DNA of 60,409 bases from Nitrospirota bacterium. Lineage in GTDB: Bacteria > Nitrospirota > Nitrospiria > SBBL01 > JAADHI01. The stretch lies in NCBI GenBank assembly GCA_029261155.1, contig JAJDBW010000053.1, forward strand, positions 1 to 60,409, given 5' to 3'. Positions within the stretch are counted from its first letter, which is position 1. Each line of letters opens with the position of its first letter. The notes beneath the pieces are model-generated. The model had not been told where the DNA came from, searched no databases, and was given only the letters and a program-made list of their open reading frames with translations. The position numbers and the translations under genes were made by a program. Below, in pieces: positions 1 through 60,409 of this stretch.

Positions 1-438
1 CACTGATAGATCTTCCTTTTTAGGTAATTGATCAATCAAGTAGTACTGGTAGTCCTCAGAATTCTTTTTCAAAAAACCTACTTGAGGAATTGGTTGCAGA
101 GTAATTTTATTTTGCTTCTTAGAATACTCACGAAATGCATATGCCCCTTTTAGGGGACCTTCAGCAATTTTTATAATGATACTTCCCTTTTTTCCGAGAG
201 TTTTAAAATCCTTCTCCTTTTTTAAACCAAAATCAAATCGAGAAATACCTTCATAAGTATCACGAGCCAAACCTATTTCGAGATTATCGCCAAAATATTG
301 ATTACATTCGTCGCAGACAATCCCATTTAACGTAAAGTTACTTTCAAACATCCCAAAAGACTGGGGAATAATATGCTCAGTTTTAGAAAATAAAACCTTT
401 GGTTTTTCTTCAAAACAATAGATACATTTCAGATGCAT
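1..438 (-). CDS. HNH endonuclease, C-terminus cut by window edge
   Basis: The frame runs leftwards from an ATG at 438 and stays open for 146 codons to the window edge, so the protein is partial. Residues 5-8 (CIYC) and 42-46 (CDECN) form two CxxC-type zinc-binding pairs around TEHIIP (20-25), the layout of a zinc-containing HNH nuclease core with His22 as the likely general base. The remainder is lysine-rich and has no domain I recognise. Such small HNH proteins are metal-dependent DNA nucleases, often found in defence or mobile loci. A GTG at 450 is in frame and could be the true start. No partner gene is visible because the 3' neighbour lies outside the window. Confidence 0.75.
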   Translation of the reverse strand, partial: MHLKCIYCFEEKPKVLFSKTEHIIPQSFGMFESNFTLNGIVCDECNQYFGDNLEIGLARDTYEGISRFDFGLKKEKDFKTLGKKGSIIIKIAEGPLKGAYAFREYSKKQNKITLQPIPQVGFLKKNSEDYQYYLIDQLPKKEDLSV

Positions 439-653
439 TTCATTTATCACAATCAAAAAATTTGTACAATTCAAGACACTAACCTTGGTAGTATACGGAA
501 AATATTCGGTATACCCCCTACACAACTACATGATTCTACAAATATTCAGCCAAAATTAACAAATGCCGTTAAAAAGGTTGTATTGTTGGGTGAATTTTAA
601 ATGTGAAGGTTACGGGAAGCATTTGAGAGCTTCAAACCTTGCCCCCCAAAACA

Positions 654-1370
654 TCACTCCCCGCCAACCTCTCCCATCTCCCTCCGGGTCGCCTCGATCC
701 CCCGCAAGGCAGCCGCATTGCTGGCATCCATCTCCAAGACCTTCTCAAAATCTGCAAGCGCCCCCTCATAATCCTTCAGGCGGGCCTTGAGCCCTCCGCG
801 ATTGTTGCGCGACCCGATATCCTCAGGCGTCAAGGACAGCACACGATCCAGATCGGAAAGCGCCCCCGCAAAGTCTCCCTTACTGTTTAATAGCTTTGCA
901 CGGTTGCGAAACACCATTACCAGATTCGGATCCATCTCCAGGGCCCTATCGTAATCCGCCTTCGCCCCCTCCAAGTCCCCTTTCGAAAGCTTCGCAAAAC
1001 CCCGATTCACCCAGGCCGGTACGTTCTCCTGCTGAAGGAGAAGCAGCGTATCAAAATCAGCAATCGCTTCATCGTATTCTTGGAGTTGAGACCGCGCATT
1101 GCCCCGGAAGAAATAGGCTTGCGTATAATTCGGGGCGATCTCTATGGCCTTGTTAAACTCCGCTTCCGCCCCCCGAAGCCGATTCTCGTGATAGGCCTCC
1201 ATCCCCCTTATAAAATGGTCCTCCGCTGCCTCGGGGATGTTATCACTTTGCTTGAAGGAGACCGACCCGTCTTGGCTGTAGTTGATATCTTCTTTAAAGA
1301 ATTTTTGGTAGGTGAAGTAGGTGGCAAAGGCGATTAAAGCAATAACGAGGAGCTTTGAAGGTGCTTTCAT
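654..1370 (-). CDS. Membrane-anchored tetratricopeptide-repeat protein
   Basis: A 238-residue protein with one N-terminal hydrophobic segment (about residues 6-22) followed by five consecutive 34-residue tetratricopeptide repeats from about residue 50 to the end. Repeat hallmarks are visible, such as EAEFNKAIEIAP, EAIADFDTLL, GAKADYDRALEMDP, GALSDLDRVLSLTP and GALADFEKVLEMD. TPR arrays are protein-docking scaffolds. The N-terminal segment would be an uncleaved anchor or signal, placing the repeats on the periplasmic side. There is no catalytic domain and no operon partner: the HNH gene downstream is over 200 bp away on the same strand. Its substrate cannot be inferred. Confidence 0.8.
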   Translation of the reverse strand: MKAPSKLLVIALIAFATYFTYQKFFKEDINYSQDGSVSFKQSDNIPEAAEDHFIRGMEAYHENRLRGAEAEFNKAIEIAPNYTQAYFFRGNARSQLQEYDEAIADFDTLLLLQQENVPAWVNRGFAKLSKGDLEGAKADYDRALEMDPNLVMVFRNRAKLLNSKGDFAGALSDLDRVLSLTPEDIGSRNNRGGLKARLKDYEGALADFEKVLEMDASNAAALRGIEATRREMGEVGGE

Positions 1371-1676
1371 CTGGAAGAGTCTAAGTTAGAAAAGGGATTG
1401 ATGCCCTCTCCCCTACCCGCCTTTGATATAGGTTTAATTATTTCCATCTTTAGGAATTTAAAACCTCTCGCCCGAGTCTAGCTTTTTGGGGGGTGAAGAT
1501 CAATAAGGGGGGACTGGGGAAAAAGCGCTCAAACGCCTCCGATAGAGAGGCGCGTATTGTGTTTTCACCACTTTACAGTAAACTATATTGACATATACAT
1601 GAAAGCACTACCTCGTTCCCAAATCGGGCGGCCTGAAGCGATGCAATGAACATGGACAGAAGGAAAGGGACTCGTG
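1371..1676. promoter_or_regulatory. Divergent intergenic region with sigma70-like promoter and XRE-operator-like palindrome
   Basis: This 306-bp gap separates the leftward TPR gene from the rightward XRE gene. At 1572-1599 there is TTTACA, a 16-nt spacer and TATACA, a plausible promoter for the XRE gene. The -35 region overlaps an 11-bp palindrome TTTACAGTAAA (1572-1582), a plausible autoregulatory operator. Nothing else was recognised here. Confidence 0.35.
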
Positions 1677-2024
1677 ATGGAAAAAGTGTCTCCAGAGAAA
1701 GTCGGTGAAAGAATTCGGGCCATACGCGGTAAGCAGACCCAAACAGAATTTGCAGCGGTACTGGGGGTCAAAAAACAAAACTACATCAGCCGTTATGAGC
1801 GGGGGCGCATTCCTTCCCCCGACCTCCTGGTCCGCATCGCGGAAATCGGCCAGGTCACAACGGACTGGTTATTGACAGGAAAACGAGGCGGCGCAAGAGG
1901 AGCTGCCCTTTCCAAACAAGGCAAACCACTCAAAAAGACAAGGCCGGCAGGGCGGACGCCCGCAGGGAAGAAAATGGCCAGACCGAAACAAGCACGAAGC
2001 CAAAAGCAAAAAAAAGCAAAATAA
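1677..2024 (+). CDS. XRE-family helix-turn-helix regulator with basic tail
   Basis: A 115-residue protein. Residues about 8-65 form a Cro/CI-type helix-turn-helix (TEFAAVLGVKKQNYISRYERG is the recognition region, ending in DWLLTGK). The C-terminal 45 residues are almost entirely Lys, Arg, Ala, Gly and Pro, a disordered basic tail like that of histone H1-type proteins, which may add non-specific DNA binding. The ATG at 1677 is preferred over a GTG one codon upstream; a purine-rich AGGAAAGGGA lies just before it. The palindrome about 95 bp upstream may be its operator. Target genes are unknown; it could regulate the divergent TPR gene or the replicon functions. Confidence 0.8.
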   Translation: MEKVSPEKVGERIRAIRGKQTQTEFAAVLGVKKQNYISRYERGRIPSPDLLVRIAEIGQVTTDWLLTGKRGGARGAALSKQGKPLKKTRPAGRTPAGKKMARPKQARSQKQKKAK

Positions 2025-2142
2025 AGGCGAAATCAAGGGTGAATTCCAAAGCATCATCGGAGACAAGGCCGGTTTGCCAGCCCCCTACCCAACTCTAATC
2101 CAGATAAATTTTATTCTTGATAAATATATACCATTTTAGTAT

Positions 2143-2991
2143 TTAAGATAATTTTCTAATCAAGGTATCAAGTTCGTCCTGCCGGTGGATGGTAATACGC
2201 ATCTCGTAGGCCTTTCCTTTTTGCACGAATTTGACTCTGGTTCCCAGGGTCTCCCTGAGGTGATCTTCAACTTCGATCAGCTTCTGGTTTAGGGCCACGG
2301 GTCGATGAGGCGGCTTGGCTTCGGTCTGCGCCTTCATCCTTTGAACGGCGCGCTCCGCTTGCCGAACCGAGAGTTCCTCTCTCTTGATGGCCTCCGCCAG
2401 GACGATCCGGTCCGCCTTGGCTTCCAGGGACAAGAGCGCCTTCGCATGCCCCATCGACAGACTGCCGTGCGCGACATCGTCCCAGATTTCCGTGGGCAGC
2501 GAAAGGAGCCGAAGGAAATTCGACACCGAAGAGCGGTCGATCCCGATCCGCTTGGCGATCTCCGCCTGCGTCAGGGAAAACTCAGCGATTAATTTTTCGT
2601 AGGCCTTCGCTTTCTCAAGCGGGTTTAGGTCCTCCCGCTGCAGGTTCTCGATAACAGCCCATTCCATTAAGCCCTGGTCATCGATCTCCTTCACAATCGC
2701 CGGAATCTTCGAAAGGCCCGCATGCTTGGCCGCACGCCACCGACGTTCCCCCGAGATCAGTTCGAAATTCTTATCCGGGTCTTTCCGGACAATAATAGGC
2801 TGGATCAGGCCATGCTCTGTAATCGATTCGGCGAGTTTTTCGATCGCCTCTTGGTTGAAGATCTCTCTGGGTTGATACCGGTTAGGGATGATCCTCTCTA
2901 TATCGAGGTCGATCAAGCCCTTTTCTCGGATCCCTTCCGGCGGGACCAGCGCGGACAATCCCAAGCCTTTTCCTAATGCTCCCCGTTTCAT
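2143..2991 (-). CDS. parB: ParB/Spo0J-family partition protein (orphan copy)
   Basis: A 282-residue protein of typical chromosomal ParB/Noc length. It starts with the KGLGLSAL box (8-15) and carries the ParB N-terminal CTP-binding/clamp domain with GERRWR (81-86) and ENLQREDLNP (115-124). A helix-turn-helix follows (about 140-162, TQAEIAKRIGIDRSSVSNFL), then a C-terminal dimerisation region. ParB binds parS, spreads as a CTP-dependent clamp and stimulates ParA. No parA adjoins it on its own strand; the parA-parB pair lies 1 kb away on the opposite strand, making this a second ParB. It may recognise the palindromes at 3251-3818 or classical parS elsewhere. Codon use and domain order look intact. 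Confidence 0.92.
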   Translation of the reverse strand: MKRGALGKGLGLSALVPPEGIREKGLIDLDIERIIPNRYQPREIFNQEAIEKLAESITEHGLIQPIIVRKDPDKNFELISGERRWRAAKHAGLSKIPAIVKEIDDQGLMEWAVIENLQREDLNPLEKAKAYEKLIAEFSLTQAEIAKRIGIDRSSVSNFLRLLSLPTEIWDDVAHGSLSMGHAKALLSLEAKADRIVLAEAIKREELSVRQAERAVQRMKAQTEAKPPHRPVALNQKLIEVEDHLRETLGTRVKFVQKGKAYEMRITIHRQDELDTLIRKLS

Positions 2992-3250
2992 AGAATGGGC
3001 CTTACCAAATCCATTGTGGGCTTTGTTTGCATATCATTTTTCCTAACGGCCAATTGTTCCAGGTGAAGTTACCCATTCTCCAATCCTATGTCAATAAGCA
3101 GCTCTGGATCCCCGAGGCAGGGGATAGAAGGCACACAATAGAGGGACATGATTTCTTCCTCTTTATTGGGCTTTCAAGTCGAAGCTGGATCCAGGGTCAC
3201 GAAGTATAGCGTTTCGTCATTCGCACTGGAATCAGTTTATCCTTTTCAAT

Positions 3251-3270
3251 GGTGTGGGACGTCCCACACC
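3251..3270. promoter_or_regulatory. parS-like palindrome 1
   Basis: Perfect 20-bp palindrome GGTGTGGGACGTCCCACACC. The core TGTGGGA-CG-TCCCACA shares the TGT ends, ACA ends and CG centre of the classical ParB site but differs in the inner arms. Likely a centromere site for one of the two ParB proteins. Confidence 0.65.
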
Positions 3271-3462
3271 TGACAGCGGCATCCAAATGCATCCTTGAAA
3301 GCGACAGGGAGAAAAAGAATTCAATGCCCCGCTGAATCCCGACTGGTAATTAGGCAGTGAGGTCCTGGAGGAAACTTCGCCTGAATCGAAACGTAATCTA
3401 TTTAAACACTTTCCTAAAGGGTCCGCACTAAAGCCCTCCCTTAGGCATCCTTTCCTGTAAGC

Positions 3463-3478
3463 TGTGGGACATCCCACA
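3463..3478. promoter_or_regulatory. parS-like palindrome 2
   Basis: TGTGGGA-CA-TCCCACA: the same 7-bp arms as site 1 with a CA instead of CG centre and without the outer GG/CC extension. Confidence 0.6.
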
Positions 3479-3595
3479 TCCCGACGGTCCTGCCTTCCAA
3501 CTGCCCTATCTGACATGCCCAGGGAGCATCAACCGCGGCAATAAATGAGGCTATACAAGAGGCGATTCAAGCGATCGGAATCCTACCCAACCAAT

Positions 3596-3613
3596 GTGTG
3601 GGACGTCCCACAC
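3596..3613. promoter_or_regulatory. parS-like palindrome 3
   Basis: Perfect 18-bp palindrome GTGTGGGACGTCCCACAC with the CG centre of site 1; it starts the second duplicated block. Confidence 0.65.
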
Positions 3614-3798
3614 CTGACGGCGGTTTCCAAATACAAGGTCGAAAGGGAAGGAGGAAAAACATGTCCCTTTGAATCCCGACTAGCAAACAGGGGATCCGGC
3701 CATGGAGGGAAGATCGCAGGGAATGAAGCCTTGATTAATAAAAATACATTCCTAAAAGGTCCGACCCAAGACCCTCGAAGAGTCATCCATTCAAGCAA

Positions 3799-3818
3799 GG
3801 TGTGGGACATCCCACACC
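3799..3818. promoter_or_regulatory. parS-like palindrome 4
   Basis: GGTGTGGGA-CA-TCCCACACC, with 9-bp perfect arms and the CA centre of site 2; it ends the second block, 76 bp upstream of the parA promoter. Confidence 0.65.
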
Positions 3819-3893
3819 CCCATTTAATCGCCTCATGAAAAAATACTGTGATATAAAGGGATAATGCCTCTGTTCCTAACGTTATTTATTTCC

Positions 3894-3922
3894 TTGACAT
3901 ATCATATCTCCTCTGGTATGTA
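3894..3922 (+). promoter_or_regulatory. Sigma70-like promoter of parA-parB
   Basis: TTGACA at 3894-3899, a 17-nt spacer, then TATGTA at 3917-3922. Transcription would begin near 3929, about 40 nt before the parA ATG. The nearby palindromes and the helix-turn-helix on ParA suggest autoregulation. Confidence 0.6.
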
Positions 3923-3970
3923 GGTAAAGCTATTGTTTGTCTATGTTTTACTTACACCCTGGGTTTACTA

Positions 3971-4999
3971 ATGGAAGCACCGAATTATACACATAATTAT
4001 ACGATGAATCGCCAAGAATTTTCCGAATTACTCGGCGTCTCGCAAAGCTTAGTGATCAAGTGGGAGAAGGAGGGACTGATCCCTAATCACATCCCTTGGG
4101 GGAAGACTCACCGCCGTCGATACAATATACAACATGTCCTAGAAGCCCGAAAGCGCTACCGACCCCTCCCCAAGCATGCGCCCCAGACCCTCCTTTTTTG
4201 GCTGTTAAAAGGGGGTGTCGGAAAGACCACCCTCAGCTTCAATCTCGCAGGGGCGTTTTCAAGGATCGGATATCGCGTCTTGGCCATCGATCTGGACGGT
4301 CAATCCCATCTAACTACCTGTTTTGGAATCCCCTCCGCCGACCAGGATCGCCTCAACACCCTTTATAACATTTTCTATGGGGAAGACAAAGACAAAGCAA
4401 CGCTCCAAGAAACTTTGATCAAACTCTCTCCAACTCTGGACCTCATTCCGGCCTCCTTAGACACCGCCGCCATCGACTTATTCCTCTCCTCCGAAACCAC
4501 TATCGAAAGGAAGCTTTATAGTCTAAAAAACCTGATCGACTCTGTCAAAGGGGATTACGATTACATCTTCATCGACGCCCCACCGAATATCAATCTCCTC
4601 AACATTAATGCCTTTATTGCCTCTGACCAGCTCATCGCACCCATGCTGACGGATTTTTTATCCCATCACAGCCTATCGCTTCTCTATGACACTATTGAGG
4701 CATTAAAGCAGACATTTAAGGATCTTGACGTAGAACTCCCTAAGATTAAACTGCTCGCAAACAATTTCGATATAAGAAATAATATTTGCCAGGAATCTCT
4801 CGGACGGTTGAAAACCGGAGAATACGCACCTCAACTTTTAGAGACAGTCGTCAGTCGCAGTACCGTCCTAACGGAATCAGCAAAAAATATGCAACCGGTC
4901 TTCACTTTCGCCCAAAATAGTGCGGGAGCAAGAGACATTCTTGCCCTAACCAAAGAGATGATCGGTGTGTTTGCCAAGGAGAGAACCGATGGCACATGA
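3971..4999 (+). CDS. parA: ParA-family partition ATPase with N-terminal MerR-like helix-turn-helix
   Basis: A 342-residue protein. Residues about 13-60 form a MerR-like DNA-binding domain (EFSELLGVSQSLVIKWEKEG, then HRRRYN). The deviant Walker A of ParA/MinD ATPases, KGGVGKTT (80-87), and the A' motif AIDLDGQ (105-111) follow, with IDAPP as the Walker B region. ParA moves ParB-bound plasmid on the nucleoid; versions with an N-terminal DNA-binding domain usually also repress their own operon. The start at 3971 has no clear ribosome binding site; an ATG at 4004 is an alternative. It overlaps parB by 11 bp, so the two are co-translated. The centromere-like sites lie upstream, not downstream as in P1-type systems. 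Confidence 0.93.
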   Translation: MEAPNYTHNYTMNRQEFSELLGVSQSLVIKWEKEGLIPNHIPWGKTHRRRYNIQHVLEARKRYRPLPKHAPQTLLFWLLKGGVGKTTLSFNLAGAFSRIGYRVLAIDLDGQSHLTTCFGIPSADQDRLNTLYNIFYGEDKDKATLQETLIKLSPTLDLIPASLDTAAIDLFLSSETTIERKLYSLKNLIDSVKGDYDYIFIDAPPNINLLNINAFIASDQLIAPMLTDFLSHHSLSLLYDTIEALKQTFKDLDVELPKIKLLANNFDIRNNICQESLGRLKTGEYAPQLLETVVSRSTVLTESAKNMQPVFTFAQNSAGARDILALTKEMIGVFAKERTDGT

Positions 5000-5930
5000 C
5001 AAGGGTCACCCTCCAGATCGTAAGATCAAAAAGGCCGTAGGAACGGGATGGGACGCCCTCGATAAGAAAGACAAGCAACGTCCCCGATCTTGGAATATCG
5101 ACATTCCTCAAAAGAACACATCGACTCTCATCGAGGAAGCACTGGGTTCCTACCAAGATATTCCCATCCGCAAGATTCAACCAGACCCGAAACAACCTAG
5201 ACGGATCTTCAACCAAAAATCAATTCTGGACCTTGCTCAATCGATCTCCGATCCAGACGTCGGCCTCATCGAGCCTATCGTCGTCCGACCGATCACACCA
5301 GCGGGCTCTTACCAGCTCATCGCCGGAGAACGACGCTGGCGGGCCTGCCAGTCTCTCAATCATGAGACTATAAAGGCCATTATTCTGGATGTCACTCCGG
5401 AACAGGCTTACAAGATCTCCGTCATCGAAAACATTAACCGGGAAAACCTTAATCCCATAGAAAGAGCTCTCGCTTTCAAGGAACTGCTCAATAAAAATAT
5501 CTTTAAAAATCAGACTGAAATGGCCAATGAATTGGGTATAACCCGAACCGTACTCGTGAAATCGATCAGACTCCTTGAGCGCCTCAGCGAAGCGGCGGTC
5601 GAAATCTACTTTGCCCATGTCGATTTCGTGTCCGAGGGTCACCTGCATGCCGTCATGCGTGCCCCCCTCGCCGAACAGAAAACCATTATCGGAAAAATAA
5701 AAAACGAGACCTGGACAGTTCAACAACTGAGAGATTACATCTCTCGCACTTATTTCCCAACTCAGCGCTCAAACAATATCCACCTCAAGGAAAAACGTGA
5801 CGACTGGTTCGATCTGGACATTCAAGTTCGCCCCAACATGAGCAAACTGGACATTCAGGAAGTATTAAAAACATTAAAGAACACAATAACGAAGCTCAAT
5901 AAATTGGCGAAGGAAAAAGAAACAACATAA
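4989..5930 (+). CDS. parB: ParB-family plasmid partition protein
   Basis: A 313-residue protein from the ATG at 4989, chosen because AAGGAGAG stands just upstream; an earlier in-frame start would sit deeper in parA. After a variable basic N-terminus (1-55) comes the ParB clamp domain, with GERRWR (113-118) and ENINRENLNP (147-156). A helix-turn-helix (about 175-197, TEMANELGITRTVLVKSIRL) and a lysine-rich C-terminus follow. It should bind the palindromes upstream of parA and load the partition complex. It is clearly different in sequence from the orphan ParB at 2143-2991, so the two probably have different DNA specificities. Its end lies 471 bp before the replication gene. Confidence 0.92.
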   Translation: MAHDKGHPPDRKIKKAVGTGWDALDKKDKQRPRSWNIDIPQKNTSTLIEEALGSYQDIPIRKIQPDPKQPRRIFNQKSILDLAQSISDPDVGLIEPIVVRPITPAGSYQLIAGERRWRACQSLNHETIKAIILDVTPEQAYKISVIENINRENLNPIERALAFKELLNKNIFKNQTEMANELGITRTVLVKSIRLLERLSEAAVEIYFAHVDFVSEGHLHAVMRAPLAEQKTIIGKIKNETWTVQQLRDYISRTYFPTQRSNNIHLKEKRDDWFDLDIQVRPNMSKLDIQEVLKTLKNTITKLNKLAKEKETT

Positions 5931-5970
5931 ATAAAAAGGAGCAACGGCCTGCTCCGAAGAACGTGTTATT

Positions 5971-6020
5971 AGAGTAGTTGGGAGGAAGCTCAATCTAACA
6001 ATAGGGGAGTTGAAAGGAAA
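5971..6020 (+). repeat. Outlying iteron copies
   Basis: Two copies related to the main iteron array: a degenerate one with GTAGTTGGGAGGAAG near 5974-5988 and a good one, GGGGAGTTGAAAGGAA, at 6004-6019. They stand 160 bp or more before the main array and may act as incompatibility or copy-control sites. Confidence 0.5.
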
Positions 6021-6163
6021 AATTAAAGAGAAAACCGGGAGACATCCAGGGTTATTCTATTAACCCAGATGGCCCAATGCGAGACGAAGACATTGAGAAA
6101 CCATATTTTCCTTCCTATCTCAGCATTAAGGCAAGACCGAAAGGGATAGGACTTCCAGGGATG

Positions 6164-6290
6164 AAGGAGTTGAAAGGAAGGCCAGGGGAGTTGAAAGGAA
6201 GCTATAGAGGGGTTGAAAGGAAGACGGAGGGGAGTTGAAAGGAAGCCATAGAGGGGCTGAAAGGAAGCGCTAGGGGAGTTGGAAGGAACA
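6164..6290 (+). repeat. Iteron array, six copies at about 22-bp period (oriV core)
   Basis: Six direct repeats of the core GGGGAGTTGAAAGGAAG. The TTG (or CTG) step falls at 6170, 6191, 6213, 6235, 6257 and 6279, so spacing is 21, 22, 22, 22 and 22 bp, two helical turns, as in iteron-controlled plasmid origins. Copies 3 and 5 vary at the GAGTTG step (GGGTTG, GGGCTG). The array is directly upstream of the initiator gene, the usual place for Rep-binding iterons. Confidence 0.85.
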
Positions 6291-6401
6291 AAAGTCTTGC
6301 AACTAATTGAAATATATAAGCTTAATTCGGCCTATAATACTTATAATAAATCTAATTTTAAATAGCATAAATATTCTATCAAAAATAACAGGGATGCCTT
6401 G
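6291..6401. other. AT-rich segment between iterons and rep
   Basis: About 110 bp strikingly rich in A and T, lying between the iterons and the rep start. Position and composition fit the DNA-unwinding element of an iteron-type origin and the rep promoter. I found no unambiguous DnaA box. Confidence 0.5.
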
Positions 6402-7514
6402 ATGAACAAATTATCGAAAATGGCAGAACCAAAACAACTCAAAGGAAAAGTAGAATGCAACTTTGAAGAGTTTCCCTATTTCATCCCCTCCACCAAAAAT
6501 CTAAAAAATCAGAAGGAAATCATATTTTCAAGGAAGGTCAGTAACTCGAAAGGGGAGACCTTGCACCAAGAATGGATTGTTCGCGCCGAACATGGCAATC
6601 ATCTTCCCGGAAGTTTCGAGGCCGACGTTAAACGCGCGCTCGACCAGCTCATTTTCGAGACCGGATACGAAGCTGTATCCCAAAGCGGATCAATTAAATT
6701 CTCCCTCTACCAAATTGCCGACATCCTCGGCTTGGATCACGGTGGCTGGACCTGGCGACGGATACGGGAAGCTCTCGAGCGGATGAAAACCACCAATATT
6801 CACTCCAAACATTCCTTCTACATCAAAGGCAAAGACGCCTATGTCGACGATATTTTCACCTTCTTGGAACAGGTCCGTTTCATTCGACTCGTCGAAGGAA
6901 AAAGAACGCGACACGCCACCTGTGAAGTCAGGCTCTCTAAGTATGTCCTGGAGAGCCTGAAAAACCACTACATCAAACCATTCGACTTTGGATTCTATTG
7001 GTCCCTTAATGACCCCATTCCTAAACGTCTCTATTCACTTTTTGACAAACGGGGTTACAAATCCTCGAAAATAACCTACGACCTTATCGAACTTGGCCGG
7101 ACTATTCCCTTAACCTCCCGCCCTCCCTCTAAAATAAAACAGGGAATCCTCCCTGGCCTCAACATCTTAAAAAACAGGGGCTACCTCAAAGACTTCGAAT
7201 TCTCAAAATCGAAGCAAGGTGCTGACCTCCTCACCGTTGTTCTCAAAAAAGAAAATGAGGTCGACCCCGAAGTCAGAGAAATCGCAAACGCCCTATACGA
7301 AACCATGGTCCGCTACCTCGGAAAAAACGAAACCGCCGATGCCCAATACTGGAAAATTGCAGAAACCATTCCCTCCGACCTCATCTACCGCGCCATCTCC
7401 GAGGTGCGGGAAGAAAAGAGAGAGGGGACAGTCCGATCCCCCATCGGCCTATTCATGACCAAAATCAATCGTTATGCCGAAGAAGCCAACCTTGTAGCAA
7501 AGACAACCAAATAA
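6402..7514 (+). CDS. rep: Plasmid replication initiator protein (RepA/RPA type)
   Basis: A 370-residue protein beginning at ATG 6402; a TTG one codon upstream is also in frame, and CAGGGA lies about 8 nt before. Its middle resembles the replication initiator protein A family of broad-host plasmids: a winged-helix-like segment KFSLYQIADILGLDHGGWTWRRIREALERMKTT near residues 105-140, and PFDFGFYWSLNDPIPKRLYSLFDKRGY near 196-220. Such proteins bind iterons and open the origin with host DnaA and helicase. The gene directly follows the iteron array, which supports the call strongly. No frame damage is seen, so the origin is probably functional. Confidence 0.85.
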   Translation: MNKLSKMAEPKQLKGKVECNFEEFPYFIPSTKNLKNQKEIIFSRKVSNSKGETLHQEWIVRAEHGNHLPGSFEADVKRALDQLIFETGYEAVSQSGSIKFSLYQIADILGLDHGGWTWRRIREALERMKTTNIHSKHSFYIKGKDAYVDDIFTFLEQVRFIRLVEGKRTRHATCEVRLSKYVLESLKNHYIKPFDFGFYWSLNDPIPKRLYSLFDKRGYKSSKITYDLIELGRTIPLTSRPPSKIKQGILPGLNILKNRGYLKDFEFSKSKQGADLLTVVLKKENEVDPEVREIANALYETMVRYLGKNETADAQYWKIAETIPSDLIYRAISEVREEKREGTVRSPIGLFMTKINRYAEEANLVAKTTK

Positions 7515-7735
7515 CCCTCTACCTCAAACCAGCCCTCCGGTTGTTTCGCTCCCGCCCCTAAAGAAAAAACTGCAATATTTGGCCCTATGCAGGCCGGACA
7601 ACAACTTTATTGCTATAAGGCAGGGGGGGAGGGAAGTCATGAGAAAAAAGACCATGGAGTCGGGTTTATATCGCTACTTTAACTGAGGGTTGGAAATCGC
7701 GGAATGTTTTGAGATAGGCACTTTCCCTTATCCTA

Positions 7736-8716
7736 CTATTCTACCTCCGACAGATCCGGCCCCGTTCCGCCAGCCACCTTGATAAAAGACTCCGCTCCGT
7801 CAGCAATCCGCCGCACCATGTGGTCATACTTCATCGTCGTGTTCATGGATTTATGCCGCATCATGTCCTGAACGGCCTTAAAATCTGCACCATTCGTTAA
7901 GGCCTCCGTCGCGGCCGTATGCCTCAGGGAATAGGCCGTCAGCCGATTGCGTTTGATCCCCGCCTGTTTCAGATATTTTGTAATAATGTATTGAATGCCC
8001 CGGACCGAAAGCCGCGCGCCCTTGACCGGTTTTTCCGCCACAAAAAGCGGCGCCTTTTCTGAGACCAGCCCCCGGAGTCGCTTATACCGTTCCATGGCCG
8101 GAATGAGCGCCGGCACAATCACCACAAAACTATCGGCCGCTTCGCGTCCTTTCCCCTGGACGTACAGAATCCCGCCTTCTCCCTTCCTGACAAAATCTTC
8201 CACGTTCAGCCGATGGAGCTCCACCAGGCGGACGGCCGTCTGAAGGATTAAGGAGACCAACAAATAATCTCTCAATTTGGCCGGCGTCCGAATTGGAATT
8301 TGAGCGACCAGCTTTTCTTTTTCTTCCGGATCCAAGGCCTCTTTTCGGTATTCCTGCGACAGCTTGGGCAAGGGCACCTTTTTCGTCGGGTCTTCCGGCA
8401 GGATATGCTCTTCCACGGCCCAGGCGGAGAAAGTCCTGAGTACCGACAGCTGACGTTGCACGTAGGCCGGTGATCGCCTGTAGAGATTGAGATGACGGAC
8501 ATATTGTTTTATGAGGAGATTATTTAAGGCGGGGAGGGACCGATCCTGTCGGTAGGCCTCGAATTGCTTGAGGGCCTGATCGTAGGTCTTGTGCGTCGCC
8601 TCCGCCCAATGGAGATCGTGCGCGAGGAGGAAACCCGTGATATAGGGCGCGAGCGCGACCCCTTTTTTTATTTGATTTAAGTCTAGTAGGGCTTCGCTTG
8701 CCTGATCTCGTTTCAT
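7736..8716 (-). CDS. Xer-like tyrosine site-specific recombinase
   Basis: About 326 residues from ATG 8716, preferred over a GTG at 8734 because AGAAGG stands 9 nt before the ATG. The N-terminal SAM-like core-binding domain (about 25-125, with THKTYDQALKQFEAY) precedes the catalytic domain. Visible active-site elements are Arg in TAVRLVEL, Lys in QGKGR, the box-II SLRHTAAT (first His of the usual HxLR is Tyr here), RHKSMNTT and the nucleophile Tyr in MKYDHM. Such enzymes resolve plasmid multimers or integrate elements. The dif-like inverted repeat lies about 160 bp upstream of its start, so a dedicated resolution system is likely. Confidence 0.88.
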   Translation of the reverse strand: MKRDQASEALLDLNQIKKGVALAPYITGFLLAHDLHWAEATHKTYDQALKQFEAYRQDRSLPALNNLLIKQYVRHLNLYRRSPAYVQRQLSVLRTFSAWAVEEHILPEDPTKKVPLPKLSQEYRKEALDPEEKEKLVAQIPIRTPAKLRDYLLVSLILQTAVRLVELHRLNVEDFVRKGEGGILYVQGKGREAADSFVVIVPALIPAMERYKRLRGLVSEKAPLFVAEKPVKGARLSVRGIQYIITKYLKQAGIKRNRLTAYSLRHTAATEALTNGADFKAVQDMMRHKSMNTTMKYDHMVRRIADGAESFIKVAGGTGPDLSEVE

Positions 8717-8876
8717 AGGCTGTGTCCTTCTCACTTCCTTCTAAAAAGCCCTCTGCGGCCGGGTATAAGAGCTTCTCTTCTCTTAATATGGCCGCAAATG
8801 GCCTTAAATCACTTAAAACCCTTCTAAACGACGTTCTTTCAGGTCTTGACTGGCTTTTGGGTGCGATCACATCAAA

Positions 8877-8910
8877 TATACTACGCGGAATGGACCTTCC
8901 GCGCAGTATA
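8877..8910. other. dif/res-like recombination site
   Basis: Inverted repeat with 14-bp arms TATACTACGCGGAA and TTCCGCGCAGTATA (one mismatch) around a 6-bp centre TGGACC. Xer-type sites have the same plan: two recombinase-binding arms flanking a 6-8 bp overlap region. It lies between the recombinase gene and the divergent winged-helix/scpB operon, and may also act as an operator for either. Confidence 0.6.
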
Positions 8911-8913
8911 GCC

Positions 8914-8942
8914 TTGACTTTGGCTGTTTTCAACCTTAAAAT
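8914..8942 (+). promoter_or_regulatory. Sigma70-like promoter of the winged-helix/scpB operon
   Basis: TTGACT (8914-8919), a 17-nt spacer and TAAAAT (8937-8942), starting four bases after the recombination-site-like inverted repeat. A protein bound to that repeat would cover the -35 box, so recombinase binding could couple to expression of the downstream genes. Confidence 0.5.
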
Positions 8943-9008
8943 GCATCCATCAATTATTGATAGATAGGAGAGGGAGCACAAAAAATCTCCGCCTTGAGGC
9001 CGGACACG

Positions 9009-9464
9009 ATGGATTTAGACCCAATGATTCCAGTGCTTTCAGACCTGCGGCCCTCCGAGCAGGTCGTCTTGATCCAGCTCTATTTGCACAAGGTCAAGGA
9101 CGAGACCTACGCCTCCCAAAGCCACCTCATCTCCTGGACAGGGATTAAATCGGCCAACACGATTAAGACCGCGATCAAGGGTCTGATCCAGCGCGGTCTG
9201 GTCAAATGCCTGAAAGCGGGGCAACAAAACGCCCCGGCGCTCTACCGGCTTTGCCTGGAAGAGCCGGACAAACCGATGCTTCCAGAAGCAGTACACGAAG
9301 TATCTCCCTTAAACAGCGATAATCGGCTTCGCCTGGCGGCCCTCAAAAAAGGGTTTTCCCCGGCAAAATGGCAGGAGATTAGAAGAGAAGCCCAAGCCTC
9401 GGGAATAACGGAAGACGCCTTCATCCTCCAGACCTGTTTCGGGCCGGAGCGGATCCGTGGCTAA
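9009..9464 (+). CDS. Winged-helix DNA-binding protein, plasmid-type
   Basis: A 151-residue protein from ATG 9009, with GAGG about 10 nt upstream. Residues about 10-75 look like a winged helix: LRPSEQVVLIQLYLHK, then SQSHLISWTGIKSANTIKTAIKGLIQRGLVK, which is helix-turn-helix plus a wing. The rest has a predicted helical tail without known motifs. The next gene, an scpB homologue, starts inside its last codons (overlap 9457-9464), so the two are translationally coupled and probably work together. It may be an autorepressor, or a DNA adaptor for the ScpB-like protein. No precise family is recognised. Confidence 0.7.
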   Translation: MDLDPMIPVLSDLRPSEQVVLIQLYLHKVKDETYASQSHLISWTGIKSANTIKTAIKGLIQRGLVKCLKAGQQNAPALYRLCLEEPDKPMLPEAVHEVSPLNSDNRLRLAALKKGFSPAKWQEIRREAQASGITEDAFILQTCFGPERIRG

Positions 9465-9969
9465 TGTCTTTATGAAAGAGGTCCTTGAAAATATCTTTTT
9501 GACCGCCACGGAGCCGGTCACGATGGCCCATCTCATGGAAACCTTTGAGATCACTTCTCCGGAAGGCCGCGCGGGCCTGATGGCGGAGCTCAAAGGACTG
9601 GAAGCGGAATACAACAAACGCGGGCTTGCGCTTCACCAGGTCGGGGGCGGTTATCTCCTTAAGACGCAGGCGAAGTACGCGCGCTGGGTCCGGCGATACC
9701 AGTCGAATGCGCCGGTCCGCCTGACAGACGAGGGCCGAATCACTTTGGCCATCGTCGCCTACAAACAGCCGATTAAACGATCGGAGATTGAAGACATTCG
9801 CGGGGTGGAGTGTGAAAGCGTGCTTCAAACCCTCAGGCAGGTGGGATTGATTCAGGTGATGGGAGAACTGTCGGGGGCCTATCTGTACGGCACCACCCAA
9901 AAGTTTTTAAGTCACTTCAATCTAAACCAGCTCTCGGAGCTGCCCCCTCTCGCCTCGCCGATGAAATAA
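9457..9969 (+). CDS. scpB: ScpB-like segregation and condensation protein
   Basis: A 170-residue protein read from GTG 9457, overlapping the previous stop; ATG 9472 is an alternative. It matches ScpB along its length: ENIFLTATEPVTMAHLMETF at the start, GGGYLLKTQAKYARWVRRY near 65-85, the signature ITLAIVAYKQPIKRSEIEDI near 105-125, and the closing LYGTTQKFLSHF. ScpB is a double winged-helix protein that binds the kleisin ScpA in SMC condensin. It is usually chromosomal beside scpA; here neither scpA nor smc is present. It may join the host SMC complex or act alone in replicon segregation. Confidence 0.85.
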   Translation: MANVFMKEVLENIFLTATEPVTMAHLMETFEITSPEGRAGLMAELKGLEAEYNKRGLALHQVGGGYLLKTQAKYARWVRRYQSNAPVRLTDEGRITLAIVAYKQPIKRSEIEDIRGVECESVLQTLRQVGLIQVMGELSGAYLYGTTQKFLSHFNLNQLSELPPLASPMK

Positions 9970-10062
9970 GATGCATTCAAGTAGTCCCTAAAAAGTACTG
10001 AAATCTAGGCATAGCTGGACCGTTTTATTTTTCCATTAAAACGCATAAACAATAATTATCGG

Positions 10063-10102
10063 TAGACTTTCAATCTGATATACTGTATTAATAACTAATA
10101 CA
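10063..10102 (+). promoter_or_regulatory. Promoter and operator of the parDE-type module
   Basis: TAGACT (10063-10068), a 17-nt spacer and TATTAA (10086-10091). The -10 is buried in a perfect inverted repeat TGTATTA-ATAAC-TAATACA (10084-10102), a good site for antitoxin autorepression. Confidence 0.55.
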
Positions 10103-10122
10103 CATTTACAAAGGGGGTTATG

Positions 10123-10374
10123 ATGCCTAGAAATACAAGCGTGACCTTAGGGGAGCATTTCGAAGGCTTCATCGCTGAAAAAATCGAACAAGGCCGCTTT
10201 GAATCGAAAAGCGAAGCGGTCCGCGCTGGGATGCGTCTCCTGGAAGAACATGAAAACAAAGTTGAAGCCTTAAACCGCGCCTTGATTGAAGGAGAAGAAA
10301 GCGGAGATGCTGGCCTCTTGGATATGAAAGCGATCCGCAAAAAGGCCAAACAGCAAGCGGGATTGAAACCTTAA
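10123..10374 (+). CDS. parD: ParD-like type II antitoxin
   Basis: An 83-residue protein from ATG 10123; an ATG one codon earlier is closer to the AAGGGGG box than usual. The N-terminus PRNTSVTLGEHFEGFIAEKIEQGRFESKSEAVRAGMRLLEE is the ribbon-helix-helix fold of the ParD/CopG group, which dimerises and binds the operator. The C-terminal half is the flexible toxin-binding tail. The toxin gene starts 2 bp after its stop, and the palindromic operator lies just upstream. It should neutralise ParE and repress the operon. Confidence 0.92.
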   Translation: MPRNTSVTLGEHFEGFIAEKIEQGRFESKSEAVRAGMRLLEEHENKVEALNRALIEGEESGDAGLLDMKAIRKKAKQQAGLKP

Positions 10375-10376
10375 GA

Positions 10377-10670
10377 ATGCTTAAGGTCCATAAGACCCGA
10401 GCGGCCGAAAATGACTTGATCGGTATTTGGCTTTATTCTTTTGCACAGTGGGGTGAGACCCAAGCCGATTTGTATCTTGACGAATTGGAATATGGGATAA
10501 ATGCGCTAAGGGAAAATCCTGAAATGGGAAGCCTTTACGAATATCGTGAAGGGTATCGAAAACTTCCAGTCAAAAGCCATATTGTTTTTTATCGCCTGAA
10601 AGTAAAAAGGATTGAAATCGTCCGCGTCCTACATAAGCGAATGGACATAGGGAAAAACCTTACACCCTGA
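10377..10670 (+). CDS. parE: ParE/RelE-superfamily toxin
   Basis: A 97-residue protein of standard ParE size: an N-terminal helix pair (KTRAAENDLIGIWLYSFAQWGETQADLYLDEL), a loop with NPEMGSLYEYREGYRKLPV, then the strand HIVFYRL and the terminal VRVLHKRMD. ParE toxins inhibit DNA gyrase; related RelE proteins cleave mRNA, and ParE is favoured by the paired ParD-type antitoxin. The ATG at 10377 follows the antitoxin stop (10372-10374) after two bases. The module would kill plasmid-free segregants and so stabilise the replicon. Both genes look intact. Confidence 0.92.
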   Translation: MLKVHKTRAAENDLIGIWLYSFAQWGETQADLYLDELEYGINALRENPEMGSLYEYREGYRKLPVKSHIVFYRLKVKRIEIVRVLHKRMDIGKNLTP

Positions 10671-10737
10671 AATCCGCGTCACAAAAGCCTAGTAAATGCC
10701 TGTGTCGATTTAAAGTGTCACCCCCCATTCGAGGGGG

Positions 10738-10766
10738 TTGACATGCCGGGGTACTTCCCGTAGAAG
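10738..10766 (+). promoter_or_regulatory. Possible promoter of the giant secreted protein gene
   Basis: TTGACA (10738-10743), a 17-nt spacer and TAGAAG (10761-10766). Immediately upstream a C-rich run and GGGGG form a short hairpin (stem CCCCC/GGGGG, loop attcga). The -10 is a weak match. Confidence 0.35.
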
Positions 10767-10812
10767 TGAGCATATCCCAATACTTTAACGAGCGAAGTCA
10801 GAGGTGTTCTGA

Positions 10813-13800
10813 ATGTTCTTGCCCGTCATCCATTTCCTCAGAAGGCGGAATATTCCTCCTACCAATGCTCCCGACTCGCCACAAATAAGGCAACTAGCCG
10901 TAACATCTGCTTTGAGGTCCGCCCTTTCAGTCCTTCTTTTCAGCTTGTTCGTTCTTCTAGGTTTTGTTCCGCAAATAGTATTTTCCTCGCCTCCATCGCC
11001 TGAAACCCAAAAAATCCACAACACGAAGGTCCGTTTTAATAAGGGCCTACTCTCTGTTCAGACCGAAGGTGTCGCGCTTGGGGTTTTGATGGAAGAGGTC
11101 AGCCGGAAGGCCGATATCGCGGTTTCGATCAATGCGAGCCTGAAAGATGAGAAAGTGACTGTTCAGTTTGAGGATGTGCCGTTTGAATCCGGTCTAAAGA
11201 CAATCCTCCGAAGTGCGGGGGTTGTGAATAATGCACTGGTGTACCAGCAGAGCAAGGAGCCTGGGAAAGTCGGTCAGTGGTTGATTGAGAAGATTTTTCT
11301 GAAACAAAAAGGGACTTCAAAGAGTGCGCCGATCCAGTCAAAGGGTTCAGCCAACAAACCGAAGGGCATCACCTCCTTCGAGAAGGAACCTTTCTTTGAT
11401 AAAAAACTGGATCGCTTTGTGGAGGTGGTCAAAGCAGAGGTGATGGTCCGTTTTAAAAAGGGGCTGACGGACGAGGAGATTGAAAAGTTTCTGAAGGAAC
11501 TCGATGCTACTGTTATCCGTAAGAATCAACTGAAGGTCTACCGGTTGAAAATTCCCGCTGATGTCTCCGTCTCGGAATTTATTGAACAACATGGCAAAAA
11601 TGAAATCCTCGAACTGATTGAACCCAATTTCATTGCGTCGATACTTTCGACACAAACGATTCCACCTAATGATCCATCACTGGCTCCTCAATGGGCGATC
11701 ACTAAGATCCAGGCCGAAAAGGCTTGGGAGGTCACAACCGGCAGCCCGGAGGTCGTCGTTGCCATTCTCGATACGGGAATCGAGATGACACACCAAGACC
11801 TTGTTAATAAGGTTCTCCCCGGTAGGGATATCGTCAATAACGATCCTGATCCCTCCGATGATCATGGCCATGGCACCCACGTTGCCGGGATTGTGGCGGC
11901 CGAGGCGAATAATCGGCTAGGTATCGCTGGAATTTCTTGGGACAGTACTCTGCTGCCGGTGAAGGTGATCACCTCTTCAGGAGAAGGTGCCTATTCCGAT
12001 GTGATGGATGGGATTCTTTATGCGGTGGACAAGGACGCTCGTGTGCTCAACTTCAGTATCGGAGGCTATTCCTATTCGCAGGTCTTGGGCGATGCCGTGG
12101 AATATGCCCATACAAAAGGCGCGGTGATTGTGGCCGCCGGGGGCAATGAGGACAGCAGCGATCCCATCTATCCGGCGGCCTATCCGAATGTCATCGGTGT
12201 TTCGGCCACCGATCCTGCCGATCAGATCTGGACTCCGTCCAATCAGGGGACTTACATCAAGCTATCGGCTCCGGGCATCGATATCCTGAGCACCGCTTTG
12301 GGTAACGTCTATGTCAGTGCCACTGGCACTTCGGCTTCTACGGCTCATGTCTCCGGTGTTGCTTCCTTGATCCTTTCAAAGAATCCAGACTTCTCCAATA
12401 CGCAGGTGGAGCAGATTCTGTATCAGACGGCAGATGACCTTGGGGAGGCTGGGTTAGACCCGGAGTTTGGCTATGGCCGTCTTAATGCGGCCAAGGCATT
12501 GGAGGTGGCAAGTATTGAAGTACATGATTTAGCCGTCACCCACATCCGCGTCGAACCGCAATCCTTCAAAATCGGAGAGCCTACTCAGATCATTGTCACT
12601 GTACAAAACCAAGGCACGTTTGTGGAGGATGATCTATCAGTCACAACCTTCATGAACGATGGGCAAATTGAAGAGCCAAAGCAGATAGAAATAATCAAAC
12701 CGGGAGAGAGTCTTAATGTCGGGTTTGCCTGGGTGGCGAGTATTAATGCCGGGGAAGAAATAGTTCTTTCAATTAAGAGCGATGTCAGTGTGATTAAGGG
12801 AGAAACAGATCTTACGGACAATGTCAAAACTAAAGTATTTATAGCCAGTCAGATAAATGGTTTAATCATTATTAAGCATAAATCCGAGCCCGATATGCAG
12901 ACACATCAATATCTGGTTGGAGAAGCGGCGAAGATTTGGCCTGGAGGTTATGTAACAGATTCGAACCATCATGAGATCTGGGAATACATTGGAGAGAAAG
13001 TAGAATATGATTTGAATGACGCGGCTGTATTGTCCGACACTCATGTTACGACCTATGGCGGCCGGTTTAATGGTGAATATGTAAAAAGCCCGTTTAATCC
13101 GCGGACACTTCCTTGCTCAGATCCACGCCACATTTCGACTATTTGTTCCGACAGCAATGACCATGCTGTTCCATATTCCGAGCTTAACAAAAAAACGTTT
13201 TCCATTGGAACTGGGACCAATGATTTAGGAAGGTGTGGTGAAAGAGGACCAGAGAACCTATCTGCTGGCTCCTGCACGAATGGCGGTGATGACATCATAG
13301 AAGGTGTTATGGAGGAAGATTATTTTGCCATTGTAAACCTTGATGAGCATAGTGATCAATTTTTCGGTGGCGGTTTGGACGCAAACGGTGCTTGCATATA
13401 CCTAAATCATCTATGGAACCGCCCAAATCATAACGGCACTGGAGACACAGGATTAACAGGGGTAGCTAGATTACCATCATGTGGACAATCAACTGGTTCC
13501 CCCCATACGCCTTATCAAATGGCGCAAGAATATTGGAATATGTCAATCACCAAATATAAAGAAGGAAACAAAGGCTTGGCCTACTATTATTTGGGTAGGG
13601 TGGCCCATTTCCTCACAGATATGACTGTTCCAGCACATGCCCACGCGGATAATCATGGAAACGAAATAGTCGGAGGGGTAGATTCATATGAAAATTTTAT
13701 GGGGGAAAATTACACGAAATACACTTACAACTCGACACCGGAAGGGTCATGGACCTACAACGTAGGTGATATAAAATATAACGACTATGCCACCGTTACA

Positions 13801-16800
13801 ACGGGTGGTGGTTTTACTGGTTTTGGGACAGACGTAAAAAAATGGCGAGGAACCCCACAAAGTTGGGATGAAAAAACAGAGCTTTATCACCTATTTTGGT
13901 ATACCGCAGAAATCGCAGATAATTTCGATAGTGATGGGGTTGCTGGAGAGGTCTCTAACGGAATTTACCAAAAAGTAAGAACGTGCATTATTAATATATG
14001 CAACATAACTCCATGTGCGATAGGCCCATGCATTATAGAAGAAACAAATTTAAAAACCATCGGAAAAGTCCTGATGCCACTCGCGATGAAGGCTACCGCA
14101 GAGCTCTACAAACTCTTCTGGGATACAGTACAGCCTCTTACAATTACATCAAGCCTGAAACTTACACCCGAGTCAGTTCGCCAGGCTGTGGGGGCAACCC
14201 TTTCCGCCCAGTTTGTCATTACAAATACAACGCCCACACCGGTTACGGTGGCCCGGTTAACCGTAAAAGGTGTTGACCCCGACAATATTACCTCAGACTT
14301 TCCGGCGAAAACCTGCCTTACCCTGCAGCCAAATGTTCCCTATAAATACGAAGGGACCCTAAAGCTGACGAAAGCAGGCGTTTATAGCTTCGTTCCTGCA
14401 TACGAAACACCCACGACCATTCCGCAATGTCCTCTTCCGGATGGCAATTGGAATACAGATATTCCCGCAGTATCGGGCATTGTAAATGGCACCCTGTCTA
14501 TAATCGCCTCACTGGATAACACCGCTCCGGCCGTGAACATCACGGCACCTCTAAATGGAGAGACAGTGAGCGGTATACCCACAGTGGCAGCCAGTGCCAC
14601 GGATAGTATGGGTATCAGCAAAGTCGAGTTTTATTTAGACAGTGTGCGGCAGGTCATCGATTCTTCCTCCCCTTATCTTTGGTCTTGGAACACAACAGGG
14701 TTTGCGAACAAGAATTACTCTCTTTATGCCATCGCTTACGACACTGCAGGAAATCAAAAAACCAGCCCCACTCTTTCGGTAACAGTGAACAACACCATTA
14801 CGGACACAACAGCACCAAATATCTCATCCCTGTCTGCATCCGCCACCGGCACCACAGCAACGATTAGCTGGATCACGAACGAGCCTGCCAATTCGCAGTT
14901 GGAATACGGGACATCACCTTGTCCCTGCCTGTTCTTTCTCCCTGTTGATTCAATTTTTACAACAAACCATTCTATGAGACTGACAGGGCTTACGCCTTTG
15001 ACAAGGTATTACTATCGTGTTTTCAGCCGTGATGCAGCGGGGAACCGGGCCTTTTCCAACAACAATTTCTTTTCAACAAGTGCCCTGGGCAATGTTGCTC
15101 CCAGCGTCGTGGTTGGCAGACCCAATGGGGGAGAAAATTTTCCTGCAGGAAGCGTGCAAAACATACAGTGGACAGCCACCGATGATGTCGGTGTCACGTC
15201 CGTTAGTCTCTCCTATTCCACAGATGGGGGGAGCCAATGGATCGATATTCCTGGTGGGACCAATATCGACAACAGTGGCAATTTCTCGTGGACCTTGCCG
15301 GATATCGCTTCAAGCAGCGTCCGGGTTTCAGTTTCAGCCTCTGATGGAGTAATGACCGGGAGCGACGCCAGCAACGGCAATTTTTCAATTTCTCAAACCT
15401 GCTCCCTGCCACTGATCCCCACTCTTCAGAGTATTTCGGCTTCCGGTCGCAGTTATACGGTCACTTGGGGCAACGTGAGCGGTGCGAGCAGTTATATTCT
15501 GGAAGAGGATACGACATCATCTTTTGGCAGTCCTACACGACGTTCGTTGACGCAGGCCTCAATCTTTTTCAGCGAAAAACCAGCGGGCACGTACTTTTAT
15601 CGTGTCAAAGCGGTCAATAGTTGTGGAGAAAGTGCATTGTGGAGTCAGACAAAGAGCGTGTCAATCCAGTCCAATTTTGGACCTGGAGAGATTACCGCCA
15701 CTTCTCCTACTGACAATGCCATTAATCAGAACTTGACCGTCAATCTTTGCTGGTCCGCAAGCCATCCGGGAGGTGAGAGTCTCCGGTACAACGTCTACCT
15801 TACCCACTCCGATACTGAATTTTTCTTTCCGCACAATATCAAATCTTCCGGTCAGACTAGTTCTTGTTACTCTGCGGCAAACCTTCCTTACAACACACGA
15901 ATTTCATGGGGGATCGAGTCGATAGATGACACGGGGGATAGCAGGGTCAGTCCGATGTTCCACTTTAACACCCTTGCCGATAGTACGCCTCCAACGGGTT
16001 CTATCGTAATCAATAACGGTGACGAGACGAGCGACACCTACAGCGTAACCCTTCATCTCTCCGCCTCGGATACAGACTCCGGCATTCAGTATATGCGGTT
16101 TAGCAACGATGGCATTAACTGGTCCTTCTGGGTCGGCTTTGCGTCACAATATCCGTGGAACCTGGCGGATAGTCGTACCGGGGGGAAACTAAACCAAACA
16201 AGCTATACGGTTTTTGCCCAATTCCGGGATAATCAGGAAAATGAGTCCGCAACCTTCAGTGATACGATCGACAAGGTGGCCTCCATGCCCGGGAATATTC
16301 TCTTGAACGGGAAACTCTATGAGACCATCCAGGATGCGGTAGATGCCGCGCAACCTGGAGAGACAGTTTTCCTTACGGAAGGAACATACACAATTACAGG
16401 TAACAGCAAGCCCCCTCGTTATCCTTCACGTAGTGTGGGTTTGGTGATGCAACCCGGCGTGACCTTGATGGGCGCAGGAGCCGAGAAAACAACGATCATC
16501 TTGGAGGGGATCGGGCTCTGGACCCTTGTTGATGCCGATAACGCTGTCGTTGAGGGCCTAACGCTTATTAACTCCGATTCGGGTGGTGTCAGATATGCCG
16601 TTCTCCTTGAATCTGATTCGGCCAAGATTAAGAATTCAATCATCCGGGGAAGTGATGGAGGGATCGCTGTGGGCGGCGGTGTGGCCTTATCCAATCCCAC
16701 AAATGTTGAAATATCCAACAACCTGATTACAGGAAATGGCGAAGGCATCCGGGTGAACTCCGGAACGAATATATCTATACTGCACAACACCATTTCTCAC

Positions 16801-19800
16801 AATTCCAACAGCTGCGGCATCTGTCCCAACGCTTCATCGATCATCCGTAACAATATAATCTCTTTCAATGGAAACGGGATAGCCACGAATGGTGAAATGC
16901 CGACGCTTAGCCACAATAATGTTTTTGGAAATATAAACAATAACATCAGCAACAATTACCAAGGGATCCCTGATCAAACCGGTATCAATCAAAATATGTC
17001 TGCCGATCCTGGGTTTATCAATGCCACGACATCTAATTTTAGGCTGAGTTCAGGCTCCCCGGTGATCAATGCGGGTATTGATGTCGGCATTCCATTTATG
17101 GGACCAGCACCGGATATGGGGGCCTATGAGTTTGGCGGGGTGGGTACGCTTAATGTTCCTTCGAACCGGATTGATGCGGCGTTTACTGTTACGGGGCCCC
17201 AATCCTTTAGTGGAAGCGGAACCAGCACCGTGTTCGCCAATGTCCCCCTCGGTGTTTACTCGATTACCTTCAGTCCAATCGGTGGTCATTATTCCCCACC
17301 GTATCAATCACAAATAGTAATGAGCAACCAGACAGTGACATTTGATGGCACTTACAATGCCGATACGATACCCCCCTTTGGCACGGTCTCAGCCAACTAC
17401 GATGAATTTGCGACAGCGGACCCCCTGATAACTATTTCCCTGGACGTTCTGGATGACGTCGCCGGTATGGGGCCGGGAGCAGAGATGATGTTCAGCAACG
17501 ATGGCGTCGATTGGTCAACGCCTGAGCCTTATAGCTCTCTGAAAAAAGGATGGGATCTGACAGCCTTTGGCGGAGGAACCGATTCAGGGACCCGCACCGT
17601 TTTTGTCAAGGTCTCGGATGCCTTTGGCAACCTAATGACCAGTCCGATAACCGATACAATCCTCTATGTTCCGAATCGGAGCGTCCTGGAGGTCCCGACA
17701 CAATTCCCAAGCATCCAAGCGGCTGTCGATGTAGCGCTTTCCGGGGACATGGTCTATGTGCTGCCGGGAACCTATCATGAAAATGTAGTCCTCAAGGCTG
17801 GCATCCGATTACAAGGGGCGGGTCCGGGGGCCACCATATTGGAGAATATATCCACCAATAATATAACTGCAATCACCGATGCACCGGATACGGCAATTGA
17901 TGGATTTACCCTAAAGTCCCATCGGGGTAGGGCTATTAATTGTCAGAATAGGACACTGATCATATCGAATAACATGATCGAAGCACTTCGTGGAATTGAT
18001 GCCGTAAGCGGATGTAAAGCTATTATTCGCAATAACCTCATTCAGGGAAGAAGTTCCGGCTACGGAATTATTGCCTTTGGTGATCTCTCGATCATTCTGG
18101 AGAACAATACAATCGTCAGTACAGCCCCAGTTTCTGGAAGCCCTCCACCCAATGGCATTGACCTTGAAAATGGCGTACCTACAACACGAATCTTTGCCAC
18201 GAACAATATCATTGCCAACAATAGGATCGGCGTTTTAGACAACGGTTTAGGAGATCCCAACCATCAACATATTTTCTCTTCATTCAACACGTATTGGAAC
18301 AATGTGGATGGGCATCTAGTCCACAGTGCGGGGAGTGATAAGCTCCTGATGGGGCCTGGGGATACGATAGACGATCCACTTTTTACGAATCCAAACCTGG
18401 TGGATTTCAGTCTGCAGGCAGGTTCCCCAGGGATTGATCGCGGCCATCTAGAACCCAGATACAACGACACGGATGGCTCCAGAAATGATCGCGGAGCCTA
18501 TGGAGGGCAGGGAAGCAATACCCCTCCTCAGGCCGATTTTATTACGAAGCCTTCTATAGGAAATGTGGGTAGTTTGTTTGTTTTTGATGCCGGGATCTCT
18601 TTTGATAAAGAAACAGCTCCTTCAGAGCTTTGGGTCCGTTGGGACCTTGATGGAAACGGTCAATATGAAACCCCTTGGACCACTCAGAAAACCATACCGA
18701 TGCAGTTTTCAAATGTCGGGGTCTTTACCATCGGGCTTCAGGTCAGAGATAAGGGGTGGTTTTCATCAAATACCGCAAAGCAAGTTACCGTACTCAATCA
18801 GCCTCCGAACATCCCAAGCAATCCTTCACCCGCAGACAATGGTGTGAACCAACCTATCGGCAAAACATTCGCCTGGTCAGGTGGAGATCCGGATCCGCTT
18901 GATACCGTAACCTATGATCTCTACTTTGGAACAAGCACCGAGCCACCGCTCGTTTCTAACGATCAACCACTAGCCACTTACGATCCCGGTCCCTTGGCCT
19001 TCAACACCTTTTACTACTGGCGAATTGTTGCAACAGATAATTGGGGGAATTCGATTACCGGGCATATCTGGCGCTTTCTCACCTTGCCAGAACCAGCCCC
19101 TCAGCCCCCCGCCGGGTTGGCGGCAATAGTCGTGTCTGATTCACAAATTAACCTCTCATGGACCGACACCGATAAAGAGATCGGATTTAAGATCGAGAGA
19201 AAAACGGGTGAAAGTGGAACATATAGCCAAGTGGACATCGTTGATTCCGATGTCACATTTTACAACGATTCTAATCTGTCCAGTGGAGCAAACTATACCT
19301 ACCGTGTACGTTCTTATAATGGATCAGGCCATTCCGCTTATTCAAACGAAGCCAGTGCGACCACTGGTCAGCCATCCTCAGCAGACAATGACAACGACGG
19401 CCTGCCGGACAGTTTTGAGATGGCGCATGGACTCAATCCGAATGATCCGCTGGATGCCCTGAGAGATTCAGATGGTGACAGCTACACCAACCTTGAAGAA
19501 TTCTTAGGCGGCACCGATCCGCGGAATGCCGCTAGCCATCCGATCCGGCCCTTTGTAGTAGAGGCATCTCCCCACGACGGCCAGGGGATTGTAGAAGATA
19601 CAAGGCGAGTTCCGATTGACAGCTCTATAGCTATCCGAATCAAGGATGAGGATGATGGAATCGACCCGAATAGTATTCTTATGACGGTGGAGGAGGTCGG
19701 GGTTCAGAACAGTATTCGAACAAAGGCGATCAATAACGCAGGGTTCACGGATATCTGGGTGATCTACGATACAACAAATCCGGATACCGATAATGATGGA

Positions 19801-20889
19801 AGGCCGGATATCTTTGAGTTTGCCTTTGATCAAGAAATCAATATACGAATAGAAGTCCGGGATACCAAGGGAATTGCGATGAATCCCTATGAGTTTAGTT
19901 TTAAGGTTGAGTCAGAACAAGAACACAACAATGCTATGGCGACCATGCCGAGAGTTACCACAAGCGTAGATCCTACGTCGGGAATAACGACGATTGAGGC
20001 AGCCCAGGGGTCGAAGATCGAAGGGGCAAAGATACTCTTTAATACCGCAGAGCCGGTCACCCCGCGCTTTGGACCGGTCGATGAGATCCCCCCGTTAACG
20101 GTCGCTGGAGGCGTGGGCTTTCCCCTCAACCTGGAACCTCCAACCGTGTTTGATAACCCCGTCACCCTCTTTGTCCCTGTGCCGGGAGGAAGCGACCTCT
20201 CTCTCCTGAGCTTATATGTCTTCACACCTGAAAGAGGATGGCGCTTGGCCAGTGAAGTGGAAGGCTGGATGCTCCTGGGATCACGAGTAGATCACCCAGA
20301 CACAACTCCTCCAACGATTGAAGTTCAGGTTAACCATTTTACCAGTGTCCAGGCCGCAGAGCCGCCTCCTGCGCCACCTTCCCCCCCAGAATTGGTATTT
20401 CCTGCCGATGGGCAAACCGGCTTAGGGACAACTGTCACCTTTGGGTGGAATAAGTCAGAAGATTCAAATGCGGACACAATAACTTACAGCTTAACCGTCT
20501 GTGAGGATTCCAGTTTTACAGGGTGCAGCCCGGAGGACGTCGCAAAAGTTGTGGGTAAATCCACATATTATGCGGGGCTGAGTCTTGTTGGATTGATCGT
20601 CGGGATGGTCATGATTGGAGGTGTCAAAGGGAGGAGAAAAATCGGTCTATTCATAGCAGGCATTATCATCACAGCTTCCTTCGTGACCTCTTGTGATGGG
20701 GGGGGTGGAGGAGGAGGAAAAACGCCGCTTGTTAATGTGCCTCCGCTAATTGAACCCCTTGATGCCGACATGACACTTCTCATCTCCGACCTGAAGCCTG
20801 GCACAACCTATCACTGGAAGGTAACAGCCGATGATGACAAGGGGGGCATTACTGATAGCGAAACAAGAAGTTTTACCACAGCCCCTTAA
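10813..20889 (+). CDS. Giant multidomain secreted subtilase with PLC-like, Ig/FN3 and beta-helix domains
   Basis: One unbroken 3358-codon frame; GAGGTG precedes the ATG. Signal or anchor at about 35-57; STN-like domain about 73-147; subtilase prodomain-like region about 205-280. The S8 protease spans about 293-565, with Asp320 (ILDTGIE), His353 (HGHGTHVAG) and Ser507 (GTSAS; the usual following Pro is Ala). A CARDB-like domain covers about 572-676. A zinc phospholipase C-like region, about 690-1105, has LGRVAHFLTDMTVPAHAHAD near 931-946. Ig/FN3-type repeats occupy about 1236-1820 and two right-handed beta-helix regions lie near 1826-2107 and 2290-2566. More FN3 repeats, calcium-binding Asp repeats (DNDNDGLPD, about 2858-2905) and a C-terminal FN3 follow, the last holding two membrane helices and a Cys-Gly7 stretch. 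Probably a cell-surface or released degradative/adhesive protein. The substrate is unknown. Confidence 0.85.
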   Translation: MFLPVIHFLRRRNIPPTNAPDSPQIRQLAVTSALRSALSVLLFSLFVLLGFVPQIVFSSPPSPETQKIHNTKVRFNKGLLSVQTEGVALGVLMEEVSRKADIAVSINASLKDEKVTVQFEDVPFESGLKTILRSAGVVNNALVYQQSKEPGKVGQWLIEKIFLKQKGTSKSAPIQSKGSANKPKGITSFEKEPFFDKKLDRFVEVVKAEVMVRFKKGLTDEEIEKFLKELDATVIRKNQLKVYRLKIPADVSVSEFIEQHGKNEILELIEPNFIASILSTQTIPPNDPSLAPQWAITKIQAEKAWEVTTGSPEVVVAILDTGIEMTHQDLVNKVLPGRDIVNNDPDPSDDHGHGTHVAGIVAAEANNRLGIAGISWDSTLLPVKVITSSGEGAYSDVMDGILYAVDKDARVLNFSIGGYSYSQVLGDAVEYAHTKGAVIVAAGGNEDSSDPIYPAAYPNVIGVSATDPADQIWTPSNQGTYIKLSAPGIDILSTALGNVYVSATGTSASTAHVSGVASLILSKNPDFSNTQVEQILYQTADDLGEAGLDPEFGYGRLNAAKALEVASIEVHDLAVTHIRVEPQSFKIGEPTQIIVTVQNQGTFVEDDLSVTTFMNDGQIEEPKQIEIIKPGESLNVGFAWVASINAGEEIVLSIKSDVSVIKGETDLTDNVKTKVFIASQINGLIIIKHKSEPDMQTHQYLVGEAAKIWPGGYVTDSNHHEIWEYIGEKVEYDLNDAAVLSDTHVTTYGGRFNGEYVKSPFNPRTLPCSDPRHISTICSDSNDHAVPYSELNKKTFSIGTGTNDLGRCGERGPENLSAGSCTNGGDDIIEGVMEEDYFAIVNLDEHSDQFFGGGLDANGACIYLNHLWNRPNHNGTGDTGLTGVARLPSCGQSTGSPHTPYQMAQEYWNMSITKYKEGNKGLAYYYLGRVAHFLTDMTVPAHAHADNHGNEIVGGVDSYENFMGENYTKYTYNSTPEGSWTYNVGDIKYNDYATVTTGGGFTGFGTDVKKWRGTPQSWDEKTELYHLFWYTAEIADNFDSDGVAGEVSNGIYQKVRTCIINICNITPCAIGPCIIEETNLKTIGKVLMPLAMKATAELYKLFWDTVQPLTITSSLKLTPESVRQAVGATLSAQFVITNTTPTPVTVARLTVKGVDPDNITSDFPAKTCLTLQPNVPYKYEGTLKLTKAGVYSFVPAYETPTTIPQCPLPDGNWNTDIPAVSGIVNGTLSIIASLDNTAPAVNITAPLNGETVSGIPTVAASATDSMGISKVEFYLDSVRQVIDSSSPYLWSWNTTGFANKNYSLYAIAYDTAGNQKTSPTLSVTVNNTITDTTAPNISSLSASATGTTATISWITNEPANSQLEYGTSPCPCLFFLPVDSIFTTNHSMRLTGLTPLTRYYYRVFSRDAAGNRAFSNNNFFSTSALGNVAPSVVVGRPNGGENFPAGSVQNIQWTATDDVGVTSVSLSYSTDGGSQWIDIPGGTNIDNSGNFSWTLPDIASSSVRVSVSASDGVMTGSDASNGNFSISQTCSLPLIPTLQSISASGRSYTVTWGNVSGASSYILEEDTTSSFGSPTRRSLTQASIFFSEKPAGTYFYRVKAVNSCGESALWSQTKSVSIQSNFGPGEITATSPTDNAINQNLTVNLCWSASHPGGESLRYNVYLTHSDTEFFFPHNIKSSGQTSSCYSAANLPYNTRISWGIESIDDTGDSRVSPMFHFNTLADSTPPTGSIVINNGDETSDTYSVTLHLSASDTDSGIQYMRFSNDGINWSFWVGFASQYPWNLADSRTGGKLNQTSYTVFAQFRDNQENESATFSDTIDKVASMPGNILLNGKLYETIQDAVDAAQPGETVFLTEGTYTITGNSKPPRYPSRSVGLVMQPGVTLMGAGAEKTTIILEGIGLWTLVDADNAVVEGLTLINSDSGGVRYAVLLESDSAKIKNSIIRGSDGGIAVGGGVALSNPTNVEISNNLITGNGEGIRVNSGTNISILHNTISHNSNSCGICPNASSIIRNNIISFNGNGIATNGEMPTLSHNNVFGNINNNISNNYQGIPDQTGINQNMSADPGFINATTSNFRLSSGSPVINAGIDVGIPFMGPAPDMGAYEFGGVGTLNVPSNRIDAAFTVTGPQSFSGSGTSTVFANVPLGVYSITFSPIGGHYSPPYQSQIVMSNQTVTFDGTYNADTIPPFGTVSANYDEFATADPLITISLDVLDDVAGMGPGAEMMFSNDGVDWSTPEPYSSLKKGWDLTAFGGGTDSGTRTVFVKVSDAFGNLMTSPITDTILYVPNRSVLEVPTQFPSIQAAVDVALSGDMVYVLPGTYHENVVLKAGIRLQGAGPGATILENISTNNITAITDAPDTAIDGFTLKSHRGRAINCQNRTLIISNNMIEALRGIDAVSGCKAIIRNNLIQGRSSGYGIIAFGDLSIILENNTIVSTAPVSGSPPPNGIDLENGVPTTRIFATNNIIANNRIGVLDNGLGDPNHQHIFSSFNTYWNNVDGHLVHSAGSDKLLMGPGDTIDDPLFTNPNLVDFSLQAGSPGIDRGHLEPRYNDTDGSRNDRGAYGGQGSNTPPQADFITKPSIGNVGSLFVFDAGISFDKETAPSELWVRWDLDGNGQYETPWTTQKTIPMQFSNVGVFTIGLQVRDKGWFSSNTAKQVTVLNQPPNIPSNPSPADNGVNQPIGKTFAWSGGDPDPLDTVTYDLYFGTSTEPPLVSNDQPLATYDPGPLAFNTFYYWRIVATDNWGNSITGHIWRFLTLPEPAPQPPAGLAAIVVSDSQINLSWTDTDKEIGFKIERKTGESGTYSQVDIVDSDVTFYNDSNLSSGANYTYRVRSYNGSGHSAYSNEASATTGQPSSADNDNDGLPDSFEMAHGLNPNDPLDALRDSDGDSYTNLEEFLGGTDPRNAASHPIRPFVVEASPHDGQGIVEDTRRVPIDSSIAIRIKDEDDGIDPNSILMTVEEVGVQNSIRTKAINNAGFTDIWVIYDTTNPDTDNDGRPDIFEFAFDQEINIRIEVRDTKGIAMNPYEFSFKVESEQEHNNAMATMPRVTTSVDPTSGITTIEAAQGSKIEGAKILFNTAEPVTPRFGPVDEIPPLTVAGGVGFPLNLEPPTVFDNPVTLFVPVPGGSDLSLLSLYVFTPERGWRLASEVEGWMLLGSRVDHPDTTPPTIEVQVNHFTSVQAAEPPPAPPSPPELVFPADGQTGLGTTVTFGWNKSEDSNADTITYSLTVCEDSSFTGCSPEDVAKVVGKSTYYAGLSLVGLIVGMVMIGGVKGRRKIGLFIAGIIITASFVTSCDGGGGGGGKTPLVNVPPLIEPLDADMTLLISDLKPGTTYHWKVTADDDKGGITDSETRSFTTAP

Positions 20890-20965
20890 AGAAGATGGGG
20901 GATCTCCTTGCTCGCTACCACGCTCTATTTCATTTGGTATTCTTTAATTTTAAGAGATGCGAGTG

Positions 20966-20970
20966 TTATC
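20966..20970. repeat. Left 5-bp target duplication of the IS21-family element
   Basis: TTATC, repeated exactly at 28095-28099, flanks the element ends TGCATATTTC and GAAATGCGCA. IS21-family elements make 4-8 bp duplications. Confidence 0.85.
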
Positions 20971-20976
20971 TGCATA

Positions 20977-21068
20977 TTTCACCTGAAGTCGGCATGTGAT
21001 TTCACACGAAGCCGACACCCGATTTCACTCGAAGTCGGCACCTGATTTCAGTGCGATTCCGGCGGTTT
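20977..21068 (+). repeat. IS21 left-end transposase-binding repeats
   Basis: TTTCAC or TTTCAG followed by a GAAGYCGRCA-like block recurs at 20977, 21000, 21023 and 21046, an exact 23-bp period. The right end has two inverted copies (28061-28066 and 28083-28088). Multiple terminal repeats of this type are an IS21-family trait. Confidence 0.8.
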
Positions 21069-21208
21069 TTTGAAGTCGTGTTGAAACGACGCAGCCGAAT
21101 CGGTCTGACGGTTTCATAAAGAGCGATCCACGACGCTGGTTAACCCGGTATCTTTACCCTTTTTGTTCATCAACAGGGAGGGAATGGATGCCAGCTAGGA
21201 GGTTGACC

Positions 21209-21448
21209 ATGCGTAAAGTAAAAGAGGCGCTTCGCCTAAAGTTCTCATGCGGCTTGAGCGTGAGCGGGATCGCCAGAAGTCTTTGTGTGGCCCGCAGCAC
21301 GGTTTCGGAGTATTTGAGCCGCGCCGATTCAGCCGGGATATCGTGGCCACTACCCAGTGACATTGATGATGACGCCCTTCAGCGTCTTCTGTTCCCACTT
21401 TTTCCCTCTGTCCCATCTTCGACACGTGCCGTGCCGGATTTTGCCGAT
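21209..21448 (+). pseudogene. istA: istA transposase, 5' fragment (80 codons)
   Basis: The start is ATG 21209, fixed by AGGAGG at 21197-21202; an upstream ATG at 21188 lacks such a box. The fragment encodes the IstA N-terminal helix-turn-helix (MRKVKEALRLKFSCGLSVSG, then RSLCVARSTVSEYLSRAD) and ends at the GAT codon duplicated by the IS3-family element. The frame resumes at 22727. IstA is the DDE transposase of IS21; split like this it cannot be made. Confidence 0.88.
21446..21448. repeat. 3-bp target duplication (left) of the IS3-family element
   Basis: GAT here and again at 22724-22726; the duplicated Asp codon of istA flanks the element exactly, the usual IS3-family duplication size. Confidence 0.75.
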
Positions 21449-21510
21449 TGAAGTGGACCCCAAGCCTGACACAGTGAATTTGCTTTTATAAGTGAAATCC
21501 TGGGACAGTG

Positions 21511-22646
21511 TCATGCGGCCTCTGGAAGCTCGGAAGGGAGCTTATAATAGACCTGGTCTGGTGTCATCCTTTTCAGGTTGGCATGCCGCCTGTCCTGATT
21601 ATAAAACGCCAACCAAATGCCAATATTCTTTTTTGCTTGTGCGACCGTATCATAGGCCTTGAGGTAAACCTCCTCATATTTCAGGCTACGCCATAGGCGC
21701 TCGATGAAGACGTTGTCGATCCAACGCCCTTTGCCATCCATGCTGATCTTTATGCTCTGGTTCTTGAGGGTTTTAATAAAGTCGTCGCTGGTAAATTGGC
21801 TGCCTTGGTCGCTGTTGAAAATGCCGGGTGTCCCATGGTTCGCCAAGGCCTCTTCCAATGCTTCGATACAAGGCGCGGTATCCAGGCTGTTAGACAATCG
21901 CCATGAGAGGACTTTCCTGGAATACCAGTCCATGATGGCAACCAGATACAAAAAGCCTTTGCGCATCGGGATGTAGGTCGTGTCGGTGCACCACACCTGG
22001 TTGACTTGGTTGATTTCCAAATCCCGCAGCAAATAAGGATAGACCTTGTGCTCTGGATTGCGGCGCGTGGTCTTGGCCCCCGGGTAGAGTGCCCGTATCC
22101 CCATGATGCGCATCAAGCGCTGCACGCGCTTTCGATTGACTTGCAAACCATGGTCATCCCATAGGTCATCACGCAAGCGCCTCGACCCTTTGAAGGGATG
22201 TCGAAGGTGCAGCACATCTATTTTTGCCATCAACTCAAGATCCGCAACATTCACCTCGGCAGGTGATCTATAAGCCGATGATCGACAGAGATCAAGGGCC
22301 GCACATTGTCGGGTCAGGGGCAGCCCATGCTGCCGGTCTACTTTAAGCTTGCGCTCAGCCCTGCTTAACGACCGAGCGCTTTGGCTAAAAAATCGTTTTC
22401 TAATGCCAATTCTCCAATCTTGGCGTGCAGAGTTTTTAGATGGGATTCATCGGCCCGCTTTTGGTCTTGGCTGCTTCCAAATACGGATGCAGCCTGATCA
22501 AGTAATTGCTTCTTCCAATCCTGAATTTGATTTGGGTGGACATCAAACTGTTCTGCAAGCTCCGCTAAGGTCTTGTCACCTTTAATGGCGGCCAACGCGA
22601 CTTTGGCTTTGAATGCGGGCAAATGATTCCGTCTTTTTCGATTCAT
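21511..22646 (-). CDS. IS3-family transposase OrfAB (programmed -1 frameshift)
   Basis: OrfA (22646-22365, 93 residues) has the IS3 helix-turn-helix ([20 protein letters not shown], then [13 protein letters not shown]) and a leucine-rich end. OrfB has the DDE domain: Asp in CTDTTYIP, Asp in NSDQGSQF, Glu in [14 protein letters not shown]. OrfB has no own start: its frame is open from the OrfA end in the -1 phase, through [16 protein letters not shown], so a fused product of about 378 residues needs a -1 slip at the T6A run. Both parts look intact, so the element may still be active. Confidence 0.88.
22386..22392 (-). promoter_or_regulatory. Programmed -1 frameshift heptamer
   Basis: The minus strand reads T-TTT-TTA in the OrfA phase ([11 protein letters not shown] region). 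A -1 slip here enters the OrfB frame ([13 protein letters not shown]) 24 bp before the OrfA stop. This is the standard control of IS3-family transposase synthesis. Confidence 0.7.
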
Positions 22647-22726
22647 CTCTTTTCTCCTGTGGTTGTCTAAAATACCTCAGGATTTTCACTTACGCTACTG
22701 TCTCTTTTTCGGGGTCCACTTCTGAT

Positions 22727-23104
22727 ATCCACGAGGAGCTCAAGCGTAAGGGGGTGACCCTGCTGCTGCTCTGGCAGGAATACAAGGCAGTCCATCCCAG
22801 CGGCTATCAATACACCCAGGTCTGCAATCTATACCGGAAATGGAAAGGTCATCTTGATCTGCCCATGCGGTTTAATCACAAGGCCGGCGAGAAAATGTTC
22901 GTGGACTACTGCGGCCAGACCCTGCCTGTGGTGAACCGAAAGACCGGTGAAGTGCGTGAAGCGCAAATCTTTGTCGCGGTCCTCGGGGCGTCGAGCTACA
23001 CCTTCACCGAGGCGACCTGGACGCAAGGTCTGCCGGATTGGACGGGGTCCCACGTCCGGGCGTTCGGTTATTTCGGCGGCGTCACGGAAATTGTCGTGCC
23101 GGAT
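22727..23104 (+). pseudogene. istA: istA transposase, middle fragment (126 codons)
   Basis: Begins [21 protein letters not shown] directly after the duplicated GAT codon and continues in frame through the first catalytic block ([16 protein letters not shown]) to VTEIVVPD. There the RIT-type element interrupts it at CCGGAT. Without the two insertions it joins the 5' and 3' fragments without any lost base. Confidence 0.88.
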
Positions 23105-23122
23105 TATGTTGCCCGCAACATA

Positions 23123-23159
23123 ATCCGGCTTATGTGCCCCACCAGATTATGTGGCCGAC
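23123..23159 (+). repeat. RIT left terminal inverted repeat
   Basis: 37 bp starting ATCCGGCTTATG and ending GTGGCCGAC; perfectly complementary to 26306-26342. It contains the direct repeat TTATGTG twice. Confidence 0.9.
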
Positions 23160-23215
23160 CACATCTAAGTCATGAAGAAGTTTGGAGGATCGCGTGCAGG
23201 TGGGAACATAATCAA

Positions 23216-24226
23216 CTACAGGGAATTCAGCCAGGCCAGGAGGGACTCATCGTCCTTCCAGACTGCACGAGAGCGGGAGCCCGCCGAAATTCCTAAACTG
23301 GGCTCGCATTCTCGCAACGCCGCTTCTTTCGCTCGCAATGTCAGTTCTGCATACCGATTGGTGGTATCAAGACTGACATGACCGAGCCATCCGCGAATGA
23401 CGTTGATCTCGACGCCGGACTCCAAAAGATGGACCGCCGCCGTATGACGAAACAGATGCGGCGTCACGCGCCTTGGGTGAATCCCCTTCGTATCTAAGCC
23501 GCCTGCATGTCGCCGAACGATTTTGTAGATGCCGAATCGAGTGAGTGGAATACCTGGACGAGAACAGAACACATGACGATTGGCGATAAGTATTTTCCCT
23601 TGCCATCGCAGCAGCATTCGAAGATGCTTTGCTGTCTCGGCCCAAAGCGGACAGGTTCTCCACTTGTCTCCTTTTCCGTGGAGATGAACCCGGGGTGGGG
23701 CACCGAGATCCAGGTTTTCCACCTGGAGATCCGCGGCTTCTTGAACGCGTGCTCCGGTGTTGTAAAGGAACAGAAGTAGCGTTCGGTCACGCGAGGCGTG
23801 CCGTCCTTCCCGTGGCAGGCGTTGCAAGAGCGACGTCATCTCCTCACGTTCCAGGTAATGCGTTTCAGGCGGTGGGGTCCGCTTGACCGGGATCGCGGCG
23901 ACTTGCTGACACGTGTGAAGCATCTCAGGGACGCGACCGGCGATGTACTCAAAAAAGGTCCTAAGAGCCGCAAGCCGTTGATTGCGGGTCCGAGCATGGT
24001 TGCCTCTGTCCTTCTCCAGATGACTGAGAAAAGCCAGGACCCGATCAAAGGTGAGTGCCGCAAGCGACAGAACTGAGATCGGCTGCTTAGCCTCCTGCGA
24101 GATGAAACACAAGAAAAGGCGCAGGGTATCCCGATAGCTGTGAATGGATGTTGATCGAAGACCTTTCTGGACGCTGAGGTGGTTCTCAAAAAAAGAATGA
24201 ACGACTTGACCTAGAATTGTCTTCAT
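23216..24226 (-). CDS. RIT tyrosine recombinase C
   Basis: A 336-residue tyrosine recombinase with a complete active site: Arg in [12 protein letters not shown], Lys in GKGDKWR, box [15 protein letters not shown], then [16 protein letters not shown] with the nucleophile Tyr. The N-terminal core-binding SAM-like domain spans about 10-110 ([19 protein letters not shown]). The start overlaps the stop of the upstream recombinase by 4 bp (ATGA), so the genes are coupled. The third protein of RIT elements is presumed to cooperate with the other two in excision and insertion; the exact role of each is not known. Confidence 0.85.
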
Positions 24227-25215
24227 CGGCGGAGTCCCTCCCTAATGATCGGAGCCACGAACGGTTCGAACCGGCTATTGGCCTCTTGAAGAAGCGTCTC
24301 CGTCATCGTCAAATAGACCGCCGTGGAGTTCACATCCACATGGCCAAGGAAGGTAGCCAGCTTCAACAGGCCGGCTCCGGGATCCGCGCCGGTCCGATAC
24401 CAGCGAATCAGTGTTCCAACCGCGAAGGAATGCCTTAGATCGTGTAGACGCGGAGACGAACCACCCGGCGGAATCACAAGCCTCAGCTGGGGAATGAGAT
24501 GATGGAAGGTCTGGCTCACCGTGCAAGGATGGATCTCGCCGCGGTTCGTGAAGGAGAAGAAGGGGGCGTCCGGCGAAAGGGCGCCAAACCGGCGGCCCAT
24601 GGCCCGAAGGTGCTCCAGAAGGAGCGCCTCCATCTTGGGACCGAAAGGGACCAACCGGCTCTTATAGAACTTGGTCTGCCGGATGACCAGAAGCCTTCGG
24701 TCGAAATCGACGTCCTTGAGTTGAAGACGACAGGCTTCTCCTACCCGTAAACCCAGACCATAGAGAATGGCGAAGATGGCGTGATAGGTTTTTCCTCTCA
24801 TCGGCGCTTTTGACCTTTCCGGGAGCCGTTGGGCGACCTCTAGCAATCTGCGTGCAGTCTGAAGGTCGAAAATGAAGGGAATCCGCTGAGAGGTCTGCCG
24901 CCTGGGTTTTGTGCGGACAGGAGAGCTTTGCAGAACCTCTTGTCCGACCAACCAATCGAACAAGCGCCGCACGGTGCAAAGCAGGTGGTTGTAACTGCGA
25001 GGGCGTTGGCGGGGCCGAGAGGCGAGAAACTTCTCGATGAGATCGGCCGTCACGTCGCTAGGCCCCTTCACGCTCTGCTGGGCCAAGTACCGATCGAGAA
25101 GCCGAAGCGACACCTCCTCGACGTCATATCGCCGTCCGAGAGCCCGCTTGTGGGCTAGAAAATTCCGAATATCGTTGGCGAGAATGCTCTGAAAACCGAT
25201 CCATAGTGACTTCAT
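24223..25215 (-). CDS. RIT tyrosine recombinase B
   Basis: 330 residues from ATG 25215, which has GGGGAGGAAG about 7 nt upstream; this box marks the true start although the frame stays open from recombinase A. Active-site elements are all present: Arg in GLGLRVGEACRL, Lys in RQTKFYKSRLVP, box II LHDLRHSFAV, His in FLGHVDVNST and Tyr in AVYLTMT. The N-terminal domain begins MKSLWIGFQSILANDIRNFL. It is the middle gene of the trio, overlapping recombinase C by 4 bp. Confidence 0.85.
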   Translation of the reverse strand: MKSLWIGFQSILANDIRNFLAHKRALGRRYDVEEVSLRLLDRYLAQQSVKGPSDVTADLIEKFLASRPRQRPRSYNHLLCTVRRLFDWLVGQEVLQSSPVRTKPRRQTSQRIPFIFDLQTARRLLEVAQRLPERSKAPMRGKTYHAIFAILYGLGLRVGEACRLQLKDVDFDRRLLVIRQTKFYKSRLVPFGPKMEALLLEHLRAMGRRFGALSPDAPFFSFTNRGEIHPCTVSQTFHHLIPQLRLVIPPGGSSPRLHDLRHSFAVGTLIRWYRTGADPGAGLLKLATFLGHVDVNSTAVYLTMTETLLQEANSRFEPFVAPIIREGLRR

Positions 25216-26205
25216 AGGACTTCCTCCCCGTCGCCCAGGGCGACCCTTCTTCAGATAGTCCAGGATCGCTTCCCCAACGATCGGCGAGAGCGGATAAGCG
25301 GTCGAATGGCCGGCCTTCCGTTCCGGGACTCTCAGGCGATCGTTCCTCCAGTTGATGTCATCCAGAGTCAGCGCGGCCACTTCGCGAGCCCGAAGGCCGT
25401 AGGTGACAAGCAACAGTAGGATCGCATAGTCACGTTTGCCGATCGGAGTACGACGATCCACGCTCTCAAGCACGCGCTGCACCTGATTCCAGGCGATGGA
25501 GCGAGGAATGCCGGAAAGACGGAAGGATTGGGGGGACTCTATGACATGGCTGAGATCCTTGGGGAGTACACCTTCCCGGTGGAGATAACGAAGAAAGACA
25601 CGTAACGAACCGCACGCGTTACGTAGCGAACACCAGCCTACTCGGCGACTGTATTCGGCGACAAACCCGCTGAGGACTGTGGGGGAGAGATGTGAAAGTT
25701 CTTCCAACCCGATCCTCTCAAGGTATGCAGCAAACCGACGCAAGTAGTGTCTGTACGACGCGATCGATCTCGCACGAAGCCCTTTCTCCTCCTTGAGATA
25801 CTCGAAGAATCGGGGCGCATCTCTCTCAAATGGATTATCCGGCTTACAAGATCGGCCCAAGCCGACATAGCCTGGCACAACGAGACGAAGCATCTGGCGG
25901 ATGGGATTGCGTACACCATCGCAGATCTTTTTGCGTTGATTTGAAGGGATCTTTGGACGTGTGCGCTCGGAGATCCAATTCTGAATGAAGGACTCGACGT
26001 GGTCGGGAAGATGTTCCCACTGTGTTGCACCACGCTTCTGAGCAAACTCCCCAAACCTCACCAAAACCGGGATCCGCCGCAAAATACTGCGGCTCGAATA
26101 CCGGCACTCAGAGAGCCAATGAACATATTTTTCTACAGCGGATCCGATCCACGAAGATCGAACCCGGTCGGCCGTATCCGGCCGAACATAATATTTGTCC
26201 AGCAT
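25216..26205 (-). pseudogene. RIT tyrosine recombinase A, catalytic C-terminus deleted and fused to B
   Basis: Starts at ATG 26205 with AGAAAGGAGG seven bases before it (MLDKYYVRPDTADRV). The core-binding domains and the first catalytic residues are present: Arg in YGLRAREVAALTLDD and Lys in PERKAGHSTAYPL. After ILDYLKKGRPGRRGG the sequence runs straight into the ribosome binding site and start of recombinase B, in frame. Box II (HxxR), the last His/Trp and the nucleophile Tyr are missing, so roughly 80-100 residues appear deleted. It is probably inactive alone, though an A-B fusion of 660 residues could be translated. Confidence 0.75.
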
Positions 26206-26305
26206 GACAACCTCCTTTCTGATAAGAAGATCATCATGCCATACCACCCAGCGTTATGTGCCCGAGGCAATTGATAACCACCTGAAACGGAATGAAAATA
26301 CAACA

Positions 26306-26342
26306 GTCGGCCACATAATCTGGTGGGGCACATAAGCCGGAT
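26306..26342 (-). repeat. RIT right terminal inverted repeat
   Basis: 37 bp beginning GTCGGCCACATAATC and ending AAGCCGGAT; exact inverse of 23123-23159. Its last six bases CCGGAT coincide with the istA target sequence. Confidence 0.9.
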
Positions 26343-27245
26343 AATCTCGCCTCCGGTGTATCGAAAGCCTGCCGTTACGAGCCCGACATCAACCCCACGT
26401 ATCAAGACCTGGCGGCACACTACGGGATGGCGGTCATCCCCGCCCGTGTGAGAAAGCCCAGGGACAAGGCGAAAGCGGAAGCCGGAGTGCTGCTTGTCGA
26501 ACGATGGATATTGGCGAAGCTGAGACACAGGACCTTCTTCAGCCTGGCCGAGCTGAACGAGGCGATGGGCACATTACTCGAAGCGCTCAATAATCGCCCC
26601 TTCAAAAAACTTCCCGGCAGCAGGAGATCCTTGTTCGAGAAACTGGACAAACCGGCTTTGAAGCCTTTGCCTCCCTCTCCCTATCAGTACGGCGAATGGA
26701 AGAAGGCTAAGGTCAACATCGACTATCACGTGGAGGTCTTGGATCATTACTACAGCGTCCCTCACAGGCTGGTCAGACAAACGATGGATATCCGCTTGAC
26801 CTCGATGATCGTGGAGATCTTCCACAAAGGGAAACGGCAGGCGAGCCATATGAGAAGTTATTTCAAGGGAGCCCACACCACGATCAAAGCGCACATGCCC
26901 AAGTCTCACCAGCGGCATCTTCAATGGACCCCTTCGAGAATCATCAGCTGGGCCCAGAAGACAGGCGCGGCCACAGCCGATCTTTTTGCCGCGATCATGG
27001 CCCGCCGCCCGCATCCTGAGCAGGGGTTTAGATCGTGTCTCGGCATCATGCGCCTTGGCAAGGCGTATGGAAATGAACGGCTTGAAGCCGCCTGCCAAAG
27101 GGCCCTCTTTATCAATGCCTTCTCGTACAAGAGCATCCAGTCGATCTTGAAAACCAGGCTGGATCAACAGCCCCTGCCAGAGAGACCCAAACAGCAAGGC
27201 CCCATTGATCACCCGAATGTCCGGGGATCCCACTACTATCATTGA
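26343..27245 (+). pseudogene. istA: istA transposase, 3' fragment (300 codons plus stop)
   Basis: Resumes istA with [20 protein letters not shown], carrying the later part of the integrase core ([20 protein letters not shown] includes the catalytic Glu region) and the C-terminal domain to [10 protein letters not shown]. The stop is at 27243-27245. An ATG at 26427 could start a truncated protein. istB follows 13 bp later. Confidence 0.88.
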
Positions 27246-27258
27246 AAGGAGTTTCCAT

Positions 27259-28011
27259 ATGCTCAACAATCCCACAATCGACAAACTCAACACCTTAAGA
27301 CTCATCGGCATGGCGAAAGCATTGAAAGACCAGGAACAGACCGAGGAAATCGCGTCTCTCTCCTTCCATGAGCGCCTGGGTCTCATGATCGACCGGGAGA
27401 TGCTGGAAAGAGAAAACCGCAGGCTCGCGATCAGGCTGAAGCGGGCAAAGCTTCGGGAGCGCGCCTGCTTCGAGGATATCGATTACCGTCATCGAAGGGG
27501 CCTGGACAAATCGATGATAATGGCGCTCTCATCCTGTAAATGGATCCGGGACCATCACAGCGTATTAATCGAAGGCGCGACCGGTGCGGGAAAAACATAC
27601 ATCGCCTGCGCTCTTGCCCACAAGGCCTGTCTTGAGGGATACACGGTCATTTACGCGAGGCTGCCAAGACTGCTCGACGAGATCGCCGTGGCCAAAGGTG
27701 ACGGCCGGTATGGCAAACTGATGAAAGCTTTTTCAAAGACAGACCTGATTGTCCTGGACGATTTGGGGCTGATGCCGCTGACCGCAGAGAATCGCCGGGA
27801 CCTGCTTGAGATTGTGGAAGACAGAAACGGGTTGCGTTCTACAATCGTCACAAGCCAGTTGCCTGTGAGCAAGTGGCATGATGCCATCGGGGATCCGACC
27901 CTTGCCGATGCCATTCTCGACAGGCTTGTCCACAACGCTTACAAGATCATTTTGAAGGGAGAATCAATGAGAAAAACACGATCGAAGTTGACGAAGCCGA
28001 CAGATTTGTAG
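27259..28011 (+). CDS. istB: IstB ATPase, IS21 transposition helper
   Basis: 250 residues from ATG 27259, with GAAAGGAG 7 nt upstream. The IstB/DnaC-like AAA+ ATPase is complete: Walker A EGATGAGKTYIA near residues 99-110, Walker B LIVLDDLGL near 161-169, and sensor and arginine-finger region ending DRLVHNAYKIILKGES, with a basic tail. IstB selects the target and activates IstA. The gene is intact, but its partner istA is broken, so the element cannot move unless IstA is supplied in trans. Confidence 0.93.
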   Translation: MLNNPTIDKLNTLRLIGMAKALKDQEQTEEIASLSFHERLGLMIDREMLERENRRLAIRLKRAKLRERACFEDIDYRHRRGLDKSMIMALSSCKWIRDHHSVLIEGATGAGKTYIACALAHKACLEGYTVIYARLPRLLDEIAVAKGDGRYGKLMKAFSKTDLIVLDDLGLMPLTAENRRDLLEIVEDRNGLRSTIVTSQLPVSKWHDAIGDPTLADAILDRLVHNAYKIILKGESMRKTRSKLTKPTDL

Positions 28012-28060
28012 AAGATAGAAAAACCAGCGTCGCTACGCTCCGACAAGCTGTCGGCTTCGA

Positions 28061-28094
28061 GTGAAACACCCTGTCGATTTCAGTGAAATGCGCA
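28061..28094 (-). repeat. IS21 right-end inverted terminal repeats
   Basis: Two inverted copies of the TTTCAC-type terminal repeat (GTGAAA at 28061-28066 and 28083-28088), ending in GAAATGCGCA. The adjoining TTATC at 28095-28099 is the right target duplication. Confidence 0.8.
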
Positions 28095-28209
28095 TTATCG
28101 ATAAATAAGATGACTTCGATATTTTTTAAATGATGATTTTTCAATCATCTGAGATCCTTTTTGATTGCCTGGGTTCTTTGTTCAGGGCGAGGCGAGGATC
28201 GTTTGAAAG

Positions 28210-30861
28210 TTAGATATTTTCGATCCGGTGGCCCAATCGAACCACGGTTGCCTCGCCGATGTTGTTGTACCGATCGGGCACACAAGTGAGGATGATGATT
28301 TGGCATTCTTTCCCCGCCTTGGCAATAACCGCTCCCATCAGTTTAAGTCGCTCTGGATCTGTATTTCCCAATGCATCATCTAAAATAAGGGAAGCCCCGC
28401 CGTCTTTTGAGACGGTCATCGCACATGCTAAACGAGATATCATAGAGATCTGTTCTTTGGTACCCCCGCTCAAGGACTCAAATGGGACGTTGGAACCATC
28501 CATCGTCCGACCAGCAATCGATAAATCCTCAGTGACCTCAACCTCAAAGGAGCTGTTAAACACCAGGCGTCCAAGCCTCTCGATTTTGTCTTTGAGGGGG
28601 GCGACATAGGCGCGACGCGCCTTGTCACGTTCCTCTTTCATGGTGACATACAGCAACCTGGCCGCTTGAGCCCTCCGGATGATTGCTGCATTTTCTTGCC
28701 TAATGTGATCGAGATGACTCTGGGCTGCATCTCGCTTCTCATGCAGCCCCTCTTCTCCAAAAACCTTGAGGCGCGTCCGAACTTCTGTATTTTCTTTCTG
28801 TGCCTCTTCACGCTTTTTCTCTACCGTTTCCAAAGAACCCTTCGCCGTTTCCGCCAGTGCTTTTACTCGATCAGGTTCCTTGCCGTGTAGATCTGTCTCG
28901 GCCGATTTTACGTTTTTCTCTTCTGAATAGACAATTTGGGCCGATTTAGAATGTTTCGATTTAAGGTCGTCATCGGATGTAATCGTCCGGGACCGCACAA
29001 GCTCGTCGCGGGTACGCTTTAGTTCTTCAGTTTTGAGGTCAAGTTCCACCCTCACTTTCTGGTACCGTTCCCTCAGTTCATCACGCACTCGGCGGGCCGC
29101 ATCCAGTACCGTTCTGGCTCCCTCCAATGCATCATTTGCTCTCTCAAGATCGCCCTCTGCACTTTGCCGTTCCTTCTTCGCAGTTTCCAGATTTTCAGGA
29201 AGCTTGGGTTCCGGGGTCCGGGCTGCGGGATAAGCCGGTACACTCTTTCCTAGCCCGATGACTTTTCTATCCAACTCCTCGTATGTTAAGTCGCGAAGGT
29301 TTTCTTTCTCGATTTCCTTCTGCCTTGCTATAGACTGCTGTGCTTCCCGCCGCGCATCATAGGATTGCCTTGCCTCATTCCCATTGCTCACCCCCCCCGC
29401 ATTGCAGAGGGCATCGAGCATCTGTTTTGCCTCTTCGACCTTTTCCGAAAGATCGGATGAACTGGCCCCGGCTGTTACCTCCATTTGCAAAGACCCTGGA
29501 ATGGTCACACGGACCCGATCGGAAATGGAGAGGCGACGTTCCTCGTTTCTTAAGAGCGTCGTTTTCTCGTTGTTAATCTGGAAGTCGAGGTTGGCCAGCC
29601 CTCTCAGCAGAACATTTGGCGCGCCCGTCTCTAACTTCGCCTGAGCGGTAATGAGCGCGTGTTCAGCCTTCTGAATTGTATTTAGAGTCTCTTTATCTAC
29701 GCGGCTCGAAGCCAACAAGGCATCCGCTAGGGCTGCGTCTTGCCGGGCACGATCTACGCGGTCTTTACGTTCCCTCAGTTGTTCCAAGTGCAGCTTGTTG
29801 TTGAAGTAGTCAAAATCCGCATGCCGGAGCTTAAGAAGTGTTTCGGCCCCTTTGCGTGCGGCGTCAGCTATGCTCGCGTCAGATTGGGCCTTTTCCAGAT
29901 CGGTCTCCGCCTTCTTGAGCGATGCCGTGGACGATGTAATGGATTCATCGAGTGCTGCGTGGGTCTTTCCGGTACTGGAGACGGTCTCGATGAGGTAAAG
30001 GCGCTCTTCTTGCTCACGCTTGGCGGCCTTTTCAGATTTTTGTGCCAACTCCAACTTAAGGCGGACCGTTGCCAGGTCTGTTTCCAATTCCTTGATTTTA
30101 TCGAGAGATTTTGTGTATTCGGAGACATCTCTCCGGAGGTCCTGTTCCTGCTGCTTTAAATGTTCGAGTTCCCGGCTAAGATCCGCAGCGCGAACGATGT
30201 CCTTTTCCAGATTCTGGATCTGAGTTTCCAGAGAAGCAACTTCAGCCTCTGTTTCCTCCTGGGCTATTTGGATCTGCTGCAAGTCCTTTTTTTCACTGCC
30301 CAGCTCTGTGAAGTAACGCCCAGACTCCTCCCGCACCTTATCGAATAGACTCTCCTCTTTTGAATTTGCCCGATGCCCCCCCGCAGCGATATCGAGTGCG
30401 GCCGATAAGGATGTCTGCTTGGATAGATCGGCCTGCTGGACTGCATCACCTTGCTGAATGCAGAGTGCTTTCCACAGGTCGATGTCAATGGTTTCGCGCA
30501 AGATTTCTTCGGCACGTTCATGCGCTTCCCGCCCGGTATGGTTTTCCGATTTGGGATGGGTGACCCTAAGGGTCGTCTCTGGTTTCTTATGAAACCTTTT
30601 GAAGTAGGTAAAGACGTAGGGGCCGCTTTCTGCCTCCAGCTCAATCTCCGGACCTGCGTCTCGCGTCACAGTCTTGATCGCTTTGATCTCACTGTGTTTG
30701 CTTGAGTCGAGATAATCGAAAAGAAGTCTTACCGCTTCGCTGAGGCTGGTTTTTCCAACTTCATTCGGTCCTTCGACGACGGTGAGTCCTTTGGAGCCGA
30801 ATCGCACTTCGGTCGCATCAATTCCTCGGTAATTGGCCAGACGGAGGCGGAGAAGCCTCAT
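28210..30861 (-). CDS. Rad50/SbcC-like coiled-coil ATPase (hookless subfamily)
   Basis: 883 residues. The ABC-type ATPase head is split: Walker A GPNEVGKT (31-38) at the N-terminus, then the signature LSGGTKEQ (797-804) and Walker B SLILDD (about 824-829) at the C-terminus. The centre is long coiled coil rich in Glu, Lys and Arg. No CxxC zinc hook is present, and the protein is shorter than SbcC (about 1050). It overlaps the upstream nuclease gene by 4 bp (ATGA), forming an Mre11/Rad50-type operon. Such complexes tether and open DNA ends for nuclease cleavage. Its position next to restriction and Gabija genes suggests a role against foreign DNA, though repair is possible. Confidence 0.85.
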   Translation of the reverse strand: MRLLRLRLANYRGIDATEVRFGSKGLTVVEGPNEVGKTSLSEAVRLLFDYLDSSKHSEIKAIKTVTRDAGPEIELEAESGPYVFTYFKRFHKKPETTLRVTHPKSENHTGREAHERAEEILRETIDIDLWKALCIQQGDAVQQADLSKQTSLSAALDIAAGGHRANSKEESLFDKVREESGRYFTELGSEKKDLQQIQIAQEETEAEVASLETQIQNLEKDIVRAADLSRELEHLKQQEQDLRRDVSEYTKSLDKIKELETDLATVRLKLELAQKSEKAAKREQEERLYLIETVSSTGKTHAALDESITSSTASLKKAETDLEKAQSDASIADAARKGAETLLKLRHADFDYFNNKLHLEQLRERKDRVDRARQDAALADALLASSRVDKETLNTIQKAEHALITAQAKLETGAPNVLLRGLANLDFQINNEKTTLLRNEERRLSISDRVRVTIPGSLQMEVTAGASSSDLSEKVEEAKQMLDALCNAGGVSNGNEARQSYDARREAQQSIARQKEIEKENLRDLTYEELDRKVIGLGKSVPAYPAARTPEPKLPENLETAKKERQSAEGDLERANDALEGARTVLDAARRVRDELRERYQKVRVELDLKTEELKRTRDELVRSRTITSDDDLKSKHSKSAQIVYSEEKNVKSAETDLHGKEPDRVKALAETAKGSLETVEKKREEAQKENTEVRTRLKVFGEEGLHEKRDAAQSHLDHIRQENAAIIRRAQAARLLYVTMKEERDKARRAYVAPLKDKIERLGRLVFNSSFEVEVTEDLSIAGRTMDGSNVPFESLSGGTKEQISMISRLACAMTVSKDGGASLILDDALGNTDPERLKLMGAVIAKAGKECQIIILTCVPDRYNNIGEATVVRLGHRIENI

Positions 30862-31988
30862 CGTTCCCTCCCTGCAAGCCTGACGAGGAGAGCAAGCGCA
30901 TCGCGTGAAGTGACCGAACCGGCATCGGATCCCTCAACATGAGATCGCAAGCGTTCAAGGGTACTACTGGCAAAACCTGAAAAACCAAGATCCATGAAAT
31001 CGGCATCTTCCGGAATGACGACGAGATTGTGAGTACGTATTTCAAGCGCGCCCAGAATCTCCAGAACATGGGAAAGCAGTTCTTCAAGCTCGGCATGGAG
31101 CGACAGCGAGAGTGCGCCGACAAGGCGCAATTTGACTACGGTTCGTTCTTTATCTTCGAGCCTCTCAATCCAGTCACGAAGGGCCTCGATGTCTTCCTTT
31201 GTATTGAGGTCTACCTGTTTTCGCTCGATAAACTTCCATCTTCCAATTTCCACCTCTTTCGTGGTGACCCCCTCTTCGTTAAGAGTGGCTACCAGGGCAA
31301 AGCCGGGCTTCACTTCGGTGTAGTCCGTTGGCTCGGGAGCGCCCGCGTACCATATACGGCCACTGTCGCCGACCTCAGTCAGAGAGTGCCGGTCTCCGAG
31401 AGCCAGGTAATGGATCTTGTTCTGTGATATTGCGTTTTCAGCTGCATGAAGGGAAATAAGTGCTGGATCATCAGGATCTGGAGAGAGCTTGTCCACCCCT
31501 CCATGCGCAACACAAACACGCAGGGTATTGGCAATGGGCTCAAGTTTTCCGGTCGTCAAAGCCACCAGGTCTTGCAAGGGTCGTTTTGATGTCCAGGGTA
31601 TTCCTACAATCTCAATGCCCTCTTCAATAGCAATGGGCACCGTGTCCTCAATCACATGGACGTGAGCCGGCTTCCGCTCCAGGAAGGTCGGGCTGCGAAA
31701 AACGGAGGCTGCGTTGAGCGGGTCATGGTTGCCGGGGAGCAGATATACGGGAATCGGCACATCCTTCAGAGCTTCGAGGGCACGCGAGACGGTCTTTCGG
31801 TCAACCAGGTTTGACTCAAACACATCCCCACAGACCACCATAAACCGGCACTCTTCTTTTTCGGCAATGCGCCCAAGTTCACGGATGGCATCAAATCGGG
31901 ATTGGGCAAATCTCTCCTGAACCCCTTCAGAGAAGAAGTGCCGGGTCATACCTAACTGCCAGTCTCCCGTATGAAGAAAGCGTGTCAC
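30858..31988 (-). CDS. Mre11/SbcD-like metallophosphoesterase with variant metal site
   Basis: 376 residues; calcineurin-like phosphoesterase fold at about 1-240. Motifs in order: HTGDWQLGM (5-13), VVCGDVFES, LPGNHDP, VAHGG, YLALGDRHS. In SbcD the first motif is DxH and the fifth GHxH; here they are DWQ and GDRH, so two metal ligands differ. This may define a conserved subfamily rather than decay, because the remaining motifs are perfect. The C-terminal 130 residues form the cap or ATPase-binding region. It is transcribed divergently from the hsdM operon across a 425-bp gap and coupled to the Rad50-like gene. Confidence 0.85.
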   Translation of the reverse strand: MTRFLHTGDWQLGMTRHFFSEGVQERFAQSRFDAIRELGRIAEKEECRFMVVCGDVFESNLVDRKTVSRALEALKDVPIPVYLLPGNHDPLNAASVFRSPTFLERKPAHVHVIEDTVPIAIEEGIEIVGIPWTSKRPLQDLVALTTGKLEPIANTLRVCVAHGGVDKLSPDPDDPALISLHAAENAISQNKIHYLALGDRHSLTEVGDSGRIWYAGAPEPTDYTEVKPGFALVATLNEEGVTTKEVEIGRWKFIERKQVDLNTKEDIEALRDWIERLEDKERTVVKLRLVGALSLSLHAELEELLSHVLEILGALEIRTHNLVVIPEDADFMDLGFSGFASSTLERLRSHVEGSDAGSVTSRDALALLVRLAGRER

Positions 31989-32413
31989 GCGTTCATTCCT
32001 TTCCTTGGCTTCCGGTTCTCTTTCCAGATCTCATTGGATCCCATCCACTCCGGCAGTGAAAACCAGTTTTTTATTATAGGTTAGTTAGTGTTTTTTGCAA
32101 CTGGCTTTCACCGCACTTCTCCGGATATGGCCGATCGGGGAGCCATCGAGAATTAAATCGACTTCGAAGTCTTGATTTTGATTGTCTCGCCACTTCTTTT
32201 TCCAGCCACGAATTTTATGACCGACCCCGCATCATTGCGAATTGTCGCTTATTGATCTTCAACCCCCAAAACGCTACACTCAGCCGGATAATTATACCCC
32301 CGAAGATGGACGAGGCGTCGCAATGAAGGATGACGAAGGGCAAAAGGGGAGGGGATCAGGGGAGATTGAGCGGAAAGCTAATGAGGTCTAATTTTGGTAG
32401 TACCCGGAAAAAA
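31989..32413. other. Divergent intergenic region between the Mre11-like and hsdM genes
   Basis: 425 bp with promoters expected for both directions but no clear consensus. On the minus strand, 32085-32231 is an open stretch of 48 codons without a start codon, containing a protein-like sequence (RGWKKKWRDNQNQDFEVDLI). It may be the relic of a gene lost when the modules were joined. Confidence 0.3.
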
Positions 32414-33970
32414 ATGACGCAACAAAAAGGCTTTTCTAAATCCCTCGAATCCTGGATCTGGGATGCGGCCTGCTCTATTCGTGGGGCCAAAGACGCGCCA
32501 AAGTATAAAGATTTCATCCTGCCGCTGATCTTTACCAAGCGGCTGTGCGATGTCTTCGATGACGAGGTCAACCGTATCGCGGCGGAGGTCGGTTCACGCA
32601 AAAAGGCCTTCCAGCTCGTCAAGGCCGATCACAAACTCGTGCGCTTCTATTTACCCCTGTTACCGGAAGACCCGGATGAATCGGTCTGGTCAATCATCCG
32701 CACGCTCTCCGACAAGATCGGCGAAGGCGTCACCACCTACATGCGCGCCATCGCCAAGGAAAACGCGCTGCTACAAGGCATCATCGACCGCGTCGACTTC
32801 AACGCCACCACTCACGGTCAGCGTGATATAGACGACGACCGACTCTCCAACCTGATCGAAGCGATCAGCACCAAGCGCCTCGGGCTCGAGGACGTCGAGG
32901 CCGACATCATCGGCAAGAGCTACGAATACCTCATCCGCAAATTCGCCGAGGGCGGCGGCCAGAGCGCCGGCGAGTTCTACACCCCGCCCGAGGTCGGCGC
33001 CATCATGTCCCGCGTCCTCCAGCCCGAGCCCGGCATGGAGATCTACGATCCCTGCTGCGGTTCCGGGGGCCTTCTTGTAAAATGCGAGATCGCGATGGAA
33101 GAGGCGGCCAAAGGCAAAAAGCGCACCGTTGCCCCGCTCAAGCTCTACGGCCAGGAATACATCGCCGACACCTGGGCCATGGCCAATATGAACATGATCA
33201 TCCACGACATGGAAGGCCAGATCGAGATCGGCGACACCTTCAAGAACCCCAAATTCAGAACAGGCGGCAGACTCCGCACCTTCGACCGCGTCGTCGCCAA
33301 TCCCATGTGGAACCAGGACTGGTTTATCGAGGCCGACTACGACAACGACGAACTCGACCGCTTCCCCGCCGGGGCCGGCTTCCCCGGCAAATCCTCCGCC
33401 GACTGGGGCTGGGTCCAGCACATGCACGCCAGCCTGAATGAAAAAGGCCGCGCCGCTGTCGTCCTCGACACCGGCGCCTCCTCCCGCGGATCGGGCAATG
33501 CCGGCACCAACAAGGAAAAGACCGTTCGCCAGTGGTTCGTCGACCACGACCTCATCGAGAGCGTGCTCTACCTGCCCGAAAACCTCTTCTACAACACCAC
33601 CGCCCCGGGCATCGTCCTCTTCCTCAACCGGGCCAAGCCCAAGACCCGACAGGGCAAGGTCTTCCTCGTCAACGCCAGCCAGGTCTTCGAAAAGGGCGAC
33701 CCAAAGAACTTCATCCCCGATGAGGGCATCCAGCGCATCGCCGACACCCTCATCGGGTGGAAGGAAGAGAAAAAACTCAGCCGCATCGTCGATCACGCCG
33801 AGCTGAAGAAAAACGACTACAACATCTCCCCCAGCCGCTACATCCACACCAGCGACGCCGAAACCTATCGACCCATCGCGGAGATCGTCGAGGAACTGAA
33901 GGTCATCGAGGCCGAGGCGCGGGAGACGGACAAGGCCTTGAAGAAGATTTTGGAGAAGATCGGGGTATGA
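32414..33970 (+). CDS. hsdM: Type I restriction-modification methyltransferase subunit HsdM (operon 1)
   Basis: 518 residues from ATG 32414 (MTQQKGFSK); the frame opens at 32330 but the conserved family N-terminus starts here. The N-terminal HsdM helical domain (SLESWIWDAACSIRG) is followed by the N6-adenine methyltransferase fold: SAM-binding DPCCGSGGLL near residue 214-223 and catalytic motif IV as NPMW rather than NPPY/F. HsdM forms the M2S1 methylase with HsdS and the restriction enzyme with HsdR. The stop overlaps the hsdS start (ATGA). The NPMW variant needs checking but recurs in some HsdM groups. Confidence 0.94.
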   Translation: MTQQKGFSKSLESWIWDAACSIRGAKDAPKYKDFILPLIFTKRLCDVFDDEVNRIAAEVGSRKKAFQLVKADHKLVRFYLPLLPEDPDESVWSIIRTLSDKIGEGVTTYMRAIAKENALLQGIIDRVDFNATTHGQRDIDDDRLSNLIEAISTKRLGLEDVEADIIGKSYEYLIRKFAEGGGQSAGEFYTPPEVGAIMSRVLQPEPGMEIYDPCCGSGGLLVKCEIAMEEAAKGKKRTVAPLKLYGQEYIADTWAMANMNMIIHDMEGQIEIGDTFKNPKFRTGGRLRTFDRVVANPMWNQDWFIEADYDNDELDRFPAGAGFPGKSSADWGWVQHMHASLNEKGRAAVVLDTGASSRGSGNAGTNKEKTVRQWFVDHDLIESVLYLPENLFYNTTAPGIVLFLNRAKPKTRQGKVFLVNASQVFEKGDPKNFIPDEGIQRIADTLIGWKEEKKLSRIVDHAELKKNDYNISPSRYIHTSDAETYRPIAEIVEELKVIEAEARETDKALKKILEKIGV

Positions 33971-35160
33971 GCGATTGGCAAACAAAGCGCCTGGGAGACG
34001 TCCTCCGCCTCAATTACGGAAAAAGTCTTTCCGTGAAGAACCGCGTCGAAGGGCCGATTCCGGTTTACGGCTCCAATGGAATCGTTGGTACGCATAATGA
34101 AGCGATCGTTTATACACCTGGCCTAATCGTTGGGCGAAAAGGATCGGCTGGACAAGTTCATCGTTCTCTCGTCCCATTCTGTCCGATTGATACAACCTTC
34201 TATGTCACCGCAGAAGACGCGCCCGATACCGACCTCGAATTTTTGTTCTACCTGCTCCGACACATCGATCTCACACGGATCACTGGAGATGTTGGTGTTC
34301 CAGGCTTGAATCGTGAAATGGCTTACATGGAGCCAGTTTATTTCCCGGGGGCACTCCCCGAGCAGAAGAAGATCGCGCACATCCTTTCGACGGTGCAGCG
34401 GGCGATCGAAGCGCAGGAGCGGATCATTCAGACCACCACCGAGCTGAAAAAGGCCCTCATGCACAAGCTCTTCACCGAAGGCCTCCGAGACGAAGCCCAA
34501 AAACAAACCGAAATCGGCCCTGTCCCCGAAAGCTGGGAGGTGGTGGAGTTGGGTTCGCTCGCCAAGGTGGGAAACGGCTCAACTCCCAAACGAGCGAACG
34601 ATACCTACTGGGAAGGCGGAACAATCCCGTGGTTGAACAGCACCAAGATTCACGACCGCTTCATCACCGAAGCTGACCAGTTTGTGACGCTACAAGCCGT
34701 CAAGGAATGCCATCTTCCAAAAGTCGCACCGAACAGCCTACTGATCGCGATCACCGGCCAAGGAAAGACACTCGGCAACTCAGCGATCACCCGGATCGAG
34801 ACCTGTATCAATCAGCACCTCGCCTACGCACAGTTTCACTCGGCGAAGATCGTTCCTGATTTCGTGCTGTGGTTTATGCGGACACGCTATGACTACCTGC
34901 GTTCCATTGCGCACGGCGGCGGAAGCACCAAAGGAGCGCTGACCTGCGGTTTCTTAAAGACTCTCCCGATACCAGTCCCATCGACGGACGAGCAAAAGGA
35001 GATAGTTACCGTATTCCAAACGCTCGAAGATAAGCAGGGCTCGGTAGCCAGCAAACAGTCCGCGCTCCAAGACCTCTTCCGCACCCTTCTTCACGAACTG
35101 ATGACTGCGCAGACCCGCGTTCATGCACTCACTTTTCTTGCGGAAGCAGGCAACTCATAG
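33967..35160 (+). CDS. hsdS: Type I specificity subunit HsdS (operon 1)
   Basis: 397 residues from ATG 33967, overlapping hsdM by 4 bp. It has the classic two-half layout: target-recognition domain 1 (WQTKRLGDVLRLNYGKS), central conserved helix (PEQKKIAHILSTVQRAIEAQERII), target-recognition domain 2 (WEVVELGSLAKVGNGSTPK) and distal helix (DEQKEIVTVFQTLEDKQGS). The two recognition domains set the bipartite DNA target, which cannot be predicted by eye. The next gene is a Gabija nuclease 12 bp downstream rather than hsdR. Confidence 0.94.
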   Translation: MSDWQTKRLGDVLRLNYGKSLSVKNRVEGPIPVYGSNGIVGTHNEAIVYTPGLIVGRKGSAGQVHRSLVPFCPIDTTFYVTAEDAPDTDLEFLFYLLRHIDLTRITGDVGVPGLNREMAYMEPVYFPGALPEQKKIAHILSTVQRAIEAQERIIQTTTELKKALMHKLFTEGLRDEAQKQTEIGPVPESWEVVELGSLAKVGNGSTPKRANDTYWEGGTIPWLNSTKIHDRFITEADQFVTLQAVKECHLPKVAPNSLLIAITGQGKTLGNSAITRIETCINQHLAYAQFHSAKIVPDFVLWFMRTRYDYLRSIAHGGGSTKGALTCGFLKTLPIPVPSTDEQKEIVTVFQTLEDKQGSVASKQSALQDLFRTLLHELMTAQTRVHALTFLAEAGNS

Positions 35161-35172
35161 CGAAACCATTCG

Positions 35173-36942
35173 ATGCGCTTACTCAATCTCCATATCCGCA
35201 ACTTCCGAAAGATTGAAGACTTGTCCGTGATCTTTCCGAAAGGTTTGGCCGTAATTGTCGGCGAGAACAACGCCGGGAAAACGGCAATTATCGATGCTTT
35301 ACGGCTAATGCTATTTTCAAGCCGCGACTTTGAAGCCCTTCGGCTTAATGAGGATGACTTTCGCAGAGGGTCACAGAACGCACCAATCGAAATTTCCTGT
35401 ACGTTTTGTGATCTCAGCAATGCTGACGAAGTTCACTTTCAGGAGTGCCTTGTGGACATTGGCGACGGGAAGTTTCACGCTCGTCTGAATGCGCGGGCTG
35501 AATTCAATTCCACCACGCGAAGAGCCAATGTGAAAATGTGGGGCGGTGAGACAGAAGGAGGCACACTTCCATCGAACCTCTACGACCACCTGAGCTCAAT
35601 TTACCTACAACCTCTCCGTGATCCAGAGAGCGGGTTGCGCCCTGGCAGACATTCCCAGGTGTCCCGCTTGATCGATTGCCTAACGGCGGTTGATAAACGC
35701 GTCGAGTTCGAAACCATTGCACAGACCGCAAACAATCAGATTCGAGAACTTGATCCGGTTAAGAGTGCAAAAGCCGACATCGACGCCCAATTAACTTCAA
35801 TTGCCGGGGCTGAACTTGCGCAAGAGATTGAGCTCATATTCAGTGACCCCAGCTTTCATCGGATCATCGCAGGGCTTCAACCCGAGATCGATGGATTGCC
35901 TTTCGCACTAAACGGTCTGGGCTACAACAATCTAGTGTTTACGGCCGCGACGCTGGGAACCCTCCGGCGGAGCAAGAACTATTCGTTTCGTTCGATCATC
36001 GTCGAGGAGCCGGAAGCCCACCTTCATCCTCACCTGCAAGTTCTCCTTCTTCGGCATCTGGTGAATGCGGCCGAAGACACAGATGGAAATACAGTCCAGG
36101 TATTGGTAAGCACCCATTCCCCAATCTTAGCGAGCCAGGCTCCGATCGATTCGGTTATCTCCGTCCACGATTCAGCCGGGAAAGTGACGGGCGTATCCCT
36201 TTGCTCAATCGACTACGATGAGACGCTCAAGAAGAAACTTCAGAGGTTTCTCGATGCGACGCGGGCAGAGCTTTTCTTTGCTCGCCGAATCCTCATGGTC
36301 GAGGGAATTGCTGAAGCTCTTCTTCTGCCCGTGCTCGCCCGAATGGCTGGAGGAAATTTGAAAGACTCCTCCGTCACCGTTCTGAATGCTGACGGAATTA
36401 ACTTTAATGCCTTCGTTCCGCTTTTTGGAAGCGGTCGCCTAGGCCTATCGGTTGCGATTTTGACCGATGGCGATGATGTCGGTAGGACCGGAACTCCTTC
36501 AGCGACCGCAACGGGGCTAAAGGCAAAGGAAGGCGAAATACAAAATCTCCGTGTCGAATATGGAGAAATCACTTTTGAGCACGAGTTGGCGCGGTCGGCC
36601 GCCTTGCTTCCATTCATGCTCCAGGCATATCGAACACTTCGTCCCACACTCGGTGCTGTGTTGGACACTCAGATTAACGGACTCGGCACCGATTACGCAA
36701 AGGCCGATGCGTTCCTCGAAGAGTTCTTGCGGAGTAAGGCATCCAAGGGCGAGTTTGCGCAGGAATTGGCAGGCTTGTTCGAGGACTCGCTTTCCAACCC
36801 AGAGGCGGAGGCTTTCCCGGTGGACTGTGTTCCGCAGTATATTCGCGACGCCTTGGAGTTTCTTGGCGTCATAACCGTGAGCAACCCCAATGAGCCAGAC
36901 GGAGCAACTGAGGGAACAGATTCTGTCCCAGAACCCGACTGA
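35173..36942 (+). CDS. gajA: GajA-like OLD-family ATPase/TOPRIM nuclease (Gabija)
   Basis: 589 residues. The ABC-type ATPase domain has Walker A GENNAGKTAI (near 31-40), EEPEAHLHPHLQ as Walker B, and STHSP. The C-terminal TOPRIM nuclease has Glu in LMVEGIAEALLLPVLA and the DxD in LTDGDDVGR. This is the architecture of OLD nucleases and GajA. It overlaps the UvrD-like helicase gene by 53 bp, which makes Gabija the best call. In Gabija, GajA nicks DNA when nucleotide levels fall and GajB acts with it. The pair sits between hsdS and hsdR in the same direction, so it is likely co-transcribed with the restriction genes. Confidence 0.9.
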   Translation: MRLLNLHIRNFRKIEDLSVIFPKGLAVIVGENNAGKTAIIDALRLMLFSSRDFEALRLNEDDFRRGSQNAPIEISCTFCDLSNADEVHFQECLVDIGDGKFHARLNARAEFNSTTRRANVKMWGGETEGGTLPSNLYDHLSSIYLQPLRDPESGLRPGRHSQVSRLIDCLTAVDKRVEFETIAQTANNQIRELDPVKSAKADIDAQLTSIAGAELAQEIELIFSDPSFHRIIAGLQPEIDGLPFALNGLGYNNLVFTAATLGTLRRSKNYSFRSIIVEEPEAHLHPHLQVLLLRHLVNAAEDTDGNTVQVLVSTHSPILASQAPIDSVISVHDSAGKVTGVSLCSIDYDETLKKKLQRFLDATRAELFFARRILMVEGIAEALLLPVLARMAGGNLKDSSVTVLNADGINFNAFVPLFGSGRLGLSVAILTDGDDVGRTGTPSATATGLKAKEGEIQNLRVEYGEITFEHELARSAALLPFMLQAYRTLRPTLGAVLDTQINGLGTDYAKADAFLEEFLRSKASKGEFAQELAGLFEDSLSNPEAEAFPVDCVPQYIRDALEFLGVITVSNPNEPDGATEGTDSVPEPD

Positions 36943-38647
36943 CCAGCAAAGAGACGCGATTTTTGCTGACGAGTTGGAGTTTCTGCTCCGGGCATCTCCC
37001 GGGAGCGGTAAGACATGGACGTCATGTCGCCGCTTCATTTGGCGTGGGGCAAATTGGCATCACAAAGTCGGAGGTCTCGCGCTGCTGTCGTTCACGAATA
37101 CCGCGATTCGGGAATTCCACGAAGCAACAATCAAAGTCGGCAGGAGAGAACTTCTTTCGAACCCGAATTACGTTGGAACATTTGATTCGTTCGTTGAACG
37201 CTTCATCATAACTCCGTTTGGGCACCTGCTCAATGGATCCGCAAAGCGACCGAAGCTTTTTCTGGCTCCGCGGCCTGGAGATTGGAACAACAAGAAGTTG
37301 CAAGGCTGGACGGAAGTGACGGGCGGGAAAAAGCGCCCAGTTCCCGCATGGGAAATCATCCCATTCCCAGACAACGGGAAGGTAGCATTCCGAGCATCGT
37401 CCAGATTTGGTGGTAAAACGCTTTCTTTTCAGTGGGGCAATCCAGTCGCCGAGTTCTTTAGGCTTGGCTATTACTCCCACGCTCAGCGCGTGTATTTGGC
37501 ATGCAGCATTCTATTCGCCCGCCCTCATATCGCCGATTGTTTGGCGCGGCGATTCCCAGAAATCATCGTTGATGAAGCGCAAGATACGAACATTTGGCTC
37601 CTCATCCTCTTAAACTTCCTGCGAGAGAAGGGCACCAAGGTGACGTTGGTAGGGGACCCAGATCAGTGCATTTATGAGTTTAGCATGGCGGATGCAACGT
37701 CACTTCCGGCACTGAAGGAGAAATGGGATATTCCCGAGAGGCCTCTCAGTCGCTCCTTCCGCTGCAACAATGCCATCGCGGATTCGGTTCGCCACATAAG
37801 CGGAAATGAGAGTTTCGAAGGGTGCGGTGAGTCTCTCAATGAGCACTGTAGTTCGTTTATTGTTCGTGAGGTCGACAACGCGTTTAGCGGATGCATTTCG
37901 TCGTTTGAGGCACATCTGGCAAGGGCTGGAATCTCGCAAGGCGGCTCGGCAATTCTCTGTCGCGCCCATCAACAACTGGAGGCGATTAGAGGCGTCGTGA
38001 ATTACACTGCATTGCAGGGCCTCACAAAGGAAATGGCACTTGCTGCATTTCACCGGGACGTGCGGAAAGACTACAAGAAGGCTTTTCAGATTATCGAGCA
38101 CGCCATCCGTGAAATGATAGACGAACCGGATTTCTGGGATGCACTCGATGATGATCCCGAAGGTGAAGCTTCTACTGAATTCAAGCTAAATCTTTGGAAA
38201 TTCACAAAATCCCAAGATGGTCTACCGTCGGTTGGAGAGAATGGAACTGTCTGGATTGACCAATTGAAGACAAACCTCGCACCTCTTCTTAAAGAACTTG
38301 GAATTACTAGCATCCCAAAGTTGGGTCAAAAGATCAGAAGAACGGGACTCGATCAGCAGCAACTGGCGCTTCCACTGTTTCAGCTGCAAACTCTCTTCCC
38401 TCATATCCGCCAGGAGACAATTCACCAGGTGAAAGGCGAGAGTATCGATGCAGTCTTGGTATTGGGATCGACAAAATTCTTCAATTCCGTGGTCACGGCT
38501 ATCGAGGGAGGCGAAAACACGGAAGAACGGCGACTGGCGTATGTCGCAATGACCCGTGCACGACATGCTCTAGTGGTAGGATTGCCTGCTTCGCATTTCG
38601 ACAATCATGCAGAGAAGTGGATCAGCTGGGGATTCAGGACAATTTGA
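36890..38647 (+). CDS. gajB: GajB-like UvrD-family helicase (Gabija)
   Basis: 585 residues with superfamily 1 helicase motifs in order: Walker A ASPGSGKTWT (near 34-43), LSFTNTAIREF, VDEAQDTN, LVGDPDQCIYEF, SRSFRCN, HQVKGESIDAVLV and YVAMTRAR. It starts inside gajA in a different frame (53-bp overlap), so the two are translationally coupled. GajB is the second Gabija protein and senses or processes DNA ends made by GajA. The stop at 38645-38647 is 5 bp before the hsdR start. Confidence 0.9.
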   Translation: MSQTEQLREQILSQNPTDQQRDAIFADELEFLLRASPGSGKTWTSCRRFIWRGANWHHKVGGLALLSFTNTAIREFHEATIKVGRRELLSNPNYVGTFDSFVERFIITPFGHLLNGSAKRPKLFLAPRPGDWNNKKLQGWTEVTGGKKRPVPAWEIIPFPDNGKVAFRASSRFGGKTLSFQWGNPVAEFFRLGYYSHAQRVYLACSILFARPHIADCLARRFPEIIVDEAQDTNIWLLILLNFLREKGTKVTLVGDPDQCIYEFSMADATSLPALKEKWDIPERPLSRSFRCNNAIADSVRHISGNESFEGCGESLNEHCSSFIVREVDNAFSGCISSFEAHLARAGISQGGSAILCRAHQQLEAIRGVVNYTALQGLTKEMALAAFHRDVRKDYKKAFQIIEHAIREMIDEPDFWDALDDDPEGEASTEFKLNLWKFTKSQDGLPSVGENGTVWIDQLKTNLAPLLKELGITSIPKLGQKIRRTGLDQQQLALPLFQLQTLFPHIRQETIHQVKGESIDAVLVLGSTKFFNSVVTAIEGGENTEERRLAYVAMTRARHALVVGLPASHFDNHAEKWISWGFRTI

Positions 38648-38652
38648 CGATC

Positions 38653-41574
38653 ATGCCCACCCCCTCCGAACACAAAACCGTCCAATCCCGCATCCTCGCC
38701 TACGCCGAGGCCATCGGTTGGACCGTTGTGCCCCGCGGGGCGGCGGAGCAGCGGCGCGGCTTTGATCCTGCTGCCGGACCTAAGGACAGAGCGAAGGGTG
38801 TATCGTTATTTTTTGACGACTTGCTCGACGCCAAGGTACGGGAATTCAACCCGCGCTATGCCGAGGCCGAGGGTGCATTATTGGGCAAGTTTCGTCATTT
38901 CCACACCGACATTTACGGCAATCGGGAGTTCGTCGACCACCTGCGCAACCGTGGAAAGTTTCTCGATCATGAAGAAAATCGAGAACTCGATCTTGTTCTG
39001 ATTGATTACGGCACGCACTCGAATAATGTTTTCGAAGTGACGGAGGAATTTGCCTTCCATAACGGGCATTACGGAACACGTGAGGATGTAGTGTTCCTGA
39101 TCAACGGTATTCCGGTGCTGGTAATCGAGTGTAAGAATGCCAATAAGGATGAGGCGATTGCTCTGGGGGTGGATCAGATTCGCCGTTACCACCGCGAGAC
39201 GCCGGAGCTGTTTGTTCCCGAACAGATCTTTACCGCGACCGATGCCATCGGCTTTTCCTATGGGGTGTCCTGGAACACGGTACGGCGGAATATCTTCAAC
39301 TGGAAGGTCGAAGAGGTCGGCAAGTTGGAAGCCAAGGTGAAGAGCTTCTTTGCGATCCCGCAGGTGCTCTCACTGTTGAAGGATTACATCATCTTTGCGG
39401 AAAAGGATGAGGAGCTGAATAAATACATTCTGCGCCAGCACCAGACGGGTGCCGTGGAGCAGGTGGTCAGTCGTGCGTTAGACCCTAAGCATAGGCGGGG
39501 CCTGGTCTGGCATACGCAAGGGAGTGGTAAGACCTTCACCATGATCAAGGCGGCGGAGATGCTCTTCCGCGCACCCGAGGCGGATAAACCCACCATCCTG
39601 CTGATGATCGACCGCAACGAGCTGGAAGACCAAATGCTCAAGAATCTCGCCTCTCTTGGCCTGGGCAATTTGGAACATGCCGGCAGCATTGCACGGCTAA
39701 ACAGACTGTTGCGCGACGACTATCGGGGCATCATCGTGACGATGATTCATAAGTTCCGCGATATGCCGGCGAATATTAATACCCGGTCGAATATCTACGT
39801 TCTGATCGACGAGGCGCACCGCACCACAGGCGGTGACCTGGGCAACTTCCTCATGGCTGGGCTGCCGAACGCCAGTTATATCGGTTTTACCGGCACACCG
39901 GTCGACAAGACCGCCTACGGGCGCGGCACCTTCAAGACCTTTGGTTGCGAGGATGATAAGGGTTATCTGCATAAGTATTCCATTGCAGACAGTATTGGAG
40001 ACGGCACGACGTTGCCGCTCTACTACAGTCTTGCCCCAAACGAGATGCTGGTGCCGCACGAAACCCTCGATAAGGAATTCCTCTCCTTGGCCGAAGCCGA
40101 AGGTGTAGCCGATATCGAGGAGCTGAACAAGATTCTTGAACGTGCTGTGAACTTGAAGAATTTCCTCAAAGGTGCAGACCGCATCCAGAAGGTGGCCCAA
40201 TTTGTCGCAGATCACTACCGCGAGAATGTGGAACCCTTGGGGTACAAGGCCTTTCTGGTCGGCGTCGATCGCGAGGCCTGTGCCCACTACAAACATGCGT
40301 TGGATCAGTATTTACCCCCTGAGTATTCCGAGGTGGTCTACACCGGCAACAACAACGATTCCGCGTTGCTCAAGAAATTCCACCTCGATCAGAAGAAGGA
40401 GCGGCAGATCCGCAAGAGCTTCAACAAGCTGGAGCAGCAGCCGAAGATCCTGATTGTTACCGAGAAGCTGCTCACCGGCTTCGACGCGCCCGTGCTCTAC
40501 GCCATGTATCTCGACAAGCCCATGCGTGACCACACCTTGCTGCAGGCCATTGCCAGGGTGAACCGCCCCTACGAAAACGAGAAGGCCGAGATGGTGAAGC
40601 CGCATGGCTTCGTGCTCGATTTTGTTGGAATCTTCGACAAGCTGGAAAAAGCGCTGGCCTTCGACAGCGAGGAGATCAATGCCATCGTCAAGGATCTGAA
40701 ACTCCTCAAGGTGCTTTTCCAGAACAAGATGGAGCAACAGGCGCCGGAATACCTGGCGCTCATTGAGCGTAACTTCGATGACAAGGATGTCGATACCCTT
40801 ATCGAGCACTTCCGTGACCCGGAACGGCGCAAGGTATTTTTCAAGGAATATAAAGAAATCGAAATGCTCTATGAAATTATCTCCCCCGATGCCTTCTTGC
40901 GACCCTTCATCAATGATTACGGCACACTCTCGGCCATTTATCACGTCGTCCGCAAGGCCTACACAAAGACCGTGATGGTGGATCGGGACTTTCAGAAGAA
41001 GACGAACCTGCTGGTTCAGGAACAGGTTGGCAGTTACGGCATCGGGCGGGTGGAAGATTTCGTGGAGATCAACGCTGAGACCATCGAACTGATCAAGAAC
41101 CGGAGGGGCGGCGAGGGAACCAAGGTCATCAACCTAATCAAGAGCATCGAGAAGCTGGCCGAGGAAGGTAGCGATGATCCCTATCTTATTGCGATGGCCG
41201 AGCGGGCTCAAGCGGTACAGGAGAGTTTTGAGGATCGTCAGATCAGCACTGCTGACGCGTTGGATAATTTATTAAAAGAAGTAGAAGCGAACGAGGCACG
41301 AAAAAGGGAGCAGGCGGAGAAGGGCTTCGATGGATTGACCTACTTTGTTTATCGAACTCTGCTCGATGCGGAGATAGAAAATGCCGAAGAGGTGAGCCGC
41401 AAGATCAAAGAGGCCTTCATTGAGTTCCCCAACTGGAAGAAGAGCGAGAACTCGCTACGCGAGTTACGCAAGAAAGTGACATTCGCCGTTTTAGCCAATA
41501 GCGATGACTTGGATCAGGTGACTGCCCTGGTAGATCAGCTTTTCACGCTTCTGGAAAAGGCAGACAGGATTTAA
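38653..41574 (+). CDS. hsdR: Type I restriction endonuclease subunit HsdR (operon 1)
   Basis: 973 residues from ATG 38653 (MPTPSEHKTVQSR); the frame opens earlier within gajB. The N-terminal PD-(D/E)xK nuclease has LVLIDY and DVVFLINGIPVLVIECKN. The SF2 translocase has Walker A TQGSGKTFTM, DEAH box LIDEAHRT and motif III GFTGTP, with LLTGFDAP and ARVNRPY later. A helical C-terminal assembly domain follows. HsdR cleaves unmodified DNA after translocation. It is separated from hsdM-hsdS by the Gabija pair and followed closely by a metallopeptidase gene. Confidence 0.95.
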   Translation: MPTPSEHKTVQSRILAYAEAIGWTVVPRGAAEQRRGFDPAAGPKDRAKGVSLFFDDLLDAKVREFNPRYAEAEGALLGKFRHFHTDIYGNREFVDHLRNRGKFLDHEENRELDLVLIDYGTHSNNVFEVTEEFAFHNGHYGTREDVVFLINGIPVLVIECKNANKDEAIALGVDQIRRYHRETPELFVPEQIFTATDAIGFSYGVSWNTVRRNIFNWKVEEVGKLEAKVKSFFAIPQVLSLLKDYIIFAEKDEELNKYILRQHQTGAVEQVVSRALDPKHRRGLVWHTQGSGKTFTMIKAAEMLFRAPEADKPTILLMIDRNELEDQMLKNLASLGLGNLEHAGSIARLNRLLRDDYRGIIVTMIHKFRDMPANINTRSNIYVLIDEAHRTTGGDLGNFLMAGLPNASYIGFTGTPVDKTAYGRGTFKTFGCEDDKGYLHKYSIADSIGDGTTLPLYYSLAPNEMLVPHETLDKEFLSLAEAEGVADIEELNKILERAVNLKNFLKGADRIQKVAQFVADHYRENVEPLGYKAFLVGVDREACAHYKHALDQYLPPEYSEVVYTGNNNDSALLKKFHLDQKKERQIRKSFNKLEQQPKILIVTEKLLTGFDAPVLYAMYLDKPMRDHTLLQAIARVNRPYENEKAEMVKPHGFVLDFVGIFDKLEKALAFDSEEINAIVKDLKLLKVLFQNKMEQQAPEYLALIERNFDDKDVDTLIEHFRDPERRKVFFKEYKEIEMLYEIISPDAFLRPFINDYGTLSAIYHVVRKAYTKTVMVDRDFQKKTNLLVQEQVGSYGIGRVEDFVEINAETIELIKNRRGGEGTKVINLIKSIEKLAEEGSDDPYLIAMAERAQAVQESFEDRQISTADALDNLLKEVEANEARKREQAEKGFDGLTYFVYRTLLDAEIENAEEVSRKIKEAFIEFPNWKKSENSLRELRKKVTFAVLANSDDLDQVTALVDQLFTLLEKADRI

Positions 41575-41578
41575 TGCG

Positions 41579-41881
41579 ATGGCGGTACTGGATCAAAAAC
41601 ACGAGTTTAAAAATCGAGCCTACCACTGGGCAGACAAACTTGACGTTGAAGTGGTATGGCTTGGTGTACGCACGATGCGTAATAAATGGGCCTCCTGTTC
41701 CACTAATGGCCACCTGAATTTTAATGTCGAATTGTTAATGCTCGATCAGGAACTCTGGGACTATGTCATCGTCCACGAACTGCTCCATTTTTTCGTCCCC
41801 AACCACGGCAAACTCTGGAAGAGCCTCATGCGCGTACATTTGGGAGACTATGAAAAAGTGGAAGCACAATTAATGAAATGA
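41579..41881 (+). CDS. YgjP-type zinc metallopeptidase (type I RM-associated)
   Basis: A 100-residue protein with the zinc-protease signature HELLHFFVPNHGKLW (HExxH at 66-70, third ligand His76), plus WASCSTNGHLNFN near 37-49, as in YgjP/DUF45 and SprT-like families. It starts 4 bp after hsdR and so belongs to that operon. YgjP-like peptidases frequently accompany type I restriction genes and might control turnover of HsdR or related proteins; the substrate is unknown. It is shorter than free-standing YgjP proteins (about 160-230), being mostly the catalytic core. Confidence 0.85.
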   Translation: MAVLDQKHEFKNRAYHWADKLDVEVVWLGVRTMRNKWASCSTNGHLNFNVELLMLDQELWDYVIVHELLHFFVPNHGKLWKSLMRVHLGDYEKVEAQLMK

Positions 41882-42203
41882 GTCATAAGGCTTTGGCTGT
41901 GGCCTAAAAAGGGTGGAAGCCGGTCACGCAGAGGTCGCGCCCTCGCGTAGCTCCGTCACGTCCGCTGCAAGCCCAGACTGTTTTGATTTTTTCAGGCGGT
42001 AAGGTTTAATTGCCCCCCGGTTTTTTTTGAGGGGGTCAATTTGTTTTGGAAGGGCGGGGAGTGAGACAGAATGAGTAACTCTGTCTCAAGAGGAATAGAT
42101 AGAAACCAGTCGACCTTGACAATTTCCAACCATATTTTGCAATATCTCTAAAGGCGAAACGCCTTCTCAAGGGAAGATGGACTGATAACAGGAATTTAGA
42201 ATC
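41882..42203. other. Gap between the RM operon and Septu, with inverted repeats
   Basis: 322 bp without a gene. It contains an imperfect inverted repeat at 42008-42041 (AATTG-C-CCCCC and GGGGG-T-CAATT around a T-rich loop), possibly a terminator of the RM operon, and the first 27-bp hairpin at 42062-42088. Base composition drops towards A+T near the Septu start. Confidence 0.45.
42062..42088. repeat. 27-bp hairpin repeat, copy 1 (left of Septu)
   Basis: Perfect arms TGAGACAGA and TCTGTCTCA around a 9-nt loop atgagtaac. The same unit recurs at 44094-44120 with 24 of 27 bases identical, so it brackets the Septu genes. Confidence 0.75.
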
Positions 42204-43460
42204 ATGTATTTTAGTAAACTACAATTATCAGAATGGCAACAATTCGAAAGTATAGAAATCAATTTTCACGATAAATTGACAATAATAACAGGTGCGAATG
42301 GAAGTGGAAAAACGACTATTCTTAATCTTTTAGCTAAACATTATGGCTGGGAGATGCCATCGCTGGCTACTCCAAAAAAAGAACAAAAATCCGGAGTAAT
42401 GCATTACCTCTCTCGCTTTTTCAACGGAGAAAATAAAGAGGATACTCCTTTAATTGGCCATCTCCATTATACAAACGACACATCTACTGAATTACAAGTC
42501 CAAAACACGAACTCCACGCAGTACCAAGTTCAGATAACAAATAAGCAACCCGTGAAGTGTTTTTTTATACCATCTCACCGTTCTGTTAATCGTTATCAAC
42601 CAATAGGCAATATTCCAACCGTAAAAAAGAACAAGCTTACTGCGTTTAATGAAGTATCTAACAGTACTAAACAACGGTATTTCAGTGGAAACGAAAGCCA
42701 GTCAGGTAGTTTCTTCATGAAAAACACCCTTATTGGCTGGGCAATTCAAGGATATGGAGTACAAAATGGGTCCAAGATAATCATGCCACGAGATGATGAA
42801 CAAGTTCGTAATTTTGAAGGTTTTCAGGAAGTTCTTAGAAAAATTCTTCCTGAATCGCTTGGATTCGAAGAAGTAGAGATAAGAAACATGGAAGTGGTTT
42901 TTGTTTGTAACAAAGGAAAAGATGAATTTTTGTTAGAAACCACATCAGGTGGGATAAGCTCACTTATTGATATGGCTTGGCAGATCTATATGTATTCATC
43001 GAAAGATAACTTGGAATGTACGGTGATGATTGACGAGATAGAAAATCACTTACACCCAACTATGCAACGTACAGTTCTTTCGAATTTAGTTTATGCTTTC
43101 CCTTCTGCAAGATTTATTGTGTCAACTCATAGCCCCCTCGTTGTTGGGTCAGTTAAGGAATCGGCTGTTTATGTTCTTATGTATAATGAAAATAACAAAA
43201 TTGTAAGTAGAGCTTTAAATTTCGAGAACAAAGCAAGAACCGCTGCTGAAATACTGGATGAGGTTTTAGGTGTTTCCGTTACAATGCCCATTTGGGCAGA
43301 AGAAAAATTAAATAGTATTGTAAATAAGTATGTAAAAAAGAGTTTTCGAGAACAAGATTTTGTGAACATGAGAGCGGAGCTAGCCGAGGCGGGACTTGAA
43401 AGACTAATGCCGTTGGCGATTAATTCGGTAGTGCACGAAAAAAATGATAAAGATAAATAG
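42204..43460 (+). CDS. ptuA: PtuA-like AAA ATPase (Septu)
   Basis: 418 residues, AT-rich codon usage unlike the neighbouring RM genes. ABC/SMC-like ATPase: Walker A GANGSGKT (30-37), Walker B VMIDEIENHLHP (Asp277), and D-loop FIVSTHSPLVVG. There is a large insertion between them. It overlaps an HNH nuclease gene by 17 bp, and the ATPase plus HNH pairing is the definition of Septu. The ATPase is thought to sense infection and release or position the nuclease. AGGAAT lies 9-14 nt before the ATG. The composition suggests separate horizontal acquisition. Confidence 0.87.
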   Translation: MYFSKLQLSEWQQFESIEINFHDKLTIITGANGSGKTTILNLLAKHYGWEMPSLATPKKEQKSGVMHYLSRFFNGENKEDTPLIGHLHYTNDTSTELQVQNTNSTQYQVQITNKQPVKCFFIPSHRSVNRYQPIGNIPTVKKNKLTAFNEVSNSTKQRYFSGNESQSGSFFMKNTLIGWAIQGYGVQNGSKIIMPRDDEQVRNFEGFQEVLRKILPESLGFEEVEIRNMEVVFVCNKGKDEFLLETTSGGISSLIDMAWQIYMYSSKDNLECTVMIDEIENHLHPTMQRTVLSNLVYAFPSARFIVSTHSPLVVGSVKESAVYVLMYNENNKIVSRALNFENKARTAAEILDEVLGVSVTMPIWAEEKLNSIVNKYVKKSFREQDFVNMRAELAEAGLERLMPLAINSVVHEKNDKDK

Positions 43461-44040
43461 GCCGACTTGCCCAAATGAAAAAGCCCTGGCTAGTGGAAAT
43501 TATAAACATCCAGAGAATAAAAAAGCTCTTAGTGAAGCTTCAAATGACAAATGTATGTATTGTGAGAGTAAAATATCACATATAGATTTTGGCCATGTTG
43601 AACATATTAAACCGAAAGCAGAGGATAAATACCCTGAACTGACCTGTGAATGGAGTAATCTTGGTTATGTTTGTCCAAAATGCAATAACAAAAAATCTGA
43701 CAAATATCACCAAGATCAGCCTTATATTGACCCATACTCAGAATGTCCCGCCGATCATCTCTATGCACTAGGGTGGCTTATTTTACAAAAGAATGGGAGT
43801 GAACGCGGGGAGATAACTATCAGGGATATTGACCTGAATCGGGTAGAACTGATTGAAAAACGTCAAACCAGGATCATGGAAATCCAGAAGGCAATGGACG
43901 CTTGTTACAGAACCCAAAATAAGACACTACGAGATGCGGCCATAAAACAGCTACATGCTGAATCCTCCCCAGATAAGGAATATTCTCTTTTTGTAAAGAG
44001 CATGCTTGATACCCATTCTGGACAGACCTCCAGTATATAG
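43444..44040 (+). CDS. ptuB: PtuB-like HNH endonuclease (Septu)
   Basis: 198 residues. Zinc-type HNH domain: CMYC (37-40), HVEHIKPK (51-58), and CPKCNNKKSDKY (77-88) with the final Asn/His positions of the HNH core. The C-terminal half is helical. It starts 17 bp inside ptuA in another frame and has no gap, so the two proteins are made together. Septu PtuB is the DNA-cleaving effector held by the ATPase PtuA. It shares only the general HNH zinc fold with the partial HNH gene at 1-438. Confidence 0.87.
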   Translation: MIKINRPTCPNEKALASGNYKHPENKKALSEASNDKCMYCESKISHIDFGHVEHIKPKAEDKYPELTCEWSNLGYVCPKCNNKKSDKYHQDQPYIDPYSECPADHLYALGWLILQKNGSERGEITIRDIDLNRVELIEKRQTRIMEIQKAMDACYRTQNKTLRDAAIKQLHAESSPDKEYSLFVKSMLDTHSGQTSSI

Positions 44041-44298
44041 TTGAGCGATTTTCAAGAAAAGCGGGACTCTCTTGTATTGATCGCATTCTCAGCTGAGACA
44101 GTATTAGTAATTCTGTCTCATGATTGAGCCTTTTCCCGTCAATTTTGGCCTGATTCCAGCCTTTTCCCTTTGATTTTTGAGACAGTACTCTAAGGCATAA
44201 AGTCTCAAATTCTCACAATCCCAAATGATAAATATCCTTGGCTGCGTTCGCCTGAGCATCTCATTTATGTTGTATATTCACCATCAAGTGGCTAAAAT
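44041..44298. repeat. Hairpin cluster right of Septu
   Basis: Copy 2 of the 27-bp hairpin lies at 44094-44120 (arms TGAGACAG and CTGTCTCA). About 60 bp further, TTTGAGAC (44176-44183) pairs with GTCTCAAA (44202-44209), and TGAGACAGTA at 44178-44187 repeats the arm of copy 2. The rest of the gap is AT-rich and has no gene. Confidence 0.7.
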
Positions 44299-45540
44299 AT
44301 GTTCATGTACACGCGGAATATTGAACCTGAATTACGCGAGGCTTTAGCCGATACTCCCGTCATTTTACTCAACGGGGCGCGTCAAACCGGGAAAAGTACG
44401 CTGGTCACTCGGCTTGCAGAACAGATGAGAGCAAGCTATGCCACACTAGATGACGCAACAACCCTTGCCGCCGCAACTTCAGACCCCATCGGATTTTTGA
44501 AAGGTTTGGGCCAGACTGTAGCCATTGATGAAGCCCAGAAAGCACCGGCTCTGTTCCCGGCAATTAAAATGTTGGTGGACGCCGACCGGCGACCGGGTCG
44601 GTTCCTGCTCACTGGATCGGCCGATGTACAGATGCTGCCGAAGGTTTCGGAATCGCTTGCCGGCCGAATGCAAATCATCACATTGTGGCCCCTCTCACAG
44701 GGGGAACTCTTTGGGCGCAAAGAACACTTTATCGATAGGGTGTTCAAATCGGAAATGCCCAGATTGATAGAAGCGGACTCAAATGATCTGATGGCCTGCG
44801 TTTCCAAAGGAGGTTATCCGGAGGCGGTACAGCGTGCCGAGGGAAAACGCCGTGATGCCTGGTATGGCGCATATATCACCGCCATTCTGCAACGCGACGT
44901 GCGGGACCTGGCAAACATCGAAGGGCTGACCGAAATGCCACGGCTGCTGTCCCTGCTGGCGACCCGTGTCGGCGGATTACTGAATATGTCTGAACTGTCA
45001 CGCACCTCCGGAATCCCGCATACCACCTTAAAACGGTATCTTGCGCTCCTGGAGGCAAGCTTCCTGATGCAACCGCTCCCAGCCTGGCACACGCATTTAG
45101 GCAAGCGGCTTGTTAAATCCGCTAAAATTCATTTGGTGGATACCGGCCTTGCTGCTCATTTAAGCGGTCATCCTCGGTCGCGTCTAGCCACCGATCCAAC
45201 GTTCTTTGGTCATCTGCTCGAATCCTTCGTTGTGGGCGAATTGCGCAAACAAGCCACCTGGTCAGAAACACGCGTTGGAATTTATCACTATCGAACAGCG
45301 ACAGGGCAAGAGGTCGATGTCGTTCTGGAAAATGGTGCGGCTGGCTCACTGGTTGGCATCGAGGTGAAGGCATCGGCTACAGTCACAAAAAAGGATTTTT
45401 CAGGCCTTCACACGTTGGCTGAGGATGCCGGAGACCGTTTTAAACAGGGCGTGATACTTTACACCGGCGAGCAAACCGTTTCATTTGGCAAAAACATGGT
45501 GGCCTTCCCGATCTCCTCGCTCTGGCGGTCTTTAGACTGA
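44299..45540 (+). CDS. AAA_14/DUF4143-family ATPase
   Basis: 413 residues. N-terminal AAA ATPase with Walker A GARQTGKS (26-33), Walker B TVAIDEAQKAP near 73-84, and LLTGSADVQML; C-terminal DUF4143 domain with HLLESFVVGELRKQA and a restriction-enzyme-like fold VDVVLENGAAGSLVGIEVKAS. Such proteins are common in genomes and islands and are often called ATPases of unknown function; some belong to toxin-antitoxin or defence loci. There is no linked partner. An ATG two codons later (44305) is an alternative start. It may belong to the island only by position. Confidence 0.88.
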   Translation: MFMYTRNIEPELREALADTPVILLNGARQTGKSTLVTRLAEQMRASYATLDDATTLAAATSDPIGFLKGLGQTVAIDEAQKAPALFPAIKMLVDADRRPGRFLLTGSADVQMLPKVSESLAGRMQIITLWPLSQGELFGRKEHFIDRVFKSEMPRLIEADSNDLMACVSKGGYPEAVQRAEGKRRDAWYGAYITAILQRDVRDLANIEGLTEMPRLLSLLATRVGGLLNMSELSRTSGIPHTTLKRYLALLEASFLMQPLPAWHTHLGKRLVKSAKIHLVDTGLAAHLSGHPRSRLATDPTFFGHLLESFVVGELRKQATWSETRVGIYHYRTATGQEVDVVLENGAAGSLVGIEVKASATVTKKDFSGLHTLAEDAGDRFKQGVILYTGEQTVSFGKNMVAFPISSLWRSLD

Positions 45541-45686
45541 TATTGGGTTCAACATAAAGGGACGTAAACCGCCAACAGCTTGGCTATGTATTCTCTGACA
45601 AATAGGGTGTTTGAGATTTCCGTGAAAAACAGCTTTGTATTTCCAGCAAAAATATCATGATGAAACACTGATATATAGGGTGTACT

Positions 45687-46736
45687 CTATCCGCCTCCAG
45701 AACCATCATCCCTGCCTGCGCTACTTCCACTCCCTCCGCCAAATCCTGAGCCATCATCAAAACCACCGCCTAAGTCAATGTTTTCTAAATTTAATCCTGA
45801 TCTAACCATGTATTGATCTAAAGATCCTAAATAATCATGAATTTGAGCCACTTTGTAAAAGCGACGTTTTACTACTAAATCATTCCTACTATTTGGTAAG
45901 GGCAGAAGTGCTCGACCGCCATCTACCGATACCAATACATAGCTATCAATATGAGTAGCACAGTAGTACAGCTGAGACCAGTAACCAACAGCACTAGCGT
46001 CAAGGTGTTTATTAGCCCAAGGCTCTTTAAAATCATCGCATTGTGTTCCCGCCTCGGTGTATTCCATTTTAAATCTTAAATTTACATTTTTTTTAAAAAA
46101 TACGGTCTCTTTATTAGAATTAGAAGTTACCCTTTCCCAATCATCTTTTGAATCAGATGACATAACAGCATTGAGAATTTCTTCTCTGCTAGGATTTGCT
46201 GACAAGGTAACTTCATGACCCTTGTATTGATCGAAGTCTATTACAGACTTGATTGCTGTCTTTAACGTAGCAATCAAGTCTGTTTTTTGAATTTTATGAT
46301 CTGTAGAGGCGTCCTCTATATGAAATTGAATTGGGTGTCGTTTATGTTTTAGATCAAATGGCAACTCCTCGACAGAACCACTAGCAGTATTCAGGACACC
46401 AATAACCCGGTCACTCCCAAGTTTCGATAGAGCATACCCCAATTCAATCAGAACATTAGGATTCGCTGTTTTGCGTGAGTTCGCCGCGCGTTCGGCAACG
46501 AAAGAAATATCAGCAATGAATACTGTACTGGATGCAATTTTATCAAAAATAGTACCTGCCAAATCAGGCGTTCCCGGGATACCTTTTGTATCATGGTCAA
46601 GGACTATCTCCCTGTCAGGCTCACTGATACCCAAATCTATATTTAACTCTTTGATAGCTGTCGCAAGAGCATTTTTGATAAAGCTTCTATTATGTTTATT
46701 TTCTAGATCACTCTGCCATGAATAGAATATTTTCAT
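45687..46736 (-). CDS. TIR-like nucleotide-hydrolase domain protein with Gly/Ser-rich tail
   Basis: 349 residues. The N-terminal 125 residues resemble TIR-like (STALD/CAP12-type) domains: MKIFYSWQSDL, LDHDTKGIPGTPDLAGTIFD, IADISFVAER and ANPNVLIELGYAL, with Glu98 the probable catalytic residue. TIR proteins in defence make or cut NAD-derived signals. The middle (about 150-310) has no domain I recognise. The last 30 residues are almost only Gly, Ser and Asp, an unusual tail. The gene starts two bases after the stop of a broken resolvase fragment. A sensor partner such as a Thoeris-type sirtuin is not visible. Confidence 0.72.
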   Translation of the reverse strand: MKIFYSWQSDLENKHNRSFIKNALATAIKELNIDLGISEPDREIVLDHDTKGIPGTPDLAGTIFDKIASSTVFIADISFVAERAANSRKTANPNVLIELGYALSKLGSDRVIGVLNTASGSVEELPFDLKHKRHPIQFHIEDASTDHKIQKTDLIATLKTAIKSVIDFDQYKGHEVTLSANPSREEILNAVMSSDSKDDWERVTSNSNKETVFFKKNVNLRFKMEYTEAGTQCDDFKEPWANKHLDASAVGYWSQLYYCATHIDSYVLVSVDGGRALLPLPNSRNDLVVKRRFYKVAQIHDYLGSLDQYMVRSGLNLENIDLGGGFDDGSGFGGGSGSSAGRDDGSGGG

Positions 46737-46737
46737 T

Positions 46738-46920
46738 TTTATTGCTCTCTGATTTTACGCCTTACCGTTCGCCCAATAGTATTAGCCGAAACCCCCAAAA
46801 GCTCTGCTACTGCTCCTTGGGTTTTCCTTGATTCAGAAGTTCATGCATATGCTGAATCTGTCCCTGTGACAATGCCCTAGGCCGTCCAACATGTTTTCCA
46901 CGTTTTTTTGCTGCGGCCAT
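46738..46920 (-). pseudogene. Serine resolvase/invertase C-terminal remnant with frameshift
   Basis: Reading leftwards from 46920, the frame gives MAAAKKRGKHVGRPRALSQG, the linker of Hin-type recombinases, then QIQHMHELLNQGK. One base is then missing; in the next frame the helix-turn-helix continues GAVAELLGVSANTIGRTVRRK and stops at 46738-46740. The N-terminal catalytic domain is gone; the IS256-family element begins 4 bp away, where the lost sequence should be. Confidence 0.72.
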
Positions 46921-46923
46921 ACC

Positions 46924-48260
46924 GGTAGTGTCAAGTTTCTTGTGTGAATTTTTTGAACCAGGGGAGGGAGCGACGGACCTTCCCCAGAGGCGCTTTCTTC
47001 CAAGTCAGTTCCATTTTAAGAGAAATAAAAGCCAGGAGTCTGTAGCAGGAGGCCTCCCCCGCCACGATCTCCATCGGCTTCGTCCTACGTTTGAACTCCT
47101 TGTTCAATCTCTCGATAATGTTCGTCGTCCGAATCGAGATCCACTCCTCTTGCGGGAACTTGTAGAACCTTAGACAGCTCTCTAACGATTGAGAAAGACA
47201 TTTCGTCGCAGAGGGAAGCTCCCTCTCCCATTTCTTCTGAAAGAGCTCCCACTGAGATTTGGCCTTCGGATAACTGCTCGCGTAAAAGATGCTCCGGAGG
47301 TCATCGGCCACCGGCTGCCTCTGTTTCATCGGCACTTTGGCCAAGACGTTTCTGGCAACGTGGACCTGACAGCGCTGCACCTCGGCCTTGGAAAACCCCT
47401 CTTCAAAGACCTTCTCTAAACCAGAAAGCCCATCCATGATCCCCAATTGGACTTGTTCTCCCTTCAGCCCCCGCTTCTTCAAGTCCCGGAAGAACTCCCG
47501 CCAGCTGCAGGCCGATTCCTTGTCTCCCGACTGCATGCCGACCACGTGCTTCATCCCCTCTAAATCCACCCCCACGGCCGCCAACACCGGAACTTTTTGA
47601 ACGCTCCCCGCGATCCGCATGTCGAAGTTCACCCCGTCGAGGTAGAGATATTTGATCGAAAGAGAAGAGAGGTCCCGCATCCGCCAGGCTTCCACCGCGC
47701 CCGTCAATTCCAAATTGGCCGAACTGACCTCCGCATGAGAGAGCGTCCGGCCTAAGAGCCGCTTGGAGATCAGCGCCACGGTCCGCGTGGAGACCCCCGA
47801 CAAGAACAGCAGCGAGAGATCCTCTTTGATCTCCCCCTCATAGCGCTGATAGCGGGGGAGCACGTGGGTTTGATACTTCCCCATCCGATCCCGGGGAACG
47901 CTGACCGCCACGCCGCCGATCCCCTTGATCGTAAATTGTCGGGGAGTGGATCCGTTCCGATGATTAGAACGGGCTCCCTTCATTCGCTCATATCGCCCTC
48001 TCCCTAAAAAGAAGGTGAGTTCCGCATCCATCAATTGATTTAGCAACAGGCCCATCGACTCTTTCATATCCACCCGGAGTATCTCAAAGATCTTCCCAGG
48101 AGCCGCAACAATTTAGTTTAAAAAGCGTTTGATTTCTGGTACGTTGATCGTCAGTTCCACCATGGCGTTTTCCTCCTTGATTGAGTTGGGGAACTTTATC
48201 TTGGATGGAAAACGCCATTTTTTTCAACCCCCAATTTCACACATGAAACTTTACACTATC
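46924..48260 (-). mobile_element. IS256-family insertion sequence
   Basis: 1337-bp element. Left end GGTAGTGTCAAGTTTC and right end, read inwards, GATAGTGTAAAGTTTC match with few differences, and TGTGTGAA follows in both. Flanks (ccatacc and ggctttag) do not form a target duplication, so a deletion or recombination has removed one side. The transposase gene carries a nonsense codon. Confidence 0.82.
46931..48163 (-). pseudogene. IS256-family transposase with in-frame stop at codon 17
   Basis: A good start lies at ATG 48163 (AAGGAGG upstream), reading MVELTINVPEIKRFLN. Codon 17 is TAA (48113-48115), where Glu would fit, and the same frame continues IVAAPGKIFEILRVDMKESMG to the end. The full product would be 410 residues, with DDE motifs LYLDGVNFDMR and GIMDGLSGLEKVF and the late conserved IRTTNIIERLNKEFKRRTK. 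Internal initiation from GTG 48073 could yield 380 residues lacking the N-terminus. It is probably inactive or nearly so. Confidence 0.82.
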
Positions 48261-48271
48261 GGCTTTAGTAA

Positions 48272-48550
48272 ATGAGGTTACTCTCAATGATTCTTCTAGT
48301 CATTTTTACCTTTGGGTGTGGCCGTCCAAGTATCAACTTATCCGGGTCACCCGAAACGTCCAGTCAAACAGAAGATGTTGAAGGTCAACAACTAATCGAT
48401 CCACCTTCAGAACCAGAAAAGGTCATCGTCTTAAAGTCGCCTTTAAATGCCCGGTTTGTAGATGTTCCGAATTCAGGGGATGAATGGATCATCATATTGG
48501 GTGATGTCAAACTTCTCAGCGCCTGGATAAAAAATGATCTCCGATTTTAG
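48272..48550 (+). CDS. Small lipoprotein of unknown function
   Basis: 92 residues with a type II signal peptide: MRLLSMILLVIFTFGC, lipobox FTFGC with lipidated Cys16. The mature part is short and polar with no domain I know. It begins 12 bp after the IS256-family right end, so its promoter may come from or have been altered by that element. It overlaps the next gene by 17 bp. Confidence 0.6.
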   Translation: MRLLSMILLVIFTFGCGRPSINLSGSPETSSQTEDVEGQQLIDPPSEPEKVIVLKSPLNARFVDVPNSGDEWIIILGDVKLLSAWIKNDLRF

Positions 48551-49280
48551 TGCCTTAATTATGTTAATTGCAATAGGGGTGATCGCTATTGGGGCGGCGG
48601 TTTACGTCAGTAGAATTGCAGATTCGAGTCGAACGGATTTGGAGGCTGAAGATGAGGAGGATGCGGATGATGAGGAAGAAGCGGAAGAGGAAGGTGAAAT
48701 ACGAGCAATAAATTGCCCTTCCTGTTCTTTTAGTACGACAGAGGCCTATGAGGATTGGGACGTTGTTATCCGCACGGGTCGATGCCCAGAATGCTCTACA
48801 ACTATCCCCGCCGAACCCGGGCAAGTACCATCACCGGAGCATAGTGGTTCAGGGCCAGCAAGAGTGAGTCCAGCGACCAGCGACACAGAAAGCCAGAACA
48901 AACGAGTATATAAGATCTTCGTATATCCGAACAGGGAACCGGTGGCCGTGAAAATTGGATGGTCTTGGCCGGGCTTTTTATTTAGTGGTCTCTGGGCATT
49001 GAGCAACAAGATGTGGGGAGAAGCCATGGCCGTATTTACTGTTTCATTTCTCTTGATAGGGGTCGAAAGCCAAATCACAAGCAACCCTGAAAATGCGAGC
49101 CTTTTCATTAACATTATCTATATGATCCCCGCCTTTCTGTTAGGCTTAGAAGGAAATGAATGGTTGGAGAAAAATTTAATAAAGAGAGGCTATGCCTATG
49201 AAACGAAGGTGGAAGCGCAGACCAGTGAAGAGGCCGTCGCAATTTACCTGAACGAAAAGGAAAGTACTCACAAGCATTGA
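48534..49280 (+). CDS. Zinc-ribbon membrane protein with DUF2628-like domain
   Basis: 248 residues. An N-terminal membrane helix (about 7-25) is followed by an acidic run (EAEDEEDADDEEEAEEEGE), a zinc ribbon CPSC ... CPEC (near 62-85), and a proline/serine linker. A C-terminal membrane domain contains WSWPGFLFSGLWALSNKMW, characteristic of DUF2628 proteins, with three hydrophobic segments. Function unknown; DUF2628 proteins are small inner-membrane proteins. The start overlaps the lipoprotein upstream, so the two form one operon with the small lipoproteins that follow. Confidence 0.68.
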   Translation: MISDFSALIMLIAIGVIAIGAAVYVSRIADSSRTDLEAEDEEDADDEEEAEEEGEIRAINCPSCSFSTTEAYEDWDVVIRTGRCPECSTTIPAEPGQVPSPEHSGSGPARVSPATSDTESQNKRVYKIFVYPNREPVAVKIGWSWPGFLFSGLWALSNKMWGEAMAVFTVSFLLIGVESQITSNPENASLFINIIYMIPAFLLGLEGNEWLEKNLIKRGYAYETKVEAQTSEEAVAIYLNEKESTHKH

Positions 49281-49348
49281 ATTCAGTAAAGAAAGGGAGA
49301 GAGTTGGAAATGCTGGCGGCTAATTCACATATCTATGATGGTGACGAT

Positions 49349-49456
49349 ATGAAAGCATCCTTAATAATTCTTTTAAGCACGTTGTTGACGGGTTGCATGG
49401 CCGGCAATGCCTACGATGATGCTCAATATGCCTTTTGGAGCGATCCTACCAATTGA
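49349..49456 (+). CDS. Tiny lipoprotein (35 residues)
   Basis: MKASLIILLSTLLTGC is a complete lipoprotein signal peptide (lipobox LTGC, Cys16), leaving a mature peptide of 20 residues ending FWSDPTN. The next lipoprotein starts 2 bp after its stop. A lysis- or entericidin-like role is possible but unsupported. No ribosome binding site is obvious. Confidence 0.45.
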   Translation: MKASLIILLSTLLTGCMAGNAYDDAQYAFWSDPTN

Positions 49457-49458
49457 AT

Positions 49459-49938
49459 ATGTTGATACCCAGAGCAAAAATGGCAATTACGCTTATCATT
49501 TATTTTTCTCTCGCCTGGCTGCCATCATGCACAGTACAGGAGCCGGATAAATTTTTGGATGAAGCAGAGAAAATTTATCTCTTATATGGGGAGTTGTCGG
49601 ATATAAGTTTTCCATATGGAAAAAACAAATCCGATGAATTGCGTGCATACGAACTTAAAGAAAAGGCTGTAAAAAGGGAGGCTATCGTCTTCTACAATAA
49701 ATTTTGCAAAGGGCAATTAGCCCGATCGGAAAGTCTTTGCCATTCCGTCGACAAAGTCATCAAATCATTCGATGCATATTTCAGCCAAGCAAGAAAATTC
49801 TTGCTCTTTGATATATTAATTTCCCTCAGTGGGACAAAAAAATTTGAAGAGGACGAAACTATCGAACTAAGAAAATCGTTTGACTCTGAATACAAAAAAT
49901 TCGGAGAAAACTTATTCGTAAAAATTAAGGCAAAATAA
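49459..49938 (+). CDS. Putative lipoprotein, helical
   Basis: 159 residues from ATG 49459; the frame opens at 49435 but the signal peptide (AKMAITLIIYFSLAWLPSC) fits best from here. The lipobox is WLPSC. The mature protein is charged and helical (KYLL, EKAVKREAIVFYNKFC and so on) with no family recognised. It is the last gene of the small lipoprotein/membrane cluster; a rho-independent terminator stands 380 bp downstream at 50319-50351. Confidence 0.6.
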   Translation: MLIPRAKMAITLIIYFSLAWLPSCTVQEPDKFLDEAEKIYLLYGELSDISFPYGKNKSDELRAYELKEKAVKREAIVFYNKFCKGQLARSESLCHSVDKVIKSFDAYFSQARKFLLFDILISLSGTKKFEEDETIELRKSFDSEYKKFGENLFVKIKAK

Positions 49939-49956
49939 TATTGATCCGATATATCC

Positions 49957-50307
49957 CTAAAAAAACATACAGCCTCCATCCACTTCAACTAACACGGCTA
50001 CCTCTACATCTCCTTTCGAGATTCCGGATGAAGTATATTTCGACCACCCCGACTTATCCATCGCGGCATGGTGAAAGGCATTCAAACCCAGCAGATCACT
50101 TTATACCGATTTAATGATCCGAGTCTTACCCCCAAACTCCTTTTTAATTGCGTGTAGCGAGGATTTGACAGAATAGAAAAATTCCAGTAGATATAACCTC
50201 AATTCTACTCTTTTATCAACGGCTTCCAGCGGTCTGCACCGTGACACTTGCGTCCCCTTATTTCTTAAGTACAGACTCAATCTTTCTGTCACATCTTTCA
50301 CATATAT
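49957..50307 (-). pseudogene. Disrupted minus-strand coding sequence, family unknown
   Basis: Within the 500-bp gap 49939-50438, the minus strand reads a protein-like frame from about GTG 50307 (VKDVTERLSLYLRNKGTQVS) to a TAA at 50101-50103. It then continues in the same frame as SDLLGLNAFHHAAMDKSGWS and so on to a TAG at 49957-49959. The continuous protein-like character on both sides of the TAA suggests an old gene with a nonsense mutation. No family is recognised. Confidence 0.35.
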
Positions 50308-50318
50308 CGATTCAAAGC

Positions 50319-50351
50319 GCCCTTGCGGTTTTCCCCAAGGGCATTTTTTTT
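50319..50351 (+). terminator. Rho-independent terminator before operon 2
   Basis: Stem GCCCTTG (50319-50325) and CAAGGGC (50336-50342), 10-nt loop, followed by A and eight T. It ends rightward transcription from the lipoprotein cluster and insulates the second hsd operon. Confidence 0.75.
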
Positions 50352-50438
50352 GGGGCGGATTGTAAATGAACGGAGTCAGCATGCAGTCGCGGCTTCGGGG
50401 GGTTGGGAGCCGATAACTGTGATGGAGCACAACCCATA

Positions 50439-52745
50439 ATGGATCAGGCAACGCACAACAAGATTGTCTCCTTTATCTGGGGGATCGCCGACGATGTCCT
50501 GCGCGACCTCTTCAAGCGGGGAAAGTATCCCGATGTGATCCTGCCGATGTGTGTCATCCGGCGCATGGACGCAGTACTCGAGCCGACCAAGCAGAAGGTG
50601 CTCGAGACCAAGAAAATGCTCGACGAAGCGCGCATTACCGCGCAGCGCGCCGCGCTCTGCGATGCTGCGGACCAAGCCTTCTACAACACCTCGAAGTTTA
50701 CCCTGCGCGACCTCAAGTCGCGCGGCAGCCAGCAGCAACTGCTCGCCGACTTCGAGGACTATCTCAACGGTTTCTCGCCCAACGTTCAGGACATCCTCGA
50801 GAACTTCAAGTTCCGCAACCAACTGCAAACGCTGTCCAAGGCCGACGCCATCGGCACCCTGATCAACAAGTTCCTCGACCCCGATATCGATCTCTCGCCG
50901 ACCGGCATCGACAACCACTCGATGGGTACGGTCTTCGAGGAACTGGTCCGCAAGTTCAACGAGGACAACAATGAAGAAGCGGGCGAACACTGGACGCCGC
51001 GCGACGCCGTGCGCCTGATGGCGAACCTCGTGTTTCTGCCCATCGAGACCGAGATCAAGTCCGGCACATACCTGCTCTACGACTGCGCCTGCGGCACGGG
51101 CGGCATGCTCACTGTGGGGGAGGAGACGCTCACGGCAATCGGCGCAAAGCGCGCCCAGCAGGTCAAGTGCCTGCTCTACGGCCAGGAGATCAACCCCGAG
51201 ACCTACGCCGTCTGCAAGGCGGACATGCTCCTCAAAGGCGAAGGCGAGAGCGCCGATCACATTGTTGGCGGCGCGGAGTGGTCCACGCTTTCGCACGATG
51301 CCTTCCCGGCTCAGGAATTTGACTTCATGCTCGCCAATCCGCCATACGGCAAGAGCTGGAAGAAGGACCTCGAAGCGATGGGCGGCAAGGAGGGGATGCG
51401 CGACCCGCGCTTCAAGGTGATGCACAAGGGCGAGGAGTTGTCGCTCGTCACTCGCTCCAGCGACGGGCAGATGCTCTTTCTCGCCAACATGGCGTCGAAG
51501 ATGAATGCCAAGTCCGCACTCGGCAGCCGCATCGCCGAGGTGCACAACGGTAGCTCGCTCTTTACCGGCGACGCGGGGCAGGGCGAGAGCAACATCCGCC
51601 GCTGGCTCATCGAGAACGACTGGCTCGAGGCCATCGTCGCCCTTCCGCTCAACCTCTTCTACAACACCGGCATCGCCACTTACATCTGGGTGCTGTCCAA
51701 TAAGAAGCCCGCGCATCGCAAGGCCCAGGTACAGCTTATCGACGCCAGCCAGTGGTTCAAGCCGCTGCGCAAGAATCTCGGCAAGAAGAACTGCGAGCTT
51801 TCGCCCGAAGACATCGAGCGTATCAGCCACACCTTTCTCGACTTCAAGGAAACGCCCGAGTCGAAGATCTTCCCCAACTCCGCCTTCGGCTACTGGAAGG
51901 TCACGGTCGAACGCCCGTTGCGCCTGCACAGTCAGCTCTCGCTCAAGGCCATCGAAATGCTGCGCTACGTCTCCGGCGACGAAGACCTGCGCACTGTGCT
52001 CTACGAGGAGTTCGGCGACGACCTCTTCACGAAGTTCGCCAAGATTTCATCTGCGTTGGAGAAGCGCCTTGCCGACTGGGGCGATGACGAGGGCGAAGGC
52101 GATGACGAAGAGGGCGGCAGCGCGAAGAAGGGGTTGCCTGAGAAAAAGAGAAAGAAACTGCTCGACCCCAAGACCTGGGCGCGCGATGGCCGCCTGGTCG
52201 AGGTCGCCACGATGCTCCGTGCCGACCTGGGCGACCAGCTCTTCGAGGATCACAACATCTTCCGCGACCGAGTAAGCACCGCGCTCAAGCAGGCGGGGCA
52301 AAAGCTCCCCGCCGCCGATCTGAAGCAGATCCTCAAGGCTGTGAGCTGGCGCGTCGAGACCGCGCCGCCGGTCATCGCCAAGGTTCACAAGCCTGGCAAG
52401 GCCAAGGCCGACCCGTTGCGTGGACTATCCGAGGCAACAGTAGAGGGCAGGCCCAGCATCGTCGAGTACGAGCCCGACTCCGACCTGCGCGACACCGAGC
52501 AGGTGCCGCTGCTGGAAGACGGCGGCATCGAGGCCTTCATCCGCCGCGAGGTGTTGCCCTACACGCCCGACGCCTGGATCAAGGTAGACGCCACCAAGAT
52601 CGGCTACGAGGTGAGCTTCACGCGGCATTTCTACAAGCCCCAGCCGCTGCGCACGCTCGAGGAAATCAGCGCCGACATCCTCGCCATCGAGAAAGAGGCA
52701 GAGGGGCTGCTGGATGGCTTGTTGAAGAGTGGGGCCCAACCATGA
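50439..52745 (+). CDS. hsdM: Type I methyltransferase HsdM (operon 2), long form
   Basis: 768 residues from ATG 50439, with GGAG about 11 nt before. N-terminal helical HsdM domain (NKIVSFIWGIADDVLRDLF), then SAM-binding DCACGTGGML and catalytic NPPYG, an intact adenine N6-methyltransferase. The protein is longer than operon 1 HsdM by 250 residues; the C-terminal extension has an acidic linker (DDEGEGDDEEGG) and a helical domain ending in EISADILAIEKEAEGLL. Codon use is very GC-rich compared with the Septu region. It is the first of five genes coupled by 4-bp overlaps. Confidence 0.94.
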   Translation: MDQATHNKIVSFIWGIADDVLRDLFKRGKYPDVILPMCVIRRMDAVLEPTKQKVLETKKMLDEARITAQRAALCDAADQAFYNTSKFTLRDLKSRGSQQQLLADFEDYLNGFSPNVQDILENFKFRNQLQTLSKADAIGTLINKFLDPDIDLSPTGIDNHSMGTVFEELVRKFNEDNNEEAGEHWTPRDAVRLMANLVFLPIETEIKSGTYLLYDCACGTGGMLTVGEETLTAIGAKRAQQVKCLLYGQEINPETYAVCKADMLLKGEGESADHIVGGAEWSTLSHDAFPAQEFDFMLANPPYGKSWKKDLEAMGGKEGMRDPRFKVMHKGEELSLVTRSSDGQMLFLANMASKMNAKSALGSRIAEVHNGSSLFTGDAGQGESNIRRWLIENDWLEAIVALPLNLFYNTGIATYIWVLSNKKPAHRKAQVQLIDASQWFKPLRKNLGKKNCELSPEDIERISHTFLDFKETPESKIFPNSAFGYWKVTVERPLRLHSQLSLKAIEMLRYVSGDEDLRTVLYEEFGDDLFTKFAKISSALEKRLADWGDDEGEGDDEEGGSAKKGLPEKKRKKLLDPKTWARDGRLVEVATMLRADLGDQLFEDHNIFRDRVSTALKQAGQKLPAADLKQILKAVSWRVETAPPVIAKVHKPGKAKADPLRGLSEATVEGRPSIVEYEPDSDLRDTEQVPLLEDGGIEAFIRREVLPYTPDAWIKVDATKIGYEVSFTRHFYKPQPLRTLEEISADILAIEKEAEGLLDGLLKSGAQP

Positions 52746-53863
52746 AGAAGGTGGTCAGCAAACGGTCCGGCGGCAATGCGGCTCAGTCCAAGAAACGCGT
52801 GCCCGCTACCAGGGTCCCCGCACCCGTCGATCAAGCGGCCCTCATTGCCGATCTGCGGGTGCTCATCCAGTCCGCACGCCAGCGGATAGCCACGGTTGCC
52901 AACTCCACCACCACCCTGTTGTTTTGGAATGTGGGCCGCCGCCTGCTCAGGGAGAACCTTCAGCAAGGGCGGGCCGCCTATGGCAAACAGATTCTTGCGA
53001 CCGTGTCGCAAGAATTGATGGCGGAGTTCGGCGCGGGATTCAGCTATACCGCCCTCACCCGGATGGCCCGGTTTGCCGAATGGATGGCTGAGGAGCAAAT
53101 CCTTGCGTCACTGTCGCAAGAATTGAGCTGGAGCCACTTCGTCGAGCTGCTCCCGATCAAGGACCCACTCGCCCGTGATTTCTACGCGGAGATGTGCCGC
53201 ATCGAGCGGTGGGATGTGCGCACCCTGCGCTCGAAGATCGGCGGCATGTTGTTCCAACGCACCGCGCTTTCCAAAAAGCCGAAGACCGTCATCGCCTCGG
53301 AGCTCGCGCAACTGCGCGACGGACACATGTCGCCCGACATCGTCTTTCGCGATCCGTACCTGCTCGATCTGTTGGGACTCACGGGGGCGTATAGCGAGCG
53401 CGACCTCGAGAGCGCCATGCTTCGCGAGATCGAGGGTGTCCTGCTGGAGCTGGGAACTGGCTTCGCCTTCGTCGCCCGACAAAAGCGCATGAGTATCGGC
53501 AAGGATGACTTTCATCTCGATCTGCTCTTCTTCCACCGTCACCTGCGCAGGCTGATTGCAGTCGAATTAAAACTGGAGTCTTTCCAACCCGCACATGTTG
53601 GCCAGATGGAGCTGTATCTGCGCTGGCTGGACAAACATGAACGCGCTCCCGGCGAGGAGGCTCCGATCGGACTCATCCTATGCGCCTCCGCCGATGCCGA
53701 GCAAGTGGAGCTGCTTCAGCTCGACGCCAAGTCCATCCGCGTCAGCAAGTACCTCACGGAGTTGCCGCCGCTGCCGCTGCTGCGGGCCCGCCTGCATCAG
53801 GCGATGGAACACGCCAGGGAACAGGCGGCTAGGAGACCCCCCAACCCGGAAGGTCGGCAATGA
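52742..53863 (+). CDS. DUF1016 (YhcG-type) PD-(D/E)xK nuclease
   Basis: 373 residues, overlapping hsdM by ATGA. The N-terminal DUF1016_N domain (near 30-170, TTTLLFWNVGRRL, then SWSHFVELLPIKD) precedes the YhcG_C nuclease: DPYLLDLLGL, LELGTGFAFVARQKRM, DDFHLDLLFFHRHLRRLIAVELK, the last giving the D...ELK catalytic set. DUF1016 proteins are related to Holliday-junction and restriction nucleases and often travel in type I loci. Here it sits between hsdM and hsdS within the coupled operon, so it likely modifies or supplements restriction. Confidence 0.88.
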   Translation: MKKVVSKRSGGNAAQSKKRVPATRVPAPVDQAALIADLRVLIQSARQRIATVANSTTTLLFWNVGRRLLRENLQQGRAAYGKQILATVSQELMAEFGAGFSYTALTRMARFAEWMAEEQILASLSQELSWSHFVELLPIKDPLARDFYAEMCRIERWDVRTLRSKIGGMLFQRTALSKKPKTVIASELAQLRDGHMSPDIVFRDPYLLDLLGLTGAYSERDLESAMLREIEGVLLELGTGFAFVARQKRMSIGKDDFHLDLLFFHRHLRRLIAVELKLESFQPAHVGQMELYLRWLDKHERAPGEEAPIGLILCASADAEQVELLQLDAKSIRVSKYLTELPPLPLLRARLHQAMEHAREQAARRPPNPEGRQ

Positions 53864-54168
53864 ATCCTCGCGACGCCACGTTCGAGTCGATTATCAGCCT
53901 CGCGCGAGGCCTGAGTGATCTTCAGCAGCAGGCTGCGCAGCAATACCAGCCGGTGGTGGACGACATCCTGCTCACCCGCAGCCGCGATGGCCGGCACATC
54001 GAACACACGCTGGATGGCTTGCTAGATTTTTGTGGCCACGAACCCGTGCTGCATCTGTATAAACAGCTCTGCCGTTACTATTTGACCATCGATCCGGTCG
54101 CCACCGCCGACTACATCAAGGCCTATCGCGAATACTGGGATAGCGATGCACAGGAAGACCAGTCATGA
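53860..54168 (+). CDS. Small conserved protein of type I RM operon
   Basis: 102 residues, helical, with no known motif (LYKQLCRYYLTIDPVATADY near 66-85). It overlaps both neighbours by ATGA, so it is translated with the nuclease and HsdS. Small proteins in this position occur in other type I loci; a regulatory or adaptor role is conceivable. The tight coupling on both sides shows it is a real gene. Confidence 0.75.
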   Translation: MNPRDATFESIISLARGLSDLQQQAAQQYQPVVDDILLTRSRDGRHIEHTLDGLLDFCGHEPVLHLYKQLCRYYLTIDPVATADYIKAYREYWDSDAQEDQS

Positions 54169-55580
54169 TCGCCGAGCTTACGCCGTATGCGGAATACAAG
54201 GAATCGGGACTGCCGTGGCTCGGGCAGGTGCCGGGGCATTGGGAGACGGGACGATTGCGACACGCGTGTGAGATGCGTGTAAGCAATGTCGATAAGCACA
54301 CGAAGCCGGGTGAGACCCCAGTCAGGCTTTGCAACTACATGGATGTGTACAAGAACGAGCGCATCCGCGAATCCACCCGCTTCATGGCAGCAACCGCGAG
54401 CGAAGACGAGCGTATCCGGTTTGGCCTTCGCAAAGACGATGTTCTGATCACGAAGGACTCGGAGCAGTGGAACGACATCGGCGTTCCATCGCTCGTCGAA
54501 TTTGAGGCCCCGGACTTGGTCTGCGGATACCACCTTGCGATTCTCCGTTCGCGACCCGGTCTACTTGGGGCGTTTCTTCATAGAACTCTCGAGAGCCACT
54601 TCATTGCCGCGCAGTTCCACGTCGAAGCGAATGGAGTTACTCGTTACGGACTGTCACACGGAGCCATTCAAGGAATTGCTATCCCGCTCCCCCCGCCCGC
54701 CGAGCAGGCGGCGATTGTGCGGTTTCTGGACTGGGCGAGCGGGCGGCTGGAGCGGGCGATCCGGGCGAAGCGGAAGGTGATCGCGCTGCTCAACGAGCAG
54801 AAGCAGGCCATCATCCACCGCGCCGTCACCCGCGGCCTCGACCCCTCCGTCCCCCTCAAACCCTCCGGCATCCCCTGGCTTGGGGAGATTCCGCATCATT
54901 GGCGAATCGTACGCAACTCGGCCCTGTTCTCACACAGAGTTGATCCGGGTATCCATGGCTTGCCAATTCTTCAGGTCTCACTTCGTTCAGGTATCACATC
55001 GGAGGATCTTTACCAGTTTGGCCGACTAAAGCGTCTCATTGCCGACCATACCAAGTACAAACTCGTTCGTAGGCATGATCTCGCTTACAACACTATGAGA
55101 ATGTGGCAAGGCGCCGTTGGAGTCAGCGCCACCGACGGACTAGTGAGTCCAGCCTATGTCGTTATTACTCCCCGTAAAGGTGTCGATTCTTACTTCTATG
55201 AGTTTGTTTTCAGAACGGCCGTCTATAAACAGCAGGTGAATCGATATTCAACCGGCATCGTCTCAGACCGTAACCGCTTGTACTGGGAAAGCTTCAAACA
55301 AATGCCCAATGTTCTGTTGCCCGTAGAGGAGCAACAGGCCATCTGTAGTTTCATACAAGAGAAGACAGGTGGACTGAGCTCTGCTATCTTTCGCCTCGAA
55401 CGCGAGATCGAACTCCTCCGCGAATACCGCACTTGCCTCGTCGCCGATGTTGTGACGGGCAAGCTCGATGTACGCGAGGCGGCGGCGCGCCTGCCCGACG
55501 AAGCGCAGCCCGACACCACCGAGGACGACACCGACCCGAGCATCGATCCCGAGGCCGTTGACGAGGAGGTCGCCGTATGA
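54165..55580 (+). CDS. hsdS: Type I specificity subunit HsdS (operon 2)
   Basis: 471 residues with two target-recognition domains. The first begins YKESGLPWLGQVPGHWETGRL, the second SGIPWLGEIPHHWRIVRN. The conserved central helix LPPPAEQAAIVRFLDWASGRLERAIRAKRKVIALLNEQKQAII and distal helix EEQQAICSFIQEKTGGLSSAI separate them. An acidic tail (TTEDDTDPSIDPEAVDEE) ends the protein, longer than in operon 1. It differs completely from HsdS 1, so the two operons should recognise different sequences. Overlaps hsdR by ATGA. Confidence 0.93.
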   Translation: MIAELTPYAEYKESGLPWLGQVPGHWETGRLRHACEMRVSNVDKHTKPGETPVRLCNYMDVYKNERIRESTRFMAATASEDERIRFGLRKDDVLITKDSEQWNDIGVPSLVEFEAPDLVCGYHLAILRSRPGLLGAFLHRTLESHFIAAQFHVEANGVTRYGLSHGAIQGIAIPLPPPAEQAAIVRFLDWASGRLERAIRAKRKVIALLNEQKQAIIHRAVTRGLDPSVPLKPSGIPWLGEIPHHWRIVRNSALFSHRVDPGIHGLPILQVSLRSGITSEDLYQFGRLKRLIADHTKYKLVRRHDLAYNTMRMWQGAVGVSATDGLVSPAYVVITPRKGVDSYFYEFVFRTAVYKQQVNRYSTGIVSDRNRLYWESFKQMPNVLLPVEEQQAICSFIQEKTGGLSSAIFRLEREIELLREYRTCLVADVVTGKLDVREAAARLPDEAQPDTTEDDTDPSIDPEAVDEEVAV

Positions 55581-58500
55581 CTACCGACACCAGCGAGAAG
55601 GGCCTCGAAACGCTCATCATGCGGCACATGGCCGGCGTAGACGGTCTCGCCGCCAGCCCGAATATGGTCGCCGAACAACCGCCGCCTTACGGCGGCACCG
55701 GCTATATCGCGGGCAGCCCTCAGGACTACGACCGCGCCCACGCGCTCGATGTGCCGCAGCTCTTCGCCTTCCTGCGCGCCACCCAACCCGAGGCGTTCAA
55801 GAAACTGGCTATTGCCCAAGCGGGTGACGCCAAGGACATCAACCGCCTCAAGTTTCTCGCCCGCCTCTCGGCCGAGATAGGCAAACGTGGCGTTATCAAT
55901 GTGCTGCGCAAGGGCGTGGACCACGGGCCGCTGCACTTCGATCTGTTCTACGGAACGCCATCGCCGGGCAATGCCAAGGCCGAGGCGCTGCACGCGCAGA
56001 ACCGCTTCTCGATCACGCGCCAGCTCGCCTACAGCATGGACGAGACGCGTCGCGCGCTTGATCTCTGCCTGTTCATCAACGGCCTGCCCATCGCCACCTT
56101 TGAGTTGAAAAATAGCCTCACGAAGCAGACCGTCGCGGACGCCGTCCAACAGTACAAACGCGACCGCGATCCGCGCGAGCGGTTGTTCGGGTTTGGCCGC
56201 TGCGTGGTGCACTTCGCGGTGGACGACAGCGAGGTCCAGATGTGTACCCATCTCAAAGGCAAAGGCTCGTGGTTCCTGCCCTTCAACAAGGGCTATCGCG
56301 ACGGCGCGGGGAACCCGCCGAACCCGCACGGCCTCAAGACCGACTACCTCTGGAAGGAAGTGCTCACCCCGGCGGGGCTGACCAACATTCTCGAAAACTA
56401 TGCGCAGATCGTCGAAGAGAAGGACCCGCGCACGGGTAAGAAGAAGCGCAAGCAGGTATGGCCGCGCTACCACCAGCTAGACGTGGTGCGGCAGGCGCTG
56501 GCCGATGTGCACGCCCACGGGGCGGGTAAGCGCTACCTGATCCAGCACTCGGCGGGCAGCGGCAAGTCAAACTCCATCGCCTGGCTCTCACACCAGCTCA
56601 TCGGTCTGAGGCGCGACGAGAAGGAGGTCTTGGACTCGGTCATCGTGGTCACAGACCGGCGGCTGCTCGATGATCAGATCCAAAACACCATCAAGCAGTT
56701 CATGCAGGTGGGGGCGACGGTAGGTCACGCAAAAAATTCCGGGGACCTGCGCACATTCATTGAGGCGGGAAAGAAGATCATCGTCTCGACGGTGCAGAAA
56801 TTTCCTCGCATCCTCGATGAGATCGCCACCGAGGGCGGCAAGACCTTCGCCATCGTCATCGACGAGGCGCACTCCAGTCAAGGCGGAAAAACCTCGGCAG
56901 CGATGAGTCAGGCACTCGGCGACTCGGCGGCGAGCGATGAGGAAGGGCCCGACCCAGAGGACATGGTGAACGAGGCGCTCGCCAAACGTATGGCGGCGCG
57001 CAAGATGCTAACCAACGCCAGCTATTTCGCCTTCACCGCCACGCCCAAAAACAAGACGCTGGAGATGTTCGGAGAACCACTGCCGCCCGACGTTGAGGGC
57101 AAGGTCAAGCACAAGCCATTCCACAGCTACACCATGAAGCAGGCGGTCGAGGAGGGTTTCATCCTCGATGTCCTCAAGAGCTACACGCCGGTGGACAGCT
57201 ACTACAGGTTGGTCAAAAGGGTCGAGGATGATCCTGAGTTTGACACCAGGAAGGCGAAAAAGAAGCTGCGCCGGTATGTGGAGAGCCACGACCATGCGAT
57301 CCGGCTCAAGGCCGAGATCATGGTGGATCACTTCCACGAGCAGGTGCTGGCGGCCGGGAAGATCGGAGGACAGGCGCGCGCGATGGTGATCACCAGCGGC
57401 ATTGCGCGCGCAATCCAGTACTTCCACGCCTTTAAGACGTATCTCACCGAGCGCAAAAGCCCGTACCAGGCGATCGTCGCCTTCTCGGGCGAGCACGAGT
57501 ACGGCGGTGTAAAAGTGAGCGAGGTATCGCTCAACGGCTTTTCCAGCAGCGAGATCGCGAAGAAGATACAGACCGACCCGTACCGCTTCCTGATCTGCGC
57601 CGACAAATTCCAGACGGGCTACGACGAGCCGCTTTTGCACACGATGTATGTGGACAAGCCGCTCTCGGGCATCAAGGCGGTGCAGACTCTGTCGCGGCTC
57701 AACCGCGCACACCCTCAGAAGCGCGACTGCTTCGTGCTCGACTTCCAGAACAACAGCGAGGCGATCGCCTTCGCCTTCCAGGACTACTACCAAACCACGC
57801 TGCTCGCGGAGGAAACTGACCCCAACAAGCTGCACGACCTGAAGACTGCATTGGATGCGGTCCAGGTGTATTCGCCCGAGCAGGTGCAGCAGGTGGTGGC
57901 GTTATTCCTCGGCGATGCCGACCGCGACACGCTTGACCCCATCCTCGATGCCTGCGTCGCGGTCTACGTGGAAAGGCTCGATGAGGACGGCCAGGTGGAC
58001 TTCAAGGGCAAGGCCAAGGTGTTCTGCCGCACCTACAGCTTTCTCTCGTCGGTAATTCCCTACAGCAACGCGGAGTGGGAGAAGCTATCGATCCTGCTCA
58101 ATTTGCTCGTGCCCAAGCTGCCCGCGCCGCAAGAGGAGGACCTCTCCAAGGGCATCCTCGAAGCCATTGATATGGACAGCTACCGGGTCGAGAAGAAGGC
58201 GGTGTTGAAGATAGTGCTGGCAGATGCAGATGCCGAGATCGAACCAGTCCCGACGGATTCGGGCGGTCGCAAGAGTGAGCCCGAACTGGATCGGCTGAGT
58301 AACATCCTCAAGACCTTCAACGAGCAGTTCGGGACGACGTTTACCGATTCGGACCGCATCTTCCGGCACATTCGAGACGACATCGCACCAAAGGTCGCCG
58401 CTGATGCGGCCTTCCAGAATGCGAAGGCGAACACGCCGCATACCGCCCGCCTTGCTCACGATCAGGCGCTCGGCAAGGCGGCACAGGGGTCCATGAAGGA

Positions 58501-58591
58501 CTTCACGCAGTTCTACAAGCAGTTCGTGGAGAACGAGTCGTTCAAGCGCTTCGTTGGCGACATGGTGTACGCGCTTACGAGCCAGCAATGA
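55577..58591 (+). CDS. hsdR: Type I restriction endonuclease HsdR (operon 2)
   Basis: 1004 residues. Nuclease domain with ALDLCLFINGLPIATFELKN near 155-174 (D...ELK), then SF2 translocase: Walker A HSAGSGKSNSI, DEAH box IVIDEAHSSQGG, FTATPKNKT as motif III and FQTGYDEP and LSRLNRA later. The family differs from HsdR 1 (N-terminal region much longer before the nuclease motif). Last gene of the coupled five-gene operon. Frame is intact with no internal damage. Confidence 0.94.
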   Translation: MTTDTSEKGLETLIMRHMAGVDGLAASPNMVAEQPPPYGGTGYIAGSPQDYDRAHALDVPQLFAFLRATQPEAFKKLAIAQAGDAKDINRLKFLARLSAEIGKRGVINVLRKGVDHGPLHFDLFYGTPSPGNAKAEALHAQNRFSITRQLAYSMDETRRALDLCLFINGLPIATFELKNSLTKQTVADAVQQYKRDRDPRERLFGFGRCVVHFAVDDSEVQMCTHLKGKGSWFLPFNKGYRDGAGNPPNPHGLKTDYLWKEVLTPAGLTNILENYAQIVEEKDPRTGKKKRKQVWPRYHQLDVVRQALADVHAHGAGKRYLIQHSAGSGKSNSIAWLSHQLIGLRRDEKEVLDSVIVVTDRRLLDDQIQNTIKQFMQVGATVGHAKNSGDLRTFIEAGKKIIVSTVQKFPRILDEIATEGGKTFAIVIDEAHSSQGGKTSAAMSQALGDSAASDEEGPDPEDMVNEALAKRMAARKMLTNASYFAFTATPKNKTLEMFGEPLPPDVEGKVKHKPFHSYTMKQAVEEGFILDVLKSYTPVDSYYRLVKRVEDDPEFDTRKAKKKLRRYVESHDHAIRLKAEIMVDHFHEQVLAAGKIGGQARAMVITSGIARAIQYFHAFKTYLTERKSPYQAIVAFSGEHEYGGVKVSEVSLNGFSSSEIAKKIQTDPYRFLICADKFQTGYDEPLLHTMYVDKPLSGIKAVQTLSRLNRAHPQKRDCFVLDFQNNSEAIAFAFQDYYQTTLLAEETDPNKLHDLKTALDAVQVYSPEQVQQVVALFLGDADRDTLDPILDACVAVYVERLDEDGQVDFKGKAKVFCRTYSFLSSVIPYSNAEWEKLSILLNLLVPKLPAPQEEDLSKGILEAIDMDSYRVEKKAVLKIVLADADAEIEPVPTDSGGRKSEPELDRLSNILKTFNEQFGTTFTDSDRIFRHIRDDIAPKVAADAAFQNAKANTPHTARLAHDQALGKAAQGSMKDFTQFYKQFVENESFKRFVGDMVYALTSQQ

Positions 58592-58751
58592 ATTGCGAAG
58601 GTGGTGGAAGCGCTGTATGTCCAGCGAATCGCCGGCTTCAGATGTCGTATCGATCGGGTAGGGGGAAGGCATTTTGTCAAAGATCATTATCGGAACCTGC
58701 TTTCTAGGTTTTCGATTGCTTCCGAAGCGAATTGCCATTTAGGGAATGTCT

Positions 58752-60011
58752 ATGTTTCGTTTTCTACATGCTGCTGATATCCATTTGGACAGTCCTTTAC
58801 GGGGTTTAGAAAGTTATGAGGACGCCCCTGTTGAGGAAATTCGAAATGCAACCCGAAGGGCTTTTGATAATCTCATAGAACTGGCTATTCAGGAGGCGGT
58901 TGATTTTCTCCTGATTGTAGGGGATCTCTTCGATGGCGACTGGAAAGATTTCAATTCCGGACTCTTCTTCATAGGCCATATGGGACGTTTGAATAAAGCC
59001 GGGATCCCAGTTTATATCGTCACCGGAAACCATGATGCCGCAAGTCAGATCACCAATGTCATGTCTTTACCCGAAAATGTAACCCTTTTTTCTGCAAAAA
59101 AGCCAAGCACCGTCTGCTTAGAAAAGCTGGGCGTTCTTATCCACGGCCAGAGCTATCCGTCCCGCGCGTTAATGGAAAATATCGCTTCTCACTATCCTCA
59201 AAATGATCCAAACTATTTCAATATCGGACTGCTCCATACTGCCTTGAATGGTCGAGAAGGACATGAGCCCTATGCCCCCTGCTCGCTCGATGATCTCCAT
59301 TCCAAGGGATATGATTACTGGGCGCTTGGCCATATTCATAAGCGGGAAGAGGTCTCTCGCGATCCTTGGATCGTTTTTCCTGGAAATATTCAGGGCCGCC
59401 ATATCCGAGAAACCGGGGTCAAAGGGGCAACGATGGTCACGGTAGAGGACGGACTTGTTCGCGAGGTGACACATCGGGAACTCGATGTCGTACGGTGGAT
59501 TCTTCGCCGAATTGACCTGTCATCCTGTGAAACAATAGAAGCCGTTCATGAAATGGTCCGATCCGCCATAGAAAATGCGGAGATGGAAGCAGAGGGGAAA
59601 ACCTTGGCCTTGCGGCTCTCCTTAGAAGGGGATTGTCCGGTCCATGCACAAATCGTTGAACATCGAACCCAGTTGGCTGAGGAAATCCGTGGATGGGTCG
59701 CTGGGCTTGGAAATACCTGGCTCGAAAAAGTGGACTTCAGGACACGGCGGAAAGCGCGACTGGAAGATATGGTGGGTGAAGACACCCCCTTATCTGGATT
59801 ATTGCAGTCCATCCAAAATCTACAGCTTGACGCGAATACGCTTTTGGAGCTGGTGCCGGAACTCACTGCTCTGAAAAATAAATTACCGCCGGAGCTACTG
59901 CTCAATGAAGACTTTATTCTAGGAAATAACCCCGAAAAGTTGGAATTGATTCGCTTAGAAGCCCAGGATTTATTAATTGAGAAGCTCATCCGACATGGGG
60001 AGAGCGAATGA
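58752..60011 (+). CDS. YhaO/SbcD-like DNA repair metallophosphoesterase
   Basis: 419 residues from ATG 58752, chosen because AGGGA (58741-58745) has the right distance; an ATG at 58746 sits directly on that box. Complete phosphoesterase motifs: LHAADIHLDSP, LLIVGDLFDG, IVTGNHDA, LLHTAL, WALGHIHKRE. In contrast to the Mre11-like protein at 30858-31988, DxH and GHxH are canonical. The C-terminal domain has DFRTRRKARLEDMVG. It overlaps the next gene (YhaN-like ATPase) by 4 bp, giving a second nuclease/ATPase pair. Confidence 0.88.
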   Translation: MFRFLHAADIHLDSPLRGLESYEDAPVEEIRNATRRAFDNLIELAIQEAVDFLLIVGDLFDGDWKDFNSGLFFIGHMGRLNKAGIPVYIVTGNHDAASQITNVMSLPENVTLFSAKKPSTVCLEKLGVLIHGQSYPSRALMENIASHYPQNDPNYFNIGLLHTALNGREGHEPYAPCSLDDLHSKGYDYWALGHIHKREEVSRDPWIVFPGNIQGRHIRETGVKGATMVTVEDGLVREVTHRELDVVRWILRRIDLSSCETIEAVHEMVRSAIENAEMEAEGKTLALRLSLEGDCPVHAQIVEHRTQLAEEIRGWVAGLGNTWLEKVDFRTRRKARLEDMVGEDTPLSGLLQSIQNLQLDANTLLELVPELTALKNKLPPELLLNEDFILGNNPEKLELIRLEAQDLLIEKLIRHGESE

Positions 60012-60409
60012 GGATCAAACGTCTCGATCTCATCGCTTTTGGCCCTTTTACGAAGGTGCATCTTGAGTTTAACTCGGAAGACCCCGGTCTACACATTATC
60101 TTTGGGGCGAATGAAGTAGGGAAGAGCAGCTCGCTCAGGGCGCTTAAGGCCCTATTGTTTGGTTTTCCTGAACGCACCCCGGATAATTTCATCCATAGCA
60201 ATGAGCAGTTGTTGGTGGGGGGTTGCCTGACGAGAACGGGTGGAAATGAGATTGAATTTCTACGGCGGAAAAAGAGGAAGATGGACTTACTTGACCGCGA
60301 TGAAAATCCCATTGATCCTTCTGCCCTCGCCCCTTATTTGCACGGGACCGATGCAGAAATTTTTGAATCTCTCTACGGACTCGATCATGACATTCTTGTG
60401 CAGGGCGGT
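60008..60409 (+). CDS. YhaN/SbcC-like ATPase, cut by window end
   Basis: Only the first 134 codons are in the window. They show the AAA_27-type N-terminal head with LIAFGPFTKVHLEFN and Walker A GANEVGKSSS (near 35-44), followed by LRALKALLFGFPERTPDNF and YGLDHDILVQGG, which are typical of YhaN. The start overlaps the phosphoesterase gene by 4 bp (ATGA). The rest lies beyond 60409. Such ATPases partner YhaO-type nucleases. Confidence 0.85.
   Translation, partial: MRIKRLDLIAFGPFTKVHLEFNSEDPGLHIIFGANEVGKSSSLRALKALLFGFPERTPDNFIHSNEQLLVGGCLTRTGGNEIEFLRRKKRKMDLLDRDENPIDPSALAPYLHGTDAEIFESLYGLDHDILVQGG

Follow-up and report, generated by a model that had tools for sequence, protein, structure and literature searches.

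A Probable New Sequence Variant of parS on a Plasmid of the Nitrospirota

Four copies of the palindrome TGTGGGACRTCCCACA, at positions 3253, 3463, 3597 and 3801 in front of a parA-parB operon, appear from their sequence context to be the parS (centromere) of a plasmid ParABS partition system and a new sequence variant of this element, a reading to which we assign a probability of about 0.92. As such, they are almost certainly the docking sites through which the plasmid would be shared out at cell division. The palindromes had been read as a variant parS in the original prediction, and this remains the best supported explanation because the motif accompanies orthologous parA-parB-repA operons on each of four replicons and is essentially absent elsewhere, while the other DNA-binding proteins of the region, ParA and RepA, have candidate sites of their own. 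Readings of the palindromes as ParA operators, RepA sites, recombinase sites or targets of an orphan ParB were also weighed and judged weaker.

Palindromic Sites and Gene Neighborhood

The window, i.e., the whole stretch of 60,409 nucleotides that was analysed, is an entire contig of its assembly; relatives of that assembly include, in its own family, a Nitrospirota MAG and, in its order, replicons of Ca. Manganitrophus type. The 60 kb contig is a probable plasmid; no circular overlap was found between the window ends. Site 1 (GGTGTGGGACGTCCCACACC, 3251..3270, core 3253-3268) has a CG center and is an exact 20-bp palindrome, the motif of which is conserved upstream of orthologous parAB, and site 3 (GTGTGGGACGTCCCACAC, 3596..3613, core 3597-3612), also with a CG center, is a perfect 18-bp palindrome. 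Sites 2 (3463..3478) and 4 (3801..3816) share the sequence TGTGGGACATCCCACA, with a CA center and exact arms; none of the four is assigned a strand. The arms TGTGGGA/TCCCACA are exact in all four sites and the centers run CG, CA, CG, CA, precisely as first described. Outside these sites, no place in the window lies within two mismatches of the palindrome. A genome-wide search for the palindrome had been advised along with the original prediction, and in the 90-contig, 3.56 Mb host assembly it found no exact copy beyond the four. In 50 random windows drawn from a dinucleotide model, no 7-2-7 palindrome of any sequence was seen more than once, compared with the four occurrences of this one in the window.

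Each CG-CA pair was described as part of a block repeated at about 340 bp, and the alignment bears this out. The first copy of the block (3247..3482, unstranded, sites 1 and 2) and the second (3592..3820, unstranded, sites 3 and 4) are 71% identical over 237 bp (E = 4e-27), with an offset of 344 bp between the CG sites and 338 bp between the CA sites. The DNA between the palindromes is duplicated as well (65% identity; alignment score 112 versus a shuffle maximum of -4), and both CG-CA pairs form part of a tandemly duplicated unit of about 230 bp whose copies have diverged. The earlier term “duplicated centromere” is apt for the repeat unit but not for the centromere, which is one and not two; site number and spacing vary between plasmids.

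The sites occupy the gap between an orphan parB (2143..2991, minus strand), located upstream of them on the opposite strand, and a parA (3971..4999, plus strand)/parB (4965..5930, plus strand) operon, an arrangement that had been correctly noted. The parA gene encodes a 342-aa Walker-type ATPase (KGGVGKTT motif; Pfam AAA_31 1e-38) with an N-terminal MerR-like helix-turn-helix (MerR 3e-5). The operon parB, which overlaps parA and has its likely start at ATG 4989, encodes a protein with ParB_N (4e-26) and HTH_ParB (1e-11) domains that scores 130 bits against TIGR00180 (cut-off 58) and is the predicted palindrome ligand. It is followed by repA (6399..7514, plus strand), encoding a replication initiator protein A of the RPA family (Pfam RPA 1e-13; orthologues 78% and 63% identical). 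A ParA-type Walker ATPase, a ParB with ParB_N (CTPase fold) and HTH_ParB, and repeated cis sites near the operon and conserved with it are thus all present, as in type I HTH-type ParABS systems.

Beyond repA, the window carries genes for a XerC/D-like recombinase, an HTH_36 protein and ScpB, an SMC-condensin subunit (7736-9969). This module recurs near the par-rep genes at L046 2801-5004, L061 2945-5169 and L075 4438-6617, and is 40-45% conserved among these replicons. Close to the partition region there is also a ParD/ParE toxin-antitoxin pair (10120-10670), followed by a gene for a 3358-aa predicted surface or secreted protein (10813-20889, plus strand), the open reading frame of which suggests a subtilisin-like domain and then many repeats. 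The Gabija (GajA, GajB) and Septu (PtuA, PtuB) defense genes at 35173-44040 flank a gene for a type I restriction enzyme, and a second type I restriction-modification set lies at 50403-58591 (methyltransferase 50403-52745, restriction enzyme 55577-58591).

Distribution of the Motif and Candidate Sites of ParA and RepA

Orthologous parA-parB-repA operons are found on three other replicons: G003:C21 (JAJDBV010000028, Nitrospirota OFTM249), G014:C9, and CP114559.1, the complete circular 199-kb plasmid of Ca. Manganitrophus sp. GAC2. The window ParA is 69-75% identical to its counterparts, and the operon ParB is 67, 53, and 53% identical, respectively. Related plasmids had been proposed as a second place to look for the palindrome, and it is indeed present upstream of parA on all three replicons, with three sites on G003:C21, the contig of which starts 3 bp before its first site, and five each on G014:C9 and CP114559.1. 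Across plasmids there are 3-5 sites per replicon, 85-455 bp apart. Including the window sites and a single one on the contig G017:C2, 18 sites were collected, of which 15 match TGTGGGANNTCCCACA exactly and three have one mismatch; the CG center is found in 14. On CP114559.1, no palindrome with at most one mismatch occurs outside the par region; in G014, a single additional one-mismatch site lies on a different contig. Chance-level matches aside, the parts of the window gap that align with the other three intergenic regions are limited to the palindromes and to the parA promoter/operator, which argues that the motif is under constraint.

Among 396 Nitrospirota genomes, exact copies of the motif are confined to G000 and G003. 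The same two genomes, and no others, encode the orthologous RepA; a further two in this sample have a distant RPA relative of RepA (24-25%) and lack the motif. G014 and G017 lie outside the sample and came from a search of the order. The comparative evidence comprises four or five replicons of one order, with G014 and CP114559 96% identical in the par region. When a plasmid collection was searched with the operon ParB, only CP114559.1 stood out (52.5% over 92%), and the other matches listed were at or below 40%. IMG/VR viral contigs contained no relative of the operon ParB; two single-site IMG/VR matches to GTGTGGGACNTCCCACAC, without recognisable par genes on their flanks, were taken as chance.

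A natural exchange of partition genes is seen on G017:C2, a plasmid-like contig of 238 kb that matches CP114559.1 at 90% identity on one side of the par-rep region and at 98.6% on the other. In place of the CP114559.1 segment containing sites 2-5, parA, parB, and repA, it carries a divergent repA, 42% identical to window repA, and a parA-parB pair that is unrelated and lies on the opposite strand. Site 1, just outside the exchanged segment, is kept beside the xer-like/HTH/scpB genes, though the cognate parB is gone. The exchange points to the palindromes as part of the par-rep cassette; the site left behind may be a relic, or it could be a retained site. Beside the unrelated parA-parB are four direct repeats around TTGGCATAGCAAGGAA (L075 7603-8099), a different repeat family and a candidate that is probably the centromere of the incoming system.

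That the one remaining G017 site adjoins the integrase-HTH_36-ScpB module, which also accompanies the sites in the window, G014 and CP114559, could be taken to mean that the palindromes serve the nearby XerC/D-like recombinase or the HTH/ScpB proteins, e.g., in dimer resolution. However, the window module lies ~4 kb away, beyond repA, no relative of the integrase, HTH protein or ScpB was found on the G003 contig, itself broken 3 bp before site 1, and an array of four or five functional recombination sites would lose the intervening DNA. A role of the palindromes as sites of these proteins is highly improbable.

ParA has a plausible binding site elsewhere in the gap. The predicted parA promoter (3894..3922, plus strand) consists of TTGACA (3894), 17 bp, and TATGTA (3917), with TTGAC and TATGTAGGTA invariant in four replicons. 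Its -10 region is overlapped by an inverted repeat, TGTAGGTAAA/TTTACTTACA (3919..3956, unstranded), both arms of which are conserved in four replicons and which is found as an inverted repeat in L046 too; this repeat is a candidate for the natural operator of the ParA MerR-like domain. Because the palindromes also lie upstream of parA and ParA possesses such a helix-turn-helix, they might themselves be operators of this domain or of another regulator of the par operon instead of a centromere. Yet they are situated ~80 bp (nearest) to ~640 bp (farthest) upstream of the predicted -35 box, at spacings that vary between plasmids, and the separate inverted repeat over the -10 region makes the better ParA operator, leaving this alternative very unlikely.

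Iterons directly before the rep gene are the usual layout of an iteron origin. Candidate RepA iterons, repeats of approximately GGGGAGTTGAAAGGAAG in mostly 22-bp steps, extend over 5971..6291 (plus strand), and this stretch is the probable oriV. RepA orthologues co-occur with the palindromes in four of four replicons, as would be expected if the palindromes were binding sites of this replication initiator, but candidate 22-bp iterons of the same repeat class precede repA directly in all four, with the palindromes on the far side of parAB; the probability that RepA uses the palindromes is close to nil. Since ParA and RepA both have their own conserved candidate repeats, the palindromes are assigned to the operon ParB, an assignment made partly by elimination, as the co-occurrence of RepA and ParA with the sites is no less faithful than that of ParB.

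Recognition Regions of the Two ParB Proteins

Residues K171, S172, N178, and R204 of the Caulobacter protein make DNA contacts common to ParB and Noc (PMC7383237). At these positions (Caulobacter numbering), the plasmid operon ParBs carry I/V/L171, T/H172, K178, and H204, while they keep Q162, R173, and G201. In chromosomal ParBs of the same order, R173 and N178 are retained, together with I171, D172 (GID) and often K204; some of these proteins are thus also unlike Caulobacter at 171, 172, and 204. Because some chromosomal ParBs have changed at these three positions as well, N178K is the clearest of the four differences. The TGT ends and ACGT center shared by the sites, their changed inner triplet and the partly kept contact set of the protein fit a shifted specificity. 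The operon ParB does not match Noc: at the Noc specificity positions it has R173, S179, E184, and G201 rather than Q173, K179, K184, and R201, and its Noc model score of 158 falls below the cut-off of 315. The CTP-binding motifs GERR(W/F)RA and ENxxRE are present, and the Q of GLLQP is E in all four plasmid ParBs.

The orphan ParB is of a different type. Chromosomal parS takes the form TGTTCCACGTGGAACA in this order. It occurs in 17 of 18 genomes, the host genome among them with one copy, on contig C42. The recognition helix of the orphan ParB, GIDRSSVSNFLRLL, is identical to that of the chromosomal ParB of contig C22 and several relatives, and the protein has the LGKGL N-terminus, the ParA contact motif of chromosomal ParBs (PMC13245405). 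From this chromosomal-type helix and N-terminus, recognition of the chromosomal site rather than the palindromes is predicted for the orphan ParB; it probably binds chromosomal parS, which leaves the operon ParB as the one window ParB expected to bind the palindromes. The orphan gene adjoins the sites in the window, as it would if its product were their main ligand, but on G014:C9 and CP114559.1 the sites have no gene of this kind beside them (the G003 contig stops at this point), and its helix is that of chromosomal ParBs from genomes with TGTTCCACGTGGAACA, so that this assignment is hardly tenable. With up to 63% identity to ParBs of a sister genus versus 54% to the chromosomal ParB of the host genome, the orphan ParB was probably acquired.

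Proposed Mechanism and Comparison With Known Systems

We infer that the operon ParB (4989-5930) would bind the 16-20 bp sites as a dimer, with one helix-turn-helix per TGTGGGAC half-site, and, by analogy with other HTH-type ParBs, would form a closed CTP clamp that spreads along neighboring DNA. The ParA ATPase would move the ParB-loaded region over the nucleoid, such that each daughter cell receives the plasmid. With its MerR-like N-terminal domain bound at 3919-3956, ParA may also act as a repressor of the operon that encodes it, and the 22-bp iterons that separate parB from repA would be where RepA starts replication.

The chromosomal parS of ParB/Spo0J (TGTTTCACGTGAAACA; TGTTCCACGTGGAACA in this order) resembles the new sites in being a 16-bp palindrome with TGT/ACA ends and a cognate ParB composed of ParB_N and HTH_ParB, and its ACGT center occurs in most of them. 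The original prediction had pointed to the shared TGT and ACA ends and CG center; the likeness holds and is larger than was claimed, 10 of 16 positions for the CG-centered sites, which differ from TGTTTCACGTGAAACA at the other six and share with it the frame TGT-N3-ACGT-N3-ACA. No place in the window lies within two mismatches of canonical parS (TGTTNCACGTGNAACA). The inner triplet is GGG in the new sites versus TTC or TCC in chromosomal parS, the DNA-contact residues of the ParBs differ, most clearly by N178K, and the new sites, unlike chromosomal parS, are clustered upstream of plasmid parA-parB-repA. Another palindrome of the ParB/Noc family, the Noc binding site (NBS), departs from the parS sequence at positions 1 and 6 (numbering of PMC7383237), which are read via Q173/K179/K184/R201, and sets a precedent for a few residues switching specificity (PMC7383237). 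In contrast to Noc, the operon ParB keeps R173 and G201 and other positions change.

Among plasmid centromeres, sopC of the F plasmid (parSF = TGGGACCACGGTCCCA; PMC8357417) is likewise built from copies of a 16-bp palindrome with an arm of the TGGGAC type, although this arm is two bases farther from the center than in the new sites; the operon ParB has clear sequence matches to ParBs of solved structure, SopB not among them. The nearest precedent is parABS1/parABS2 of the Streptomyces plasmid SCP1, in which two plasmid HTH-type ParBs with divergent recognition helices have their own inverted-repeat parS around the operon (PMC13245405). SCP1 parS are 13-bp and 19-bp repeats for which binding was shown by ChIP-seq and BLI, whereas the present case is built from sequence. 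A search of mostly open-access literature found neither the 16-mer nor GGGACGTCCC together with ParB, and no plasmid partition study in the phylum Nitrospirota; the parS motif of these plasmids seems to be undescribed.

A more speculative extension, which we consider doubtful, is that ParB and TGTGGGACGTCCCACA form a separate specificity class orthogonal to the host chromosomal parS, with the GGG triplet read by the reprogrammed I/V/L171, T/H172, K178, and H204, and that the new parS, which the plasmids pair with their own ScpB, may load SMC complexes. The plasmid-borne ScpB is worth a look. An orthogonal ParB/parS pair may be of use for DNA labelling, and the palindrome may provide a simple marker for this parA-parB-repA plasmid family. 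If the assignment is right, a natural ParB-parS specificity would be added to the few that are defined, and its kept frame and center, swapped triplet and changed contact positions would make it possible to test directly how the specificity of ParBs changes in evolution outside the switch from ParB to Noc.
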